From Atriophallophorus winterbourni (taxonomy: Eukaryota > Platyhelminthes > Trematoda > Plagiorchiida > Microphallidae): a stretch of 64,000 nt of DNA. This document shows positions 1 through 64,000 of this stretch, piece by piece. The translations under genes were made by a program, and so were the position numbers. The notes beneath the pieces were generated by a model that did no database searches, was not told the DNA's origin, and saw only the letters and a list, made by a program, of their open reading frames with translations. How positions within the stretch are numbered: position 1 is the first letter of the stretch; each line of letters opens with the position of its first letter. The stretch covers positions 1 through 64,000 of the forward strand of contig JACCGJ010018286.1 of NCBI GenBank assembly GCA_013407085.1, read 5' to 3'.

Positions 1-135
1 TATTTGTGAAAATATTGTTTGAAGTGGTGGACGCTCTTCTGTGGCATACCACCGAAAGAAATCTGGACGCTCGATTGGCTCGTTAACCACATACAGTCCT
101 GTGCAAACTGAACTGAACTGAACTGAACTTGGCGG
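1..135. repeat. Short interspersed repeat E, copy 1
   Basis: The words GAAGTGGTGGACGCTC, CGATTGGC, CACATA and TCCTGTGC, followed by reiterated AACTG, recur in the same order at 15470-15540. This copy sits just upstream of the first TUFM exon, so it may overlap the promoter region. It has no coding content. Confidence 0.5.
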
Positions 136-198
136 GTATTTCGAAAACACTTTTCACGCGCTCTGTTCGCATTTGTAAAAACATATCAAACTATTTTA

Positions 199-3100
199 AT
201 GTCCGCTGTTCGTGTACTTAACCGAATTACTAGAAAAGGTGAGTATTTTTCTTCAAATCAATAATATCACGTTCACCGATTATAAACCTATTCATTTACA
301 TCAGCTGCAAATTATTGGTTTATATTTGTAATGCGCTAAAAGTATTTCTGCAACCTATTTGGATGTCGTAAATGCAATGTTGATTATTTCAGTGACTCAA
401 TCCTTGATTTCGATCCAAACTATTAACAAACAAACGATTCATCGTATTTATACATATATAAACATTTTACTTACCACTCAATATGAATTACTTTTCTCCT
501 CTCTGGACTGTGGACATTTTTCCCGACCCAATGTGTTAACTATCCTGTGGTTATTCTATTAAGCTTGTAGCTTTTATTTGCACAATAAACTATTGACTAT
601 GATTGACAATCTTTTTTAACTGTGCTTACTCTAAAGTTAATTCGGTTTCTGAGTAATCACATCCAAGATATTTGTTTGAAAAATAAACTAAAACGATGAC
701 AGGTTGTAGCGATTACCCCAGCTGGTTGAATAAATGTCAACCATATCTTTTATATGTAGTCATCAATTGGAAATGCCATCGTTCAGCCTCAGTTTTGTTG
801 AAAGATTTTTAAGTATTTATAGAGCTTTTTTGAAAACTACAGGTGATCGCTTGCGGCTTTATGTTTTTACTACCATCTTTATTTAGAAGCGCCTGTTTCT
901 AAATAGCTATTCGTCAATTGTACATTGTGGTAAAAAGCAAATATGTTAAAAAGTTAACTACAGGTTTTTATGCACAATGATCCGACAGTTCGAGTGTTTG
1001 GTCAAGGGTAGAATAATAAATGCGTGGGTGTATCAGTATCACAGGGCGATAGTTGAAGAAGTCCCAAAGAGTGCCCAGATTCTTTCGGATGTGTGCTTGA
1101 AAACACCCTCCACTACCAGGACGGATTCTTAGGAAGATGAACGATGTCTCATCACCGAAAGGCGAGAGAGTTAATGTATGTTGCCTGTCCAATTGAATGA
1201 ATAGACAATGGACAGCAGTTAATTTTAACGAAAACGAAAAAAAAGAAAACAGAAATGCGTTTTGTGTTTTAAAAAGATTTTCTCAATATTTTTGTTGTTT
1301 TTGAGAATGAATAGGGATGGTATAAAAGCACAAGCCTGATCCAGGCAAAATGCCGCTCAGTCAGAGACTTCCCGTGAGCTAAGATACTGTCAGATTACCC
1401 AGGCCTAGACAGATATGACGAAGAAAAAAGACCAGGATGGATTTAATCCGGAAAGAGAAGCTGCCACCGTTCGTCCAACCCATGTTTGAAAGTATTTACT
1501 GAAATTGCCGAGATTAGTTTTGTAGGGCGTTTGTTCCACGCGTTCAATACTCGGATGCTAAGAAAATGCGTTCTAGATTCCAGCCTGGTGTGCTGTTTAC
1601 TTAACGTGAGACTGTACCGTCGTGTACAAACCAAAGAAGAGAACCGAAAGAAATCATCGAATTTGAGACAGCTTAATCCTTTGACAACTTTAAAAGATCT
1701 CTACAAGATTCCCCCTAAGTTGCCTCCTAAGCGAGAAGAGTCATTATGCTAATATACGATTTTCATAGTCGATGTATGCTAGACCCCTTGATCATGGAGT
1801 GGCCAGCTTCTGTACCTTTTCTAGCTGCACTATATCCTTCTGGTAATACGGCTTCCAAGCCTGGATACAGTATTCTAGATGTGGCTTTACTATTGCCTTG
1901 TAGAGGGGCAATAGCACCTCAGCTTTTCTGCAACTGAGGGCTGAACGTAGTTGAAAGAGTTCCTTCCTGGCCCTTTGAGCTGCAGCAGCACATTGGTCAG
2001 CCCACTTCCGATTTTGCTGAACTAATGATTCTGGTGGTTCCAGTTAGAGAAGAACGTACACTGAAATCGGAAAACAGTTGCATTAATCATGAAGTATTTT
2101 TACGTACAGTATCGAAAGTATCAGTAATAGATCGAGGATGAACGGTAAAAGTGCGATTTTTTCTAGTCGAGATTGTGCAGGATTCTGCTATGAAAGACAG
2201 ATGATGGGGATAGTCTCATGGTTGGATAAGTATTTAGCATTTAAAATGTTTTGAGTGAATTAAAAATAATATTTATGTTTTCTTTTGAAAAAATGTAAAA
2301 GGAAGAAGCGCATTGGACCAGATGTGTTTGATATTTCCAAGTTTGTGCCTCAAACAGTGAAGTGTTTGAAACTGTAGCAGATATTCTTTTGCACTTCTAA
2401 ATTCTAATTATTGCTTTACGTAAAAATTATCAGAATTTATGCAGGTTAACGATGCGTGAGATTTATCCTGCTTTCTAATCACTCATATTTGGTTCACGAT
2501 GGTTCTGTGCTGTTCAGCTAACATTTATAAATTGATGTGCTGTATGGATTGACCTGCATCCTGTCCACTACAATGCAGTCTACTTTATTTTCGCGAGACC
2601 ATGAAGTAGAGTAAGCATTATATTATTATATATCATTTGGCACAGCGACCTGTTTACCAAAATAAAATCGCAAGTTTACTGTTGTTAACCCAGATGTTTG
2701 CGAGCGGCAGAAGCTCATACTGATTTCCCAGTTTACACGGATGTGCAATCGTGCAGCATTTCTGAGCTGTACGGCTAACATCGTGCTAAATTGATTGGCC
2801 AACGGCAGTGAGCTGAATGCTGAAACACGCTGGAGTCTCACTACTATTTCCTGTTCTTTTTCTTCCTCATATCTGTCTATGCCTGGGCAATCTGACAGTA
2901 TCTTAGCCCACGTGAAGTCTCTGACTGAGCGGCACCTTGCCTGGATCAGGCTTGTGCTTTCATACATTACCATACCCCGTTTACATGCGTTTCTACTTCA
3001 GATTTCTGTTGTTTTCATGCGCTCTGACAGTTTAGTTGTTACTGTCGTATCATCGTTCAAACTTCATTTTACTCTCCCCCACTATTTAATGGTTCGATGA

Positions 3101-6100
3101 ATTTAACCTTGTAACCAGCTGGTGTAGAAATCGACTGAGATTACCCGTGCTTTCAGTGTAGCGAATAGCAGTAAATAAATACAAAGAAAAAATCACTTGA
3201 GGATTTCATACACTCGCGTCTGTTTCACAAGGATGTTTAACCATCGTTTCTGTGTTGATTTTGCTGCTCCGTTTTCATTGCGCTCTGGCACAATGGTTCA
3301 ACGTGACTATTTTTCAAATATATTTATTTACGAGCGTGCAAGCCTTGGGTTCGTCAAAGTGCCATGCGGTCTGACGCCGCAATGTCAGCTTGTCGGGCCA
3401 CACCATCATTTCTAAGGCCCAACGGGATTTCGTAACGCTCAACTGTAATACATCATCGCCTGGGAAATATATACAAAATGAACTTGAAAGGAGCTTGCGA
3501 CTCTGTTGAGAATGTTGGTGTCTAAATGAAGTCGAACGAATGTAGGTAACAAACAATGCACGGATGTGCAATCGTGCAGCATTTCTGTGCTGTGCGGCTA
3601 ACATCGTGCTAAATTGATTGGCCGGTAGTGAGCTGCATGCTGAAACACGCTGGAGTCTCACTACCATTTCTATTTCCCCCTCATATCTTCCCTTGGACCT
3701 GGGCAACCTGACAGTCTCTAGTAGCCCACGTGAGTGCTGACTCTTTCGCTGGGCACTGGCATGGTCAGGCTTGTGCTTTCATACCGTCATACCATAGGTA
3801 ACAGACAGTGCTGATCAAGTGCACAAACTCTTTCTCATTGTTCGATCAACAGGTCCATGAAGCAAGAGTATGTCAGGTTGTTGTTCATTCCGGCGATACT
3901 CTTTTCAATAATAAGAATTGCCGTTTCCCGAAATTTTTATGAACAATTAGGATGCCCGCTGTGCCTGATTTTTGCCTCACCACGCAGCTCGATGCTTGGC
4001 CATTTTTCTTGGAATATTTTACTTTGGAATTAATTCAGGTGTTATCGAACCCATGAACCAGTATAAGGTTGCAAGCCATTATGCTACATAAATTGTTCTG
4101 TTCAACGATCGTGGTCACATTTTGATCTCTGAATTGGTGGATCTTATTTGTGACTAGAGAATATGAAAAAAGATTCTTTATTTTTTGATGAATTGTTTAC
4201 CATACCGATATTTAAAACGAAACGTTTGCAGAGTTGGTGCTCTAAGTACCGTGGTATGAGTTTTTACTACAATCATGAGATTGTCAGCATCGTTATGCCT
4301 GCGAAAAAATCTCAAACTCAGTTAACGCAAACTTGCTTATTCCTGGTAGATGTTGATCGGATCACAGTTCGACGTCGACAAATATTAAAACAACACCATA
4401 CCCATTAATAACCAATAATAACCACCTTTTCCGTCTTGAATAAAGCGTTTACTTGGTTAATCGCAAGATATTGCTTAACATTCTATTGCAAAGCTGTTCC
4501 GCAATAATATGTTAACACGTTTGTGTGCACTTCATGTTCATACGTCTGCATGTGTTATTGTCTACAACGAATTTTTCACCAGAATCGTGTTCACTAACGC
4601 TCGTCATGCAGACTAAGGAAGAAAACGTTTTATGACGCATGATATTGAGAACAGGAATGAAGCTGTATTTCTGATATTGCTCCACGCATACAGATTAGTT
4701 GATTGCTGTTTGCATGTGTGAGAGGAGTATGTACCTTCACTTATTACTTGAGCTTTATCATCGTATATACGTTCTAGCCTGTCCCTTTGGTTTTTTGTAC
4801 GTATAATTCCATGGCATTGCTGTTGATGCAATGATGTTTTGATCATGACGATGATGATACTGAATACTCAAGTCAAATGTTAGATTGATTTTCTACCCGT
4901 AAGAGCTATATCCGGAAAATCGCCGGGGTCTCTATGCATTATTTATGTTAGTACTATTTCGCGGATGTGCAATCGTACAGCACTTCTGGGCTGTGCAGCT
5001 AACACCGTGCTAAATTGATTTGCCACCGGTAGTGAGCTGTATGCGAAAACACGCTGGAGTCTTTTCCATATCTATCTATTCCTGGGCAACCTGACATTTC
5101 CTTAGCCCACGTGCAGTCTATGACTGTGTGACACTTTGCCTGGATCAGTTTTGTGCTTTCATACATACATACATATGTTAGTTTGATCATAGGCTATCTG
5201 ACACTATATCAGCTCTCGTGCAGTTACTTTGCTGGGCTACTGGTTTGTACTTGCAAACATAAATGTGTAAACGCTGCATGTAAAATATGCGATAGTCTAA
5301 CTATATAACTGTATAGCTGTCTACTCACGGACAACCCTAGTGGATCTCAGCCCACCACAAACAGTCAATGGCTTTGGGAATTTGTCTGGCTCCTGGTTGG
5401 GGTCAAGCAACTTGTCATGCATTTTGAAATAATTACACCCGCCAAAATGATGTAATGGTCGCTTGGAATAAGGAAACTTTGAAACTTATTGGAACTCCTT
5501 TTTTCAAATACCTCAACAACTAAAGTTTCACTAAATAAGTTTGCTTGCTTCACAATTACCATTTAGTTATTTTAGTATTATAAATTGATACTAACGATGG
5601 TTTTACTGCTATCTGTCTATGTCCCCTGTAATGCATTCTTCAGCCTACGTTTTAGGTTGTGCAGCTTGGTATTGATCATTTTTCCATTCTGGTTGTAGCA
5701 TGGCAATCCTCATTATTCCTGACCTCACAACGACAAGTGCCACTCATCGAGGTATGTGCATTTCGTTTTAATGATCATATCATTTTAGTTTTATCGCTCA
5801 CATACCTACGCGAAACCAGCTCAAGCCGGTCCCAAAAAAGCATACGTTCGTGACAAGCCACGCATGAATATCGGCACAATTGGACACGTCGATCATGGCA
5901 AGACAACACTGACCGCTGCAATCACGAAAAGTATTCCCTCCTATTTTCCGATTTTTATCTACAGTTTTATCTGAGGAAAAACTCTCCGTTTATCGTCGAT
6001 ACGAAGAAATCGATGCTGCTCCCGAAGAGCAAAAGCGAGGAATAACAATTAACGCCGCAGTGGTGGATTATTCCACAAAGAATCGACATTATGCACATAC

Positions 6101-9100
6101 CGATTGCCCGGGACACGCTGATTATGTCAAAAATATGATAACCGGGGCAAATCAAATGGAATGTGCCATACTTGTTGTTGCAGCTACCGATGGCACCATG
6201 CCGCAAACTCGTGAACACCTGCTTTTGGCTCAGCAAATAGGCATAGACAAGCTAGTTGTGTTTATTAATAAGGCTGATGCTGCCGACTCTGAAATGTTAG
6301 AATTGGTGGAACTTGAAATTCGTGACACACTGAAGCAGTATGGTTATGATGGAGATAATACACCGATCGTTTGTGGTTCTGCACTTTGCGCTTTAGAAGT
6401 AATTCTCCTGACTTCTTGTAATATCCCGTTCTAGGATCGAAACCCTGAAATTGGGCGCGAAAAGATTTTAGAGTTGCTTTCTGTTGTTGACAACGTTCCT
6501 CTACCCAAAAGGGACAAAGACAAACCTTTCCTGTTACCCGTGGAGCAAGTATTTTCTATTACTGGCCGTGGGACGGTTGTCGCCGGACGTATAGAAAGAG
6601 GTGTGATCGCTTTGCAGTCCCCAGTCGAAATCGTTGGATATAATCAACTTGTAAAAACAACGGTTACAGGTACTAACTCTATGTTTGATTATTTTGTTGC
6701 TTTGTTTTCACCGAATTTTTTCCGATCACTGCGACTTACGTAATTTTCGCGTTTTAAAGGTATCGTAAAATTTCTAACGTTTCTATTGTATGTACGAAAG
6801 CTCAAACCGAATCCAGTCAATGTGCCACACAACCATTGACTGCACGTGTACTAAGATATTGACTGGTTGCCCAGACTTGGACAGTTATCAGAAATGAAAA
6901 TATAAATGACAGACTCCAACGTGTTTCCACATGAAGCGCACTGCCGGGGGCAAATCAGTTGAGCACGTTAGCAGCACAGCACAGTAGTATTGCGCTTATG
7001 CATATCCTTGTGTACGTTTGTATTGTAAATGAGTTTTAAATCATCTCTAATATTCATATGAGCAATGTGGTTCCACAATCTCGTTTCTCGCTTCTGATCT
7101 TAACGTGGTGCGATGGTTTGTGTACCTTCGTAACCGATCGAGCTATACTGGGTTGCCTCCTTTGCGCACAAACAGAGCTACTCATACCAAGAAGGTCGAT
7201 GAATAGAGGTCAGACGAACTCGTTCTCATCCCACTGCCTTGCGGGTGTGACTCTTCAGGCAAAGGTTTTTTTCGAAAACCATAATTGTTCTTCTGTCTAG
7301 ACATGGGCGACCTAGGATTATCCCAGCCCACATGCCACCATGACAATCACAAATAAATCCAATTCTATAGTGCACCGGCCGTCGCGCACGATAAATTGGG
7401 TCGTCTTACCTGCTGCATATCATTTTCTGTTCTCTTTTTCTCATATCTGTCTAGGCCTGGGCAACCTGGCAGTATATTAGCTCACGTGAAGTTTGTGACT
7501 GCGGCACGTTGCCTCGATACAGGCTTGTGCTTTCATACCATACCTGCATACATCGGCGTGGGTAAGCGAAAACAAGCTACTACAGATTATACTCTTCAAT
7601 CTTTTTCTGTCCCCTACCCTTACCGCTTTTTAATTTTCATTCTTCAGTGTGCAGAGTATGGTATGGTATGAAGGCACAGTCAGGCTGCACGCGGGCTAAG
7701 ATACTGTCAGGTTGCCCAAGCCTAAACAGATATAAGGAAGAAAAAAATAGAAATGGTAGTGAGACTCCAGCCTGTTTGAGCATGCAGCTCACTACCTCTT
7801 TCCAATCAATTTAGCAGGGTGTTAGCCACAGCACAAAGTACTGCACGATTGAACATCCGTATCCAGAATGATAAGCGGCCGACATCCGAAACTAATTCTT
7901 TTTGCGACACGACATCCCGATTAATGTCAATCTCCTGGTGGCCAAACCGTCACGCGGCATAGGCAGCTAACAACCCTTAATAGTAACCTTTCCAAAGTCG
8001 GCGCAACACGTCTTCCAGAACGGGGTCCCCGCCATCAGATATCGCAATGGTTAGTTACGCTTCTGGATATGTCCTTACACCGTGTTCAATGGCGGTATTG
8101 CACTAAACATCTTCTTGGAGTGTTTGCTTAGCCTTGTGTGTTGTCAAGCTGAGTGAGGAGAAAAGCTTGTTATGATACATGGTAGTGAACGCCACAAGGA
8201 TGATGTCATGCTGATGTCGCTCTATTCGTTCACGAAACTTGTTTGAATGCGTGTTCCATTCGGGGTTTAGGCACCTCATCCCAGTTTGTTTGTGCTTACT
8301 CTCTTATAGAATCCGTAGCTATTTAAGTTCCACCGTTCCCCATCTTTTAGGATTTTACTTTCTCATGGTTAAGTGGCAGTTAAACACTCGGTACATGCTA
8401 CCGGTGTAATGCAGATTAATAGGTACTTTTTGCGCTTCTCGTTTGACTGTTTTGCTTCCTCCTCATGACAAGCGGACGTAGGTATAGCTCTGAGTTCGCG
8501 TGCAGACTGTTAGACTGGATTCCCGTCAATAGCAGGATGTGTGTCGTTCGACTAGCTACTTCTTTCAAAATGACTTCCTGACTAAAATGACTAATAGCAC
8601 TGGTGACATCAAAAATATCTTCTTCCCACCCTTCCCCATCTTTTAGGCTTTTACTTTTTCATGGTTGTGTGGCAGTTAATCATTCGGTACGCGCTACCGG
8701 TGTAATGCTGTCTTTGATGATGATGATGAAGGAAACCGCTTCTGTTAGTTAGCTACGAATTTTGTGAATAACGTGACTTTCCAGCTGCAGGTTTTTGAGC
8801 GCCACGATGCTTCTATTATATCTCAAAAGATTGCATTGTAAGCTGATTTGTGCAATATGCACAAATGTGCAATAGTGCAGTACTTTTATACTGCGTAGAT
8901 TACCAACGTACTGAGCTTCATTTGTAAACAGGCTGGAGCCTCACTGCCATTTTTTTTCTTATATCTATATAACCATGAGAAACCTGACAGTATCTTAGCC
9001 CGCGTGCAGCCTTCGACTGTGCGGTACTTTGCCTGGATCAGTGCTTGTGATTTCAGACATGTATGAATTCATTGGCCACCGGTAGTGAGCTGCATGCTGA

Positions 9101-11770
9101 AACAGGCTGGAGTTTCACTACCATTTCCTGTTTTTTCCTTCCTCATATCTGTCTAGGCCTGGGTATCCTGACAGGATCTTAGCCAACGTGCAGTCTCTGA
9201 CTGTGCGGCACTTTGCCTGGATCAGGCTTGTACTTTCATACATTATCACTAGTCATTGACTCGATGGGAGAACACGTCACAGTCCCCGAGTGTATCTTAG
9301 CTGTCTAGTACTCTTTGTCTAGCTCCAGACTAGTCATTTTACGCATACGAGTGTGGTGCGATTTTAATGCTAGGTATCACAAAATATATATTACCCATTT
9401 GGCAGCAGATGACTTACTATCCTCGATTTCGTATATCGGTTACAGTGTTACCCGTAGGTGATAGTTAACGCGTGTTTTTTCAAATGTTTAAGTAGCATCT
9501 AATACAAGGCAGATAATTAGCTTTATCAACCTTTTAGAAGAACCTACTTTGTCCAACAACAATGGTTATCGTGTGAGATATTTTCACCTTTTTTGTTTTA
9601 CACTTTGCCACAGGTTGCATTGTTTTTTTCTAGATATGTATCTTGCTTGTTCTGTATCATTTTGTTAATTTTGGATATCAATTGAACGACGCTAATGTAA
9701 CTTTCGTGTCCACTTGGCACTGTTACCAGGAATCGAAATGTTCCACCAGTTGTTGAATCAAGCGGAGGCAGGCGATCAAGTCGGCCTGCTGCTCCGAAAT
9801 GTCAAGCGAGATGATGTGAGGCGGGGGCAAGTAATCGCTGAACCCAAGAGTATCTCTATGCACAATTATATCCAAGCACAGGTAAGGCTTTTTTAACATA
9901 ATCGAATTACACACGTTCACTTTGGTGTAAGCTCTGTCAGCTTTTTACCCAGCATAATCCTATTGCATTCAACATTAAATGTTTGTCGTTTGATGTTACA
10001 ATCATTTATATAATTACAGAATGTCAACTAGTTTCACGAATAATTGTTTGCTTTCGTTGTTTGCCTATCGCCCCTCCTCTCTGCTTTCTCGTCTCTAAAC
10101 ATATGGACTTTCAATCAACTATTAAGAGTGCCTTTAGAAGTTAAAACGTACTGGGTTTTTTTCCGGCTATCCTGATTTATGAGCAGACAGCTTCTCATCC
10201 CTCCACACCCATCATCTTTATCGTTTCAGATTTATGTATTGAGTCAACGCGAAGGCGGCAAGAACAAGCCCTACACCACTAAATTCCAGTTCCACGTATT
10301 CAGCAAATCCTGGGATTGCCCCGCCTATCTGGTTTTGCCTCCAACCAAAGAGTTAATTATGCCTGGTGAAGACGCCACGATCGAATTAGATTTTCTGAAA
10401 AAGATGGTGAGTTACTGGCTCGTTCATTTTTCAAAGAGCATGTCATTCAGTCCGCTTGGTTTGACTATTTGGATTGGTGATACCAGTGCCATGTAGTCGT
10501 TGTCAACTGGTCAGTATTTCTCGATATTTCCTTTTATTGACCTCAACTGTATTCATGGTACGACTTTCGACTGTGGTCTATTTTATTTATTTGAGTAGTG
10601 ACAACTATTAACGGGTGTTTATCTGAAAGGATTTCAGCTGGCATTTCCAGAGCTACTATAGCGTTTTGAACTTGGATTATCTGTGGTGTCAAAATGGCTT
10701 GTATCTAAAGCTCAAGTACAGAAGGCAACAATTTGTGCGGTATTACCGTACGTATGTTAAACTTGGACACTGAGAAAAGAAAAAATAAGACGTCTGCGGT
10801 CTTCGACAATCGCAGTCTTCGCAACATTGCTGGAATTACTTGGCACCATCGGATACGTAACGCATCCATCCGTAATAGAATCTTTATTAACGACGTAGAT
10901 ATCGAAAAGCAGGTTAACCTGCATACACTGTACTGATTCTACCACTTATTATGATTTGGAAATCTTTTTTCCTAATGCGGTTTTTCGACACTCCTTATAC
11001 GGAATGGCATCGTTGTAATTGGTTCAGACTTTGATTGTTAAACCAGCTGCAGTTGTAGCCACGTGGTTGTGGTCCATAAGATCCGAATTCGCATTAGCTT
11101 TTTGCCCTCAGTAGCATGGTTCAAAATCCCGTTCAGTGGTATTTTTGTTGTAGACATGTTCTTGGAGTGTTTTATTAATCTTCTATGTTGTCAACTGAGG
11201 TTACGAGAAAAGTTTGCTATGCGGCGTGATAGTAAAAGCCGGGAGGATGCCTTCAAGCTAACGTCGCTCTACACGTCCACATTTGATTGCATGCATGTTT
11301 GATTCTAAGTGTAGGCACCTCATCGCTGTGTGTGTCTTTGCCGAATCTGCTACAGGTTTAGTAGCTTTTAGGTCCCCCATTCCCCATCATTTCAGGATTT
11401 TTAACATGTCACGGTAGTAAGACAATTAACCTCATGATACTTGCTATCTGTCTAGGCCTGGGCAACCTGACAGTATTTTAGCCCACGTGCAGTCTCTGAC
11501 TGTGCGGTACTTTTCCTGGATCAGGCTTGTGCTTTCATACATACATACATACATGAATTAGGCTGCTTGCAATAAATATGTTTTGATGATGGTGATTTTC
11601 ACAATGCTCCCAACTTTGCATGACGACATTATTGTCCAACGTTTGCTGTTTTTTAGGTTTTGGAACCCGGCCAACGTTTCACTCTCCGCAGTGGTGGTCT
11701 AACTGTGGGCTATGGGGTTGTTGCCAAACTTTTACCTGAATCTGCAACAAGCTTCTGGGAGCGCACATGA
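199..11770 (+). CDS. TUFM: Mitochondrial elongation factor Tu, 8 exons
   Basis: Translation GTPase that brings aminoacyl-tRNA to the mitochondrial ribosome. Exons by splice-site and phase matching: 199-238, 5699-5751, 5789-5930, 5965-6398, 6435-6669, 9730-9881, 10230-10406, 11657-11770. Together they give 1347 nt, 448 aa plus TGA, close to the usual length of about 450. All introns are GT-AG. Motifs seen: P-loop GHVDHGKT near residue 63, switch [10 protein letters not shown] near 125, NKAD near 180, GSALCALE, then EF-Tu domains 2 ([14 protein letters not shown]) and 3 ([11 protein letters not shown], ending in [12 protein letters not shown]). The N-terminus ([13 protein letters not shown]) is basic and lacks acidic residues, as in a matrix-targeting presequence. 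Introns 2, 3 and 4 are only 37, 34 and 36 bp, whereas introns 1 and 5 are 5.5 and 3.1 kb and full of SINE-like repeats. Exons 1-2 rest on phase and splice consensus rather than conservation, so they are less certain. A bacterial contaminant is excluded by the introns. Confidence 0.94.
480..605 (+). mobile_element. CR1-like LINE 3' end, truncated
   Basis: This is a short 3'-terminal piece. It matches the non-coding ends of the LINE copies at 25700-25780 and 39215-39290: a CTATCCTGTGGTT-like segment, then AGCTTGTAGCTTTT and AATAAACTATTGACTATG. It lies in TUFM intron 1. Confidence 0.6.
613..1316. other. TUFM intron 1, no recognised feature
   Basis: AT-rich intronic sequence with only short, unsupported open frames. 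I see no repeat or RNA motif that recurs elsewhere in the window. Confidence 0.5.
1317..1440 (-). repeat. SINE-like family A, 5'-truncated
   Basis: Reverse-strand copy in TUFM intron 1. It carries the words AGCACAAGCCTGATCCAGGC, CAGTCAGAGACT, ATACTGTCAG and CCAGGCCTAGACAGATATGA of the family consensus. Only the 3' half is present. Confidence 0.75.
1441..2734. other. TUFM intron 1, no recognised feature
   Basis: No coding or repeat signal could be supported. Short open frames here have no recognisable motifs. Confidence 0.45.
2735..2982 (+). repeat. SINE-like family A, near full length
   Basis: It starts with a CACGGATGTGCAATCGTGCA-type head, contains GCTAAATTGATTGGCCA and GGAGTCTCACTACTATT, and ends GGATCAGGCTTGTGCTTTCA followed by a CATA-like tail. 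The tail places the 3' end on the right. Confidence 0.85.
3557..3797 (+). repeat. SINE-like family A, near full length
   Basis: Same head, core and tail as the copy 0.8 kb upstream (ACGGATGTGCAATCGTGCAG to GCTTGTGCTTTCATACC), with an altered stretch around 3720-3760. It lies in TUFM intron 1. Confidence 0.82.
3798..4960. other. TUFM intron 1, no recognised feature
   Basis: AT-rich sequence. No exon with matching phase, no repeat family member and no RNA motif seen. Confidence 0.45.
4961..5180 (+). repeat. SINE-like family A with CATA tail
   Basis: Runs from GCGGATGTGCAATCGTACAG to TTTGTGCTTTCATACATACATACATA. The middle lacks about 15 bases of consensus around the C/T-rich stretch. The iterated CATA tail marks the 3' end. 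Confidence 0.8.
6788..7011 (-). repeat. SINE-like family A, old and diverged
   Basis: Reverse-strand copy in TUFM intron 5. Recognisable words are TATGTACGAAAGC, GACTGGTTGCCCAGAC, CAACGTGTTTCCACATG and AGCACGTTAGCAGCACAG. It is much more diverged than its neighbours, which suggests an old insertion. Confidence 0.6.
7076..7275 (+). repeat. SINE-like family B, 5' part
   Basis: Shares with 11925-12090 the words AACGTGGTGCGATGGTTTGT, AGAGCTACTCATACCA, GAAGGTCGATG and ATAGAGGTCAGAC. It lacks the 3' GAT-rich tail of the longer copy. Confidence 0.65.
7435..7553 (+). repeat. SINE-like family A, 3' half
   Basis: Begins inside the consensus at CTCATATCTGTCTAGGCCTG and ends CTTGTGCTTTCATACCATACC. It is 5'-truncated, as expected of target-primed reverse transcription. 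Confidence 0.75.
7657..7864 (-). repeat. SINE-like family A, near full length
   Basis: Reverse-strand copy starting GTATGGTATGAAGGCAC and ending near TTGAACATCCGT. A block around AAGTGCC is missing. It sits tail-to-tail with the + strand copy at 7435-7553. Confidence 0.78.
8088..8430 (+). repeat. Interspersed repeat family C, copy 1
   Basis: Shared with 11080-11440: TTCTTGGAGTGTTT, GTTGTCAA, GAACGCCACAAGGATG-like, TAGGCACCTCATC and TTCCCCATC, then GGCAGTTAA and GCTACCGGTGTAATGC. It is about 340 bp, non-coding, and in TUFM intron 5. Confidence 0.65.
8610..8735 (+). repeat. Interspersed repeat family C, 3' part with GAT tail
   Basis: 3' end only: TTCCCCATCTTTTAGG, CATGGTTGTGTGGCAGTTAA and GCTACCGGTGTAATGCTG, followed by GATGATGATGATG. 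This copy shows what the family's 3' tail looks like. Confidence 0.65.
8859..9060 (+). repeat. SINE-like family A, diverged
   Basis: Head GCACAAATGTGCAATAGTGC, core GGCTGGAGCCTCACTGCC, end TGGATCAGTGCTTGTGATTT. It is directly followed by a second family A copy in the same orientation. Confidence 0.75.
9065..9247 (+). repeat. SINE-like family A, 5'-truncated
   Basis: Starts at ATTGGCCACCGGTAGTGAGC and ends CTTGTACTTTCATACATTATC. It abuts the previous copy head-to-tail, so the pair looks like a tandem insertion. Confidence 0.8.
9248..9729. other. TUFM intron 5 end, no recognised feature
   Basis: Nothing supported except the branch/pyrimidine region and the acceptor TTACCAG at 9723-9729 that opens exon 6. 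Confidence 0.45.
11080..11440 (+). repeat. Interspersed repeat family C, copy 2
   Basis: Collinear with 8088-8430 (TTCTTGGAGTGTTT, GTTGTCAACTGAGG, GTGTAGGCACCTCATCGC, CCCCCATTCCCCATCATTTC). It is followed at once by a family A SINE. Lies in TUFM intron 7. Confidence 0.62.
11443..11555 (+). repeat. SINE-like family A, 3' half with CATA tail
   Basis: TATCTGTCTAGGCCTGGGCA to GCTTGTGCTTTCATACATAC, with four CATA units. It ends 100 bp before the last TUFM exon. Confidence 0.8.
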
Positions 11771-11924
11771 GCACCTTGCGGGTGAACATAGTAAAATAGC
11801 TGATGTAAATGAATTCATTTGTAACAATTTTCATGAGCATACTTCTGCTATCTCATTGGATGGGCGAGTGTTGCCTCGTTGCGTTGACCAAAACACGTTG
11901 AACATACCGTAATTTTCGCGCTGA

Positions 11925-12212
11925 GACTTGACCTCAACGTGGTGCGATGGTTTGTGTACCGTCATGACCATTCAGCTATACTGGGTGGTGTCTTTTGGTG
12001 CCAACAGAGCTACTCATACCAGGAAGGTCGATGGATAGAGGTCAGACAAACTCAGTCGCAACCCACTGTCTTGTGGATCAGGCTTTTTAGCCAAAGGCTC
12101 AGGGTGGGCCCCCTACTTCGGCCTGGGCAACCGGGTAGTTTCACGCCCACAAGCAACTTGGCACTTTGTCTGGCCCCAGACTTGTGCTTCATGATGATGA
12201 TGATGATGAACT
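11925..12212 (+). repeat. SINE-like family B with ATG/GAT tail
   Basis: 5' part as at 7076-7275. The 3' part has CTACTTCGGCCTGGGCAACC, GGCACTTTGTCTGG and CCAGACTTGTGCTTC, ending ATGATGATGATGATG. The word GGCCTGGGCAAC is shared with family A, which hints at a common 3' module. It lies just after the TUFM stop codon. Confidence 0.68.
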
Positions 12213-12548
12213 TTCGTTTGATTTTGAGTGCCCTTGCAGGGTGTCTGAAGTGAACCTCAGCCATGTGTGGAGCATTGCTTACTTTAAAACTGGAAATAAG
12301 TTTATCAATGCTAAATTCTCTTGCCCTTCCTCGAGAACCAAAGATTCCGTGTTGCCAACGCTAATTACTTCGCAACCTTATCACGGAGCTCCTTTCGGTT
12401 GTATGCAGTCTTTGCATATTATATGAACATTAGTTGTACAGATCTTAGCCATATCTTTTTAGGAATATATCGCCAGCCTAACAGCATTTTGTCTATGTTC
12501 ACATAAATGTTACTAGAATCAAAAATTCGCAAGTTTTCTAGCCATCAC

Positions 12549-12778
12549 TGTTATGCAATCGTGCAGTATTTCTGTGCTGTACAGCTAGCACCGTGCTAAA
12601 TTGACTTGTCGCCGGTTGTGAACTACATGTGAAAAAACGCTGGACTCTCCCTACCATTTCTATTTTCATTGCTCATACCTGTCTGTGACTAACCAACCTC
12701 TGGGTATCTCGGCCCACGTGGAGGCAATGATTGTGCTGCACTTTACCTGGTTCCAGCCTTTTTATTTCAAACATACAT
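12549..12778 (+). repeat. SINE-like family A, diverged full length
   Basis: Head TATGCAATCGTGCAGTATTT, core CACCGTGCTAAATTGACTTG, end CTTTACCTGGTTCCAGCC plus CATACATGG. Intergenic, downstream of TUFM. Confidence 0.75.
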
Positions 12779-13700
12779 GGTCATTAATGTGTCTGGCATC
12801 AGTTGCTTGTTCACCGAAGTTGACCCATTCTCTCAAACGAAAAATGTTCAAATCTGTATCATTATGATTGGTTGTGACATTTTAGCTCCGAAATTGCTTT
12901 TGAGGTCTTATTTTATCCGCTATGCAACCATTGTTTAACGCTGAGTTATGTGCATAAACAGTATGCAGCCTGCACGTCGTGTTAGTGATTTGCATCAGTT
13001 TAATGCAGCGTTGTATTGAATTAAGACATTATGTCACCGCTGATTCCTCCATTAGTATAGTTGTGTATAAACTGTAATGGACCGCGTAACGTTTTGCTGG
13101 TTACTTGAATGTGTTCTGACCATCACACTTGCACACAACTAATTCACATTCCATTTTGTCCAATCTAATTGTTCGATTGATGATGCTATCAAAACACACC
13201 AAAGTTTAAAGTTTTGTGATTCTTTATATATCAAATTGGGTTTCGATATAGCATTTAGGTTCAAATCGCTTAGCAGTTAGATTCAACTTGCAATCAGCTT
13301 TATGCCTTTATCTTAAATACTAAACATCTAAAATCACGCTATCACTCATTAATACCTGGAAAGCTCTTCTAATTAAGCAAGCATTCAAGGGCCTTGTCTC
13401 GTCCATATTCTCGATTGAATCGGCCCCGTAGTTCCACAAAATTTCTTACATATTTGATGTTTTAATGTATGTTCAAAGTATAATAATACTGGTACTGGTA
13501 AGCAATCATCGTATAAACTTTAATTTTGTGCTTGCGCTGGACACATTTTATGAACAAGAGCAAACTTTTTAAGTTTTGTGAATTCTTTCTTGAATTACAC
13601 GAAATTCTGCCAAACGCGCAGTTCATATCAGTAGTCCGAGATTTGATCTAGCGATTCCATTGATTCTAAATATGAAACTCCAAAGAGACCTCAGCTGTAC
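12779..13700. other. Intergenic, no recognised feature
   Basis: AT-rich with many stops in all frames. No gene, RNA or repeat family member could be supported. Confidence 0.45.
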
Positions 13701-13721
13701 TTCTGTTTGTAAATAAATGTG

Positions 13722-14013
13722 CTGTGTTTGAACCGCGTGGTTCGTTGTATGAACCCTATGTAACAGTGCATTCATGTATAACTTTGTTTACCTCTTATCC
13801 ACTGTTTCAATGCTCACGGAACCTAATCTTACTGTCTCCACCTGATGGCGGCAAACAGCCAGAAACCGGTAGTGTTATGTATGTGCGGGGGATGTGAGCA
13901 ATCCGTAAGCGCTTTGAGTGCTTGACCAAGAATCACTAAGTGATTCTGTGTTTGAACACCGTGGTTCGTTGTACGAACCCTATGTAACAGTGCATCCAAG
14001 TATAGCTTTATAT
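13722..14013 (+). repeat. Hammerhead-bearing dispersed repeat (family D), partial dimer
   Basis: Two head-to-tail units of about 224 bp. The word TGTGTTTGAAC opens at 13723 and again at 13947. Each unit has a hairpin block (GGTTCGT-TGT-ACGAACC, complete at 13963-13979). The first unit continues through CCACTGTTTCAATG into a hammerhead-like core at 13836-13877; the second is truncated before it. Family D is homologous to the 233-bp satellite monomers, with the same order of elements. Confidence 0.72.
13836..13877 (+). ncRNA. Hammerhead ribozyme relic (family D)
   Basis: CTCCAC, then CTGATGG (core CTGATGA with the last A changed), stem II GGC-AAACA-GCC, GAAAC and ACCGGTA. The 3' strand of stem I is degraded (GTGTTA). 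The altered core base and broken stem I predict loss of activity. Confidence 0.6.
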
Positions 14014-15370
14014 TGGATGACTTTTGTTACAGTAGTAGTCACACAAATTCGTGAGTGTTTCATAGGGCAGAGAATACCCACAGTAGTTTCAACAATACAC
14101 AAAATAGGAATTAAACTAAATGACGCTACAGTTCAGAGAAACGTTACCAAAGTATCATAAATGGCGTGTATTTAAGTGTTACAGAGAGCCTCTAAAAATT
14201 GGGATAGCGAAATTTGACGTGAAACAAACGCTATTTAACGCCACAGCTTTTCATCTAAAATGTAAATAAATAATTGTATCTAATGAAAAACTGTTGCTAA
14301 GAGCAATGAAAACAATGTTGATGCATTCCAGATACAGCGTCCGAATACGTTTGTTTCTGCTCTACCTTGTTCACAACTTATAATTCATTTCGTAAAATTA
14401 ATTCTACGATCATCGAACCCTAAAGACGTTCATTATGTTTACCCAGCCTTCCAGTGTTTAGTCGCAACGTCTTTTGTAGAAGTAACACGCATATTGACCT
14501 CCTCATCTTATCGTCATTAACAAACAAATACTAAGATAAATGTCAACAAATATATTCGCGTGGTCATATTTCGATTCGAACAAAAAGCGTCTGGATTCGG
14601 TGTGAGATTCTAGATTTTTGTAGATAAATCTATGGCTCAATATTTAATTTTGAAATGAAATAGGTTTTCTGAACAGCTTCTGGTATCTGATTGGTTATAA
14701 AATTGAAAGGAAAACTTCCTGCTATTTTGGATGCTATAGCATTTTCTGTTTATCACACATCGTTTTAACTCAAAAATCAGGTTCTGAATTACAACAAATA
14801 AGATATGGTTGCGTCTTTAATTTTGCGGTTCGAAACCTAAGAATCTATACTACTACTATATTGTATTGTGTCTAGTTTTAACAACCAAAACTCTCCGACA
14901 TTTCTGTAAACGTTCGTGTTTAAAATTTAATGATCGTTTCGTTAAATTTGGTTCAAAATGAAATTCTAATTGGAAGACACTTGGTACAAACCGTTGGCAC
15001 TTTTAATCCATTATATCAACAAGTTTTTTGTTTCTTTTGTGAAAAATTAAAAACCATCGGTCTATCGCAAGCCCTTCAGTAAATCACACATAGAGGTTTG
15101 GTGCTTTCAGGTTCAAGTAAATCTGCCATATTAACATTGAATTATTCTTCTAGGCCTCAAAAAATATTCGGTACATTTCTTTTTAAAATAGGTTGTACGG
15201 CTTTATAATCTCATTTCTCAAAATTTTACTTAAAATCTGCATTCACAACATCATCACTTACTTACAACAATCAGTTTCCGACGGTTTGCAGTCATCAGGT
15301 GAAGACTGTAAGAATTGGTTCAGCTAGACTTGAAACAATGATGTAACGGTAACTAAAGCTATTTACCGGT
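14014..15370. other. Intergenic, no recognised feature
   Basis: Very AT-rich. A degenerate reverse-strand CTGATGA/GGAAAC pair around 15270-15310 is a probable family D remnant. Nothing else is supported. Confidence 0.4.
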
Positions 15371-15371
15371 T

Positions 15372-15545
15372 ATGATATGTATGCAGTGCAAAGTCTCTCC
15401 TCACCTATTGGGTGAGGGAGTTTTTCTGTTGCATTCCAGCCAGTCATACCAGAAGAATATTGAACCTACTATTCGAAGTGGTGGACGCTCGATTGGCGAC
15501 TCTGCCACATATCGTCCTGTGCTAACTGAACTGAACTTAGTGGGA
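15372..15545. repeat. Short interspersed repeat E, copy 2
   Basis: Shares GAAGTGGTGGACGCTCGATT, CACATA, TCCTGTGC and AACTGAACTGAAC with the first 130 bases of the window. It runs straight into a family D tandem, so the two may move together. Confidence 0.5.
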
Positions 15546-15975
15546 CAACATATGGTTGTTTTTAAGAATCTTGAGTGCTTCGCAAGGATTCAATTTGTGT
15601 TTCTGTATTTGAACACCGTAATTTTCGTAAGAACCCTATCAAACAGTAGCATTCAATTATACTTTTATTTACAAATATACGGCTGTTTCAAGGTTCACTA
15701 AATATGTTCTTACTGTTTTCCTCTGATAACGACAAAAAGTCATATACCGGCAGTGGTGTGTAAGTGATGGAGATATGAGCGCTACACTATGATAGTTTAT
15801 AAGAACCTTGAGTGCGTGGCCAGGAATCATTTTATGATTCTGTATTTGAAACCGTGGTACTGTGTTAGAACCCTATTACACTGTGTCATTCAATTATACC
15901 TTTATTTTTCAATATACCACTGTTTCAATGCTCACTGAACCTGTTCTTACTCCTTCCGTCTGATGACGGCAAACA
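15546..15975 (+). repeat. Family D hammerhead repeat, decayed dimer
   Basis: Two units spaced about 236 bp. Ribozyme remnants lie near 15720 (CTCTGATAACGAC...ACCGGCAGTGG) and 15953 (CCGTCTGATGACGGCAAACA). The second is cut off exactly where a LINE1 5' UTR copy begins (TCCGATATTTTTGAATATAA). The flanking CTTGAGTGC...ATGATTCTGTATTTGAA blocks recur in both units. Confidence 0.6.
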
Positions 15976-16566
15976 TTCCGATATTTTTGAATATAACTTT
16001 CATAGTATTTATCAGATCGGTTCGATTTTTTGAAATATATCTGAGTGTTTCTACGTCGGATCTACACATACAAGAATTATCCAACTACGATATGTCGTTC
16101 TTTGTGTGCGTTACCCGTGGATTTTCTGCAGTTCGTTTATTTGAATCGCTTTTGTGTTTCGGCTGTTAAATTAACTCATCGGTGTTTACTACTGTTGGGA
16201 ACTACTCGGATAACTACTCGACGTGAAATCAATTTCACACCAATATTCTCAACGGGAGTCTTACAACTTCGCGGCTTATTGGGTTGTCGAATTTTTTTAC
16301 AAGTCGTCACTGTCCGTCAACTCCACACAATACAACAAACCAACCCCAGGCGTATCGATTTATGTGCTCTGATTAGTACTTTTGTTTGGCCCCGTTAACA
16401 GGAAATGATCTTATGTTCACGAAACATGAGTCGTCTGCAAGAAAGTCGTGAGTGGTAAGGTCAAATCTGTCACGTGCCGCAACTGCTCCCACAAGTGTTT
16501 CGCAAAATGTGATAAATGAATGATGGCGGAGGTGATTTCGAACCTAAATGATGAAAACATGCCTGG
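15976..16566 (+). mobile_element. LINE1 5' UTR and start of ORF1, truncated
   Basis: Collinear with 20455-21055, the 5' end of the main LINE1 copy (CTACGTCGGATCTA, GTCGTTCTTTGTG, CGTGGATTTTC). It includes the beginning of the zinc-finger ORF1 (GGTAAGGTCAAATCTGTCAC). It stops in the codons for MPGV and continues directly as satellite monomer at 16567. Confidence 0.8.
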
Positions 16567-16651
16567 TGTACAAACAAGTTGCGCTTGTATGCCACTGTTG
16601 GGTAAGGCTGGTACGACCAACGTGTTCAATCACATGTGCCGCCACTCATGT

Positions 16652-17130
16652 TGTTGTTGTTGGCCTCCGTCGGTCGATGTCGACCATGGATGTACATCAC
16701 ATCGCATGAATTTCATGTTTTGCAACTTTTTGAATGACTAAACAGTCCGATTCGGGAGGAACAATCTCTCCCGCAGCGCTTGCAACGATAGTCAGAACTC
16801 TGTTGTATTGCATCAGTTGCACGCCGGCGGCGTGATCTGCGTTCAGCAGACAGGAGCTGTATTTGCTCCTCCCCGGCTTGCAGTCGACGCTTTACACAAT
16901 GCCTCCAAAGTGAGCGGTCAAGAGCAAGTTCTTCCCAGCTTGCGGGGTCAATGTCAAGAGCTTTCATATCTCTTTTGCAAACATCTTTGTACCGCAAGTG
17001 CGGTCTGCACGAAGATCGACTTCCTAATTGCAATTCACCGTAGAGTAGATCTTTCGAAATACGAGCATTTTACATTCTATAGACATGACCAAGCCACCGC
17101 AGGCGGCGCTGACGTAATAGGGTGAACATG
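16652..17130 (-). mobile_element. 3' end of RTE/BovB-type LINE inserted in the satellite
   Basis: The insert is bounded by a 7-bp duplication CTCATGT (16645-16651 and 17131-17137), and the interrupted monomer resumes on the right. The - strand frame (16713-17033) is the C-terminus of a reverse transcriptase polyprotein: LRYKDVCKRDMKALDID, then a zinc knuckle CKRCGRDCSSRIGLFSHSKS. The 3' end at the left carries an ACAACAACAA-type tail. It is the same family as 34678-36330 and 59496-61700. Confidence 0.85.
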
Positions 17131-17205
17131 CTCATGTAGACTGGGTTTAAAACACATGACCATGATTATAAAAGCTCATTTGCCTGCATCTCCATCACAC
17201 ACACA

Positions 17206-17247
17206 CCCCACGACCGGTTTCGTGCTGTTTGCACTCATCAGGTAGGG
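17206..17247 (-). ncRNA. Minimal type I hammerhead ribozyme (array representative)
   Basis: On the - strand, in order: stem I 5' CCCTAC, core CTGATGA, stem II GTGC-AAACA-GCAC, core GAAA, stem III ACC/GGT with no loop, cleavage base C after GGT, stem I 3' GTGGGG. Stem I pairs over 6 bp with one G-U pair and stem II over 4 bp. All conserved core bases are present, and the cleavage triplet is GUC. Without a stem III loop the motif should work best as a dimer through the self-complementary ACCGGU. The same layout repeats in the other monomers; those at 17899, 18524 and 20144 have a C-to-A change in stem I. Confidence 0.87.
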
Positions 17248-20200
17248 ACAGTAAGATCAGGATGCGCTTGAAACAGTGGAAGACTGGTTAACAAATTACG
17301 GTTGTATGCCACTGTTGGGTGAGGTCGGTACGACCATCCTATTCAATCATATGAGCCCCCACTCATGTAGACCGTTTAAAACCCCTGGCCATGAATATAA
17401 AAGCTCAGTTGCCTTCATCTCCATCACAAACACCCCACGACCGGTTTCGTGATGTTTGCACTCATCAGGTAGGGACAGTAGGATCGGGATCAGGATGCGC
17501 TTGAAACAGTGGAAAAATTGTTAACAAGTTACGGTTGTATGCCACTGTTGGGTAAGGTTGGTACGACCAACCTATTCAATAATATGAGCCCCCACTCATG
17601 TAGACCGTTTAAAAACCATGACCATGAATATAAAATCTCAGTTGCCTGCACCTCCATCACACACACCCCACGACCGGTTTCGTGCTGTTTGCACTCATCA
17701 GGTAGGGACAGTAGGATCAGGATCAGGATGCGCTTGAAACAGTGGAAGAATGGTTAACAAATTACGGTTGTATGCCACTGTTGGGTGAGGTCGGTACGAC
17801 CATCCTATTCAATCATATGAGCCCCCACTCATGTAGACCGTTTAAAACCCATGGCCATAAATATAAAAGCTCAGTTGCCTGCATCTCCATCACACACACC
17901 ACACGACCGGTTTCGTGCTGTTTGCACTCATCAGGTAGGGACAGTAGGATCGGGATCAGGATGCGCTTGAAACAGTGGAAGAATTGTTAACAAGTTACGG
18001 TTGTATGCCACTGTTGGGTAAGGTTGGTACGACCAACCTATTCAATAATATGAGCCCCCACTCATGTAGACCGTTTAAAACCCATGACCATGAATATAAA
18101 ATCTCAGTTGCCTGCACCTCCATCACACACACCCCACGACCGGTTTCGTGCCACTCATCAGGTACGGTTGATGCCACTGTTTGAACGGACTCATGAATAT
18201 AAAATCTCAGTTGCCTGATGACCTCCATACACACACACCCCACGACCGGTTTTGGTCATAAATATAAAGCTCAGTTGCCTGCATCTCCATCACACACCCC
18301 ACGACCGGTTTCGGCTTTGCACTCATCAGGTAGGGAGTAGGATCAGGATCAGGATGCGCTTGAAAAAATGAAGAATGGTTAACAAATTACGGTTGTATGC
18401 CACTGTTGGGTGAGGTCGGTACGACCATCCTATTCAATCATATGAGCCCCCACTCATGTAGACCGTTTAAAACCCATGGCCATAAATATAAAAGCTCAGT
18501 TGCCTGCATCTCCATCACACACACCACACGACCGGTTTCGTGCTGTTTGCACTCATCAGGTAGGGACAGTAGGATCGGGATCAGGATGCGCTTGAAACAG
18601 TGGAAGAATTGTTAACAAGTTACGGTTGTATGCCACTGTTGGGTAAGGTTGGTACGACCAACCTATTCAATAATATGAGCCCCCACTCATGTAGACCGTT
18701 TAAAACCCATGACCATGAATATAAAATCTCAGTTGCCTGCACCTCCATCACACACACCCCACGACCGGTTTCGTGCTGTTTGCACTCATCAGGTAGGGAC
18801 AGTAGGATCGGGATCAGGATGCGCTTGAAACAGTGGAAGAATGGTTAACAAATTACGGTTGTATGCCACTGTTGGGTGAGGTCGGTACGACCATCCTATT
18901 CAATCATATGAGCCCCCACTCATGTAGACCGTTTAAAACCCATGGCCATAAATATAAAAGCTCATTTGCCTGCATCTCCATCACACACACACCCCACGAC
19001 CGGTTTCGTGCTGTTTGCACTCATCAGGTAGGGACAGTAAGATCAGGATGCGCTTGAAACAGTGGAAGACTGGTTAACAAATTACGGTTGTATGCCACTG
19101 TTGGGTGAGGTCGGTACGACCATCCTATTCAATCATATGAGCCCCCACTCATGTAGACCGTTTAAAACCCCTGGCCATGAATATAAAAGCTCAGTTGCCT
19201 TCATCTCCATCACAAACACCCCACGACCGGTTTCGTGATGTTTGCACTCATCAGGTAGGGACAGTAGGATCGGGATCAGGATGCGCTTGAAACAGTGGAA
19301 AAATTGTTAACAAGTTACGGTTGTATGCCACTGTTGGGTAAGGTTGGTACGAACAACCTATTCAATCATATGAGCCCCCACTCATGTAGACCGTTTAAAA
19401 CCCATGGCCATAAATATAAAAGCTCAGTTGCCTGCATCTCCATCACACACACCACAGGACCGGTTTCGTGCTGTTTGCACTCATCAGGTAGGGACAGTAG
19501 GATCGGAAACAGGATGCGCTTGAAACAGTGGAAGAATTGTTAACAAGTTACGGTCGTATGCCACTGTTGGGTAAGGTCGGTACGACCATCCTATTCAATC
19601 ATATGAGCCCCCACTCATGTAGACCGTTTAAAACCCATGGCCATAAATATAAAAGCTCAGTTGCCTGCATCTCCATCACACACCCCACGACCGGTTTCGT
19701 GCTGTTTGCACTCATCAGGTAGGGACAGTAGGATCAGGATCAGGATGCGCTTGAAACAGTGGAAGAATTGTTAACAAGTTACGGTTGTATGCCACTGTTG
19801 GGTAAGGTTGGTACGACCAACCTATTCAATCATATGAGCCCCCACTCATGTAGACCGTTTAAAACCCATGGCCATAAATATAAAAGCTCAGTTGCCTGCA
19901 TCTCCATCACACACACCCCACGACCGGTTTCGTGCTGTTTGCACTCATCAGGTAGGGACAGTAGGATCAGGGATGCGCTTGAAACAGTGGAAGAATGGTT
20001 AACAAATTACGGTTGTATGCCACTGTTGGGTGAGGTCGGTACGACCATCCTATTCAATCATATGAGCCCCCACTCATGTAGACCGTTTAAAACCCATGGC
20101 CATAAATATAAAAGCTCAGTTGCCTGCATCTCCATCACACACACCACACGACCGGTTTCGTGCTGTTTGCACTCATCAGGTAGGGACAGTAGGATCGGGA

Positions 20201-20884
20201 TCAGGATGCGCTTGAAACAGTGGAAGAATTGTTAACAAGTTACGGTTGTATGCCACTGTTGGGTGAGGTCGGTACGACCATCCTATTCAATAATATGAGC
20301 CCCCACTCATGTAGACCGTTTAAAACCCATGGCCATAAATATAAAAGCTCAGTTGCCTGCATCTCCATCACACACACCCCACGACCGGTTTCGTGGTGTT
20401 TGCACGCACCATCTAATACTTGACGTGACGTGCGGTTGGATTAATTTTGACCTCCGATATTTTTGGATATAACTTTCTTGGTTTTCATCCGATCGGTTTG
20501 ATTTTTGGATATCTATCTGAAAGCTTGCTACGTCGGATCTATTCATACAAGAATCATCCATCTTCGACGTGTCGTTCTTTGTGTACGTCAACCGTGGATT
20601 TTTCTACAGTGTGTTCGTTTATTTAAATCGCTCTTGTGTTTCTGCTGTTCGATTATCCCATCGGTGTTTATAATTGTCGGGAACTACTCGGAGAAATACA
20701 CAACGTGATATCAAATTCACGCCAAAAATCTCAAAGGGAATCTCGCAAATTAGCAGCTAAATCGAGTGAAGAAATTTTCCGACAACCCGTCATTTTCCGT
20801 CAACTCCGCCCAATACCATACAAACCAACCGCAGCCGTATCGATTTTTGTGCTCCGATTTGTACTTTTGGTTGACCCCCTTAAC

Positions 20885-21514
20885 ATGAAACAATCTGACG
20901 TTCGCGAAACGTGCGTCGTCTGCATGAAAGTTGTCAGTGGTAAGGTCAAATCTGTCACGTGTCAAAACTGTTCCCACAAATGTCACGCAAAATGTGACAA
21001 ATCATTGACCCCGGATGCACTATCGATCCTGATGGATGAAAACATGCCTGGTGTATGCTACATGTGCAAAAGTTGTCGAGCTAAACCAAACGCAGATTTA
21101 ACTGCTCGAACAATTGTTGCGCAAAGCAACCTGGATGATCGGATGCTGAGCCTGGAGCTTATCATACAAACGTTAAAGTCATCGGTAGAGACTCAAAATT
21201 CTCAGTTTGCCAGTATGTTTTTCGATAAATCGGGAACCACTGACGGTAATACCAGTCAGATAAACGCTAAATTTTCGATCTTTCAACACGAATGTTCAGC
21301 TGTTTCAAATGTGCCGGAGTGTCTTGTGGGGCGTCCTTTTCATCAAAAGGCCACCTTTACAAATGCGACTGTTAAAGGCCTGTCTGCCCAAAACATCCCC
21401 GGTCCGCAAAAAGATACGAAGCCAAAGCCACCTGCTCACCCGAAGGATCAGCGAAAACCCTTAGGTTCAAAACCAAAAGTCATGGTGCAAAACACTCCCA
21501 AAGTGGAATTATAG
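20885..21514 (+). pseudogene. LINE1 ORF1, PHD-finger part
   Basis: The start was chosen at the ATG opening MKQSDVRETCVVCMK. A zinc-finger pattern C-x2-C, C-x2-C, H-x2-C, C-x2-C is visible (CVVC, CQNC, HAKC, CYMC), fitting a PHD finger as found in ORF1 of some CR1 elements. A basic, proline-rich tail follows (PKPPAHPKDQRKPLGSKPK). The frame stops at 21514 and the expected remainder of ORF1 continues in another frame after 21770, so it is broken by frameshift. Confidence 0.75.
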
Positions 21515-21769
21515 GTATTCGATCTAAGGCAGTTGAAACGTCCAGCAACGAGCTAAAGCGCCAGGCACAGTGTAAAATCGCTCCATGGACTAAGCGTGAT
21601 TTGCACCAACGTAAAGGAAACGAGTGCCACCTTACTAGGGGACAGGTTAAAGCACGATAAAGAAGAATGGAAAAGGTTGTGCAACAACATGGACTTGGAG
21701 CCAGTTGAACCACTATCATTGATATGACTAAGTCGTAAACCTACTTCTTCAAATCTGGACCAGCCAAGA

Positions 21770-22420
21770 TTGCTCAGAATCACGGTTTGCTCTGAAAGGG
21801 ATCTTGAAAACATCTTACTATCCGCTTTTCTCCTGCGTAAGGAGCTTTCAGAGACCACTGCAAGGATCTTTGCTGATGTGCCCTGGTGGGAAAGGGCCCG
21901 AAAGGAACAGCAACAAAACCAAATGAAACAGAGGGATGATCGAAGTATAATCCTTTTGGGAGTTCCAGAAGCTGATGAAGCAACTGATAAAGCGGTGCAG
22001 CGCAAACACGATCAGTTACAATGGAGATTTCTCAGTGATATGCTTGGTTTGCATGATGTAGCTGTGACGGACACGTTCCGCATCCCCAAATCGACGAATT
22101 ATAAGGGCATCGGTCCTAAGCCCCTTAAAATAACGTTCTTGCGTAATGATATGTTGAACACGGTCAAAACTCGTTGGGAAAATGGCCGCAGAATAATTCC
22201 ACGAGAAATTAGACTAGGTACATCGAAACACCATATTGGAAAGATAGATGCACCACTAAGTTCAATAGAAACACTACCAACTCAATCAGTTGTTGACGTG
22301 TCAGAAACAATTTCAGCCGATACGATAGATCACTGTGTTCCAACAGTACAACCCCAAAACGATCAAGCATCCCTGCAAGCAAAAAACCTTCAGTTGCCGA
22401 CTCTGGAGGATTCGGCCTAA
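21770..22420 (+). pseudogene. LINE1 ORF1, C-terminal RRM-like part
   Basis: Contains RSIILLGVPEADEATDK and FLRNDMLNTVKTRWENGRRI, typical of the RRM/CTD nucleic-acid-binding part of LINE ORF1 proteins. The end (VQPQNDQASLQAK) recurs in the antisense copies at 31730-31830 and 32480-32540. No sound start codon joins it to the PHD part, so it is read as the same gene after a frameshift. Confidence 0.68.
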
Positions 22421-22482
22421 CATATATTCTGCACTCCACTAGCCTTCTTCCCCACACAAAATCCTTGTTGAGAAAAACAACT

Positions 22483-23097
22483 ATGAAATGCATCTACACC
22501 AACGCACAATGTCTCGGAAACAAAATCGATGAACTGCGTGCAGTTTTTCTGAGATGTTCACCAGACATCATCGCCGTAACGGAAACGTGGCTGCAGACTC
22601 AGCAAACAAATAGTGAACTTGAATTACCAGGAATGTCACTTATTCGTCATGACCGTGAAACCAGAGGAGGAGGAGTAGCTTTGTTTTATAGCCAAAAGAT
22701 TCTGTGCCGTGAGATTACGGATCCAGACATCGTGTTACTGGATACACTCTGGTGCTCAATCCGACTAGCTAACGGTGAAGACTGTGTTTTGGGAGTAGTA
22801 TTTCGCCCACCGTCTGCACAGGAAACTTACAATCTGGCCCTACTGGATAAAATTCGCATGGTTACTTCCAGATACACTTGTGGATTTTTGATTATGGGTG
22901 ACTTCAATTTACCGAATCTGCAGAGCAGCACCGTTTACCCAGAACACTCCCTCGAGCGCGCATTCAGTGAGTTGTTTGACGATATTCCTCTATATAACCA
23001 CATTACATGTAATACCCGATACCGCGGAAACGATTTACCCTCACTCTTAGATCTCGTTCTGACAAGCAATGAACATGACATTTATAACGTTGCTTAA
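22483..23097 (+). pseudogene. LINE1 ORF2 endonuclease domain
   Basis: Exonuclease/endonuclease/phosphatase fold with the active-site motifs TNAQ (Asn), AVTETWL (Glu), RGGGVALFY, LIMGDFNLPNL (Asp, Asn) and LLDLVLTS. A TAA at 23095-23097 cuts the frame just before the final motif SDHVVIQF, which follows in frame. The nicking activity would have primed reverse transcription; this copy is dead. Confidence 0.82.
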
Positions 23098-24365
23098 GAA
23101 AGTCCACTGGGACTAAGTGATCACGTCGTCATCCAGTTTGACTATCTGTTTGAAGCTGTAAGAACAAATGATGCCCGTAAAAGCGTTAGGCGGATCAACA
23201 CTAAGGCGTTGAGTGATACCCTGAAAAACACATTTAACTGCCAACCGGAAACCAGCAACGTACATGAGTTTTGGATATGGCTAATATCTAATCTTAAAAG
23301 TTCAATCGAAGTGAGCTCCGAATTTGTCATCAGAATCTCCAGAAAAAACGTTGAATTTAAATTAAGAAGCCGAACTCGTAAGTGGTAAACGGTACGAAAC
23401 ATTGCTTGGCGACACCATCGGCAAAACTCATCATCCGAGACCTGGGAAACATTCCGTTTACTGCGGAACAAAGTAAACAAATTTGTCATCCAAGACAAGT
23501 TGTGCTTCCAAGAAGTGATATCAAGCATGATGGAGCGAAACCCCAAAATACTATATCGTATGTTAACGATCAAGCTAAGGTGAAACCTGGAGTAGCGTCC
23601 GTGAACACATCAGCTGGACCAACAACAACTGCAACAGAAACTGCTGATGCTTTAGCCACGTTTTATTCATCGGTATTCAACCCGATAGAACATGCAATAA
23701 ACAGCCCAAATCCAACAATTTCAAACACGGTTGCCCTAAGTGAAATAAGTGTCACTGAGAAACGCATCCTCCAAGGTTTATTTAATCTTAAAACCGGAAA
23801 GTCTCCTGGGGCCGACGGAATAGCCCCGAAAATATTGAAGCAATTTGCGAGTTTGGTATACAAACCACTCACTTATCTGTTCGAGCAAACACTGGCAAGT
23901 GGAGTGATTCCTACAGATTGGAAACGAGGAATAATTTCTCCAATTTACAAAGGTGGAAATCGCTCCGATGTTTCCAATTACCGATCCGTTACTCTGTTAC
24001 CAGTGATTTCAAAATTACTTGAGCGACTCATTGTTGACGATCTAATAATCAGTTGCGTTCGAGGAACCAGCATGGATTCCGACGAAATTATTCTTGTTTG
24101 TCTAATTTACTGGTAACGCTAGATGATTGGACAAAATCGGTAAATAAATGACAAGTAATACACGCGTGCTACTTAGATATTTAAAAAGCACTCGATCGTG
24201 TTGACCATTCCCTACTACTGCAGAAGCTTGAAAGGCTTGGTATCACTGGAAAGTTGCTGAATGACTACCTAACAAATCGCACTAACCAGGTACGTGTTGA
24301 TGGTGCATTATCCAAACCAATTGCAGCAACTAGCGGAGTTCCCCAAGGCTCAGTCCTTCAAAGTA
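23098..24365 (+). pseudogene. LINE1 ORF2 reverse transcriptase, N-terminal half
   Basis: From 23700: LFNLKTGKSPGADGIAPKIL, then PLTYLFEQTLASGVIPTDWK, PIYKGG and VSNYRSVTLLPVISKLLERL, the fingers and first palm motifs of CR1-type reverse transcriptase. The stretch 24116-24350 is frameshifted but still encodes ...GVPQGSVL-like sequence. The domain is then split by the antisense insert at 24366. Confidence 0.8.
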
Positions 24366-24793
24366 ATTGAAAGTTTTAATGGTCCAAAAAGCAAATACTT
24401 TACAGTAACCACATATTAAAAATATAGGGAATTCATAAAAACAACACAAATGTTTTATACACATGGAAAGTCAGCGCGTGTATTCAGGTGCAAGGTTGGG
24501 TTTCGTCAACATATACTTGTCAAGTTCAGCCTTGAACATGTTCATTCTTGCTGCGCAAATGATTTGTGGGGGCAGGGAGTTCCATAGAAAACAGACTCTG
24601 ACAGCAAAGAAAAACCTTCGACAATTTGATCTGGAGTGTGGAATAATTAACTTGTATCCATGCGATCTGCTACCACGTGCTTCTTGCCGATGAAACAGGT
24701 GTTCAAGTGGGTGATCCACTGTATGCAGAATGTTGAACAGCAGGATCAAATCATGCCTGAGACGACGGTACGAAAAGTCAAAGAGGTTTAGCG
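24366..24793 (-). mobile_element. Antisense 5'-truncated LINE1 nested in LINE1
   Basis: The reverse strand encodes the C-terminus of the same element (LLFNILHTVDHPLEHLF, VRVCFLWNSLPPQI). Its 3' end, with GCTTTTTGGACCATTAAAAC, is at the left. The host frame reads GVPQGSVL before it and PILFLVFVNEIPDIV after it, so the reverse transcriptase was interrupted inside motif B/C. Confidence 0.83.
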
Positions 24794-25742
24794 TCCGATC
24801 CTCTTTCTGGTTTTTGTCAATGAAATACCGGATATTGTTCGATGTAACATTTCGTTATTTGCAGACGACATAAAGATTTGGCGCAGCATTCGTAGTCCAG
24901 AAGACTGTCTGCTATTACAAAAGGACCTTGATACGCTTCACAGCTGGTCGTTGAAGAACAAAATGAGGTTTAACTTCAACAAATGCAGGATCATGAATGT
25001 GGGGAATCGAGTAGAGTTCACATATCACATAGGTTCGCATGTCCTTGAAAATTGCAGTGAAGAAAAAGATTTGGGTGGCTGGATATGCTCCAGTTTAAAA
25101 ACATCACTTCAAACTAACAGTGCCTTTGAAAAAGCAACACGTGTTCTAAATCTACTAAAACGTATATTTGGAAAATTTTCGCCCAAGATATTCCCAAGGA
25201 TCATGAATAGATACCTGAGACCAGTCATGGAATACGGTGTGCAGTCATGGTCTCCGTGGCTCAAGAGGGATGTGGAACTTATGCAGCGAATCTATCACCG
25301 CTCAACGAAACTAGTTCTCAGCACCCGAAACAAACCATATGAAGAAAGAATAGCTCAACTGAATCTGTTCGATTTTCCCTATCGACGAATCAGAGGAGAC
25401 CTTATCTTACTATACAAAACATTCCATACATCGAACCATCCCTTACATGATTTATTCATGCGAAGGGATACGAGGAATTATCGGACCCATGAATATGTGC
25501 TGGTCGTACCCCATTCCCGCCTGAACTGTAGAAGGTATTTTTACACTGTGCGTGTCTGTTTTACTTGGAACAGTTTACCTTCAACCGTTGCTAACGCCAC
25601 TAGCTTGCATGACTTTAAAACGAAATTAGACGAATTTTTATTGCATTATTCGTTTCCAGAACACTTATATACCGTTTACTCTATGTTTTCATATTGTTTA
25701 TACACTAACATTTCAATTTTACCATCCTATGGTTGTAATTAA
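24794..25742 (+). pseudogene. LINE1 ORF2 reverse transcriptase, catalytic motif to C-terminus
   Basis: NISLFADDIKIW holds the catalytic FADD. It is followed by LHSWSLKNKMRFNFNKC, an EKDLGG motif, RYLRPVMEYGVQSWSPWLK and the conserved tail YFYTVRVCFTWNSLPS. The C-terminal frame is open from 24951 to the stop at 25740-25742. The same tail type is found at 38416-38868. Confidence 0.8.
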
Positions 25743-25786
25743 GCTTGTAGCTTTTTAGACCATTAAAAACCTTAAATTACCTCGAA

Positions 25787-26060
25787 TCAGGTAGGGACAG
25801 TTTATGAATGGAAAGTTGACTGATCATCTGGAGGTTAAGCGAAAACCCAGAGGTTCAAATCCATAACTCAAGATGCAAAATCTTTAAAAGTGGGCACGAA
25901 AGAATTTCAATCTAAAGCGGTTTGAACGTACTGCAAACGTAGAAAGCGACTAGCACACAGTGTGCATTCGATCCATGGACTAAAAGTGGTTTGCTCCAAT
26001 ATAAAGGAAACGAGTTCCAACTTTCTACAAGAGAGAGATAAACACGGTGAAGACGTTAAC
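25787..26060 (+). mobile_element. LINE1 ORF1-region fragment with satellite scrap
   Basis: It starts with a satellite-like CAGGTAGGGACAGT and then carries GATCCATGGACTAA, AAAGGAAACGAG and other words found at 21530-21640. The same segment appears inverted at 32160-32360 (for example GATGATCAGTCAACTT), next to a hammerhead copy. Confidence 0.7.
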
Positions 26061-26062
26061 TC

Positions 26063-27000
26063 CTAGTTCCCAGCATCCGAAACAAGCTTTATAAAGAATG
26101 AATAGGTAAACTGAATCTGTTCGACTTTCCCTATTGACGATGCAGTGGAGACCGTATCCTACTTTAAAAAATATTACATACCCCAATCCTTCCATTACAG
26201 GAATTATTCACGCAAAGGTATACAAGAAATTGTATGTGTTCTGTTCATGCCCCATTTTCGCCTGAACCGTAGAAAGTTTTTTATTCTATCCGTGTCTGTT
26301 TTACTTGAAACATTTTACCGCCTACCGTTGCTCAATCTACTAGCTTGCTTGCATTTAAAACGAAATTAAACGAATATTTAGTAATTTATTCGGCAGTGTT
26401 AGTTTAAAGGCAGTGATCGTTTAAATTGAGGTTTTTAAAATGCAGAAAATTCAGACACCCAAATCATTTTCTTCATTGCAAATTCAAGAACATGTAAACC
26501 TATCTATTGTGTGGGACCTCTACTCCATTCTCCAATTTCATGAGCCTGAATTTGGTGAACTAAAACGACAGTTTGTTTTTCAACCACCAGCGGTGAAGTA
26601 TATAAATATCTTTTTTAATAGCAGAACGTATTCTGGGCTACGGATGCAACGCTATATCTTTAAGTCATCCACCAATAACGAAATGTTACATCGAACGATT
26701 TATAGTACTTCATTAACATAAACCAGTACGGCAATCGGACTTATGTCTAAACCTTGGGAAACTCCGCTATTTGCTGCGATTGATTTTGATATTGCACCGT
26801 CAACAAATACCTGGGTAGTGCGGTTTGTTATGTACACATTTAGCCAATTCAACAACTTTCCAGTGTTATCAATCCTTTCAGGATTTCGTAGTTGTACGCT
26901 ATGGTTAACACGATCAAATGCTTTGCACATATCTACGTAGCAGGCGAGTATTGCTTTTTCTTTATTTACCGCTTGTGTCAAATCATTCAGCGTTATCAGT
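26063..27000. repeat. Left arm of a 938-bp inverted repeat
   Basis: Reverse complement of 29731-30669 from end to end. Checked words: CTAGTTCCCAGCATCCGAAA, CAAGCTTTATAAAGAATG, GGTATACAAGAAATTGTATG, CGGCAGTGTTAGTTTAAAGG, AATCATTCAGCGTTAT. It is composite: 26063-26400 is LINE1 C-terminal sequence in + sense and 26420-27000 is LINE1 reverse transcriptase in - sense. Confidence 0.88.
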
Positions 27001-27080
27001 AAATTAGATAAATAGGAATAATTCCGTCTAAATCCATGCTGCGTTCTGGATAGCAACTGATTATTTTCGTAATTCTTCAT
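26700..27080 (-). pseudogene. LINE1 reverse transcriptase fragment
   Basis: Reads SRTQHGFRRNYSYLSNLLIT, then VDMCKAFDRVNHSVQL (catalytic Asp of motif A) and SGVSQGLDISP (motif B, normally GVPQGSVLGP). It is a 127-codon remnant with no start or end of its own, mostly inside the left inverted-repeat arm. Confidence 0.78.
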
Positions 27081-27660
27081 TAGATCGTCGACAATGAGGC
27101 GCTGAATTTATTTGGAAATCAAAAGTAAAATATCAACGGTTGGCAATTAGAAACATCGGAGCGATTTCAACTTTTGCAAATATGAGAAATTACTACGCGT
27201 TTCTAATCAGGATCACCTAATTGCTAATGTTTTTAAAGAAGCATGTGAGTGGTTTAAATAGCAAATTCGCACACTGTTTTAATATTAGCTGGGTCATTCC
27301 TTCGGCCCTTGGAAACTTTCCGGTTTTTGTATTAAATAATATTTAAAGGACGCATTTCGACATGACATTGCTTTCACTGGTTCACCATTCGATAAAGTTA
27401 TTTAGAGGTGAGCTCCATTATGCGTGATATCACTTATCGGAAGGCCAACTCGTATTGGATGACAAATTTGTTAACATTGTTTTGCATTAAACGGAATGTT
27501 AGTATTGCCGATTGTGTCGCCTAGCAATGTTCCATACCTTTGAGCACTTACGAGTCGCGCTTCTTAATTTAAATTCGATTTATTTTTATGCGATTCTGAG
27601 GACAACATCGGAGTCATGTTCGATTGAATCCTTGAGATTAGATATTAGCAATACCTAAAA
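27081..27660 (-). mobile_element. LINE1 endonuclease-RT linker fragment
   Basis: Reverse-strand words such as TTAAATTAAGAAGC and GTCATCCAA match 23290-23520 of the main copy. The reading frame is destroyed. Confidence 0.6.
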
Positions 27661-27773
27661 CTAATGTACGTTTCAGGATTTCGTTTGGTAGTTATTCGCG
27701 TTTTAAAGTGCATAATTCAAAGCCATAATGCTAATAACTCTATTGTGGTGCTCACATCCCCATCCCTGGCACA

Positions 27774-27813
27774 TCATTACCGGTATCTGGCTGTTTGCCG
27801 TCATCAGGTGGAG
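27774..27813 (-). ncRNA. Hammerhead relic (family D), minus strand
   Basis: CTCCAC, CTGATGA, stem II GGC-AAACA-GCC and ACCGGTA are kept, but GAAAC has become GATAC and the 3' strand of stem I is lost (ATGA). Inactivity is predicted. Confidence 0.6.
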
Positions 27814-27886
27814 ACAGTAAGATCAGGCTCAGTGAACCTTGAAACATTGGAAAAGCGGTAAGGCCCATTGAACCTAATATTACTGT

Positions 27887-27928
27887 CCCCACCTGATAAC
27901 GGTAAATAGACAGAAACCCATAGGGGGT
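27887..27928 (+). ncRNA. Hammerhead relic, plus strand
   Basis: CCCCAC, CTGATAA (last G of the core changed to A), CGGTAAATAGACA, GAAAC, then CCATAGGGGG. It lies 75 bp from the opposite-strand relic and forms a head-to-head pair. Stem I (CCCCAC with GGGGGTG) is roughly kept. Confidence 0.55.
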
Positions 27929-27944
27929 GTGAGCATTGATGCAT

Positions 27945-28425
27945 TGATCAGTCTAGTAGAGTACATGCATCGTTTGTTCCGATTACGTGATTGATTACGT
28001 GGTCACTTAGTCCATTTGTACTTTCCTGAGCAATGTTATCAAATTTCATTGCTTTACGACCGATATCGAACAATGAAGGTAAATCGGTTCTGCGGTCTCG
28101 GGTACTACATGCAATGTGCTCATAATTAGAGATATCGTTCAACAACACACTAAATGCGCGTTCAAAAAAGTGTTCTGGGTGAAAAGTATTACAATGTAAA
28201 TTTGGTATATTGAAGTCACCCGTAATTAAAAATTCACAAGTTAATCTGTCGAGTACGGTCAGATTGTAATTTTCCTGTTTTGATGGTTGGCGATGTAATA
28301 CTCATAAATCACAGTATTCGCTGATAGCTAATCGGACTGAGCATCAGAGTGTATCCCGTATTATGATGTATAAATCCGTAATCTCACGGTACAGAGGGTT
28401 TTGGCTATAATATAAAGCAAAAATC
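27945..28425 (-). mobile_element. LINE1 endonuclease fragment
   Basis: The - strand frame at 27948-28148 reads YEHIACSTRDRRTDLPSL and GLSDHVINHV, including the SDH motif missing in frame from the main copy. Upstream words (ATGATGTATAAATCCGTAAT, CACGGTACAGAGGG) recur at 31400-31460, another copy of the same part. Confidence 0.7.
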
Positions 28426-28429
28426 GTTC

Positions 28430-29690
28430 GACAGTAGACGCCCTCGCGTTGCTAACTGACCATGTATCCCGGTCATTGGATTCGAAATCAAAATCGGTGC
28501 AGGTTTGATTTCTTGATTACACCAACGCTTTCAATAGTGTTATCAGAAGTTCTCTTCTCAAAAAACTTCATGATTTTGGTGTACCCCTGAAAATAGTTCA
28601 CTGGATAGCGTCCTATTTCAAGGACCGCTTGCAGTATACTGCCGTGAATGGTAAAGTCTCCAATTCTGTAGCGATTTCTCGCGGTGTTCTTCCAGACGCA
28701 ATACTTTCCCCTTCTTATTTTCTATCTACATTTATGAGCTCCCTTGCTTTCATTCCACTATTTTTCTAACATATGCTGATGACATTGCTGTTGTTTTTGA
28801 CCATCATAGACGTGCTGACTCTCCTACATCTGAATTTATTATAAATAACATTGGCCAGTGGTCATCCTCACTCGGCTTATCGTTAAGTCCTCAAAAATTC
28901 AAAGAGGTAATATTTTCAAACTTGGCTGGTCAGCGTCGTCAAACTCTGCTTCAAGGAATTCCCACGATTTCCTTCCATGGCTCGAACTTCAGCAGAAGCG
29001 AATGTTTCAAGTATCTTGGCGTCATTTTATTACCGAGTCTCAAATGCCCCGATCATGTGACTGCACAGTACTTGAAGGTTAGAAGGTTATCATTTTACGC
29101 CTTACGTCTGCGTACTTTAGCTGTTCCTCCTGATGTAGTTAGATGTTTTGTTTTTTCCTGCATTGTTCCCATTTTAATCTACGCATCCCCTATAATTTTT
29201 CCTGGTCTTTTTAAAAAGGATTTTTTTGATTATCAGAAGAACAATCAAATTAATTTCAAAATTGACCCCTTCCTCTACCGAGTTGATTCGTGATATGATC
29301 GTCGAACGCCACTTTTGTGAATGTGAAAGATTGGTCAGAGTTATATCGTCTGATAATACACACCCACTGCATGAGGTTTCTAAGGATTGCAGATCGTTCC
29401 CAGCTACGCGCAATCAACATATCGTCCCGTATGCAAGAACTGATAAATTCAAAATTTCTTTTATTCCTTACCTGGCTCGATATTTGGTTGATCATACGAA
29501 AGTTATTCTCGATTTGAGGAAGAAACTGACAGTATAATAACTGAAGTGGGATCATCCTAATTTGACATTTTTAAAAAAATGTACATTTTATTTCTTGTGG
29601 TCGAATTAATAGTACCACTGAAAATTCATGTACCCGAATAAAGCCATTTTTCTTATTCTTCTACTTCTACTCATCCTCCTGACGTTTCAC
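28430..29690 (+). mobile_element. Second CR1/Jockey-type LINE, RT and 3' end
   Basis: In broken frames the strand encodes LDYTNAFNSV-like motif A (TTTCTTGATTACACCAACGC), GVPLKIVHWIASYF, a B-motif relic and MLMT(D)DIAVVF-like FADD remnants. The C-terminal part is at 29226-29537 (TDKFKISFIPYLARY). AATAAAG at 29637 lies near its 3' end. It is a different family from LINE1, lodged in the loop of the inverted repeat. Confidence 0.65.
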
Positions 29691-29730
29691 GGTAATGACG
29701 AATAAGTGAAATTCCGAATAATTTTTGTTC

Positions 29731-30669
29731 ACTTATAACGCTGAATGATTTGACACGAGCTGTAAATAAAGAAAAAGCAATACTCGCCTGCTACCTAGAT
29801 ATGTGCAAAGCATTTGATCGTGTTAACCATAGCGTACAACTACGGAAGCCTAAAAGGATTGGTAACACTGGAAAGTTGTTGAATTGGCTAAATGTGTACA
29901 TAACAAACCGCATTACCCGGGTATTTGTTGACGGTGCAATATCAAAATCAATCGCAGCAAATAGCGGAGTTTCCCAAGGTTTAGACATAAGTCCGATTGC
30001 CTTACTGGTTTATGTTATTGAAGTACTAAAAATCGTTCGATGTAACATTTCGTTATTTGTGGACGACTTAAAGATATAGCGTTGCATCCGTAGCCCAGAA
30101 TACTTTCTGCTATTAAAAAAGATATTTATAAAATTCACCGCTGGTGGTTGAAAAACAAACTGTCATTTCAGTTCGCAAAATTCAGGCTAATGAAAGTGGA
30201 GAATGGAGTAGAGGTCCCACACAATAGATAGGTTTACATGTTCTTGAATTTGCAATGAAGAAAAAGATTTGGGTGCCTGAATATTCTGCATTTCAAAAAC
30301 CTCACTTTAAACGATCACTGCCTTTAAACTAACACTGCCGAATAAATTACTAAATATTCGTTTAATTTCGTTTTAAATGCAAGCAAGCTAGTAGATTGAG
30401 CAACGGTAGGCGGTAAAATGTTTCAAGTAAAACAGACACGGATAGAATAAAAAACTTTCTACGGTTCAGGCGAAAATGGGGCATGAACAGAACACATACA
30501 ATTTCTTGTATACCTTTGCGTGAATAATTCCTGTAATGGAAGGATTAGGGTATGTAATATTTTTTTAAATTAGGATACGGTCTCCACTGCATCGTCAATA
30601 GGGAAAGTCGAACAGATTCAGTTTACCTATTCATTCTTTATAAAGCTTGTTTCGGATGCTGGGAACTAG
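29731..30669. repeat. Right arm of the 938-bp inverted repeat
   Basis: Inverted partner of 26063-27000. In + sense it encodes ACYLDMCKAFDRVNHSVQL, SGVSQGLDISP and CNISLFVDDLKI (catalytic FADD changed to FVDD). From about 30350 it carries LINE1 C-terminal sequence in - sense. Differences between arms are scattered single bases, so the duplication is fairly recent. Confidence 0.88.
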
Positions 30670-32340
30670 TTCTGTTGAACAGTGATCGATTCGCTGCATC
30701 AGTTCAAAATCCTTCTTGGGCCACGGAGACCATGTTTGCACACCTTATTCTATACCTGATATGCATTCATGATCATTAGGAATATTTTGGGCGAAAATTT
30801 CACAAATATCCGTTTCAGAAGATGAAGGACACGTGTTGCTCATTTAGAGGCAGTGTTAGTTTAAAATGAGGTTATAAAACTGCAGCTTATCCAGGCACCC
30901 AATTATTTTTCTTCACTTTAATTTTCAAGGTTATGACTCTAATCGATTTTATAATATTGATCCGGGCATCTGATTTACAGGCATCAATTTTTATTACAAC
31001 AGCAAACATAGTCAAACTAGATGACGACGTGATCACTTAGTCTCAGCGGACTTTTGCGTGCAGCGTTACCAATGTCGTGTTCATAGCTTGTATAGACAAG
31101 ATACAACAGTGAACGTAAATTAGTTTCGCGGTATCGTGTAATACATGCAATGTGGTCATAATTAGAGTTATGGTCTAGCAACTCACTGAATGCGTGTTCG
31201 AATGAGTATTCTGGGAGAATATCACTGCTATGCAGATTCGGTTGATATAAGTCACCCGAAATTAATAATCCACAAGTAAATCTGGAAGTAAGCATTTGAA
31301 TTCTGTCAAGTTGGTCCATATTGTAATTTTCCTGTTCAGACCGTTGGCAATGTAATACTACTAAATCACAGTATTCACCGATAGCTAATCGGACTGAGCA
31401 TCAGAGTGTATCCAATAACATGATGTATAAATCCGTAATCTCACGGTACAGAGGGTTTTGGCTATAATAAAAAGCTACTCATCCTCCTGACGTTTCACGT
31501 TAATGGCGAATAAGTGAAATTCCGGGTAATTCTTGTTCACTAATTTTAGTGAGTCTGTAGCCTCGTCTTTGTTACCGGGATGATGGCCTGGTGAACATTT
31601 CAGAAAAGCTGTACGCAGTTCACCGATTTTGTTTCTTAGACATTGTGCGTTGTTGTAGAGGCATTTTATAGTAGTTTTTCTCAAAAAGGATGGGGTGTGG
31701 AAAAGGAGGTTATTGAAGTGCGGAATATTTGTTAGCCGGACTCCTCCAAAGTCGGCAGTTGAGGGTGTTTTGCTTGCAGGGATGCCTGATCGTTTTGATG
31801 TTGCATTGTTATAATACAGTGATGTTTAGTATCGCCTCCATTTGTTTTTGACACGTCAACTTCTGATGGACTTGGTGGTGTTTCTATTGGACTTTCCAAT
31901 ATAACGGTTCGATATGCTTAGTCTAGTTTCTCCTGGCATTAGTCTGTGATGAGTTTCCCAACGAGTTTTGCCATTGTATAACCTATCTATACGCAATAAC
32001 GTTATTTCAAGGGGCTTAAGACCGCTGCATTTAGAATTCGTAGGTTTCGGGATGCGGAACGTGTCTGTCACAGCTACATCATGCAAGTCAAGTATATCAC
32101 TGAGGAATCTCCATTGTTGCTGATCTTGTTAGCAATGCTCTATTAGTTGCTTTATCCGTCTACCACTTTCAGTCCATGGAACGAATGTACACTATGTGCC
32201 AGTCGCTTTCTACGTTTGCAGTACGTTTAAACTGCCTTAGATCGAAATTCTATCGTGCCACTTTAGGATATTTTGCATCTTGAGTTATGGATTTGAACCT
32301 CTGGGTTTTCGCTGAACCTCCAGATGATCAGTCAACTTTA
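30670..32340 (-). mobile_element. LINE1 antisense copy: C-terminus, endonuclease, ORF1 end
   Basis: Right to left: the ORF1 end (HDVAVTDTFRIPKPTNSK at 31856-32086), the endonuclease start (TIKCLYNNAQCLRNKIGELR at 31475-31684), the endonuclease middle (CGLLISGDLYQPNLHSSD at 31017-31319, catalytic GDFN altered to GDLY) and a C-terminal RT piece (30670-30960). Large internal deletions remove most of the reverse transcriptase. Confidence 0.78.
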
Positions 32341-32344
32341 TATT

Positions 32345-32480
32345 CATAAACTGTCCCTACGTGATGGGTGCAAACAGCATGAAACCGGTCGTGGGGTGTG
32401 TGTGTGTGATGTAGATGCATGCAGCTGTGCTTTTCTATTCATGGTAATGGGTTTCAAACCTAGTCTACATGAGTTGGTTG
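32345..32480 (+). repeat. Isolated hammerhead satellite monomer fragment
   Basis: About 130 bp matching the - strand of the satellite array (GTGGGGTGTGTGTG, GATGCATGCAG, CTACATGAGTTGG). The flanking LINE1 pieces are both on the - strand, so the ribozyme strand is again antisense to LINE1, as at 20.4 kb. Confidence 0.8.
32355..32396 (+). ncRNA. Hammerhead ribozyme, core-mutated
   Basis: CCCTAC, GTGATGG (two changes from CTGATGA), stem II GTGC-AAACA-GCAT, GAAAC, ACCGGTC, GTGGGG. Stems I and III are intact, but the core changes should abolish cleavage. Confidence 0.68.
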
Positions 32481-32484
32481 GCGG

Positions 32485-33340
32485 TTGAGTGCGTTTGGCT
32501 TGCAAGGATGCCTGATCGTTTCGAGGTTGCATTGTTATTATACAGTGAACTAAAGTGTCGCCTACATTTCTTTCTTACACGTCAACTTTTGATGGTCTTT
32601 GTGGTGTTTCTATTGCACTTTCCAATATAACGGTGCAATATGCTTAGTCTAGAATTTCCTGGCATTAGTCTGCGATCAATTTTTCAACGAGATTTTCCCC
32701 TTGTTCAACCTATCTATACGCAATAACGTTATTTTATGGGTCTTAAGACCGATGCGTTTAGAATTCTTTGGTTTCATGATGTGGATCATGTCGGTCACAA
32801 CTACAACATGCAAGCCAAGTATATCACTAAGATATCTCCCTTGTCGCTGATCTTGTTAGCAATGCTTTATTAGTTGTTTCATCAGATTCTGTGTTACCCA
32901 ATAGAATTACAAATGGATCTTCCCTCTGCGTCTTTTGGATTTTTTGCAGTGTTTCGGGCACTTTCCCACCAATGTACATCAGCGAAAATCTTTAAAGTGG
33001 TTACCGAACGCTTCACACTCAAGAGAAAAGCGAATTTTGAGATGATTTTATTTCAGTTTAAGTGTTGACCGTGATTTGAATTAGTCTTGGCTTGTCCAGA
33101 TTTGATGAAGTATTTATACGATTCAGTTATATCAATGATAGTGGTTTAACTTACTCGAAGTCAATGCTGCTGCACAACCATCTCCATTCTTCTTTACCGT
33201 GCTTAATTCTGTCCCCTGGAATGTTGGCATTCGTTTAATTTACGTCCGTGCAAAGCAGGCTTAATGCACGGAGCGAATGTACACTGTGTGCCTTTCGCTT
33301 TTTCTGGTTGCGGTACGTTACATTTACCTTAGATCTTTAA
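32485..33340 (-). mobile_element. LINE1 ORF1 antisense fragment, second copy
   Basis: Repeats the ORF1 C-terminal sequence already seen at 31720-32340 (GGATGCCTGATCGTTT, CTTAGTCTAG, CGCAATAACGTTATTT). It extends further upstream into words matching 21660-21730 on the other strand. With the preceding copy it forms an imperfect tandem of LINE1 5' parts. Confidence 0.65.
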
Positions 33341-34660
33341 CTTTTCGTCTTGACTTCAGAAATAGGGTAACCCTGACCGTCTTACTTTATTTGATCAACA
33401 TTCATCAAAATTGTTGCAAGGAAACATCATTCGAGGTATTTCTGTGTTAAATCAAACAAGACTTTCGTTGCCCCATCATATTTTTCTTGTGTCTACTAAG
33501 CGTTGTGTGAAAGTCGTTTGCCGTTGTTGTATCAAAAAATCGCGAAACTGGATATATTTTCAAAGAATGCTCTCCGTAATTGCGTCGCAATTTTGTTGTG
33601 TTTTGTGATAATACTGCAATCGCGGATTTAATAACCCACTTAAATGGGCCTATTTAATTCTTCTGGGTGATTTCGCGGTCTCACATACCACTCTATTGCT
33701 GCAGAAATATTCGAGTCCTGAACGAGATTTAAATTAAGAGAGAATCCGGCAATTCAGTTAATACTCTCAACTGCCGGTTTCTTCCAACTAAGGACTACAT
33801 CAAAAACGACTGTGTTCCTATTCTGTGAGCGATGTTTGATAGAGGAGTATGCAGTGGAAGCATGATGATCAATTCATGGAATTTATGATCGATTGTGTGT
33901 ATTCGATGATCTGATCATGCAATTAGATTATAAGTCTCAAGTCCACACCGAGCAGTTATTAAGAGCTACACATTTCACCAGCCTCTTGTATAACCGCAAA
34001 TAAGTTATATTTTTGAGAACCCGTTGAGTCCGAACGGTGCTATATTATGCAATGATTCAGCCGTAATTTGACAACTTTGTGAGGCTACAACTGAGAGTAT
34101 TTACTAGTTCACTGGTTTGAATGAGGAGTAAGAATAATTTACAAGTTTGATATTTCGTGAGAAAATGTCTGAATGTTTAGCAACACTTCTCTCACGCTAG
34201 TGTATTGAACAAGTTGATTAAACAATATGAGGACTAAATTGGTTTCAATTCGATAGACGTTCGTTTTGATGTGTATTTTATTACGATATAAAATCACAAT
34301 AACATGAAATGTTCCTATGACAGAAGTTTTAGTCCCTAAAGCAATTCCGATGTAGCGTTAGATAACCGCTCACTGGATTGGTTATTGGAAATCATTTCCT
34401 AAATTTTCCGTCAAACCTGTAACTATTGAGTGCAAAATTATAAAAAAATATTACTGTAAAAACGGACTAGGAAAGAACTTACGATGAGTGAAAATTTAAT
34501 GTCAAATGGAATAATAGACACACAAAAATATATCGATCGATGAATCCCTTTGTGTCGCGTGAATCGGGAACGAAAATTCGCGAAGCGAAATTCAAATTCA
34601 AATTTGAAAATAACAAAAAAGCAATCATGTAGCACCGGCGAAGAAAGCAGAATCAGTAAC
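33341..34660. other. Intergenic, no recognised feature
   Basis: No repeat family member or conserved coding frame seen. It is AT-rich in its second half, with only short open frames. Confidence 0.45.
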
Positions 34661-34677
34661 CGCGCGGAAAAGTGTGT

Positions 34678-36330
34678 GTTGGCCTCCTTCGGTCGATGTC
34701 GACCATGGATGTAAATCGCAATCGCATGAATTATCATGTTCTACAGCTTTTTGAATGACTAAACAGTCCGATTTGGGCGGAACAATCTCCCGCAGCGCTG
34801 GCAACCATAGTCAGAACTCGGTTGTATTGTATCAGTTGCACGCCGGCGGCGTTATATGGGTTCAGCAGCCAAGAGCTGTATGGGCTCCTCCTCAACTTGT
34901 TGACGACGCTTTACACAATGCCTCCAAGGCGAGCGGTCGAAAGCAAGTTTTTCTCAACTCGCTGGGTCAATGCCGAGATCTTTCATATCTCTTTTGCATT
35001 CAGATTCCGTTCGTGTTTTGCGTGGGTGGTCCAGTTTTTACTGCTATACAGTAAAGCATTTAGTTCGCACGCGCTGTATACCATCATCTTTGTTTATACA
35101 GTCAGCTTGCGGTTACCCCAAACACGAGAGTTCAATCGGGACAAAATGACAGCTGCTCTACCAACCCACTCATCAATCTCCGTGTCTAGCGAGAGGTTAT
35201 CCGCAATGTTTGAAACAAGGTACGTGAAATGATGTACTGATTTAAGCTGACAGTTTCCAACAGTGATGATGGGAGGCGATACAGTCCCTTGACCAAGGAC
35301 TTTGGTCTTACTTATGCCGGTTTTATGCCTGAAATCTTTGCATGCCGACGAAAAACAGTCAATTAGCGACTGGAGGTGCTCTTGAGAGTAAACATAAAGT
35401 CTGCATCGTCGGCAAACAGCAGGTTACGTATAAGCAGATTTCGTGCCTTGGTTTGTACTCTCGACCGGGTCAGGTTGAAAAGCTTGTCATCACTTCGCGT
35501 GCGTCGGTAAATATCTTCTGTCCTCGTCCTGAAAGAGTGCTTCAGAAGCAGGGCAAAGAAAAATGCCGAACACCGAGGGAGCAAGAACACACCCTTGTTT
35601 GACGCCTCGGCGAATTTCGAAGGCTTCTGAGCAGAAACCGTTAAAATGGACTGAGCCCTTCATGCCTGAGTGGAACAAAATAACGAGCTTTAGCAGTATT
35701 AGGGGCAGCCTATCAAATCAAGCATTTTCAAAAGACCCTGCCCGCTAACGTAGTCGAATACCTTAGTTAAATCAACAAAAACGACACATAATGACATAAA
35801 CTGTTAAAAATTGTAGCCGGATCTGTAAGACTTTAGCAAATAATTTGCCTACAACATTCAGAAGGGAGATTCCCTGTAATTGTTGCAGTCGCCTCTATCT
35901 TCCTTATTCTTAAATAGCGTGATAACCTTTGTCTTGCAACTCTTATGTGACACACTTCTCATGCCATCACTGAAGAAGCAAATGTTGAAGAGTTTGTAAT
36001 AATGCTGCTCTACAGCATTTGATGAGCTCAGGTGGAATTCCGTCGTCACCAGGGGCCTTCCCATTCGCTAAGCGGTCGATAACCCTATTGGGCTCATCAA
36101 GAGTTGGGGAAGAATCTAGATATTAAATAGTCGGCAACCGCTCGACATTTTCAAGTTCACGCAATAAAACCGTACTGTCCCTAGCGTAGACAGAAGAAAA
36201 GTGCTCTATCCATTTTACCATCTGCTGAGTTTTGTCCGCAGTCGGGCCACAAGATACAGACTTAATGGGAGCCGTTTTAAGTTTGTTTTGAACAATGGCT
36301 CTCTTGATCCCATTCACATACCGTGACCAG
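34678..36330 (-). mobile_element. RTE/BovB-type LINE, 5'-truncated
   Basis: Same 3' end as 16652-17130 (GGCCTCCTTCGGTCGATGTC). Going up the - strand: relics of the C-terminal zinc knuckle, NLLFADDADFM (catalytic FADD, 35363-35590), FEIRRGVKQGCVLAPSVFGI (motif B, 35490-35678), KNKEDRGDCNNYRE (35858-36064) and QMVKWIEHFSSVYARDS (36123-36317). Frames are broken many times. Confidence 0.82.
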
Positions 36331-38020
36331 GGTAGGATACACGAAAACCCGATCAGGACTAATCCGAGTCACGTCTCACATGGGGTGAATGTGCTGCCGG
36401 AGCCGCCTCACATGGGGTCAAGGTGCTGCTGGCGGGAATTGCCCGTCTCTCACGGTCTTAGTACGAACCCAGTAAAAGCAGATGTAGGCACATCCGTAGG
36501 ATTGACAACGAAGAACCCGATGCTTCGAAAACATAGTCCGTGCTGAGGAGTTCCTGCATCTCCAGGGTTGATGGTAAACGGCTTCGCCTGGAGAACGCTA
36601 AGTGTCGTGTAGTCCGACTGGTAAGGACCTTGTCTAATAAATTTTGTATTGGGCGGTGTGTGCTCATGGTTGGGGCTACCAGGTTTGATGGCGACATGCG
36701 CCGGTGATCCGTGGGTGGCGCGTGCTACGGTTTCAACAGTGGGAGGTGCATGTGTACTGAGGAGTGAGAAAAAATATCTCTCTGGTGTATGAGTTTATGG
36801 CCACGACCGAGTTATAGCGAAGAATCACAAAAATGATGCGCGTGATATTCCAAGCGATAATAACGTGTTAAATACCCGCTACATAATTGACAAATGTGAA
36901 TTTTCGGGCGCATATTCGCTGTGCAGATGGCGGATTGTGGATAAATACTTGATGTACAAGTGGTTTTTATCAAATATGGTGGGGCTGACATGATAGTGTC
37001 ATGCTGAACGTACCTACTGGCTTTCGGTCATACTAATTTTTCAGTAAGAAACTTAACGCAAGCACGAATGCCAGGATGGCAAAGATTGCGTATGGTATGA
37101 ATAATACTCCGTTTAAACGCAGATGGGGTCAGTAGTCGGAAAACGCAAAGGATATCGCTCAAGCCACCGTGCAAGAGTGTGTGATGGAAGAATAGGCGTC
37201 CCTGAGCTCTGTGATGCGGGCATCGTTAGCTTGCACTGAAACGGTTTCGCTGAATTCGAGGAAGAGTGGCAACTCTATCACACACGTCGTAGAGATAGGA
37301 ATTGTGGCACCTGCGATATATTGTATGTCAGTCATGAACTGACTGAAAAAATCCGGGTGCGTAGTGTCTCTAGGGAAGTACATACCCGAATATCCGTTAA
37401 TTGATGAACGAGGGGCTTATAAACACTAAACAAGGTAAACTGTCTGCCCTGAGAATGTGTTCTAACTCGATTTGTGAATTGATCAATAAGTGAAGTTATG
37501 TAATGCATATGACGTTTTGATGCAAAACTTGTGATGGAACGAGGTAAAAATATTTACCTGAAATAGCGTTGATGTAAATCGGGAAAAAATGACAGACCGG
37601 AAAAAATTCGCGAATGGTGCTTGGATATTGGGCTCATCAATTCTAGTACACGAAGGATTTATGCATCACGCCGGGCTCACCAATTTGTAGTAGACTGACC
37701 ACTACAATAATGTCCCCCAAATATGTAGGAGAAAAAGCACGGGAGATGGAAGATTTATCGCGATAGCCAAAACGTGCACAAAGGTACAGCGAAAGTAATC
37801 ACGGAACACAAATCAAAGGGAAGTGTATATCAAGGTCAATTGTTATTAGGTACAGTAAACAATGTTTTTACAAGCTGTATTGGTTCTTCACCCATTTGCT
37901 GTTTCGTGATTCATTCAATGATCTCTACAACTTAGCCACCGTTTCAAGAATCATGATAACTGATATTGACGTATCCACATGACCACAGAATACAGATCAC
38001 AACCTGTTTGGGTGTGCAAG
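36331..38020. other. Unassigned, partly GC-rich
   Basis: 36330-36730 is clearly more GC-rich than its surroundings and has an internal near-repeat CTCACATGGGGTGA/CTCACATGGGGTCA. It resembles no family elsewhere in the window. The rest is AT-rich. A 74-codon - strand frame at 37159-37383 has no recognisable motif. Confidence 0.4.
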
Positions 38021-39292
38021 TGATTGGTATGTGAGCAGCACAATATATTGAATATATATGCGGACGATGTCAAAATCTGGCACTCACTCAAATCGCCAAG
38101 GGATTCACACGTCCTACAAGATGACTTAGATCGTTTACACAGCTGGTCTTTAAGGAAATATCTCCCATTCAACACCTCCAAGTGTAGCGTTCTCCCTATC
38201 CGACACTCAGATCCGGTCGCTTGCAGTTTGGGCTCAACAGTACTTCAGAGTGTTCGACAAGAAAAGGATCTCGGTATCATCATCCCGAACGATCTCGGTT
38301 CCACCACGCAATGCGAACGAGCCGCAGCAGTAGCCAATCGCAACAATAGCTTACTTCGCCGCGCTTTAGGCAGGTTTGACCGGTTTCTCTTCCCGTCACT
38401 GCTGAATGTCCACACTTGGAGTACGCAGTACAGGCTTGGCAGCCTTGGCTATGCAAAGACGTGTCCCTTCTCGAAAAAGCCCAGAGACGTGCGACAAAGC
38501 TTGTCCGTGGTATGCACAACATGTCTTACGAGGAAAGGTTACGCAATTTAGATATATTCTCCGTTACCTATCGTCTTCACCGCGGTGACATGTTACTTAC
38601 CCACCGGATCTTGACCGACCCCTCCCATCCATGCAACTCCCTATTCGTTCCCTATCCAACCGCTAACCTCCAAGGACATGAGCTCAAACTGTTACATCAA
38701 CAGAGCAGGCTTATATGTAGACACAGCTTTTTCTCTGTGAGAGTTTGCAGTCAGTGGAACACTCTTCCAGGCACCCTTTTTGAGGCTGCTTCTCTCGGTT
38801 CATTCAAAGATTTCATCGATTCTCACCTCCATGAAATCTCCCACTCCCAAGACACAAGTACCCTGTAACACTTTTTCATTTTTTTACAAACCCTACCGCA
38901 TTTGCCCCCAAAAATCACTAGCTCGTTGCAACGGTAAGTTCTCTTTCTGTGCCATTTGCATTTCCGTCACAACCCCGCTAACTCTTTGCCAGTTTCAATG
39001 CTCTTCCAGATCCCAGTATCGGAAGTCCGTATACATGCAGTTTCAACTGACCCTGTTCCGGAGGATGTGGTGGGTAGCTGTATCCCAAGGTTGACGTCGT
39101 ACCTGTCAAAATGCCACAAAAATCCATTGATGGTGCAGGCTAAACGCGAATGAGGCCCGCTATAAGACCTTGGAAACTCAAACATTTCTCTCTTTGCTTT
39201 TTCGACCCATCACTCTATCTATCCTGCGGTTAGTACAAGCTTTTAGCTTTTTTATACCGTAATAAACCATTGAACTATTGAACTATGGTGTT
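38021..39292 (+). mobile_element. CR1-like LINE 3' part with octamer tail
   Basis: Reverse transcriptase from IYADDVKIWHSL (catalytic YADD) through LHSWSLRKYLPFNTSKCSV, EKDLGIII and MEYAVQAWQPWLCKDVSLLE to HSFFSVRVCSQWNTLPG. One frameshift lies near 38410, where 38024-38551 gives way to 38416-38868. The 3' UTR ends in AATAAACC and two ATTGAACT octamers, the type of short tandem tail typical of CR1. It is related to LINE1 but a distinct, better preserved family. Confidence 0.85.
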
Positions 39293-39880
39293 TGTTTCCG
39301 TTAATATGCTGTCCTTCACTAGCCCGACCTTCAATTTAATCGAAAACCGGTTCGAAACCGGTTTGCTACCCAGTTTTTTGTTTGTAATGCCTGCGAGTGC
39401 GTCACATAGGTTGAATTTACACTCCTGAGTGAAACGACCGTATTTGTTATTCCCAGGTGTTATTATGAAGTCCGTTTGCTATTTTCAACGAAGTATTCAG
39501 ATTAACTTTCTCTCGTTTAGATGAGTATCAAGCTTCGTTCCAAGCGAAATGTTATATGGAAGCCAGATTATTGTGAGCAAATTATAGCACATGTATAAAC
39601 TGCCTAACTCATCAGTTAGTAATTTTTTGCATTCACATTACACCTGTGTAAGCGGCATCACATTTTCTCCATTGACGTATTTTTCTTGATCGAAGCAGGG
39701 GTATCAACTCTAGTGTGAGCTTCATCACTAACTTCTCCGGGACGATGGATCTACCAACACAGGCAATTTCCGGAAAGACAAATAGAAGGGCTTACCATTG
39801 TCCACTAAATTGGCAGGAGTTCAAATACGCCTTCAACTTCACTTCTGATTGCAACAACACAGCGTTTTGCGGCATTATAT
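39293..39880. other. Intergenic, no recognised feature
   Basis: Only a short palindromic stretch around AAACCGGTTCGAAACCGGTTT (39342-39362) stands out. It resembles a doubled hammerhead stem III word but has no CTGATGA nearby. Confidence 0.35.
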
Positions 39881-39884
39881 TATA

Positions 39885-40030
39885 TTATATTTGCACAATC
39901 TGATACAAATATGGTGCCGTTCAACATAAACAATGAGATGTACAAAGCGAGAAGGGGGGGTACAAAGCGTTGTCATCATCGTCATCGTTGAACGTAGTCA
40001 TGATACTACCCGGTTGCCTACACCGAAGTA
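39885..40030 (-). repeat. SINE-like family B-related repeat, copy 1
   Basis: Direct repeat of 46268-46420 (TTTGCACAATCTGATACA, GTGCCGTTCAACATAAACAA, AAAGCGTTGTCAT). Its right end, reverse-complemented, reads CCTACTTCGGTGTAGGCAAC, matching the family B 3' module at 12108-12140, with GAT-rich sequence next to it. Confidence 0.6.
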
Positions 40031-40052
40031 GGGCATTGCATTCCATTAGATA

Positions 40053-40290
40053 TGCACGGATGTGCAATCGTGCAGTACTTTGTGCTAACACCGTGCTTAA
40101 TTGATTGGCCAGAGCTAGTGAGCTGCATGCTGAAACAGGCTGGAGTCTCACTACCATTTCTTGTTCTTTTTTCTTCCTCATATCTGTCTAGGCCTGGGCT
40201 ACCTGACAGTATTTTAGCCCACGTGCAGTCTCTGACTGTGCGGCACTTTGCCTGGATCAGGCTTGTGCTTTCATATCATCATCATTCCAT
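40053..40290 (+). repeat. SINE-like family A, near full length
   Basis: GCACGGATGTGCAATCGTGC to GCTTGTGCTTTCATATCATC. An internal deletion removes part of the head (GTACTTTGTGCTAACACCG). It is well conserved. Confidence 0.85.
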
Positions 40291-40319
40291 TAGATGATCA
40301 CCCAAGTAGACAACGTGAA

Positions 40320-41270
40320 TTGCGCCGGCAATCGCAGCGTTCTCCGCTTTTTTAACTTCAGGTTGTGACCTCGAGTTTTTGTAAGGTCGACCCGTAACAT
40401 CCCGGAAGAATTCAGCGGGTAACGTGGAAGTCAAATCGTCTACGTCTATGCTCAAGTAAACACAGACACAACTTTCAAAACGATCCTTTTAAGTAAGCAA
40501 ATGGAGACCTTTCACCATTCTCGTTGCTCTGCTGAAATTTCTCGAGAATAGCTTTTACACCATATAATAATAGGTAGAACGCTGGCAGACCGTATTTAAG
40601 AAAAGGTATGATGTATGGTATGAAAACACAAGCCTGATCCAGGCGAAGTGCCGCACAGTCAGAGACTGCACGTGGGCGATATTCATGTCAGGTTGCCCAG
40701 GCCGATATGTGAGCCATAATTTATATTGAGCATATCCGGAGTAAGCACTGAAAAAGTTCGCAACACTGCCCATAATATCCGATTGGCGGCGAGTGGTTTA
40801 CGAAAGATTTCCCCGTTTGTCTTCAACGAGTCCGATACAAGTACTCCTAGATTTCTTTCACATTATATAGACTTACCGTAAAGAAACTGCGTCCTCATAA
40901 TCGAACCAGGTCCTATTTGCATAGCTGCACACTTCGTTGGATTTATTGCTAGTTGCTAGGGGTTGGACCAGTCTTGTAACTAATTTAAATTCCTCTGCAG
41001 GACTTCCACGTCCTTACTTGTACCAACCACACCCCACATCTTTAGGCCGTCAGCAAAAGATATATGACATCAATTAAAGTCGCAGCATCCACCGCGGCGG
41101 TCCAAACTTCCCGCGCCATGAGGAGGTTCGTCATACATGAGCAACCTTTGGTAAATTCATGTGTTCTTGTGCAAGCTGGCCCAATGAACCTTGGGAAGGC
41201 CTCCAATTGATCCTTCACAATTTTCTCTAGCATCTTTCCGATCACGGATGTAATAGTGACAGATCTTTAA
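40320..41270 (-). mobile_element. CR1/Jockey-type LINE fragment
   Basis: Reverse strand frame VIGKMLEKIVKDQLEAF (41042-41245) is the reverse transcriptase segment before the first catalytic motif. Further on, in broken frames: DWSNP-like, TKCAAMQIG-like, an RNLGVLVSD motif (40800-40870) and KYGLPAFYLL (40550-40600). It is interrupted by a family A SINE at 40605-40713. Confidence 0.65.
40605..40713 (-). repeat. SINE-like family A, 3' half
   Basis: TGGTATGAAAACACAAGCCT, AGTGCCGCACAGTCAGAGAC, CAGGTTGCCCAGGCC. It is inserted in the LINE fragment in the same orientation as that LINE. Confidence 0.78.
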
Positions 41271-41276
41271 TTTACC

Positions 41277-41424
41277 GGCATGCCGAAACAGACTGTAGTC
41301 CCACTACCATCTCTATTTCGTTTCTCATATCTGTCTAGGCCTGGGCAACCTGACAGTATCTTCGCCCACCTGCAGTCTCTGACTGCGCGGCACTTTGCCT
41401 GAATCAGGCTTGTGCTGTCATACC
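41277..41424 (+). repeat. SINE-like family A, 5'-truncated
   Basis: GCATGCCGAAACAGACTGTA to GCTTGTGCTGTCATACC. It shows a few substitutions only. Confidence 0.78.
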
Positions 41425-41779
41425 ACACAATATAGATGCGATACTTGGACCTTACATAACGAGCCTATTCGGCGTCTCCAAGTATTCGACGAACTGTCTC
41501 GTTAGGATTTTAAGAGTTTGCTGCTACGCAATGATGTCATCCGTAAAAAAACGTTTCGGTAGTAATCTTGATTCAAGGAAGAATATCAGCTTGCATAAAG
41601 TATACTTGTTGAGCCATGTTTTAAGGTATTATTTTATAAAAAACAAAAAAATCACAAAATAGCATGCAGTGAAACTACAAAAACAAGCTGCTTTTTGCGC
41701 ATTTTCTTTTGCATATTCCACTCGCCTGCTTTCCATTTTTCAAGCACTTGCTTATCTGCTTTTCCTGCTTCATTTTGCT

Positions 41780-41832
41780 TGGCACGTTGTGTGGCTCCAG
41801 ACTTGTTCTTCATGATGATGATCATGATGTTC
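41780..41832 (+). repeat. SINE-like family B, 3' end
   Basis: TTGTGTGGCTCCAGACTTGT followed by TCTTCATGATGATGATCATG, the 3' end and tail of family B. Short; assigned by the match to 12165-12212. Confidence 0.5.
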
Positions 41833-41974
41833 TAGAACTGTCGAGAGTGCAATGCCGCAAAAGTGGTGCACGCCGTGCTGCAATAGTGATTCTCCTGATC
41901 TAATTCTTTAGCTACGAAGAACCTCTTCTCACTCGGGAGTCGAACAAGAAGTACTTTAGTGATGATTAAATGGG

Positions 41975-42062
41975 TCCTTCTCGAATACTGTCATCATCAG
42001 GCACAGTATTACACCGGTAGCGTGTTCTTGATTCTTAACTGCCATACAACCATAAAAATGCA
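41975..42062 (-). repeat. Interspersed repeat family C, 3' part
   Basis: Reverse complement carries GGTTGTATGGCAGTTAA and ACGCTACCGGTGTAATACTG, ending in GATGATGAC. It matches the 3' end of the copy at 8610-8735. Confidence 0.6.
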
Positions 42063-42964
42063 TTCCTTGAGATATGGAAGGGCTGGACTTGATAGCTACT
42101 AAATCTGTCGAAGAGCAAGCGCAACCAAGCTGGGATGAGTGCTTATACTTCGAATGGAATAGGCATTTAATCAAGATCCGTGATCGATTAGAGCGAAAGG
42201 AAATAATGTTAAGAATACTCGAGGTTGTGCAAAGAAATGTATGAAAGGTTCGCATTATCAGTGCATCTGTCTTCAATAGCAAATATAACCTAATTGTGAT
42301 CCAGACTTACCTAAGCGGCCCGTCTGGCATTCATTACCCCCGCTAGGACAATAGTATCGGAGCTTTTCGCAGGTTGCAAAGGAGCGTATGGCTCGTCCTA
42401 GATCTCTTTGTCGGAATCGGTGTCAGTCGGGGCATGGGTCGCTACTCTAAACAATCATATTTTCAAGATATTCTGAGTTGGGTCGAATACTGCTTTTGTA
42501 AAGGATGCAAACAGTTGACGAGAGTTTGGCACGTGAATTCATCACTATATCAACTCCAGCCGTCTTGAGATAACAGGTTTGAAAGTATTTATACTGACCG
42601 AACTTAAGAATCAGAGGAAGTGCACCCTTTCCACAATATTTGTAGATATCTGAAATAGCCTTCGCTACCAACTCGTAAGAGGAGTCCGAATGTGCTCATA
42701 ACAAATACCCGCCCATTGTTTTAAATAGATGTCCCGTCTTTAAATTGCTCTTCAGAGTTACTCTTGTCGATAATCGCACATCATCAAAATGCCTCATGTA
42801 GAAATACCCTCATCTATACAAAAGATGAAGATGAGAATGTAATTTGACGCCGTTATTATAATATTTTCCTTGTGATGCCTTTGAAGTGATGACTTCTAAA
42901 TTACCAGTATCACACAGAATTGATACTAGTGGCATAGTTCCATCTTGGAAACATCTTTCGATTT
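42063..42964. other. XPO1 upstream region, no clear feature
   Basis: No promoter element can be pointed to. A - strand frame at 42447-42671 ends in ILYKSSIRPNSEYLE, possibly a worn LINE C-terminus (compare RYLRPVMEYGVQSW in LINE1), but this is not secure. TTTTTTCAG at 42962-42970 is a good splice acceptor. Confidence 0.35.
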
Positions 42965-42991
42965 TTTCAGGTTTCTTCACCTTCGCAAACG

Positions 42992-45900
42992 ATGGGGGCT
43001 ATAACTGAAGCCTCGGCTTCACAATTACTGGATTTCTCTCAGCGTCTAGATATTAGTTTACTTGATCGTGTGGTAACCTGCATGTATCACGGAAGTGGAG
43101 ATCAACAGAAAATCGCCGAAAAAATCCTTAACACGTTGAAAGATCACCCGGACGCCTGGATGCGAGTTGATTCCATATTAGAATTTAGCTCCAATCAGGA
43201 AACTAAGTACTTTGCTCTCCAAATCCTCGAAGCGCTCATCAAAACGCGTTGGAAGATTTTAGCAAGACAGCAATGTGAAGGTAGGTTTTATCTTTCGCCT
43301 TTCATTATTCTCACAGGAATTAAAAAGTACATTGTTGGTCTTATTATTCAAACGTCATCAAGTATGGAGCTTCTAGAATCGCAGAAGACATATCTCGGGA
43401 AATTGAATACAGTACTTGTTGAGGTATAGATTCTTTCATTTGAAACGTTTTGTAGATTTTGAAGCACGAATGGCCTAGTAACTGGCCTACTTTTATTGGA
43501 GATATTGTCGGTGCGAGTAAGACGAATGAGTCGCTGTGTCAAAATAATATGGTTATCCTACGTTTGTTGAGTGAAGAAGTTTTCGATTTTTCCGTCGGTC
43601 AAATGACACAAGCGAAAGTAAACCATTTAAAGGATTCAATGTGCCAAGAATTTGGTTCCATGTTCCAACTTTGTCAATTCGTGTTAGAAAATTCTCCGAA
43701 CGCGTCGTTAGTGGCATGCACTCTGCAAACATTGCTTCCTTTCCTACACTGGATTCCTGCTGGATACATCTTCGAGACTCATTTGATTCAAACTCTCGTG
43801 GAAAAGTTTTTACATGTTCCGCTTTTTCGGAATGTAACGTTAAGCTGTCTTGCGGAAATCGGTAATTTTTCTCAATAGAAATGATTTTCCTACAGCTGGC
43901 ATCGTTACTGATACCTATCATGCACAGTTAACCGAACTTTTTGTATCTACCACGAACAAGTTAAAAGAGGTTAGTACACGAGAATTGGGTGATCTTACTT
44001 CGTAGATTCTTCCTCTTGATACAAATTTGAAAGAAGCATACGAATATGGTAGCAGTGACGCGCAAACTTTTATACAAAAAGTCGCGCTTTTCTACACGAC
44101 CTTTTTGAAATTTCATCAACCTTTACTGCAAACTCCAGAGAATTCTGGGCGTCTGCAAGATGCTTATTCGTATTTGTTGATGCTTTCTGAAGTGGAAGAA
44201 CGGGAGATATTCAAAATCTGTTTGGAATATTGGAATTTATTTGTGACTGATTTATACAGTAAATGGTCGCATGGGTACGGACTTGATCAGATTGAACTAA
44301 TTTTAACAAAGGTAAGAACATTGGTTGTCTTTGCCTCTAATTTTCATTCGACCGGATACTTTATCGGTGTTTTACGTTCATCGTGCAGTTATCACTCCCG
44401 CGTTTGAACAAATGTGTTAGTTTTATTCTCTGCTGTAAAGGTTGGAATTCAAAATGTACTAGACAATACCCCGTGCAGTCATGTGAAATTTGGTGCTGTA
44501 TTAAGCGCCGTTGTGCTTCAGAGCATTGATATTTTTTATTTCATTTCATGTATAACAATTGAACAGCACTCCTGTCGTACCACAGATCTACAATTAAGGT
44601 TATGATTTATTCAGAATGCCTAATGGTTTGAAACTCTTATGCCGTTGCCTGAACAACCTGGCATTATCTCACTCCACACAGGCATTTATAAATTTTCAGC
44701 GCCTTTTGTGGCCACTGCCCTATAATTTTGTGCACTATCAACCGGAAAATACAATTTATCACTTTCCACTTTTAAGAGAGCATCTAGAATTCTCCGGCGA
44801 TTCATTAATGATTCATTTGAAAACTGCCAAGAAGGTAATTTGTTATTTCATTGTCCTCGCTGACCTGGCAAAATTAGGTGTTCACCGCTAGCCTCTAAAC
44901 TAGATGACAATTTTTCAAAGCAATTTAGCGAAGTTAAGTAGTTATGAATGTATGCGATATCCGCACACCCTATGATAGGTGGTTCTAAGATTCCCTTTGT
45001 TGGTTCTAGATGTATCTCAGCTGATTCTGTATTTCAAACATTCTGAACAGCAGTGGTGTACGAATTTAATTGGATGTCACGGTATTCTCTTTTTATCTTC
45101 CCAGCTTCGCCGTATCATTATTTCTCGCATGGTTCGTCCGGAAGAAGTCTTGGTTGTTGAAAATGAGCACGGTGAAGTGGGACGGGAATTCATGAAAGAT
45201 ACGGATAGCTTGAACTTGTACAAAAGCATGCGAGAGACTTTGGCGTATTTGACGCATCTCAATTACAATGTGAGTGTTAGAATTCCCTTGTTCGCGACTC
45301 AATTTGGCAGCTGTTTTGTTAACATCATCCAACATTTTTTTGGTTTTCAGGATACGAAAAAAATTATGCTCGACAAATTACACAATCAAGTTGATGGGAG
45401 CGAATGGTCCTGGCATAACCTTAACACACTTTGCTGGGCAATTGGCAGTATATCTGGAACAATGAAAGAGGATGAGGAACGAACGTTTTTGGTTATAGTA
45501 ATCCGTGACCTCTTGGGTCTGTGTGAGCAAAAGCGAGGAAAGGATAACAAGGCTATTGTTGCGAGTAATATCATGTATGTCGTCGGGCAATACCCTCGTT
45601 TTCTTCGTGCCCATTGGCGTTTTTTGAAAACAGTCATTTTGAAATTGTTTGAGTTTATGCACGAAACTCACGAAGGTGTACAAGAGATGGCCTGCGACAC
45701 GTTTATCAAAATTGCTCAAAAGTGCCGACGTCAGTTGATTTCAAAGCAGGTACATTTTACTCGACTTATCTTATTTCTATGTCCCACTCTTTTTGCATAT
45801 GAGTTCGCGTAATTCTCTTGTATCAAACGTATTGTTATTTTTCTTGTCATTGCCTGATTTAGCACCGATGTGACTAAGATGGTTGACATTGCATTGTAAC

Positions 45901-48900
45901 ACGTTGAAACAGAATATCAATTTGGGTTCAATACGACTAGAAGTTATAAGGTATGCCTGAAATCAATAGCCGTACGCCAGGCAATGCTACGCGGTTGTGA
46001 ATTGCACTATGCTACGCTACCTTCCGGTTACCCGGTCTAGATAAGACTGTCACGATCCTGTTTTATTTGGTTGTTTAGCGCCATTCTAATATACAGTCAA
46101 TGATTATTATCTCCATAAGCTCTATTGCGTATTTACTCAGGCAACACTCGATCAGCTGACAGTATGAGATAACTGCTCCAATTAGACTTTACATTCTACA
46201 CCTCTATTTTCACGTTTGAAACGGCACAGGACTCGTGGATTAGTAGAACTGGTAGCATGCTGGTGTTATTATTATTATATTTGCACAATCTGATACAGAT
46301 ATAGTGCCGTTCAACATAAACAATGAGATGTACAAAGCGAGAAGGGGGTACAAAGCGTTGTCATAGGCATCGTTGAACGTAGGCATGATACTACACGGTT
46401 GCTTACACCGAAATAGGGGAGATTTCGTTTAGGGGGTCCCACCCCGAGCCTTTACCCACAAGGCAGTGGAGCGAGAGAGGTTCGCACCTATCGGTGGCCG
46501 GTGACCGACGAAGCGGTTCATACGCCCCTTTTCTGGGAATTTCCAGTTCGGAGCCCGATAACCCCGTTGATAGGTTGGTGACTTCAGTTTTTGCCTGGCA
46601 CCATACAATGTCCTTGGATAGGACAAGGGGCAGTGACTTTTGGAGCGGCGAGTCACATCCGCCGCGTCGTGATGTCATCATTGGATTTTTGTGGCTTTTT
46701 ATAGGGAGAACGCTTGCCAGGCGAAAACCCACCACACCCTCAGACACCACCGCCGAACCTTTCGCTGAGCTCGGAGAACCGAGCCCACCCAGCTGGCACC
46801 ACGTGGAGATATTTCGGCAAGCCAGCCATGCTGGTGTACACTGAATTTTTATTATTTTGCACGTATGTACAATCATGCATTATTTCGATACTGTGCTGCA
46901 AGCTGTGCTAAATTGATTTACCACCGGTAGTGAGCTGCATGCGGAAACACGATGAAATCTCACTGACATTTCTCTTTTCATTTCATCGTTATATCTGTCT
47001 AGACCCGCACTGTACTAGCCCACACACAATCTATGACTGTGTGGCGCTTTGTCTAGATCAGGCTTCATGCATACATACACGTTGCGTTTTACCATCAATA
47101 ACGAGGGTTAGCAAACATTTCACCCGCTTTGCGTATATTCCGTGTGATGACTTTCTCAGCTAATTAGCCAGCAGAGATACAACTGCAGAGGTAAACGAAG
47201 TTATCGACCAGTTTAAGTTTGGCGTCACAGATAGGTTTTAATGAGAGCCGAACCACTCCTATGTGTGTATTTTATGCACGGATGTGCAATCGTGCTAAAT
47301 TGGTTGGCCACTGGTGGTGAGCTGCGTGCTGAAACAGGCTAGAGTCTCTCTGCCATTTCTATTTTTCTTTCTCATATCTGTCTAGGCCTGGGCAACCTGA
47401 CAGTATCTCAGCCTACGTGCAGTCTCTGACTGTGCGGCACTTTGCCTGGATCAGGCTTGTGCTTTCATACCATATATGTATTTACATTTTTTATGTGCAA
47501 AACATATGCCATACTTTGAAACTTCAAGTGGCAAGCGGTCAGGGTTTGTCGCACTATGTGATGGTCATGTCCTGTAATATATATGTTGCCGTTTTTTGTT
47601 TGTTTGTATGTGTTCGTGTATATATCTGACATGTAAATAATGAAATTCTGCATGCTCTATCATATCCGAACACCTTTTAATCACTTTGAATTCACTCGCA
47701 CTTTTCTTTGTAAGTTTTTTTGTTTATTCCTCATTTTAGTATGGCGAATCACATGCTTTCATTGAGGAAATTTTGAATGATATTCACTTCATCATAAACG
47801 ATTTACGCCCGGAGCAAATTCACACCTTTTACGAAGCTGTTGGTGTGATTATCAGTGCCGAATCCACTCCCACCATCCAGAAAGACTACATTGAACGCCT
47901 CTTCAAGTTTCCAAATGAAGTAAGCTTCGGTCTCGTTTGAGTTCACTTTGTGATTGATCCGTAAACGATAATCTTTCTCTTTGTTTCAGATTTGGGATAG
48001 CATTCTGGCAAACGTTGCGTCCAATGTGGAACTGCTCAACGAAAATGAAAGAATCAAACAGCTGTGCAACATCTTGAAAACCAATCACAGCGCGTGCAGC
48101 TCGCTGGGACAGCCATACTTGGTGCAGGCAAGTAGTTATCGTTTACTGTCATTTTACAACCTATTCGACCCTGTCTCTACGAATCAGATTCCAGTTTCTT
48201 GTGAACCACGCATTGCGATATAGTTGCTCCCATAGAGGAGACTTTGCAAAATGACACAAACCAAATACGGAGGGTTTGTGACCGGCTAATATGTTAATGC
48301 TAGAGGATATCGCGACTATGGTGATGCAACATAGTGAAAATATGCATATGGGATATCACCACTTGTGTGTGTTATTTTCCTACTGGGTTACCTTTTCGAG
48401 CAAAATGAACTGGCAATACTGGTTGTGAAATTAGTTTTCGAACCGCTTACTTATCTCTAGTTCGGAGTGCGTCAAGTTATTAAAAAGCTTCATTTCGCCC
48501 TTGTGATACGCAACCCGATTATGTTTGGCTATTTGTTTAGAACAAAACCTTGATAACCCATCGATAATCAGTTCGTTGTACGAAATCTACCTTCAGAGTC
48601 TAACTTTGTTTGCCAGTTCTCCATCGTTTGAAAGCTAACTGAACTCAATCTTACGTTCTCCACCTGATGACGGCAATCAGCAAGAAACCGGCTGTGGTAT
48701 TTAATTTCATAAGATGTGAATAACTCCTTTTCTGTTCCTTATCAGGCGACTGGTGCTTGTGATTATCTCCGGTTAATTTTGCTCTAAGCTGTACAGATGA
48801 TATAATTTCAGCGACCGAACAGGGTGCTAGACTGTCCTAGTCATTTTTTCTACTATTGTTGATAAATGTGGTGGGTATGATGGTATGAAAGCACAAGCCT

Positions 48901-51900
48901 GATCCAGGCCAAGTGCCTAAGCAAGTTTCTAGGCCTAAGCAACCTGACAATATCTTAACCCACGTGCAGTCTCTGACTGTGCTTCACTTTGCCTTTGTCA
49001 AACTTGTTATTTCATTCATTTGACCCGGCGTCATCTGATAACTCATTGCAATCAGAAATCGGGGTTACTGGCTTTTAAGCGCATCATCCCCGGTTTGATT
49101 ATCCACAACTAAACGTTTCATCAACTGTTTCACTGGTTTTGTGCGATTTCTTCCGCCTATATATCCGCTTCCGACACTTCGTATACGACCTTCCGTTGCG
49201 GTCGCATTGAATCTCGCCCACCCCAATTAGAAACGAACTCAACCTAATTGGCATGTAAGATTTTTTCGAATTTGATGGTTTACTACAATAATGCTGTCGT
49301 TGTTACGGTCGGTTGAATACGACCTAGAAGCACAACTTTTGGCTTTCATATTTGAGTGTTAAGCTGCCGTGAACGATTTGTATGGTCTCATGGCGTTTAT
49401 TTATAATATTTATTCTTGTTTCAGCTTAGCCGTATCTATTTGGATATGTTAAACGTTTACAAGATCATGTCCCAAAACATCAGTCAAGCGTTGATGGTAA
49501 ACGGTGAAGCAGCCGCGTCACAGCCGCTAATAAAACACATGAGGGCTTTGAAGAAGGCTGTGTTGAATCTGTTGTCCTGTTGGATCCCACGCTCAACGGA
49601 TCCAGTGTTGGTGAGCTAAAATAAAGAGCATAATCTCACAGTTGATTGAAATTTGTTCTCAAATTTAATTTTGTTATTGTTTACCATGGAAACAGATCGC
49701 TGAGAATTTCGTCCCACCCCTACTGGAAGCTGTGACCGATGACTATCAACGAAACGTTCCCGCTGCTCGTGAACCGGAAGTCCTGAATTTGATGACGCAA
49801 TTAGTGCTACGCTTGAAGGAACATATATTGCCCACACTCCCACGAATCCTCGATGCCGTGTTCCAGTCAACTCTGGAAATGATCGATAAAGATCTGGAGG
49901 AGTTTCCAGAGCATCGGACCAATTTCTTCAGTTTACTACAGGCTGTGAATAACACTTGCTTTTCTGCACTGCTTAGTTTGACTCCGGACAAATTCAAGCT
50001 GGTTTTGGATAGTGTCATTTGGGCCATAAAGCATACGATGCGACAGGTTTGTGCGATTCACGTTTCTTTTTTGTAAGACTCGTTAATGTTTTTCCAAAAT
50101 TAATGGTGTGATTAAAATTTCGTGTGAACAAACCATACGAGATAATCAAAGTTCTACTTCAATGCGACTGTTAGCGTTCGCAAAACGAACCACAGTGTTC
50201 AAATAAACAATCACAAATTGGTTCTTGGTTAAGCGCTCAAAACGCATAGAAACCACCATAGTATAGTGTTGCTGGGGATGTGAGCAACACTATACTCAGA
50301 TGAGGTAATATTCCGCAGGTCAGACATGAAAAATGCGTATTCAGATATGTTTTATCTCGCCATCAATAGAATGCATTACTTACTTACTTTACTTTGTGCG
50401 GCTGGCTCCACGGGTGGATTAGCCGGCTTCATTGATGTCTCGGATCGCACCAGCCCACGCACGTCAATCGGAGGCGAGATCGTTGCAGATCGTAATCCAG
50501 TCTCGTTCCCACCTGCGAACTCCGTGGACGGTACGCAGACCCAGGGTGTCTACATCCTCTTTCACAGTTGACAGCCAGGTTTTCACTTGACCACCTTGCC
50601 GCCGACGCCAGGTGCGAACGGGTTTGGGGTCGAGGACGAGTTTTGGAAGTGCTGTGTCTGTCTTTCGGAGGACGTGGCCAAACAATTGCAGCCTTCGCCG
50701 TTGTATGTGAGCGGAAAGTGGAGATAGTCCGCTGCAACGCTCTCGTACGGCTGCGTTAGATACTCGGTCAGTATATCGGATGCCCAAGATTACCCTAAGG
50801 CACCAATGGTCGAACACTTCTAATGTGCGTACATCCTGTGACCTTAAAGGCCATGTCTCGCACCCGTAAAGCAGTACAGGGCGGATCGCTGCTTGATAAA
50901 CACGGGTCTTAGTTTTTAGGCTGATCCCGGGCTTGCGCCAAAGGGTGCCCTTCAACTGCAAAAACGCATTACGAGCACGATCGACCCTTAACTTCACTTC
51001 ATCGTGCACGCATGTGCAATCGTACAGTACTTCTGTGCTGTACGGCTAACATCGTGCTAAATTGATTGGCCATCGGTCGTGAGCTGCACGCTGAAACACG
51101 CTGGAGTCTCACTACCATTTCTACTTTCTATTTTCTCATATCTGTCTAGGCCTGGGCAACCTGACAGTATCTCAGCCCACGTGCAGTCTCTGACTGTACG
51201 GCACTTTGCCTGGATCAGGCTTGTGCATGCATTCATTCATCTTTCGCCTGACCATTGGGCAATATACTTGAGCCGAGGTATTTGAAGACTGGAACGTATT
51301 CAATCGGACAACCCTGGACGCGAAGTGGCTGGATGCCTGGTGTGTCGGAATAAAAAAATGCCTTGGTCTTAGCCGCGTTTATCTCAAGACCGACTTTCGC
51401 GGCAGTGGCACTAATGCGGTTTAAAACGCTTTGCAGCATTTCGGTATTGTCGCCCAGAACGACTATATCGTCAGCGTAGTCAAGGTCGGAAATCCATAGA
51501 TCCGTTTAAATTTGCACCCCTTGATACCCTGTTAACGCCTGGTTCATTGTCCAGTCTACGACATAGTTAAACATAACCGGCGATAGCGGGCAACCTTGCC
51601 TGACTCCTGTGTGCAAGTTAAATTCACGCGATTCTTCACCGTAGACACGAACCCGTGCCCTTGTAGAGCTGTAACAGGCTCTGATTAGGTTGACGAGCTT
51701 TAATGGAACCCCATCCGCTAGCATGATGTCCCATAAACAACCACGGTCTACGGAGTCGAAGGCTGCGCGGAAGTCAATAAAGCAAGCTATCGTTTGCTGT
51801 TGATACCGTGCACGGTGCTCGAGTATCCTGCGCAAAGTAAATATTTGATCTACGCAACCCATCCCAGGGCGAAATCCACCTTGGTTAACTCTGGTGCGCA

Positions 51901-54900
51901 GATTTCTTTCGGCGGAGAACCGATTAAGCAGGAGCGTTGCAAACACTTTAGCAGCGGTGTCGATTAGACTTATTCCTCGGTAATTGGAGCACACAGATTT
52001 ATCTCCACGTTTCGGCAGTGGTAGAATGATAGACATCCCCCAGTCTGATGGGAAAACTTCCGTCTCCCAGATCGAACAAAACAGCCGATGTAGCGGAGAT
52101 AATAATACGTCGGCACAGGCTTCAATAAGTTCAACGGAAATTCCGTCCTCACCTGGCGATACCATTCTGCATTCGTCGTAAAACACTTGATATCTCGTAT
52201 TCTGATGGTGCCTCGCAGTTGACCGGGTATTCACAGCTATATATCGGGGAAGTGAATACTGCATTGATAGATGACGGGCGGTTCAGTAGCTGACTGAAGT
52301 GCTCAACCCACCTATCTATCTTTTGATAAAGGTCAAATATCATCTGTCCTGACGAATCTCGAAGGTTCGTACAAAAACCACAGCTTCCAGATGCTCTGCG
52401 AATCAGGCGAAACAGTCGTCCAAAGTCCCCTATACTTGCTGCGGCTTCCATTTCGGATGCGGTTTCCGCCCAATATAGCTGACGATCCTTGCGGGCTGAT
52501 CGTGTAGCAGCTCTCCTAAGGAGGCGATAATCAGATGCTTGCTTTGCTTTGCTTTGTGCGACTATCTCCTCCTGGAGGATGAGTCGGCTTCAAGGAAGAT
52601 TCTTGGGAATTTGGGTAAAAAGCGGCGTCCCCAGCACCACTCGGCGTTTGTTCGAGTCAGCTTCTCTAGCGTTTGCACAACCAAGTGCGACCTGCAAGGC
52701 AGCAGGGAGTTGCCAGAAAGAGGTGTCTACCAGACTCTGTTCCAGGTTTTTCCTTAGGGTTTTCTCCCGAAGCCTTTCCCGCGATCGGGTATCCCACAAG
52801 GCAGCGGAGGTTTAAAATCAGGGTTTTCCTTCCCTTAGATGAAATGCCCTCCCAGGCTAACGAGCTCCATCTGCACGAAGCAAACTGGTTTTCAGGCTCC
52901 AGTCACTCGCCCTCGCCCCTTCCCTGTTGGTAGAAGCAGTTCCGTCGGGCCGGACGAGCCCCTCGTGGCAAGACAGAAGCTGGACTGGGTTGTCAAGGCT
53001 ATTGAGACGCATGCCATTTAGGAGATTTATAATTGGGAGCTTATCCCCACTGCCCACCCCGCTATGACAACATTTGGAACCTTTGCACCATGCATTCGGG
53101 CGTCTCTTGCCCGGGCAGAGAGCTCGATGGTGTTCTGAGAAATCCAATCTCGTCGGCGGCGAGATGCCGTGCCTAGGGTTTTTAGTGCTGCAGTCTGAGT
53201 AGCGGTCTTCAGTCTGGACCACTGTTGTTCGACTGATGCATCACTCCCATCCAACCGCTCAGCGATATCGTCAATGAGCTTTTTACGTTGGGCCGGGTTT
53301 CCTAAGGCTTCCAAGTTTAAGCGCTTCCTAGGAGTTTTCCTTTGGCGGTTTAGCAGGCGAAGTCGGAGCTGTGCGCGAACAAGTGTGTGATCGGTGCCTG
53401 CTGCGTTCCCTGTTTCGGCTCCACGATAGGACCTACAGTCGAGCACCGAAGACATCCAACGTGCGCGAATTAGAACATAATCGATCTGGTTCGCCGTTCT
53501 ACCAGCGTTCGAGTACCATGTGACCAAGTGTTTTTTAGGGTGCTGGAATTTAGTGTTACAGACGCATAGGTGATTGTAGGCCGCAAACTCGATCAGTCGA
53601 TCGCCATTCGCGCAGCGCTGCCCTAGGCCAAATTTTCCCAGGATTCGGTTTGTTGCGGAATCTGCTGATCCTGTACGAGCGTTCCAGTCACCAGCCACAA
53701 CCAGTACGTCGTTTCCAGCAACTTTATCGACTACGAATTGAAGTTGGTTATAAAGTCGTCTTTTGTAGTTTGTTTGGCTGATAGAGTTGGGGAATACACC
53801 GAAACGACTGTTATATTCAAAGGGTGACCCCTCAGCCGGACCACCGCGATTCTCGGGGATACAGGCATCCATGACATGAGTGCTTGTTTAGCATGGTCGC
53901 TGAGCGCTATCGCTACTCCATGCTGACCAGATCCATCCTCGGGCCCACTATAAAAAAGCCAATAAGTACGATCGACTCCGGGGACCTTGATCGATTTGGA
54001 TCCGTGTCCGGGAAGGCGGACCTCGGAAAGACAAGCAACATCTACTTGGTATTCCAATAAAAAGCGCATCGTGATTGCTTGACTACCGACATCAAGCAGT
54101 GTCCGTACGTTCCAGCATCGCAAGATGAAAGTCCTTACGGATATTTATGGCCCCAGCTAGCTTACTTTTCACCCTAGCCGCTGGGAGAGCCAAGGGCGCG
54201 TCGCGTCTCGGGAACGCCGTAGCAGAGAATAGAATGCATTGCTAGACAAAATTAAAAATAGCGACAGAGATTTCTTATTTGCGACTCGTGACACTGAATG
54301 GCGTGAGACCATGTTTCATTCACGACGCTTCACTTTGTTTCAATTAAGGCTACGAGACATTAACCGTTTAACCGAAACAATTGTTTGTGACTTGAAAGCA
54401 GACAGGTACGACCAACCCAGACACATGTGGAGAGGAGTTGAACCCATAGGGTTGAACGAAAAATCCGTCACACACATCCCACGACCAGTTTCGTGCTATA
54501 TGCACTCACCAGGTAGGTCCGACCATGTGGCCTTATTGGATGCGAATCATTTCGCGATTACGTTTAAATTACACTCAATATGACCACTATAGTTCTAGGC
54601 CTGGGCAACCTGGCAACCTGACAGTATCTTAGCCCACGTGCAGCCTATGACTGAGCGGATTATACTTGTGCTTCCAAACATAATTCGAGTTTATTTGTAT
54701 TTTTGCAGGTATCTGAGATTGGTTTGAATATTCTACACACGATGCTGAACAACATGGCAAATGCGAGTGTGGAACAACGTGCGGTGTTTTTCAAGACCTT
54801 TTTCATTGACATCATGCAGCACATGTTCGCCGTCATCACGGACCGATCACAAACTGGACGTGAGTTTTTTCCCGGTTGCACATTTGTCGTGATGGTGACG

Positions 54901-56114
54901 AGCTTCGCAATTGTGGTCCAAAATAAACAATATCAATCGTTTCATCTAAAAGCGGATTAGATATTTACGGTATTAGTGCAATGACTGTCACTATCATTAA
55001 CGACGTCATTACATTCGTTGATTTGCAAAATGAAGAATCTCTTGAGTTCACTCAGGCGTCATTTGCTGTCCAGGCATCCGTTTCTTTCAGCCCGCATCGG
55101 TTGCTGAGAAACTGCGCGTCATGGCACGCAGTGAGGATGCGTTTCAGCCGCCCCCCAAACAAGCATGTATCAATAGTCACTTTTTCACTTCGTGCCTGGT
55201 TATTTAGACTAAGATATCCTCACCATGAAGCCTCGTGGCCATTGCGAATGGTAATCATTTATTGCCCGAAGTGCAGCATTTCTGTACTGCGCAGGTAACA
55301 CCGTACTAAATCGTTTAGCCTAAGCTGCATGTGAAAACATGCTTGATTTTAGCTGCTATTTTCTCATTTTCTTTTATATCTGTCTGGACATAAGCAACCT
55401 GACAGTATAGCTCACGCGCAGTCTCTGACTATGCGGGAATGCTCCGATCCAGACATGTATGGTATGGTATGAAAGGACAAGCCTGATCCAGTCAGAGACT
55501 GCACGTGGGCGATAGTACTGTCAGGTTGCCCAGGCCCAATCTAGGGTTGTAATTTCATACATACATAGCTAATTATTTAGTAAGCAATATGGTGGGTTGT
55601 GGTTGATTAATCACAATTGCATTTAGGTTTCCAACTATAATCTTGATATTTACAGAAAAAACAGTTACGTGAAATGAATTGTGCATTATTTTTGTTTTCA
55701 GATTTGACCCTTCAAGCTTCGCTGTTGGCCTATATGTTCAAACTAGTCGAAGGTAATGTCATCACGGTTCCACTAGGAGATGTACCGGAAGGCCAGGAAC
55801 TACCCAAGGCAAATATTGCCTATGTGTACCAAACCTTGAGCCAACTACTCAAACAAGTATTCCCCCACTTGCAAGACGCGCAAATTCGAGTGTTTATCGA
55901 GGGTTTGTTCTCGTTTGACCATGATGTTCATGCGTTCCGTGAACACGTCCGCGACTTTCTCGTACAAATCCGCCAGGTCGCTGGCGAGGATTTGTCTGAC
56001 CTGTACCTCGAAGAGCGTGAGGCTGAGATCAATCGTGCTCAACAGGCCAAGCTCCAACGTCTGGCAGATGTTCCCGGTATTCTTGGGCCGTACGATTTTG
56101 AAATGATCGATTAA
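42992..56114 (+). CDS. XPO1: Exportin-1 (CRM1) nuclear export receptor, 13 exons
   Basis: Karyopherin that carries leucine-rich NES cargo and RanGTP from nucleus to cytoplasm. Exons: 42992-43280, 43317-43423, 43456-43861, 43896-43969, 44006-44311, 45105-45269, 45351-45749, 47740-47919, 47990-48127, 49425-49610, 49696-50046, 54709-54859, 55702-56114. The sum is 3165 nt, 1054 aa (human about 1071). Phases agree at every junction. The N-terminal importin-beta-like part (RQLLDFSQ-type start, then [18 protein letters not shown]) is followed by HEAT repeats, the acidic regulatory loop ([20 protein letters not shown]) and the NES-groove segment [16 protein letters not shown]. Its Cys507 aligns with human Cys528, the leptomycin B target. 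The C-terminal CRM1 domain ends in [13 protein letters not shown]. Introns 1-4 are 36, 32, 34 and 36 bp. Intron 9 has a GC donor (CAG/GCAAGT). Intron 11 carries an RTE-like retrotransposon. An acceptor-like TTTTTTCAG ends 21 nt before the ATG, so a 5' UTR intron or spliced-leader acceptor is possible. Confidence 0.96.
46268..46420 (-). repeat. SINE-like family B-related repeat, copy 2
   Basis: Second copy of the 39885-40030 repeat in the same orientation, in XPO1 intron 7 (GTGCCGTTCAACATAAACAA, GTAGGCATGATACTACACGG). The GAT-rich part differs. Confidence 0.6.
46421..46850. repeat. GC-rich non-autonomous element, XPO1 intron 7
   Basis: Sharp GC-rich island in an AT-rich intron. CCCACAAGGCAGTGGAG resembles CCCACAAGGCAGCGGAG in the insert at 52540-53080, so the two are probably related SINE-like elements. 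Both strands have open frames of 116-157 codons, but their content is proline/arginine-rich without motifs; I read them as non-coding. Confidence 0.5.
46857..47085 (+). repeat. SINE-like family A, diverged
   Basis: GCACGTATGTACAATCATGC, CTAAATTGATTTACCACCGG, TGTGTGGCGCTTTGTCTAGA, then CATGCATACATACAC. It is older than most copies. XPO1 intron 7. Confidence 0.72.
47276..47478 (+). repeat. SINE-like family A, internal deletion
   Basis: GCACGGATGTGCAATCGTGC joins directly to TAAATTGGTTGGCCACTGG, deleting about 30 bases of the head. It ends GCTTGTGCTTTCATACCATA. XPO1 intron 7. Confidence 0.82.
48658..48699 (+). ncRNA. Hammerhead relic (family D), XPO1 intron 9
   Basis: CTCCAC, intact CTGATGA, stem II GGC-AATCA-GC(A), GAAAC, then ACCGGCT where ACCGGTA is expected, and GTGGTA. 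The cleavage triplet and stem III are damaged. A family D hairpin remnant (CAGTTCGTTGTACGAAAT) lies about 75 nt upstream, the usual order. Confidence 0.62.
48877..49018. repeat. Two family A SINE halves head to head
   Basis: 48877-48918 is the reverse-strand 3' end (GGTATGAAAGCACAAGCCTG). From 48925 the forward strand resumes (TCTAGGCCTAAGCAACCTGA to AACTTGTTATTTCATTCATT). The pair can fold back on itself. Confidence 0.7.
50150..50310 (-). repeat. Family D remnant, XPO1 intron 11
   Basis: Reverse complement carries TTTGAACACTGTGGTTCG and a hairpin GTTCG-TTTTG-CGAAC followed by TAACAGT, as in family D. The ribozyme part is not recognisable. It lies 70 bp from the RTE insertion. Confidence 0.5.
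50464..51003 (-). pseudogene. RTE polyprotein C-terminal domain
   Basis: [56 protein letters not shown] and [16 protein letters not shown], the conserved post-RT region of RTE elements. It is open for 181 codons, separated from the RT only by the SINE insertion. Confidence 0.84.
51004..51235 (+). repeat. SINE-like family A, complete copy with target duplication
   Basis: TTCATC occurs at 50998-51003 and 51236-51241 and duplicates an Asp-Glu codon pair of the host RTE frame, so the insert is exactly 232 bp. It begins GTGCACGCATGTGCAATCG and ends GCTTGTGCATGCATTCA. This copy defines the family's boundaries. It post-dates the RTE insertion. Confidence 0.92.
51240..52530 (-). pseudogene. RTE reverse transcriptase
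   Basis: [92 protein letters not shown] (motif A), [19 protein letters not shown] (motif B), a YADDIV catalytic motif near 51460, and [12 protein letters not shown] frameshift lies near 52150. The frame passes through the SINE site: KDE before, DEVK after. Confidence 0.86.
52540..53080 (-). mobile_element. GC-rich SINE-like insert sharing the RTE 3' end
   Basis: Interrupts the RTE between [10 protein letters not shown] and [17 protein letters not shown]. On the - strand its 3' end is a small hairpin (CCTCC-AGGAGG) followed by GTCGCACAAAGCAAAGCAAA. The RTE's own 3' end has hairpin CCAC-CC-GTGG then GCCGCACAAAGTAAAG. Inside it has CTGCCTTGTGGGATACCCGA. It has no convincing protein. It is a candidate SINE using the RTE enzyme. 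Confidence 0.72.
53090..54123 (-). pseudogene. RTE endonuclease domain
   Basis: [14 protein letters not shown] start, [17 protein letters not shown] (catalytic Glu), [14 protein letters not shown] (Asp/Asn), [11 protein letters not shown] and [11 protein letters not shown] (final DH). One frameshift near 53750 splits it into 53731-54123 and 53027-53872. The linker after [10 protein letters not shown] is interrupted by the GC-rich insert. Confidence 0.85.
54464..54522 (-). repeat. Satellite/hammerhead fragment in XPO1 intron 11
   Basis: Reverse strand of a 233-bp monomer piece. The hammerhead at 54477-54518 has CTGGTGA for CTGATGA, stem II GTGC-ATATA-GCAC, GAAAC, ACTGGTC, GTGGGA. One core change predicts inactivity. 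It is an isolated piece more than 34 kb from the array. Confidence 0.68.
54594..54685 (+). repeat. SINE-like family A, 3' half
   Basis: TCTAGGCCTGGGCAACCTGG with a local duplication of GGCAACCTG, through GCCCACGTGCAGCCTATGAC. It ends 24 bp before XPO1 exon 12 and so lies close to its branch site. Confidence 0.72.
55270..55545. repeat. Head-to-head family A SINEs in XPO1 intron 12
   Basis: Forward copy 55270-55458 (AAGTGCAGCATTTCTGTACT to GATCCAGACATG), then reverse copy 55459-55545 (TATGGTATGAAAGGACAAGC to GGTTGCCCAGGCC). They meet at their tails (CATGTATGGTATGG). Confidence 0.72.
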
Positions 56115-57940
56115 ATTTTGTTGTATGCTTTTCTTCGAATGCGTGGTTATTTTCAATTTGTGTTTCGTTGCCGATGGCATTTATTGTATCTGTGTTTTAC
56201 AATTTCACTGCCCACTTGTAGATTCCCTTTCTCCTGTAGTCATTTTTGACCGATTCCGATATTTTTACATAACACAGCTTCCGCAGCAACACGAGTGCAC
56301 ACTTTTTCACAAGTTTTCCGGCCTTGTACCAACCATTGGAATCATCTATCGTTTCGTATCAACACTCGGAAGTGTCTTTTCATTTTATTAGTTGTGACCT
56401 TGATTAGGTCAAACAGAGGGATGCATTGTACGTTATTGACGGCTTGACCAGTGAGTTGACAGACTAAGTATGTTAGGAACTTGGCACTTTTTAGATTGAC
56501 GAAAATCGATTATTTATTCTTATGAAATCACATGCCTGGATCTTGTCTAAGTATCGCACAACGAGAGGCTGCGTATATGCTAACATACTATCAGGTTGCC
56601 TAGGACTGGACCTATTCATGTTCTATGTATAGCGTTGACTAACGCCAGTTTGACCGATGCTAAAAATGTCCTAACCCAGCTCGTGTAAATATGAGTTCAA
56701 AAAATTTATCATTGGGTCCCTGGTAACATTCAATCATTGTTTCTTGACTTGTGATAACGATGGTCGAAATCCATTATAAACTAGCTACAACTGTAAATCG
56801 AAACACCATGGTGTATAGTCGTAATATGAAACACCTGAAAATCAGTAGCTGCGGTTAAACAACCTGTCATTACTGGAATAGAGCAACAATTTAACGAACG
56901 GTCTTCCATATCATGGCGTCATCATTATGAAGCACGGGTCTGCAGCCAGGAAAAACTGTTAAGTGATGGTAACAATAGATAACAAGAAAGTGTAAAAAAT
57001 TAAGCAAGTGAGTGAAAAATACAAGTGTATATAACAAGCTGTTTGTTATTATAGTTAGTTTTAGTGCATGTCATCTTGAATTTTTCCCAGATATGGCACA
57101 GATATGTAGAATAAAATTTACAACACATTTTGTGCCACTGACCGGTTTGCAACCGTTTCGTGTAAGGTTCCCAGCCAACAACTATGCTTACATCCCCATC
57201 ATTGCACACGAGCATTTAATGTTGAACGTAGCGCTACCGTAATCCGCCACCTGATGATGGCATGATATGGTCAGTGACGCGGCTCTTTAAAATGTCCCGT
57301 CCATAGAAAACGAGTTAAAATCAACACCTTTCATTATGCTTTGGACTTAATACCCGTTTGCAGACATCTATATCAGCGATGCTAGGAACGCTTCGTGGGT
57401 AACAGGAGTCTAAAAAAGCAGGCAGACATTTTCCGCTAGGATGGACCTGGTTCGAACTCTGACCGAGTTTTGCTTTCAAGATTCTAATCAACTATCGGGC
57501 AATCCGTATTTTAACAGATAGTCTCTATGAATTTGGTAACGTTGCCCAACTGAAATTTGATCTGTACAACCTTGAGCCGCTATGGGACCTATATCTGGGT
57601 GCTCTAAGCAGCGATTTACATTCCCATTTTTTAAATGGAAGTAATTAGTCAACTGGCCATCATTTTGCGCTTATGGACAGAATTTGTAAATACCGAATGC
57701 TTCAATAAACTAAAAATCAGCCCATTAATATTTAATGCGGCCAAATTTGAGATAATATATAATATCTTTGGAGTCATCAGAAGTTGAAAAGCTGTAACCC
57801 ACCGAGAAGCTGGAGATATTAAACCTAGCCACATTCCGACACCTTTCGAGTTTTCTTGTTTATCCACCAAGTCGCATCGGGAGCAAAGATATGCTCGGAA
57901 TCTAGACGGATGCCGAAGTATGCGCACCAATATTGAAGAC
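56115..57940. other. Intergenic after XPO1
   Basis: ATTAAA overlaps the XPO1 stop codon, but no sure polyadenylation signal was found. A reverse-strand family A remnant lies at 56524-56610 (CAGGTTGCCTAGGACTGG). A family D scrap at 57225-57262 (CCGCCACCTGATGATGGC) is cut off before GAAAC. The rest is unassigned AT-rich DNA. Confidence 0.45.
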
Positions 57941-57949
57941 AACTCCGCA

Positions 57950-58625
57950 AGAGTAGTTGAGCTAACATTTCACCAAAGAGATGCTCGTTTGAGGAAAGTC
58001 AACCTACATGCGCGATCCTATATTCAGCTAAAATAACGATTCTTCGCGCGTATCTTCTGACAATGTATGAGACTTCAATATCGACTCTAAATTAGCGCAA
58101 ACTGGGTGTGATCAGCGTCTTTCAAGTTGAAACCGCGTCCGAGAATGCGTTGTTCGTTCTCAGTAAGGGGTCTGTTGGATAGGTTCTTGACCAAAAGTTC
58201 CCCGCTGGTATTGTCCTGATAAGGGGTGATATATTGAATTTTGTTTTCCAGGTCACGTCGCTTGTTGGTTTTTCGGGTCGTTATTGTGATGGCGTTTTCT
58301 AAACGTTGCGTCAGTTCAGGTCCAAATCGGTCTTCACACTTTTGTTTTTCAATGTTGATTATGTCTGCGTATTTCTTCAGGCGATTGTGTGCATCTGAAA
58401 TGTGCATTCCCAGCCATTCTTGGTTTTGATGTTCCATTAGTTTGCATGCACGTGGATTGTTGATTGGGGGTCGTCGTTGTAAGGATTTCGGGGTCAGGTT
58501 TCTGCGTTGGCACTCGTGTAGGAAAAAGAGTTGTTCATAGGTTGCAGCTGTTCTTCCACTAAAGCTTTCCCAGCGTCTGGCGTTTTTAAGCGTTGATCGC
58601 CCAAATTGTTCAGCAATAGAGGAAA
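57950..58625 (-). mobile_element. Penelope-like element, N-terminal region (inverted part)
   Basis: The reverse strand encodes LVKNLSNRPLTENEQRILGR then GFNLKDAD (58087-58437), the conserved N-terminal motif of Penelope-like reverse transcriptases. Upstream are the basic helices HNRLKKYADIINIEKQKCED. A second frame (58494-58682) is offset by a frameshift. The RT itself is absent on this strand. Confidence 0.72.
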
Positions 58626-58649
58626 ATATGCGTAGCTCAGGATGTGGAT

Positions 58650-59412
58650 GGTGCTCACCTTGTGTTCACAGCAAGCACCCAAACACTCACAAACGCAGTT
58701 GCGTCAGAACTCTATTCAAAAGAGCGGCAACCCACTGCAGTACAGATGAACTGAGGAGAAAAGAAGAAGAATATCTGTTCAAAGTTTTCCAGAAAAATGG
58801 ATATCCAAGAAGCTTCATACTACGCAACAGGTCCAACCGCCCACAACAAAGAACCCCAGAAGAAAACAGAAGCAGACGCACTCTGCCCTACATTTAACAT
58901 ATCTCCGAAATCGCAGCTCGGGTGCTTCGGCCACTTGGAATCGACATCGCGCATAAACCAGCATCAACACTTCGCAACCACTTCAACAACACGAAAGATG
59001 AAGTGGCAAAAGAACAACAGTCGAATATCGTCTACAAGATTTCATGCAGAGAATGCGAAAAGAACTACGTCGGACAAACGGGTCGCAAACTCAGCACAAG
59101 ACTACATGAACATCAGTTGGACGTACGCAGACATGACCAGAATTTACTGATTTCAATACATGTTGATCAATTTGGGCATCAGTTCGACTGGGACCGCACA
59201 AGAATATTAGGCAGAGGAAACGACCGACGGGCGCGAGAATTCCTGGAAGCAACAAATTTAATTAACCAGCATCTCAAACTGGCTGCAACACATGGACCAA
59301 TGGGAAACCGCTCACGGAGAAGGCATAACATAAACTCGACCAATCCGTGGGAGTACCCGTGAACGGACAGGCAAACGAATTCCAACTACAAGACGCTTCG
59401 AAAAAAGTTTTG
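58650..59412 (+). mobile_element. Penelope-like element, RT end and GIY-YIG endonuclease
   Basis: KRSCVRTLFKRAATHCSTDE and YLFKVFQKNGYPRSF are the end of the RT domain. After a frameshift near 58895, the GIY-YIG nuclease reads SNIVYKISCRECEKNYVGQT then GRKLSTRLHEHQLDVRRHD (58922-59362), with the Cys pair between the two half-motifs that is typical of Penelope. It is opposite in strand to the N-terminal part. Confidence 0.85.
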
Positions 59413-59451
59413 CTGATGATGTCATCTAGCCTGATGACAAAACGTCCAAGA
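59408..59451 (+). ncRNA. Hammerhead-like motif after the Penelope-like ORF
   Basis: CTGATGA (59413-59419), one extra T, stem II GTCATC-TAGCCT-GATGAC (6 bp, perfect), AAAA where GAAA is expected, minimal stem III AC/GT and triplet GTC. Stem I is GTTTTG with CAAGAAC (about 5 bp). Penelope-like elements are known to carry hammerheads with short stem III. The G-to-A core change suggests an inactive relic; chance resemblance is not excluded. Confidence 0.4.
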
Positions 59452-59495
59452 ACAACTATGCAAGCTCGGCGAACACAAGGTGAACACCGTACATA

Positions 59496-61700
59496 ACAAT
59501 CGCATGAATTTTTATGTTCCACAGCTTTTCTAATGAGTAAACAGTCCGATTCGGAAGGAACAATCTCTCCCGCAGCGCTTGCAATGTTAGACAGAATCCG
59601 GTTTTGGGGCGTCAGATGCACGGCGGCGGCGTGATCGGCGTTCAGCAGCCGTATCTGCTCCTCCCCAGCTTGCTGACGACGCCTTACACAATTCCTCCAA
59701 TGTGAGCGATCAAGAGCAAGTTCTTCCCGAATTGCGGGGTCAATGCCAAGGGCTCCCATATCTCTTTTGCAAACGTTTCTGTACCGCAAGTGCCGTCTGC
59801 CCAATGGTCGACTTCCTGATTGCAACTCACCATAGAGTAGATCTTTCAGAATACGAGCATTTTCCATTCTGTAGACATGGCCAAGCCATCGAAGGCGGTG
59901 AACATGCTCTGTAGACCAGCTTTTGAAAGCACGTCAGCATTAGTCACTGTCCGTCGACGATATGTTCAACATACGACGGATGCTTCGTAGATGGAAAGCA
60001 TTCAGCTTCCGCTCGTGTCTTGCGTGGGTGGTCCAGGTTTCACTGCCGTACGGTAAAGCATTTAGTACGCACGCGCTGTATGCCATCATCTTTGTCTTTA
60101 CAGTCAACTTACGGTTACCCCGAATACGAGAATTCAATCGGGACAAAATGACAGCTGCTATGCCAATCTGCTTATCAATCTCCGTGTCTAACGAGAGGTT
60201 ATCCGCAATGGTTGAACCAAGATATGTGAAATGATGTACTGGTTCGAGCTGACAGTTTCCAACAGTGATGATTGGTGGCGATAGAATCCCTTAACCGAGG
60301 ACTTCGGTATTGCACGTGCTGATTGTTAGCCCAGTCTTTGCATGCATACGAAAACCAGTTCATTTGCGACTGGGTGTTCTTGTGAGTGAGCAATAATGGC
60401 TTCATCATCGGCAAACAGCAGGTCTCGGATAAGCACATACCGTACCTTGATTTGTGCTCACAACCGGTTCAGGTTGAAAAGCTTGTCATCACTGCGTGTG
60501 CAGGTAAATGCCTTCTGTTCTTGTCTTAAAAGCATGCTTCAGAAACAGAGCAAAGAAAATGCCGAACAGCGTGGAAGCAAGAACACACCCTTGTTTGACA
60601 CCTCGGCGAATTTCAAAGGCATCTGAACTGCAACCGTTAAAATGGACTGAGCCTTTCATGCCTGCGTGGAACGAAATAACTAGTTTGAGTAGTCTTGGGG
60701 GCAGCCTATCAAATCAAGCATTTTGAAAAGACCCCCCTGCTGACGTAGTCGAATGCCTTCGTTAAATCAATAAAACAGTGTATAATGGCATACGCTGCTC
60801 CCCTCATTTCTTGAAGTTGTTTCGGGGAGAAGATCAAGTCCAAGTTTCCATCTTCCCCTGCGGAAGCCACGTTGAGATTCAGTGTAAACTATATCAGCCA
60901 AAACGTGAAGGCTGATCTGTAAGACTTTAGCAAACAATATGCTTACAACGTTCAGAAGGGAGATTCCTCTGTAATTGTTGCAGTCGCTTCTATCACCCTT
61001 ATTCTTAAATAGCGTGATGATCTTCGTGTCTCGCATTTCTTGTAGGACACTCCTCCTGAAAATGGTGAAGAGGCTGTAATAATGCTGTTCTACAGCATTT
61101 GATGAGCTCACCAGGGGCATTCCCATTCGCTAAGCGGTTGATTGCCTTATTGAGCTCATCAAGAGTAGAAGTCGTAAGTTTTCATCTGTTCGCATACCCT
61201 TGGACTTTAAGAATGCTGACCGTTTCTCATCCAACACAGCAGTCATCTCAGAAGCTTTTGCTTCGAAACAGTCGCTCGTTTGAGCTTCCTTAGTCAGAAG
61301 TGCGACTCGGCATATGCAGCGTTTTAGCGATTCCCAGTTTTCTGAAGCCGATTCGAGTGGGGTTGTCTTGCTGAACTCGGCTGTGAAGGCTTTTGCGAAT
61401 CGCGCGCTAGATTAGGTTTGCACACGCGAGTGACGACTATCCTAGACTTAGCAGACAATTTAGTGCGGTGAAATCTCGTGTGGGGAGGCTTCAGTTTTGC
61501 ACAGACCAGTGAATGATCAGTGTCGCAGTCTGCGCTTTGATATGGTCTGGTGGAGAGTATGCTTCCTATATTAGTGCGCCTAACAATAATAAGATCAAGC
61601 TGATGCCAATGCTTAGAGCGAGGATATTTCCAAAAGACTTTATGCTGTGGTATTGTTACACACCCAACCAGATTTCACAATTATTCAACACTAACCGCTA
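59496..61700 (-). mobile_element. RTE/BovB-type LINE, endonuclease end to 3' end
   Basis: Right to left: the endonuclease C-terminus (HWHQLDLIIVRRTNIGSI, CDTDHSLVCAKLKPP at about 61480-61610), RT (KNKGDRSDCNNYRGISLLNV, QRGFRRGRWK in 60767-61126), LLFADDEAIIAHSQ at about 60390-60425, NALPYGSETWTTHARHERKL (59940-60146), and LRYRNVCKRDMGALGIDP (59274-59867). Same family as 34678-36330. Frames are broken and the 5' end is missing. Confidence 0.84.
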
Positions 61701-61861
61701 GTTGAATCTTTTGACTATAATGTTGCTGCTACTAAATGATCGAAATTAGGTTTGGATTGATAGGTTGAACTCCCTCTCCATCATAAAAAATTAAAAAATT
61801 ATATTTTTATTCAAAAAGACAGATTATGCTGGAAACAAATTTGAGCTGTACAATCCGTTCG

Positions 61862-64000
61862 CTATTCATCCAAGACCTCTACCAGACTTGACGGTTTTCC
61901 ATTATTTTTCTTGGCAGGAGTCGACAGTAGATTGGGCAGGCGTTCCAACAAGTCACGCAATTCGCTTTGTGTACGACAGTAGAATCCCACGGCACAGCTC
62001 GGGTCTAGGCTTTCGGCTGACATAGCCCTGGGCGTTCGACAGTGCCAAGACTAAATTAGGTGACGAAAAAGGAACATAAGCATTATAATAACCGAAAATG
62101 GTCATTGTAAGAAAACTAGAGAAACGTTATATCATAAATGAACCAATGGAGTAACCGTGATATGCACCTAGCGTTTGTGGTCTACAGACTGCGGGTCAGA
62201 ATTTTAACCAATTGCGCGCGGTGAGATCAGACGCTCATGAGAACAGATAATACGAAGTGATCACACCTCTACGCTACCAATCTATCAGAACAGATAATAC
62301 GAAGTGATCACACCTCTACGCTACCAATCTATCAGCTATCATGTCTTTGCTTTTAGCAAACATTCTTTGACGTTTAGAAATAACTGTCAACAAGAAAATC
62401 GGTATTTCCAGAATGGTTCTTTCAACATTATCGCAAAACTACATAGCAAGGAGAAATACTTGTATCAAGTGCGGACTCACATACCACACCCCAGTTTCCC
62501 GAGTGTCGGTCAGTATCAGATGGGGGCAGTTCGATTAGATTCGATGAGACATGGCTACAATTTGAAGTTAAAGTGTATAAATCGGGTGGCTAGATGAGTA
62601 CGGATGCACGCAAGGTCAGAAACTACATACGGGCTCAGATACTCTCGGTCTCACGGTCCTACACAGGCATAACGGAAATGGAAAGTGACCGTGGCACTCC
62701 AGCGTGTTTCCAAGTGCAGCTCGGTACCGGTGGAAATCAATTCAGCACTGCTTTCTAAAATTGCATAAAATATGAAACCTACCTAGATATTGTTATATAA
62801 GTTTACATTGTATTGGTCGTATTTGAAACTGGTTTACCCCTTATATTGAACTCCAGCACGCGGAGGCAACTGAAGTCACTAAGGCTGGAACACATGCGGT
62901 TAGAAAGATAGCCAAGGATGAATATGGCACGAGACGTTGCGACGGAGAAGTGTTAATTATGGTAAAATTTTCCAATCGTTATAACCTAGTTAGCTTTATG
63001 CACAATTGTCACACGTTCAGCCGTGTGTCTATTGACCTTGACCGATTTCACGCTGCGCTGGGTGAATGAGGTGATTGATCTAGACACGACTTGACAGCCC
63101 TGGGGTTTCAATGGGCTGTTTCGTGATAGGACCGATTAGATGTGGTGGTTAGAGTACTAGTTAATCCCTATTCTGACGAAGCTTCTTTTCCAGAAGTGAA
63201 AAACTGCTCTAACCTATGCAACAGTGGCGTTCAAATATAACCTTGTTTACCATTTATCCACTGTTTCAAGGCTCACTGAACCTAATCTTACTATCTCCAC
63301 CTGATGACGGCAAACAGCCAGAAACCGGTAGTGGAGTGTAATTTCGGGGGGACGTGAGCAACACATTACTTTGGTCATCCATAAGCGCCTTGTGTGCTTG
63401 AACACAAATCACTATGTGATTTTGTTTGAACATCGTGGTTCGTTGTACGAACCCTATATAACAGTGACATTCAAGTATAATCTTGTTTACCATTTATCCA
63501 CTGTTTCAAGGCTCACTGAACCTAATCTTAGTGTCTCCACCTGATCGCGGCAAACAGCCAGAAGCCGTTAGTGGAGTGTAGGTTCGGAGGATGTGAGCAA
63601 CACATTATCTACGGTACCGTTTCCATGATGCTGGTAAGCAAACTGACAATATTGACAACATTTACATCGATTCCTTGAAGCAAACCGTAGAGTAGGTGAG
63701 AAACTTTACAATTTCCAGAAATAAACGTTCGAGTTAGTGAGAATCGGACAACTCGCGGCGAATTAGCAAAGTGATGATAACTTATGATTAAGGCAAAAAT
63801 GACAGTCACTAAGGTACCTTGACGGAAAAATCTGCTCTCTCGACATCAGCCATAAACAGTTGGGTAAAATGGGGGTCCAAAAATACCAACTGCCTTTGAT
63901 CGGGCTCGCTAGCGACGACGTAGATTGAGTGTCTGGGACGGCCACCGATGAGTCCCAACATACAGGGATCTAGAAACAGTTGGCAGACCATTGGTACGTA
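61862..64000 (-). CDS. ATG4: ATG4 autophagy cysteine protease, last two exons (partial)
   Basis: ATG4 cleaves the C-terminus of ATG8/LC3 precursors and delipidates membrane-bound ATG8. Two - strand exons are visible: 63818 to beyond 64000 (open at the window edge) and 61862-62050, ending in TAG. They join in phase 0 (donor AAG/GTACCT, acceptor CTAATTTAG/TC). The upstream exon reads YVPMVCQLF, then LGLIGGRPRHSIY and VFLDPHFTQLF. The DPH pair corresponds to the catalytic Asp and His of the family. The last exon begins SWHCRTPRAM and continues SLDPSCAVGFYCRTQSEL, matching the conserved HC-x2-PR-x-M and DPS-x-x-VGF(Y/F) block. It ends in a short tail (SSLVEVLDE). The catalytic Cys lies in exons outside the window. 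The intron (62051-63817) holds hammerhead-bearing repeats, a degenerate family A SINE and a 47-bp tandem duplication. The HCxxPRxM and GGRPRHS spacing looks ATG4D-like, but the paralogue was not resolved. Confidence 0.87.
62241..62334. repeat. Perfect 47-bp tandem duplication
   Basis: The unit GAACAGATAATACGAAGTGA and on to ATCTATCA occurs at 62241-62287 and again at 62288-62334 with no difference. It lies in the ATG4 intron. A recent slip or an assembly artefact are both possible. Confidence 0.85.
62600..62745 (-). repeat. SINE-like family A, very diverged
   Basis: Weak collinear words: GTCAGAAACTACATACGGGC, ACTCCAGCGTGTTTCC, GTGCAGCTCGGTACCGGTGG, AATCAATTCAGCA. It is one of the oldest copies. 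Confidence 0.5.
63295..63336 (+). ncRNA. Intact family D hammerhead ribozyme
   Basis: Stem I CTCCAC with GTGGAG (6 perfect pairs), core CTGATGA, stem II GGC-AAACA-GCC closed by a C/A mismatch at the base, GAAA, stem III ACC/GGT without loop, triplet GTA (cleavable NUH type). All catalytic core bases are present. This is the copy most likely to be active outside the array. Confidence 0.82.
63535..63576 (+). ncRNA. Hammerhead relic, second unit of the dimer
   Basis: Same layout as its neighbour, but the core reads CTGATCG and GAAA has become GAAG; stem III is ACC-GTT-like. Stem I is still perfect. An inactive partner next to an intact one. Confidence 0.65.

What the first reader, a model, noticed from the sequence alone, without database searches (positions are those of the whole stretch)
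17138..20405. Satellite array in which each intact monomer encodes a self-cleaving hammerhead ribozyme
About fourteen 233-bp monomers. On the - strand at least twelve carry the full order stem I, CTGATGA, 4-bp stem II with AAACA loop, GAAA, ACC/GGT, cleavage base, stem I. Conservation is concentrated there. Hammerhead satellites are known from schistosomes, newts and cave crickets, and tandem hammerhead units that yield circular RNA are called retrozymes. I infer that this array is a retrozyme-like locus: a transcript from the - strand would be cut into 233-nt unit RNAs able to circularise.
Basis: partly seen in the sequence, partly recalled or inferred. Interest (0 to 1): 0.92.

Follow-up and report, generated by a model that had tools for sequence, protein, structure and literature searches.

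The report
Paired-hammerhead RNA hitchhiker repeat array
This is a repeat whose RNA looks able to cut itself only in pairs, and its scattered copies suggest that it spreads by borrowing the copying enzyme of Penelope-type jumping genes, which bears on how such animal elements move.

Summary
The minus strand carries an array of ~233-bp units (17131-20411, plus a piece at 16572-16651 beyond a LINE insertion). Twelve units have a type I hammerhead core; Rfam gives E 1.5e-5 to 0.026, all below its gathering score. Helix III is only the palindrome ACCGGU without a loop, so two units must pair; cofolding gives the known double hammerhead. Within the array the ribozyme is not better conserved than the rest. 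The core 30-mer occurs 3,450 times in the 537-Mb genome. Of 58 sampled insertions, 23 have exact target duplications of 9 bp or more (control 5 of 580). Copies end mostly at two unit positions, A (median 42 nt after the cleavage site) and B (~151); 9 of 14 head-to-head pairs have both ends classed, each one A and one B. Penelope-like elements (PLEs) of this genome end 42 nt after a hammerhead-core-like string (6 of 12 copies) and are also tandem or head-to-head. Best reading: a non-LTR retrozyme copied by PLE enzymes. Cleavage, circles and the PLE role are inferred. Species unnamed, probably a flatworm.

The parts
17131..20411 (-). tandem array of ~233-bp hammerhead units (13 full-size, 2 rearranged, partial ends)
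16572..16651 (-). last piece of the array beyond the LINE insertion; ends at site B (unit position ~150)
16652..17130 (-). LINE fragment inserted in an array unit; CATGAG at both sides and an (AAC)n-like tail, by eye
17206..17247 (-). hammerhead, 32.9 bits
17433..17474 (-). hammerhead, 25.3 bits (one stem II pair broken)
17666..17707 (-). hammerhead, 32.9 bits
17899..17940 (-). hammerhead, 29.6 bits
18524..18565 (-). hammerhead, 29.6 bits
18757..18798 (-). hammerhead, 32.9 bits
18992..19033 (-). hammerhead, 32.9 bits
19219..19260 (-). hammerhead, 25.3 bits (one stem II pair broken)
19452..19493 (-). hammerhead, 23.1 bits
19683..19724 (-). hammerhead, 32.9 bits
19916..19957 (-). hammerhead, 32.9 bits
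20144..20185 (-). hammerhead, 29.6 bits
18138..18302 (-). two rearranged short units (59 and 106 bp)
32351..32472 (+). dispersed degenerate copy of the unit
54464..54517 (-). dispersed degenerate copy of the unit
63215..63579 (+). older, diverged ~1.5-unit copy (69% identity)
13723..13885 (+). older diverged copy (74% identity)
48606..48700 (+). older diverged copy (72% identity)
27779..27932 (.). older diverged copies in head-to-head order (- at 27779-27861, + at 27870-27932)
58665..59488 (+). 3' part of a Penelope-like element; GIY-YIG match E 0.0037, below Pfam's cut-off; ends exactly 42 nt after its hammerhead-core-like string
58087..58664 (-). probable inverted arm of the same Penelope-like copy, head-to-head; its first letters are the PLE +42 end and tail letters (by eye); no Pfam match
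59431..59446 (+). hammerhead-core-like string of the PLE (CTGATGACAAAACGTC), without stem II

Best explanation
The array is a locally expanded copy of a non-autonomous, ribozyme-bearing retroelement (a metazoan non-LTR retrozyme). A minus-strand transcript would place two adjacent units so that their palindromic ACCGGU strands form one shared 6-bp helix III, giving a double hammerhead in which each core cuts the other unit. This would release 233-nt RNAs, which a cell ligase could close into circles. A single circle lacks a partner and should be stable. The RNA is then copied into new sites by the reverse transcriptase/endonuclease of PLEs in the same genome: both strands of the target are cut, each end can prime at an internal site of the RNA, one at A (about 42 nt after the cleavage site) and the other at B, and copying runs round the template for up to several units. 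SHOWN by sequence: array, ribozyme motif, dispersed copies, target-site duplications, two main end sites, A/B ends on the classed head-to-head pairs, an end near +42 in both retrozyme and PLEs. INFERRED: transcription, cleavage in pairs, circles, PLE enzyme as the mover.
For: Motif and Rfam hits. Cofold of two 58-nt hammerheads gives the double hammerhead as minimum energy, -37.7 against 2 x -16.8 kcal/mol. In tandem dimers the constrained double hammerhead lies 1.2 and 0.1 kcal/mol above the optimum for two unit types, but 13.0 for a third. 3,450 exact 30-mers in the genome. Exact target duplications >=9 bp: 23 of 58 against 5 of 580 mismatched pairings; >=11 bp: 14 of 58 against 0 of 580. 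Of 70 outer 3' ends, 47 lie in class A (32-56), 11 in B (144-158), 12 elsewhere; the 47 A ends have median 42, 30 of them at 40-46. Adjacent segments: 14 head-to-head, 3 same-direction, 1 tail-to-tail; 9 of the 14 pairs have both ends classed, all nine A plus B. Two more A/B pairs in L073 and L085; L083 has 43 and 143, one base outside the B class. PLE: one ORF with reverse transcriptase (E 1.9e-7, over the cut-off) and then GIY-YIG (E 0.031, under it). PLE main family: 6 of 12 copies end at +42, 5 run on into one shared stretch, 1 diverges near +19. PLE neighbours within 8 kb: 18 same-direction, 5 head-to-head, 0 tail-to-tail. Published PLE traits match: two internal start sites and extension of both strands (PMC11167929, parts 1-3 of 4 read); head-to-head inverted repeats, 8-10-bp target duplications, optional tail on one arm (PMC3846280, passages).
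Against: The array hammerheads all fall below Rfam's gathering score. Unconstrained folding of tandem dimers prefers local misfolds. The shared-rare-variant test for a circular template was weak: 14 shared in 8,780 positions within insertions against 234 in 243,238 between (1.66-fold). 35 of 58 insertions had no exact duplication of 9 bp or more. 5 of 14 head-to-head pairs have an end outside the classes. The retrozyme's A end is blurred, not sharp: agreement with the interior consensus falls from 0.85 at +41 to 0.63 at +42-44 and 0.41 at +46 in the ATATTTTG type, while the PLE end is sharp. The array shows no target duplication that I could see; its 5' side abuts a LINE. Four PLE loci contain no Rfam hammerhead up to E 1, and the PLE string lacks stem II. 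No target duplication was found for three PLE copies. Site B does not match the PLE tail end (near +80, by eye). Letters at A and at the PLE end differ.
Confidence: 0.7

Rival explanations
1. Retroelement as above, but moved by a LINE enzyme through ordinary target-primed reverse transcription with twin priming, as human L1 moves Alu.
For: LINEs are abundant in the window; target duplications, 5' truncation and inverted 5' arms also occur with LINEs (recalled; papers seen only in the listing).
Against: L1 twin priming is not known to me to use a fixed second site (recalled), whereas the two arms end at A and B in the 9 pairs with both ends classed, of 14. An end near +42 is shared with PLEs. 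The LINE in the array has a different, (AAC)n-like tail (by eye).
Confidence: 0.17
2. Plain satellite DNA: the array grew by unequal exchange and the hammerhead is a relic with no RNA role.
For: A 462-bp higher period is reported beside the 233-bp one and blocks look duplicated within the array (by eye); no excess conservation of the ribozyme within the array.
Against: Dispersed copies with target duplications and preferred ends; stem pairing kept beyond shuffles in 76 distinct stem combinations: 606 of 760 cells paired (shuffle mean 566, maximum 585), 25 double-change cells (shuffle mean 12, maximum 23). Shuffles ignore kinship. Exchange inside the array and mobility elsewhere are compatible.
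Confidence: 0.08
3. The template is a linear multi-unit transcript, not a circle; cleavage only trims RNA and is not needed for mobility. (Overlaps with the best explanation, from which it differs in the template only.)
For: In an Anolis PLE, ribozyme mutants do not affect insertion in vitro and uncut RNA is the main template (PMC11167929). The circle test here is inconclusive.
Against: Circles of this size are documented for animal retrozymes (PMC7229834, parts 1-4 of 6 read). L012 carries three rare variants shared between its units, as repeated reading of one circle would give.
Confidence: 0.35

Closest known systems
Metazoan non-LTR retrozymes (Cervera & de la Pena 2020, PMC7229834, parts 1-4 of 6 read)
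   Same: Type I hammerhead in tandem repeats, RNAs of ~170-400 nt, low GC, thousands of copies, target duplications longer than 4 bp when present; platyhelminths are named among the carriers.
   Different: Most invertebrate members are described as cutting efficiently as single motifs; here helix III exists only between two units. The insertion anatomy (A/B ends, +42) is not described in the parts that I read.
Newt/axolotl satellite hammerhead HHR_Amex1 (same paper)
   Same: A single base pair capped by a palindromic tetraloop; cuts efficiently only as dimer.
   Different: Repeat of 330 bp in axolotl against 233 bp here; I did not compare the sequences.
Minimal type I hammerheads of Penelope-like elements (Cervera & de la Pena 2014; Lunse et al. 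2017; neither held, known from PMC7761336 passages)
   Same: Helix III reduced to next to nothing; said to act in pairs.
   Different: Here the motif sits in a short unit without a reverse transcriptase; in the four PLE loci looked at, only a core-like string without stem II was found.
Penelope/Poseidon PLE integration (PMC11167929, parts 1-3 of 4; PMC3846280, passages)
   Same: Two internal start sites, both target strands used, head-to-head arms, 8-10-bp duplications, tail on one arm.
   Different: The passenger is a 233-nt ribozyme RNA; the second site lies 109 nt from the first instead of a 30-40-nt tail. In the Anolis PLE the cut lies at +26 and the start at +111-118 of the ORF, so its spacing is ~85-92, not 42.
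Schistosoma mansoni W-elements / SMalpha hammerheads (PMC8490949, passages)
   Same: Flatworm tandem repeats with minimal hammerheads of extremely short stem III; one presumptive target duplication is mentioned.
   Different: Units of other lengths; sequences not compared here.

Membership tests
Metazoan non-LTR retrozyme | Type I hammerhead in short tandem repeats (150-450 bp) | tested here: met
   (hammerhead scores below Rfam's gathering score, see RF00163 row)
Metazoan non-LTR retrozyme | GC below 50% | tested here: met
   2-kb windows over the array 0.446-0.470
Metazoan non-LTR retrozyme | Dispersed mono- and multimeric copies with target duplications longer than 4 bp | tested here: met
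   23 of 58 with exact duplications of 9-15 bp against 5 of 580
Metazoan non-LTR retrozyme | No protein coded | tested here: inconclusive
   The only ORF of 110 aa or more in the array runs antisense to the ribozyme through the repeats (19732-20235 +); it was not searched for relatives
Metazoan non-LTR retrozyme | Expressed as unit-length linear and circular RNA | not testable with these tools
   no RNA data
Metazoan non-LTR retrozyme | No LTR, primer binding site or polypurine tract | not tested
   -
Rfam RF00163 Hammerhead_1 | Score at or above gathering (34 bits) | tested here: not met
   12 units at 23.1-32.9 bits; another hammerhead of this genome, L061:2924-2968, scores 39.3
Dimeric (double) hammerhead | Self-complementary helix III too short to close alone | tested here: met
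   ACCGGU without loop; GAAACCGGT intact in 133 of 159 motif instances (a set found by a pattern that itself allows only 1 change there)
Dimeric (double) hammerhead | Cuts as dimer, not as monomer | not testable with these tools
   folding only
PLE-type integration | Head-to-head inverted arms inside one target duplication | tested here: met
   8 of 14 head-to-head pairs have an exact duplication of 9 bp or more: L012, L015, L023, L026, L032, L035, L040, L058
PLE-type integration | Two internal start sites | tested here: met
   58 of 70 outer ends at A or B;
PLE-type integration | Same start site as PLEs of the genome | tested here: inconclusive
   PLE end sharp at +42 in 6 of 12 copies; retrozyme A end has median 42 but is blurred; second site and letters differ
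Penelope-like element itself | Reverse transcriptase and GIY-YIG in the unit | tested here: not met
   a 233-bp unit cannot code them; they are present in L071:289-1968 of the same genome (GIY-YIG below Pfam's cut-off)

The most novel reading that the evidence does not exclude
The hammerhead is first of all the docking mark and ruler of the PLE reverse transcriptase: copying starts about 42 nt downstream of it, in the retrozyme with an intact ribozyme and in PLEs whose core-like string has no stem II and, in some copies, a changed catalytic C3. Self-cutting in pairs would be a second trait that lets the short RNA free itself and circulate. The retrozyme would then be to PLEs what a SINE is to its LINE.
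Probability: 0.27. Interest if true: 0.85.

Novelty: new variant of a known kind. Interest (0 to 1): 0.62.

Why it matters
PMC7229834 names PLEs only as a strong candidate for moving animal retrozymes, and PMC7761336 calls the role of hammerheads in PLEs a mystery (parts and passages read). The copies in this genome give concrete, testable marks: two end sites, one on each arm of the classed pairs, and an end near +42 shared by ribozyme element and PLE. I saw no account of these marks for animal retrozymes in the listings or in the passages that I read; the library lacks most subscription papers and the two key PLE-hammerhead papers. A ribozyme that works only in pairs would also explain how a circle avoids cutting itself; [quoted passage not shown]

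Tried and rejected
Conservation concentrated in the ribozyme within the array: not found. Whether units of one insertion resemble each other more than those of others: raw identity gave mixed ranks and shared rare variants only 1.66-fold, so the circle is not shown. PLE as carrier of the same hammerhead: four PLE loci have no Rfam hammerhead up to E 1. Copies starting at the cleavage site itself, as expected if cut linear RNA were the template: 5' ends are not visibly enriched there; the sample is small and partly selected for the ribozyme. Two further hammerhead families (L063, L061) showed no direct repeat of 9 bp or more near +42. Target duplications of three PLE copies (window, L070, L072) were sought and not found. 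The viral contig collection has no exact copy of the 26-base core. Naming the species by its COX1 failed: the gene was found but could not be fetched. No relative of the PLE protein among solved structures up to E 1 by sequence.

Mended on re-check: I first counted a second PLE family (L030) as ending at +42 in 2 of 2 copies. The two are arms in head-to-head order in one locus; one ends at +42, the other runs on into letters like the PLE tail (by eye), so I count it neither for nor against. The sharp +42 end of the retrozyme came from rows picked by a pattern that reaches to +42; without that choice the end is blurred over about +41 to +45.

Limits of the samples: the 60 large loci came from the first 100 of 3,450 listed places and contain the exact ribozyme 30-mer, which favours A ends; 95 segment groups were reduced to 59 (identity 83% or more, 60 bp or more) and to 58 with enough flank; L041, a large array, was left out of those counts. 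Segments up to 40 bp apart were joined as one insertion; L030 has two head-to-head segments 153 bp apart that both end at A, not counted as a pair; a 10-bp duplication flanks the first of them alone, so I take them as two insertions. The 20 small slices were picked from places with end A whose exact 30-mer was not listed nearby; in L076, L080 and L087 an arm runs off the slice. Of the 12 PLE copies, 4 came from the best protein matches (L069 is the window's own copy) and 8 from the listed places of a 46-base pattern.
Full report
What is there. The minus strand of 17131-20411 is a tandem array of ~233-bp units. Sixteen AACCGGTC sites give 15 intervals: 13 of 227-235 bp and two rearranged ones of 59 and 106 bp. 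Twelve units carry stem I, CTGATGA, a 4-bp stem II with AAACA loop, GAAA and ACCGGT (10 exact cores, 2 with one change that breaks a stem II pair; none in 100 shuffles). Stem I is an unbroken 6-bp helix in 8 of the 12. Rfam's Hammerhead_1 matches the twelve, E 1.5e-5 to 0.026 for the 3.8-kb stretch and 2.5e-4 to 0.44 for the whole window, but each score is under the gathering score of 34 (best 32.9), and the default search reports nothing. The array is longer than reported: a LINE fragment (16652-17130) with CATGAG at both sides interrupts a unit, and the rest of that unit lies at 16572-16651. Within the array the ribozyme is no better conserved than the rest (3.1% against 3.4% differing cells).

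The ribozyme. ACCGGU is a palindrome without room for a loop. Two copies can pair it into one 6-bp helix III. The minimum-energy cofold of two 58-nt hammerheads is the double hammerhead, with each 5' stem I strand paired to the other copy's 3' strand (-37.7 kcal/mol; two single folds give -33.6). In tandem two-unit RNAs the constrained double hammerhead is 1.2, 0.1 and 13.0 kcal/mol above the free optimum for three unit types. This is the state described for the salamander hammerhead HHR_Amex1, a single pair capped by a palindromic tetraloop that works as dimer (PMC7229834), and for minimal PLE hammerheads (PMC7761336, passages). Over 76 distinct stem combinations from 153 of 159 motif instances, pairing exceeds shuffles (606 of 760 cells, shuffle maximum 585; double-change cells 25, shuffle maximum 23). 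Shuffles ignore kinship, so this is support, not proof. A second, related set of copies has stem I CUCCAC/GUGGAG where the first has CCCUAC/GUGGGG, and its stem II starts with a C-A mismatch.

The genome. The window lies in an unnamed assembly of 537 Mb, with 1,654 + 1,796 exact 30-mers of the core. The closest protein to a LINE of the window is an unnamed metagenome protein at 72%; the closest named ones are from the tapeworm Spirometra (56%) and cephalopods (56-57%). For the PLE's GIY-YIG region only three relatives were found, one named, the fluke Dicrocoelium at 51%. A flatworm is likely, not shown.

Dispersed copies. In 60 loci I mapped 113 segments outside L041. Fifty-eight insertions could be tested: exact duplications of 9 bp or more flank 23 of 58, against 5 of 580 mismatched pairings; of 11 bp or more 14 of 58 against 0 of 580. 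Of 70 outer 3' ends, 47 lie in class A (32-56), 11 in B (144-158), 12 elsewhere; the A ends have median 42, 30 of 47 at 40-46. Of neighbouring segments, 14 are head-to-head, 3 in the same direction and 1 tail-to-tail. In nine of the 14 head-to-head pairs both outer ends are classed, and each has one A and one B; in five an end falls outside the classes. Drawn independently at 47:11, nine of nine would have a chance of about 2e-5 (my arithmetic; it ignores selection). Small slices add A/B pairs in L073 and L085, and L083 with ends 43 and 143. Eight of 14 head-to-head pairs sit inside one exact target duplication of 9 bp or more, L023 with 4.15 units on one arm and 1.82 on the other. The array in the window itself ends at B.

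The link to Penelope-like elements. One ORF of L071 holds a reverse transcriptase (Pfam RVT_1, E 1.9e-7, over the cut-off) followed by GIY-YIG (E 0.031, under the cut-off), the make-up of a PLE. A search with the GIY-YIG region scored 150 of 7,539 candidates in the genome, and the 150 match. Among these, neighbours within 8 kb are 18 same-direction (14 of them 2,506-2,534 bp apart), 5 head-to-head, none tail-to-tail. Downstream of the GIY-YIG region stands CTGATGACGAAACGTC, a hammerhead core without stem II; a 46-base string around it occurs 126 times. In the main PLE family 6 of 12 copies end exactly 42 nt after it, 5 run on into one shared stretch (diverging near +80, by eye), and 1 diverges near +19. 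In L030 two PLE arms stand head-to-head; one ends at +42 and the other runs on into tail-like letters (by eye). In some copies the C3 of the core is changed (ATGATGA, TTGATGA); C3G abolishes cutting in the Anolis PLE (PMC11167929), so the string is probably not kept for cutting. The retrozyme's A end is centred on +42 but blurred: in 27 terminal copies of the ATATTTTG type agreement with the interior consensus is 0.85 at +41, 0.63 at +42 to +44, 0.41 at +46; in 22 of the other type 0.82, 0.50-0.64 and 0.27. Some blur is expected where target letters match the element. Several of the 22 rows listed for the second set of copies also end at about +41 to +43, by eye. The window's own PLE copy ends at +42 and looks head-to-head (58087-59488).

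How it likely works. Transcripts of the array cut themselves pairwise; unit RNAs may be closed into circles; a PLE reverse transcriptase starts at A, or at B, primed by the cut target ends, both strands being usable. An Anolis PLE starts at two internal sites and extends both strands (PMC11167929), and rotifer PLEs show head-to-head arms, 8-10-bp duplications and a tail on one arm (PMC3846280, passages). The first half of this chain rests on motif and folding; the second on insertion anatomy. The template could be circle or multimer; the test here does not decide.

Verdict. A known kind (metazoan retrozyme), in a paired-ribozyme form, with insertion marks that tie it to PLE enzymes more concretely than the accounts I could read. 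The PLE link is the best-supported inference, not a demonstration: no LINE 3' ends were surveyed, and the second start site differs from that of the PLEs.

Noticed in passing
L063:747-815 (+): A different hammerhead (stems GCACAC/GUGUGC and GCGG/CCGC) with the same ACCGGU palindrome; Rfam HH9 42.7 bits, below its gathering score of 52.
   Followed up: partly
L061:2924-2968 (-): A third hammerhead type with helix III CUCGAG; Rfam Hammerhead_1 39.3 bits, above gathering.
   Followed up: partly
genome G000: PLEs stand in tandem with a period of about 2,530 bp and in head-to-head pairs.
   Followed up: yes
genome G000: 24 COX1 matches on several contigs, many with TAA or TAG stops inside: nuclear copies of mitochondrial DNA or several mitochondrial contigs.
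   Followed up: no
17131-20382: A 462-bp period is reported beside the 233-bp one, and unit variants recur in blocks (19224-18998 and 17438-17212 look alike), a sign of exchange or duplication inside the array (by eye).
   Followed up: no
20627-25742 (+): ORFs with endonuclease and reverse transcriptase matches (a LINE) start close to the 5' side of the array; in L046 a 3.9-unit copy seems to sit in the same LINE's first ORF (by eye).
   Followed up: partly
5913-6434 and 44979-45812: Matches to EF-Tu and to exportin-1 (CRM1) lie in the window.
   Followed up: no
L041: A second large array, about 8 kb in one orientation; 20 full units were cut out by a pattern.
   Followed up: no
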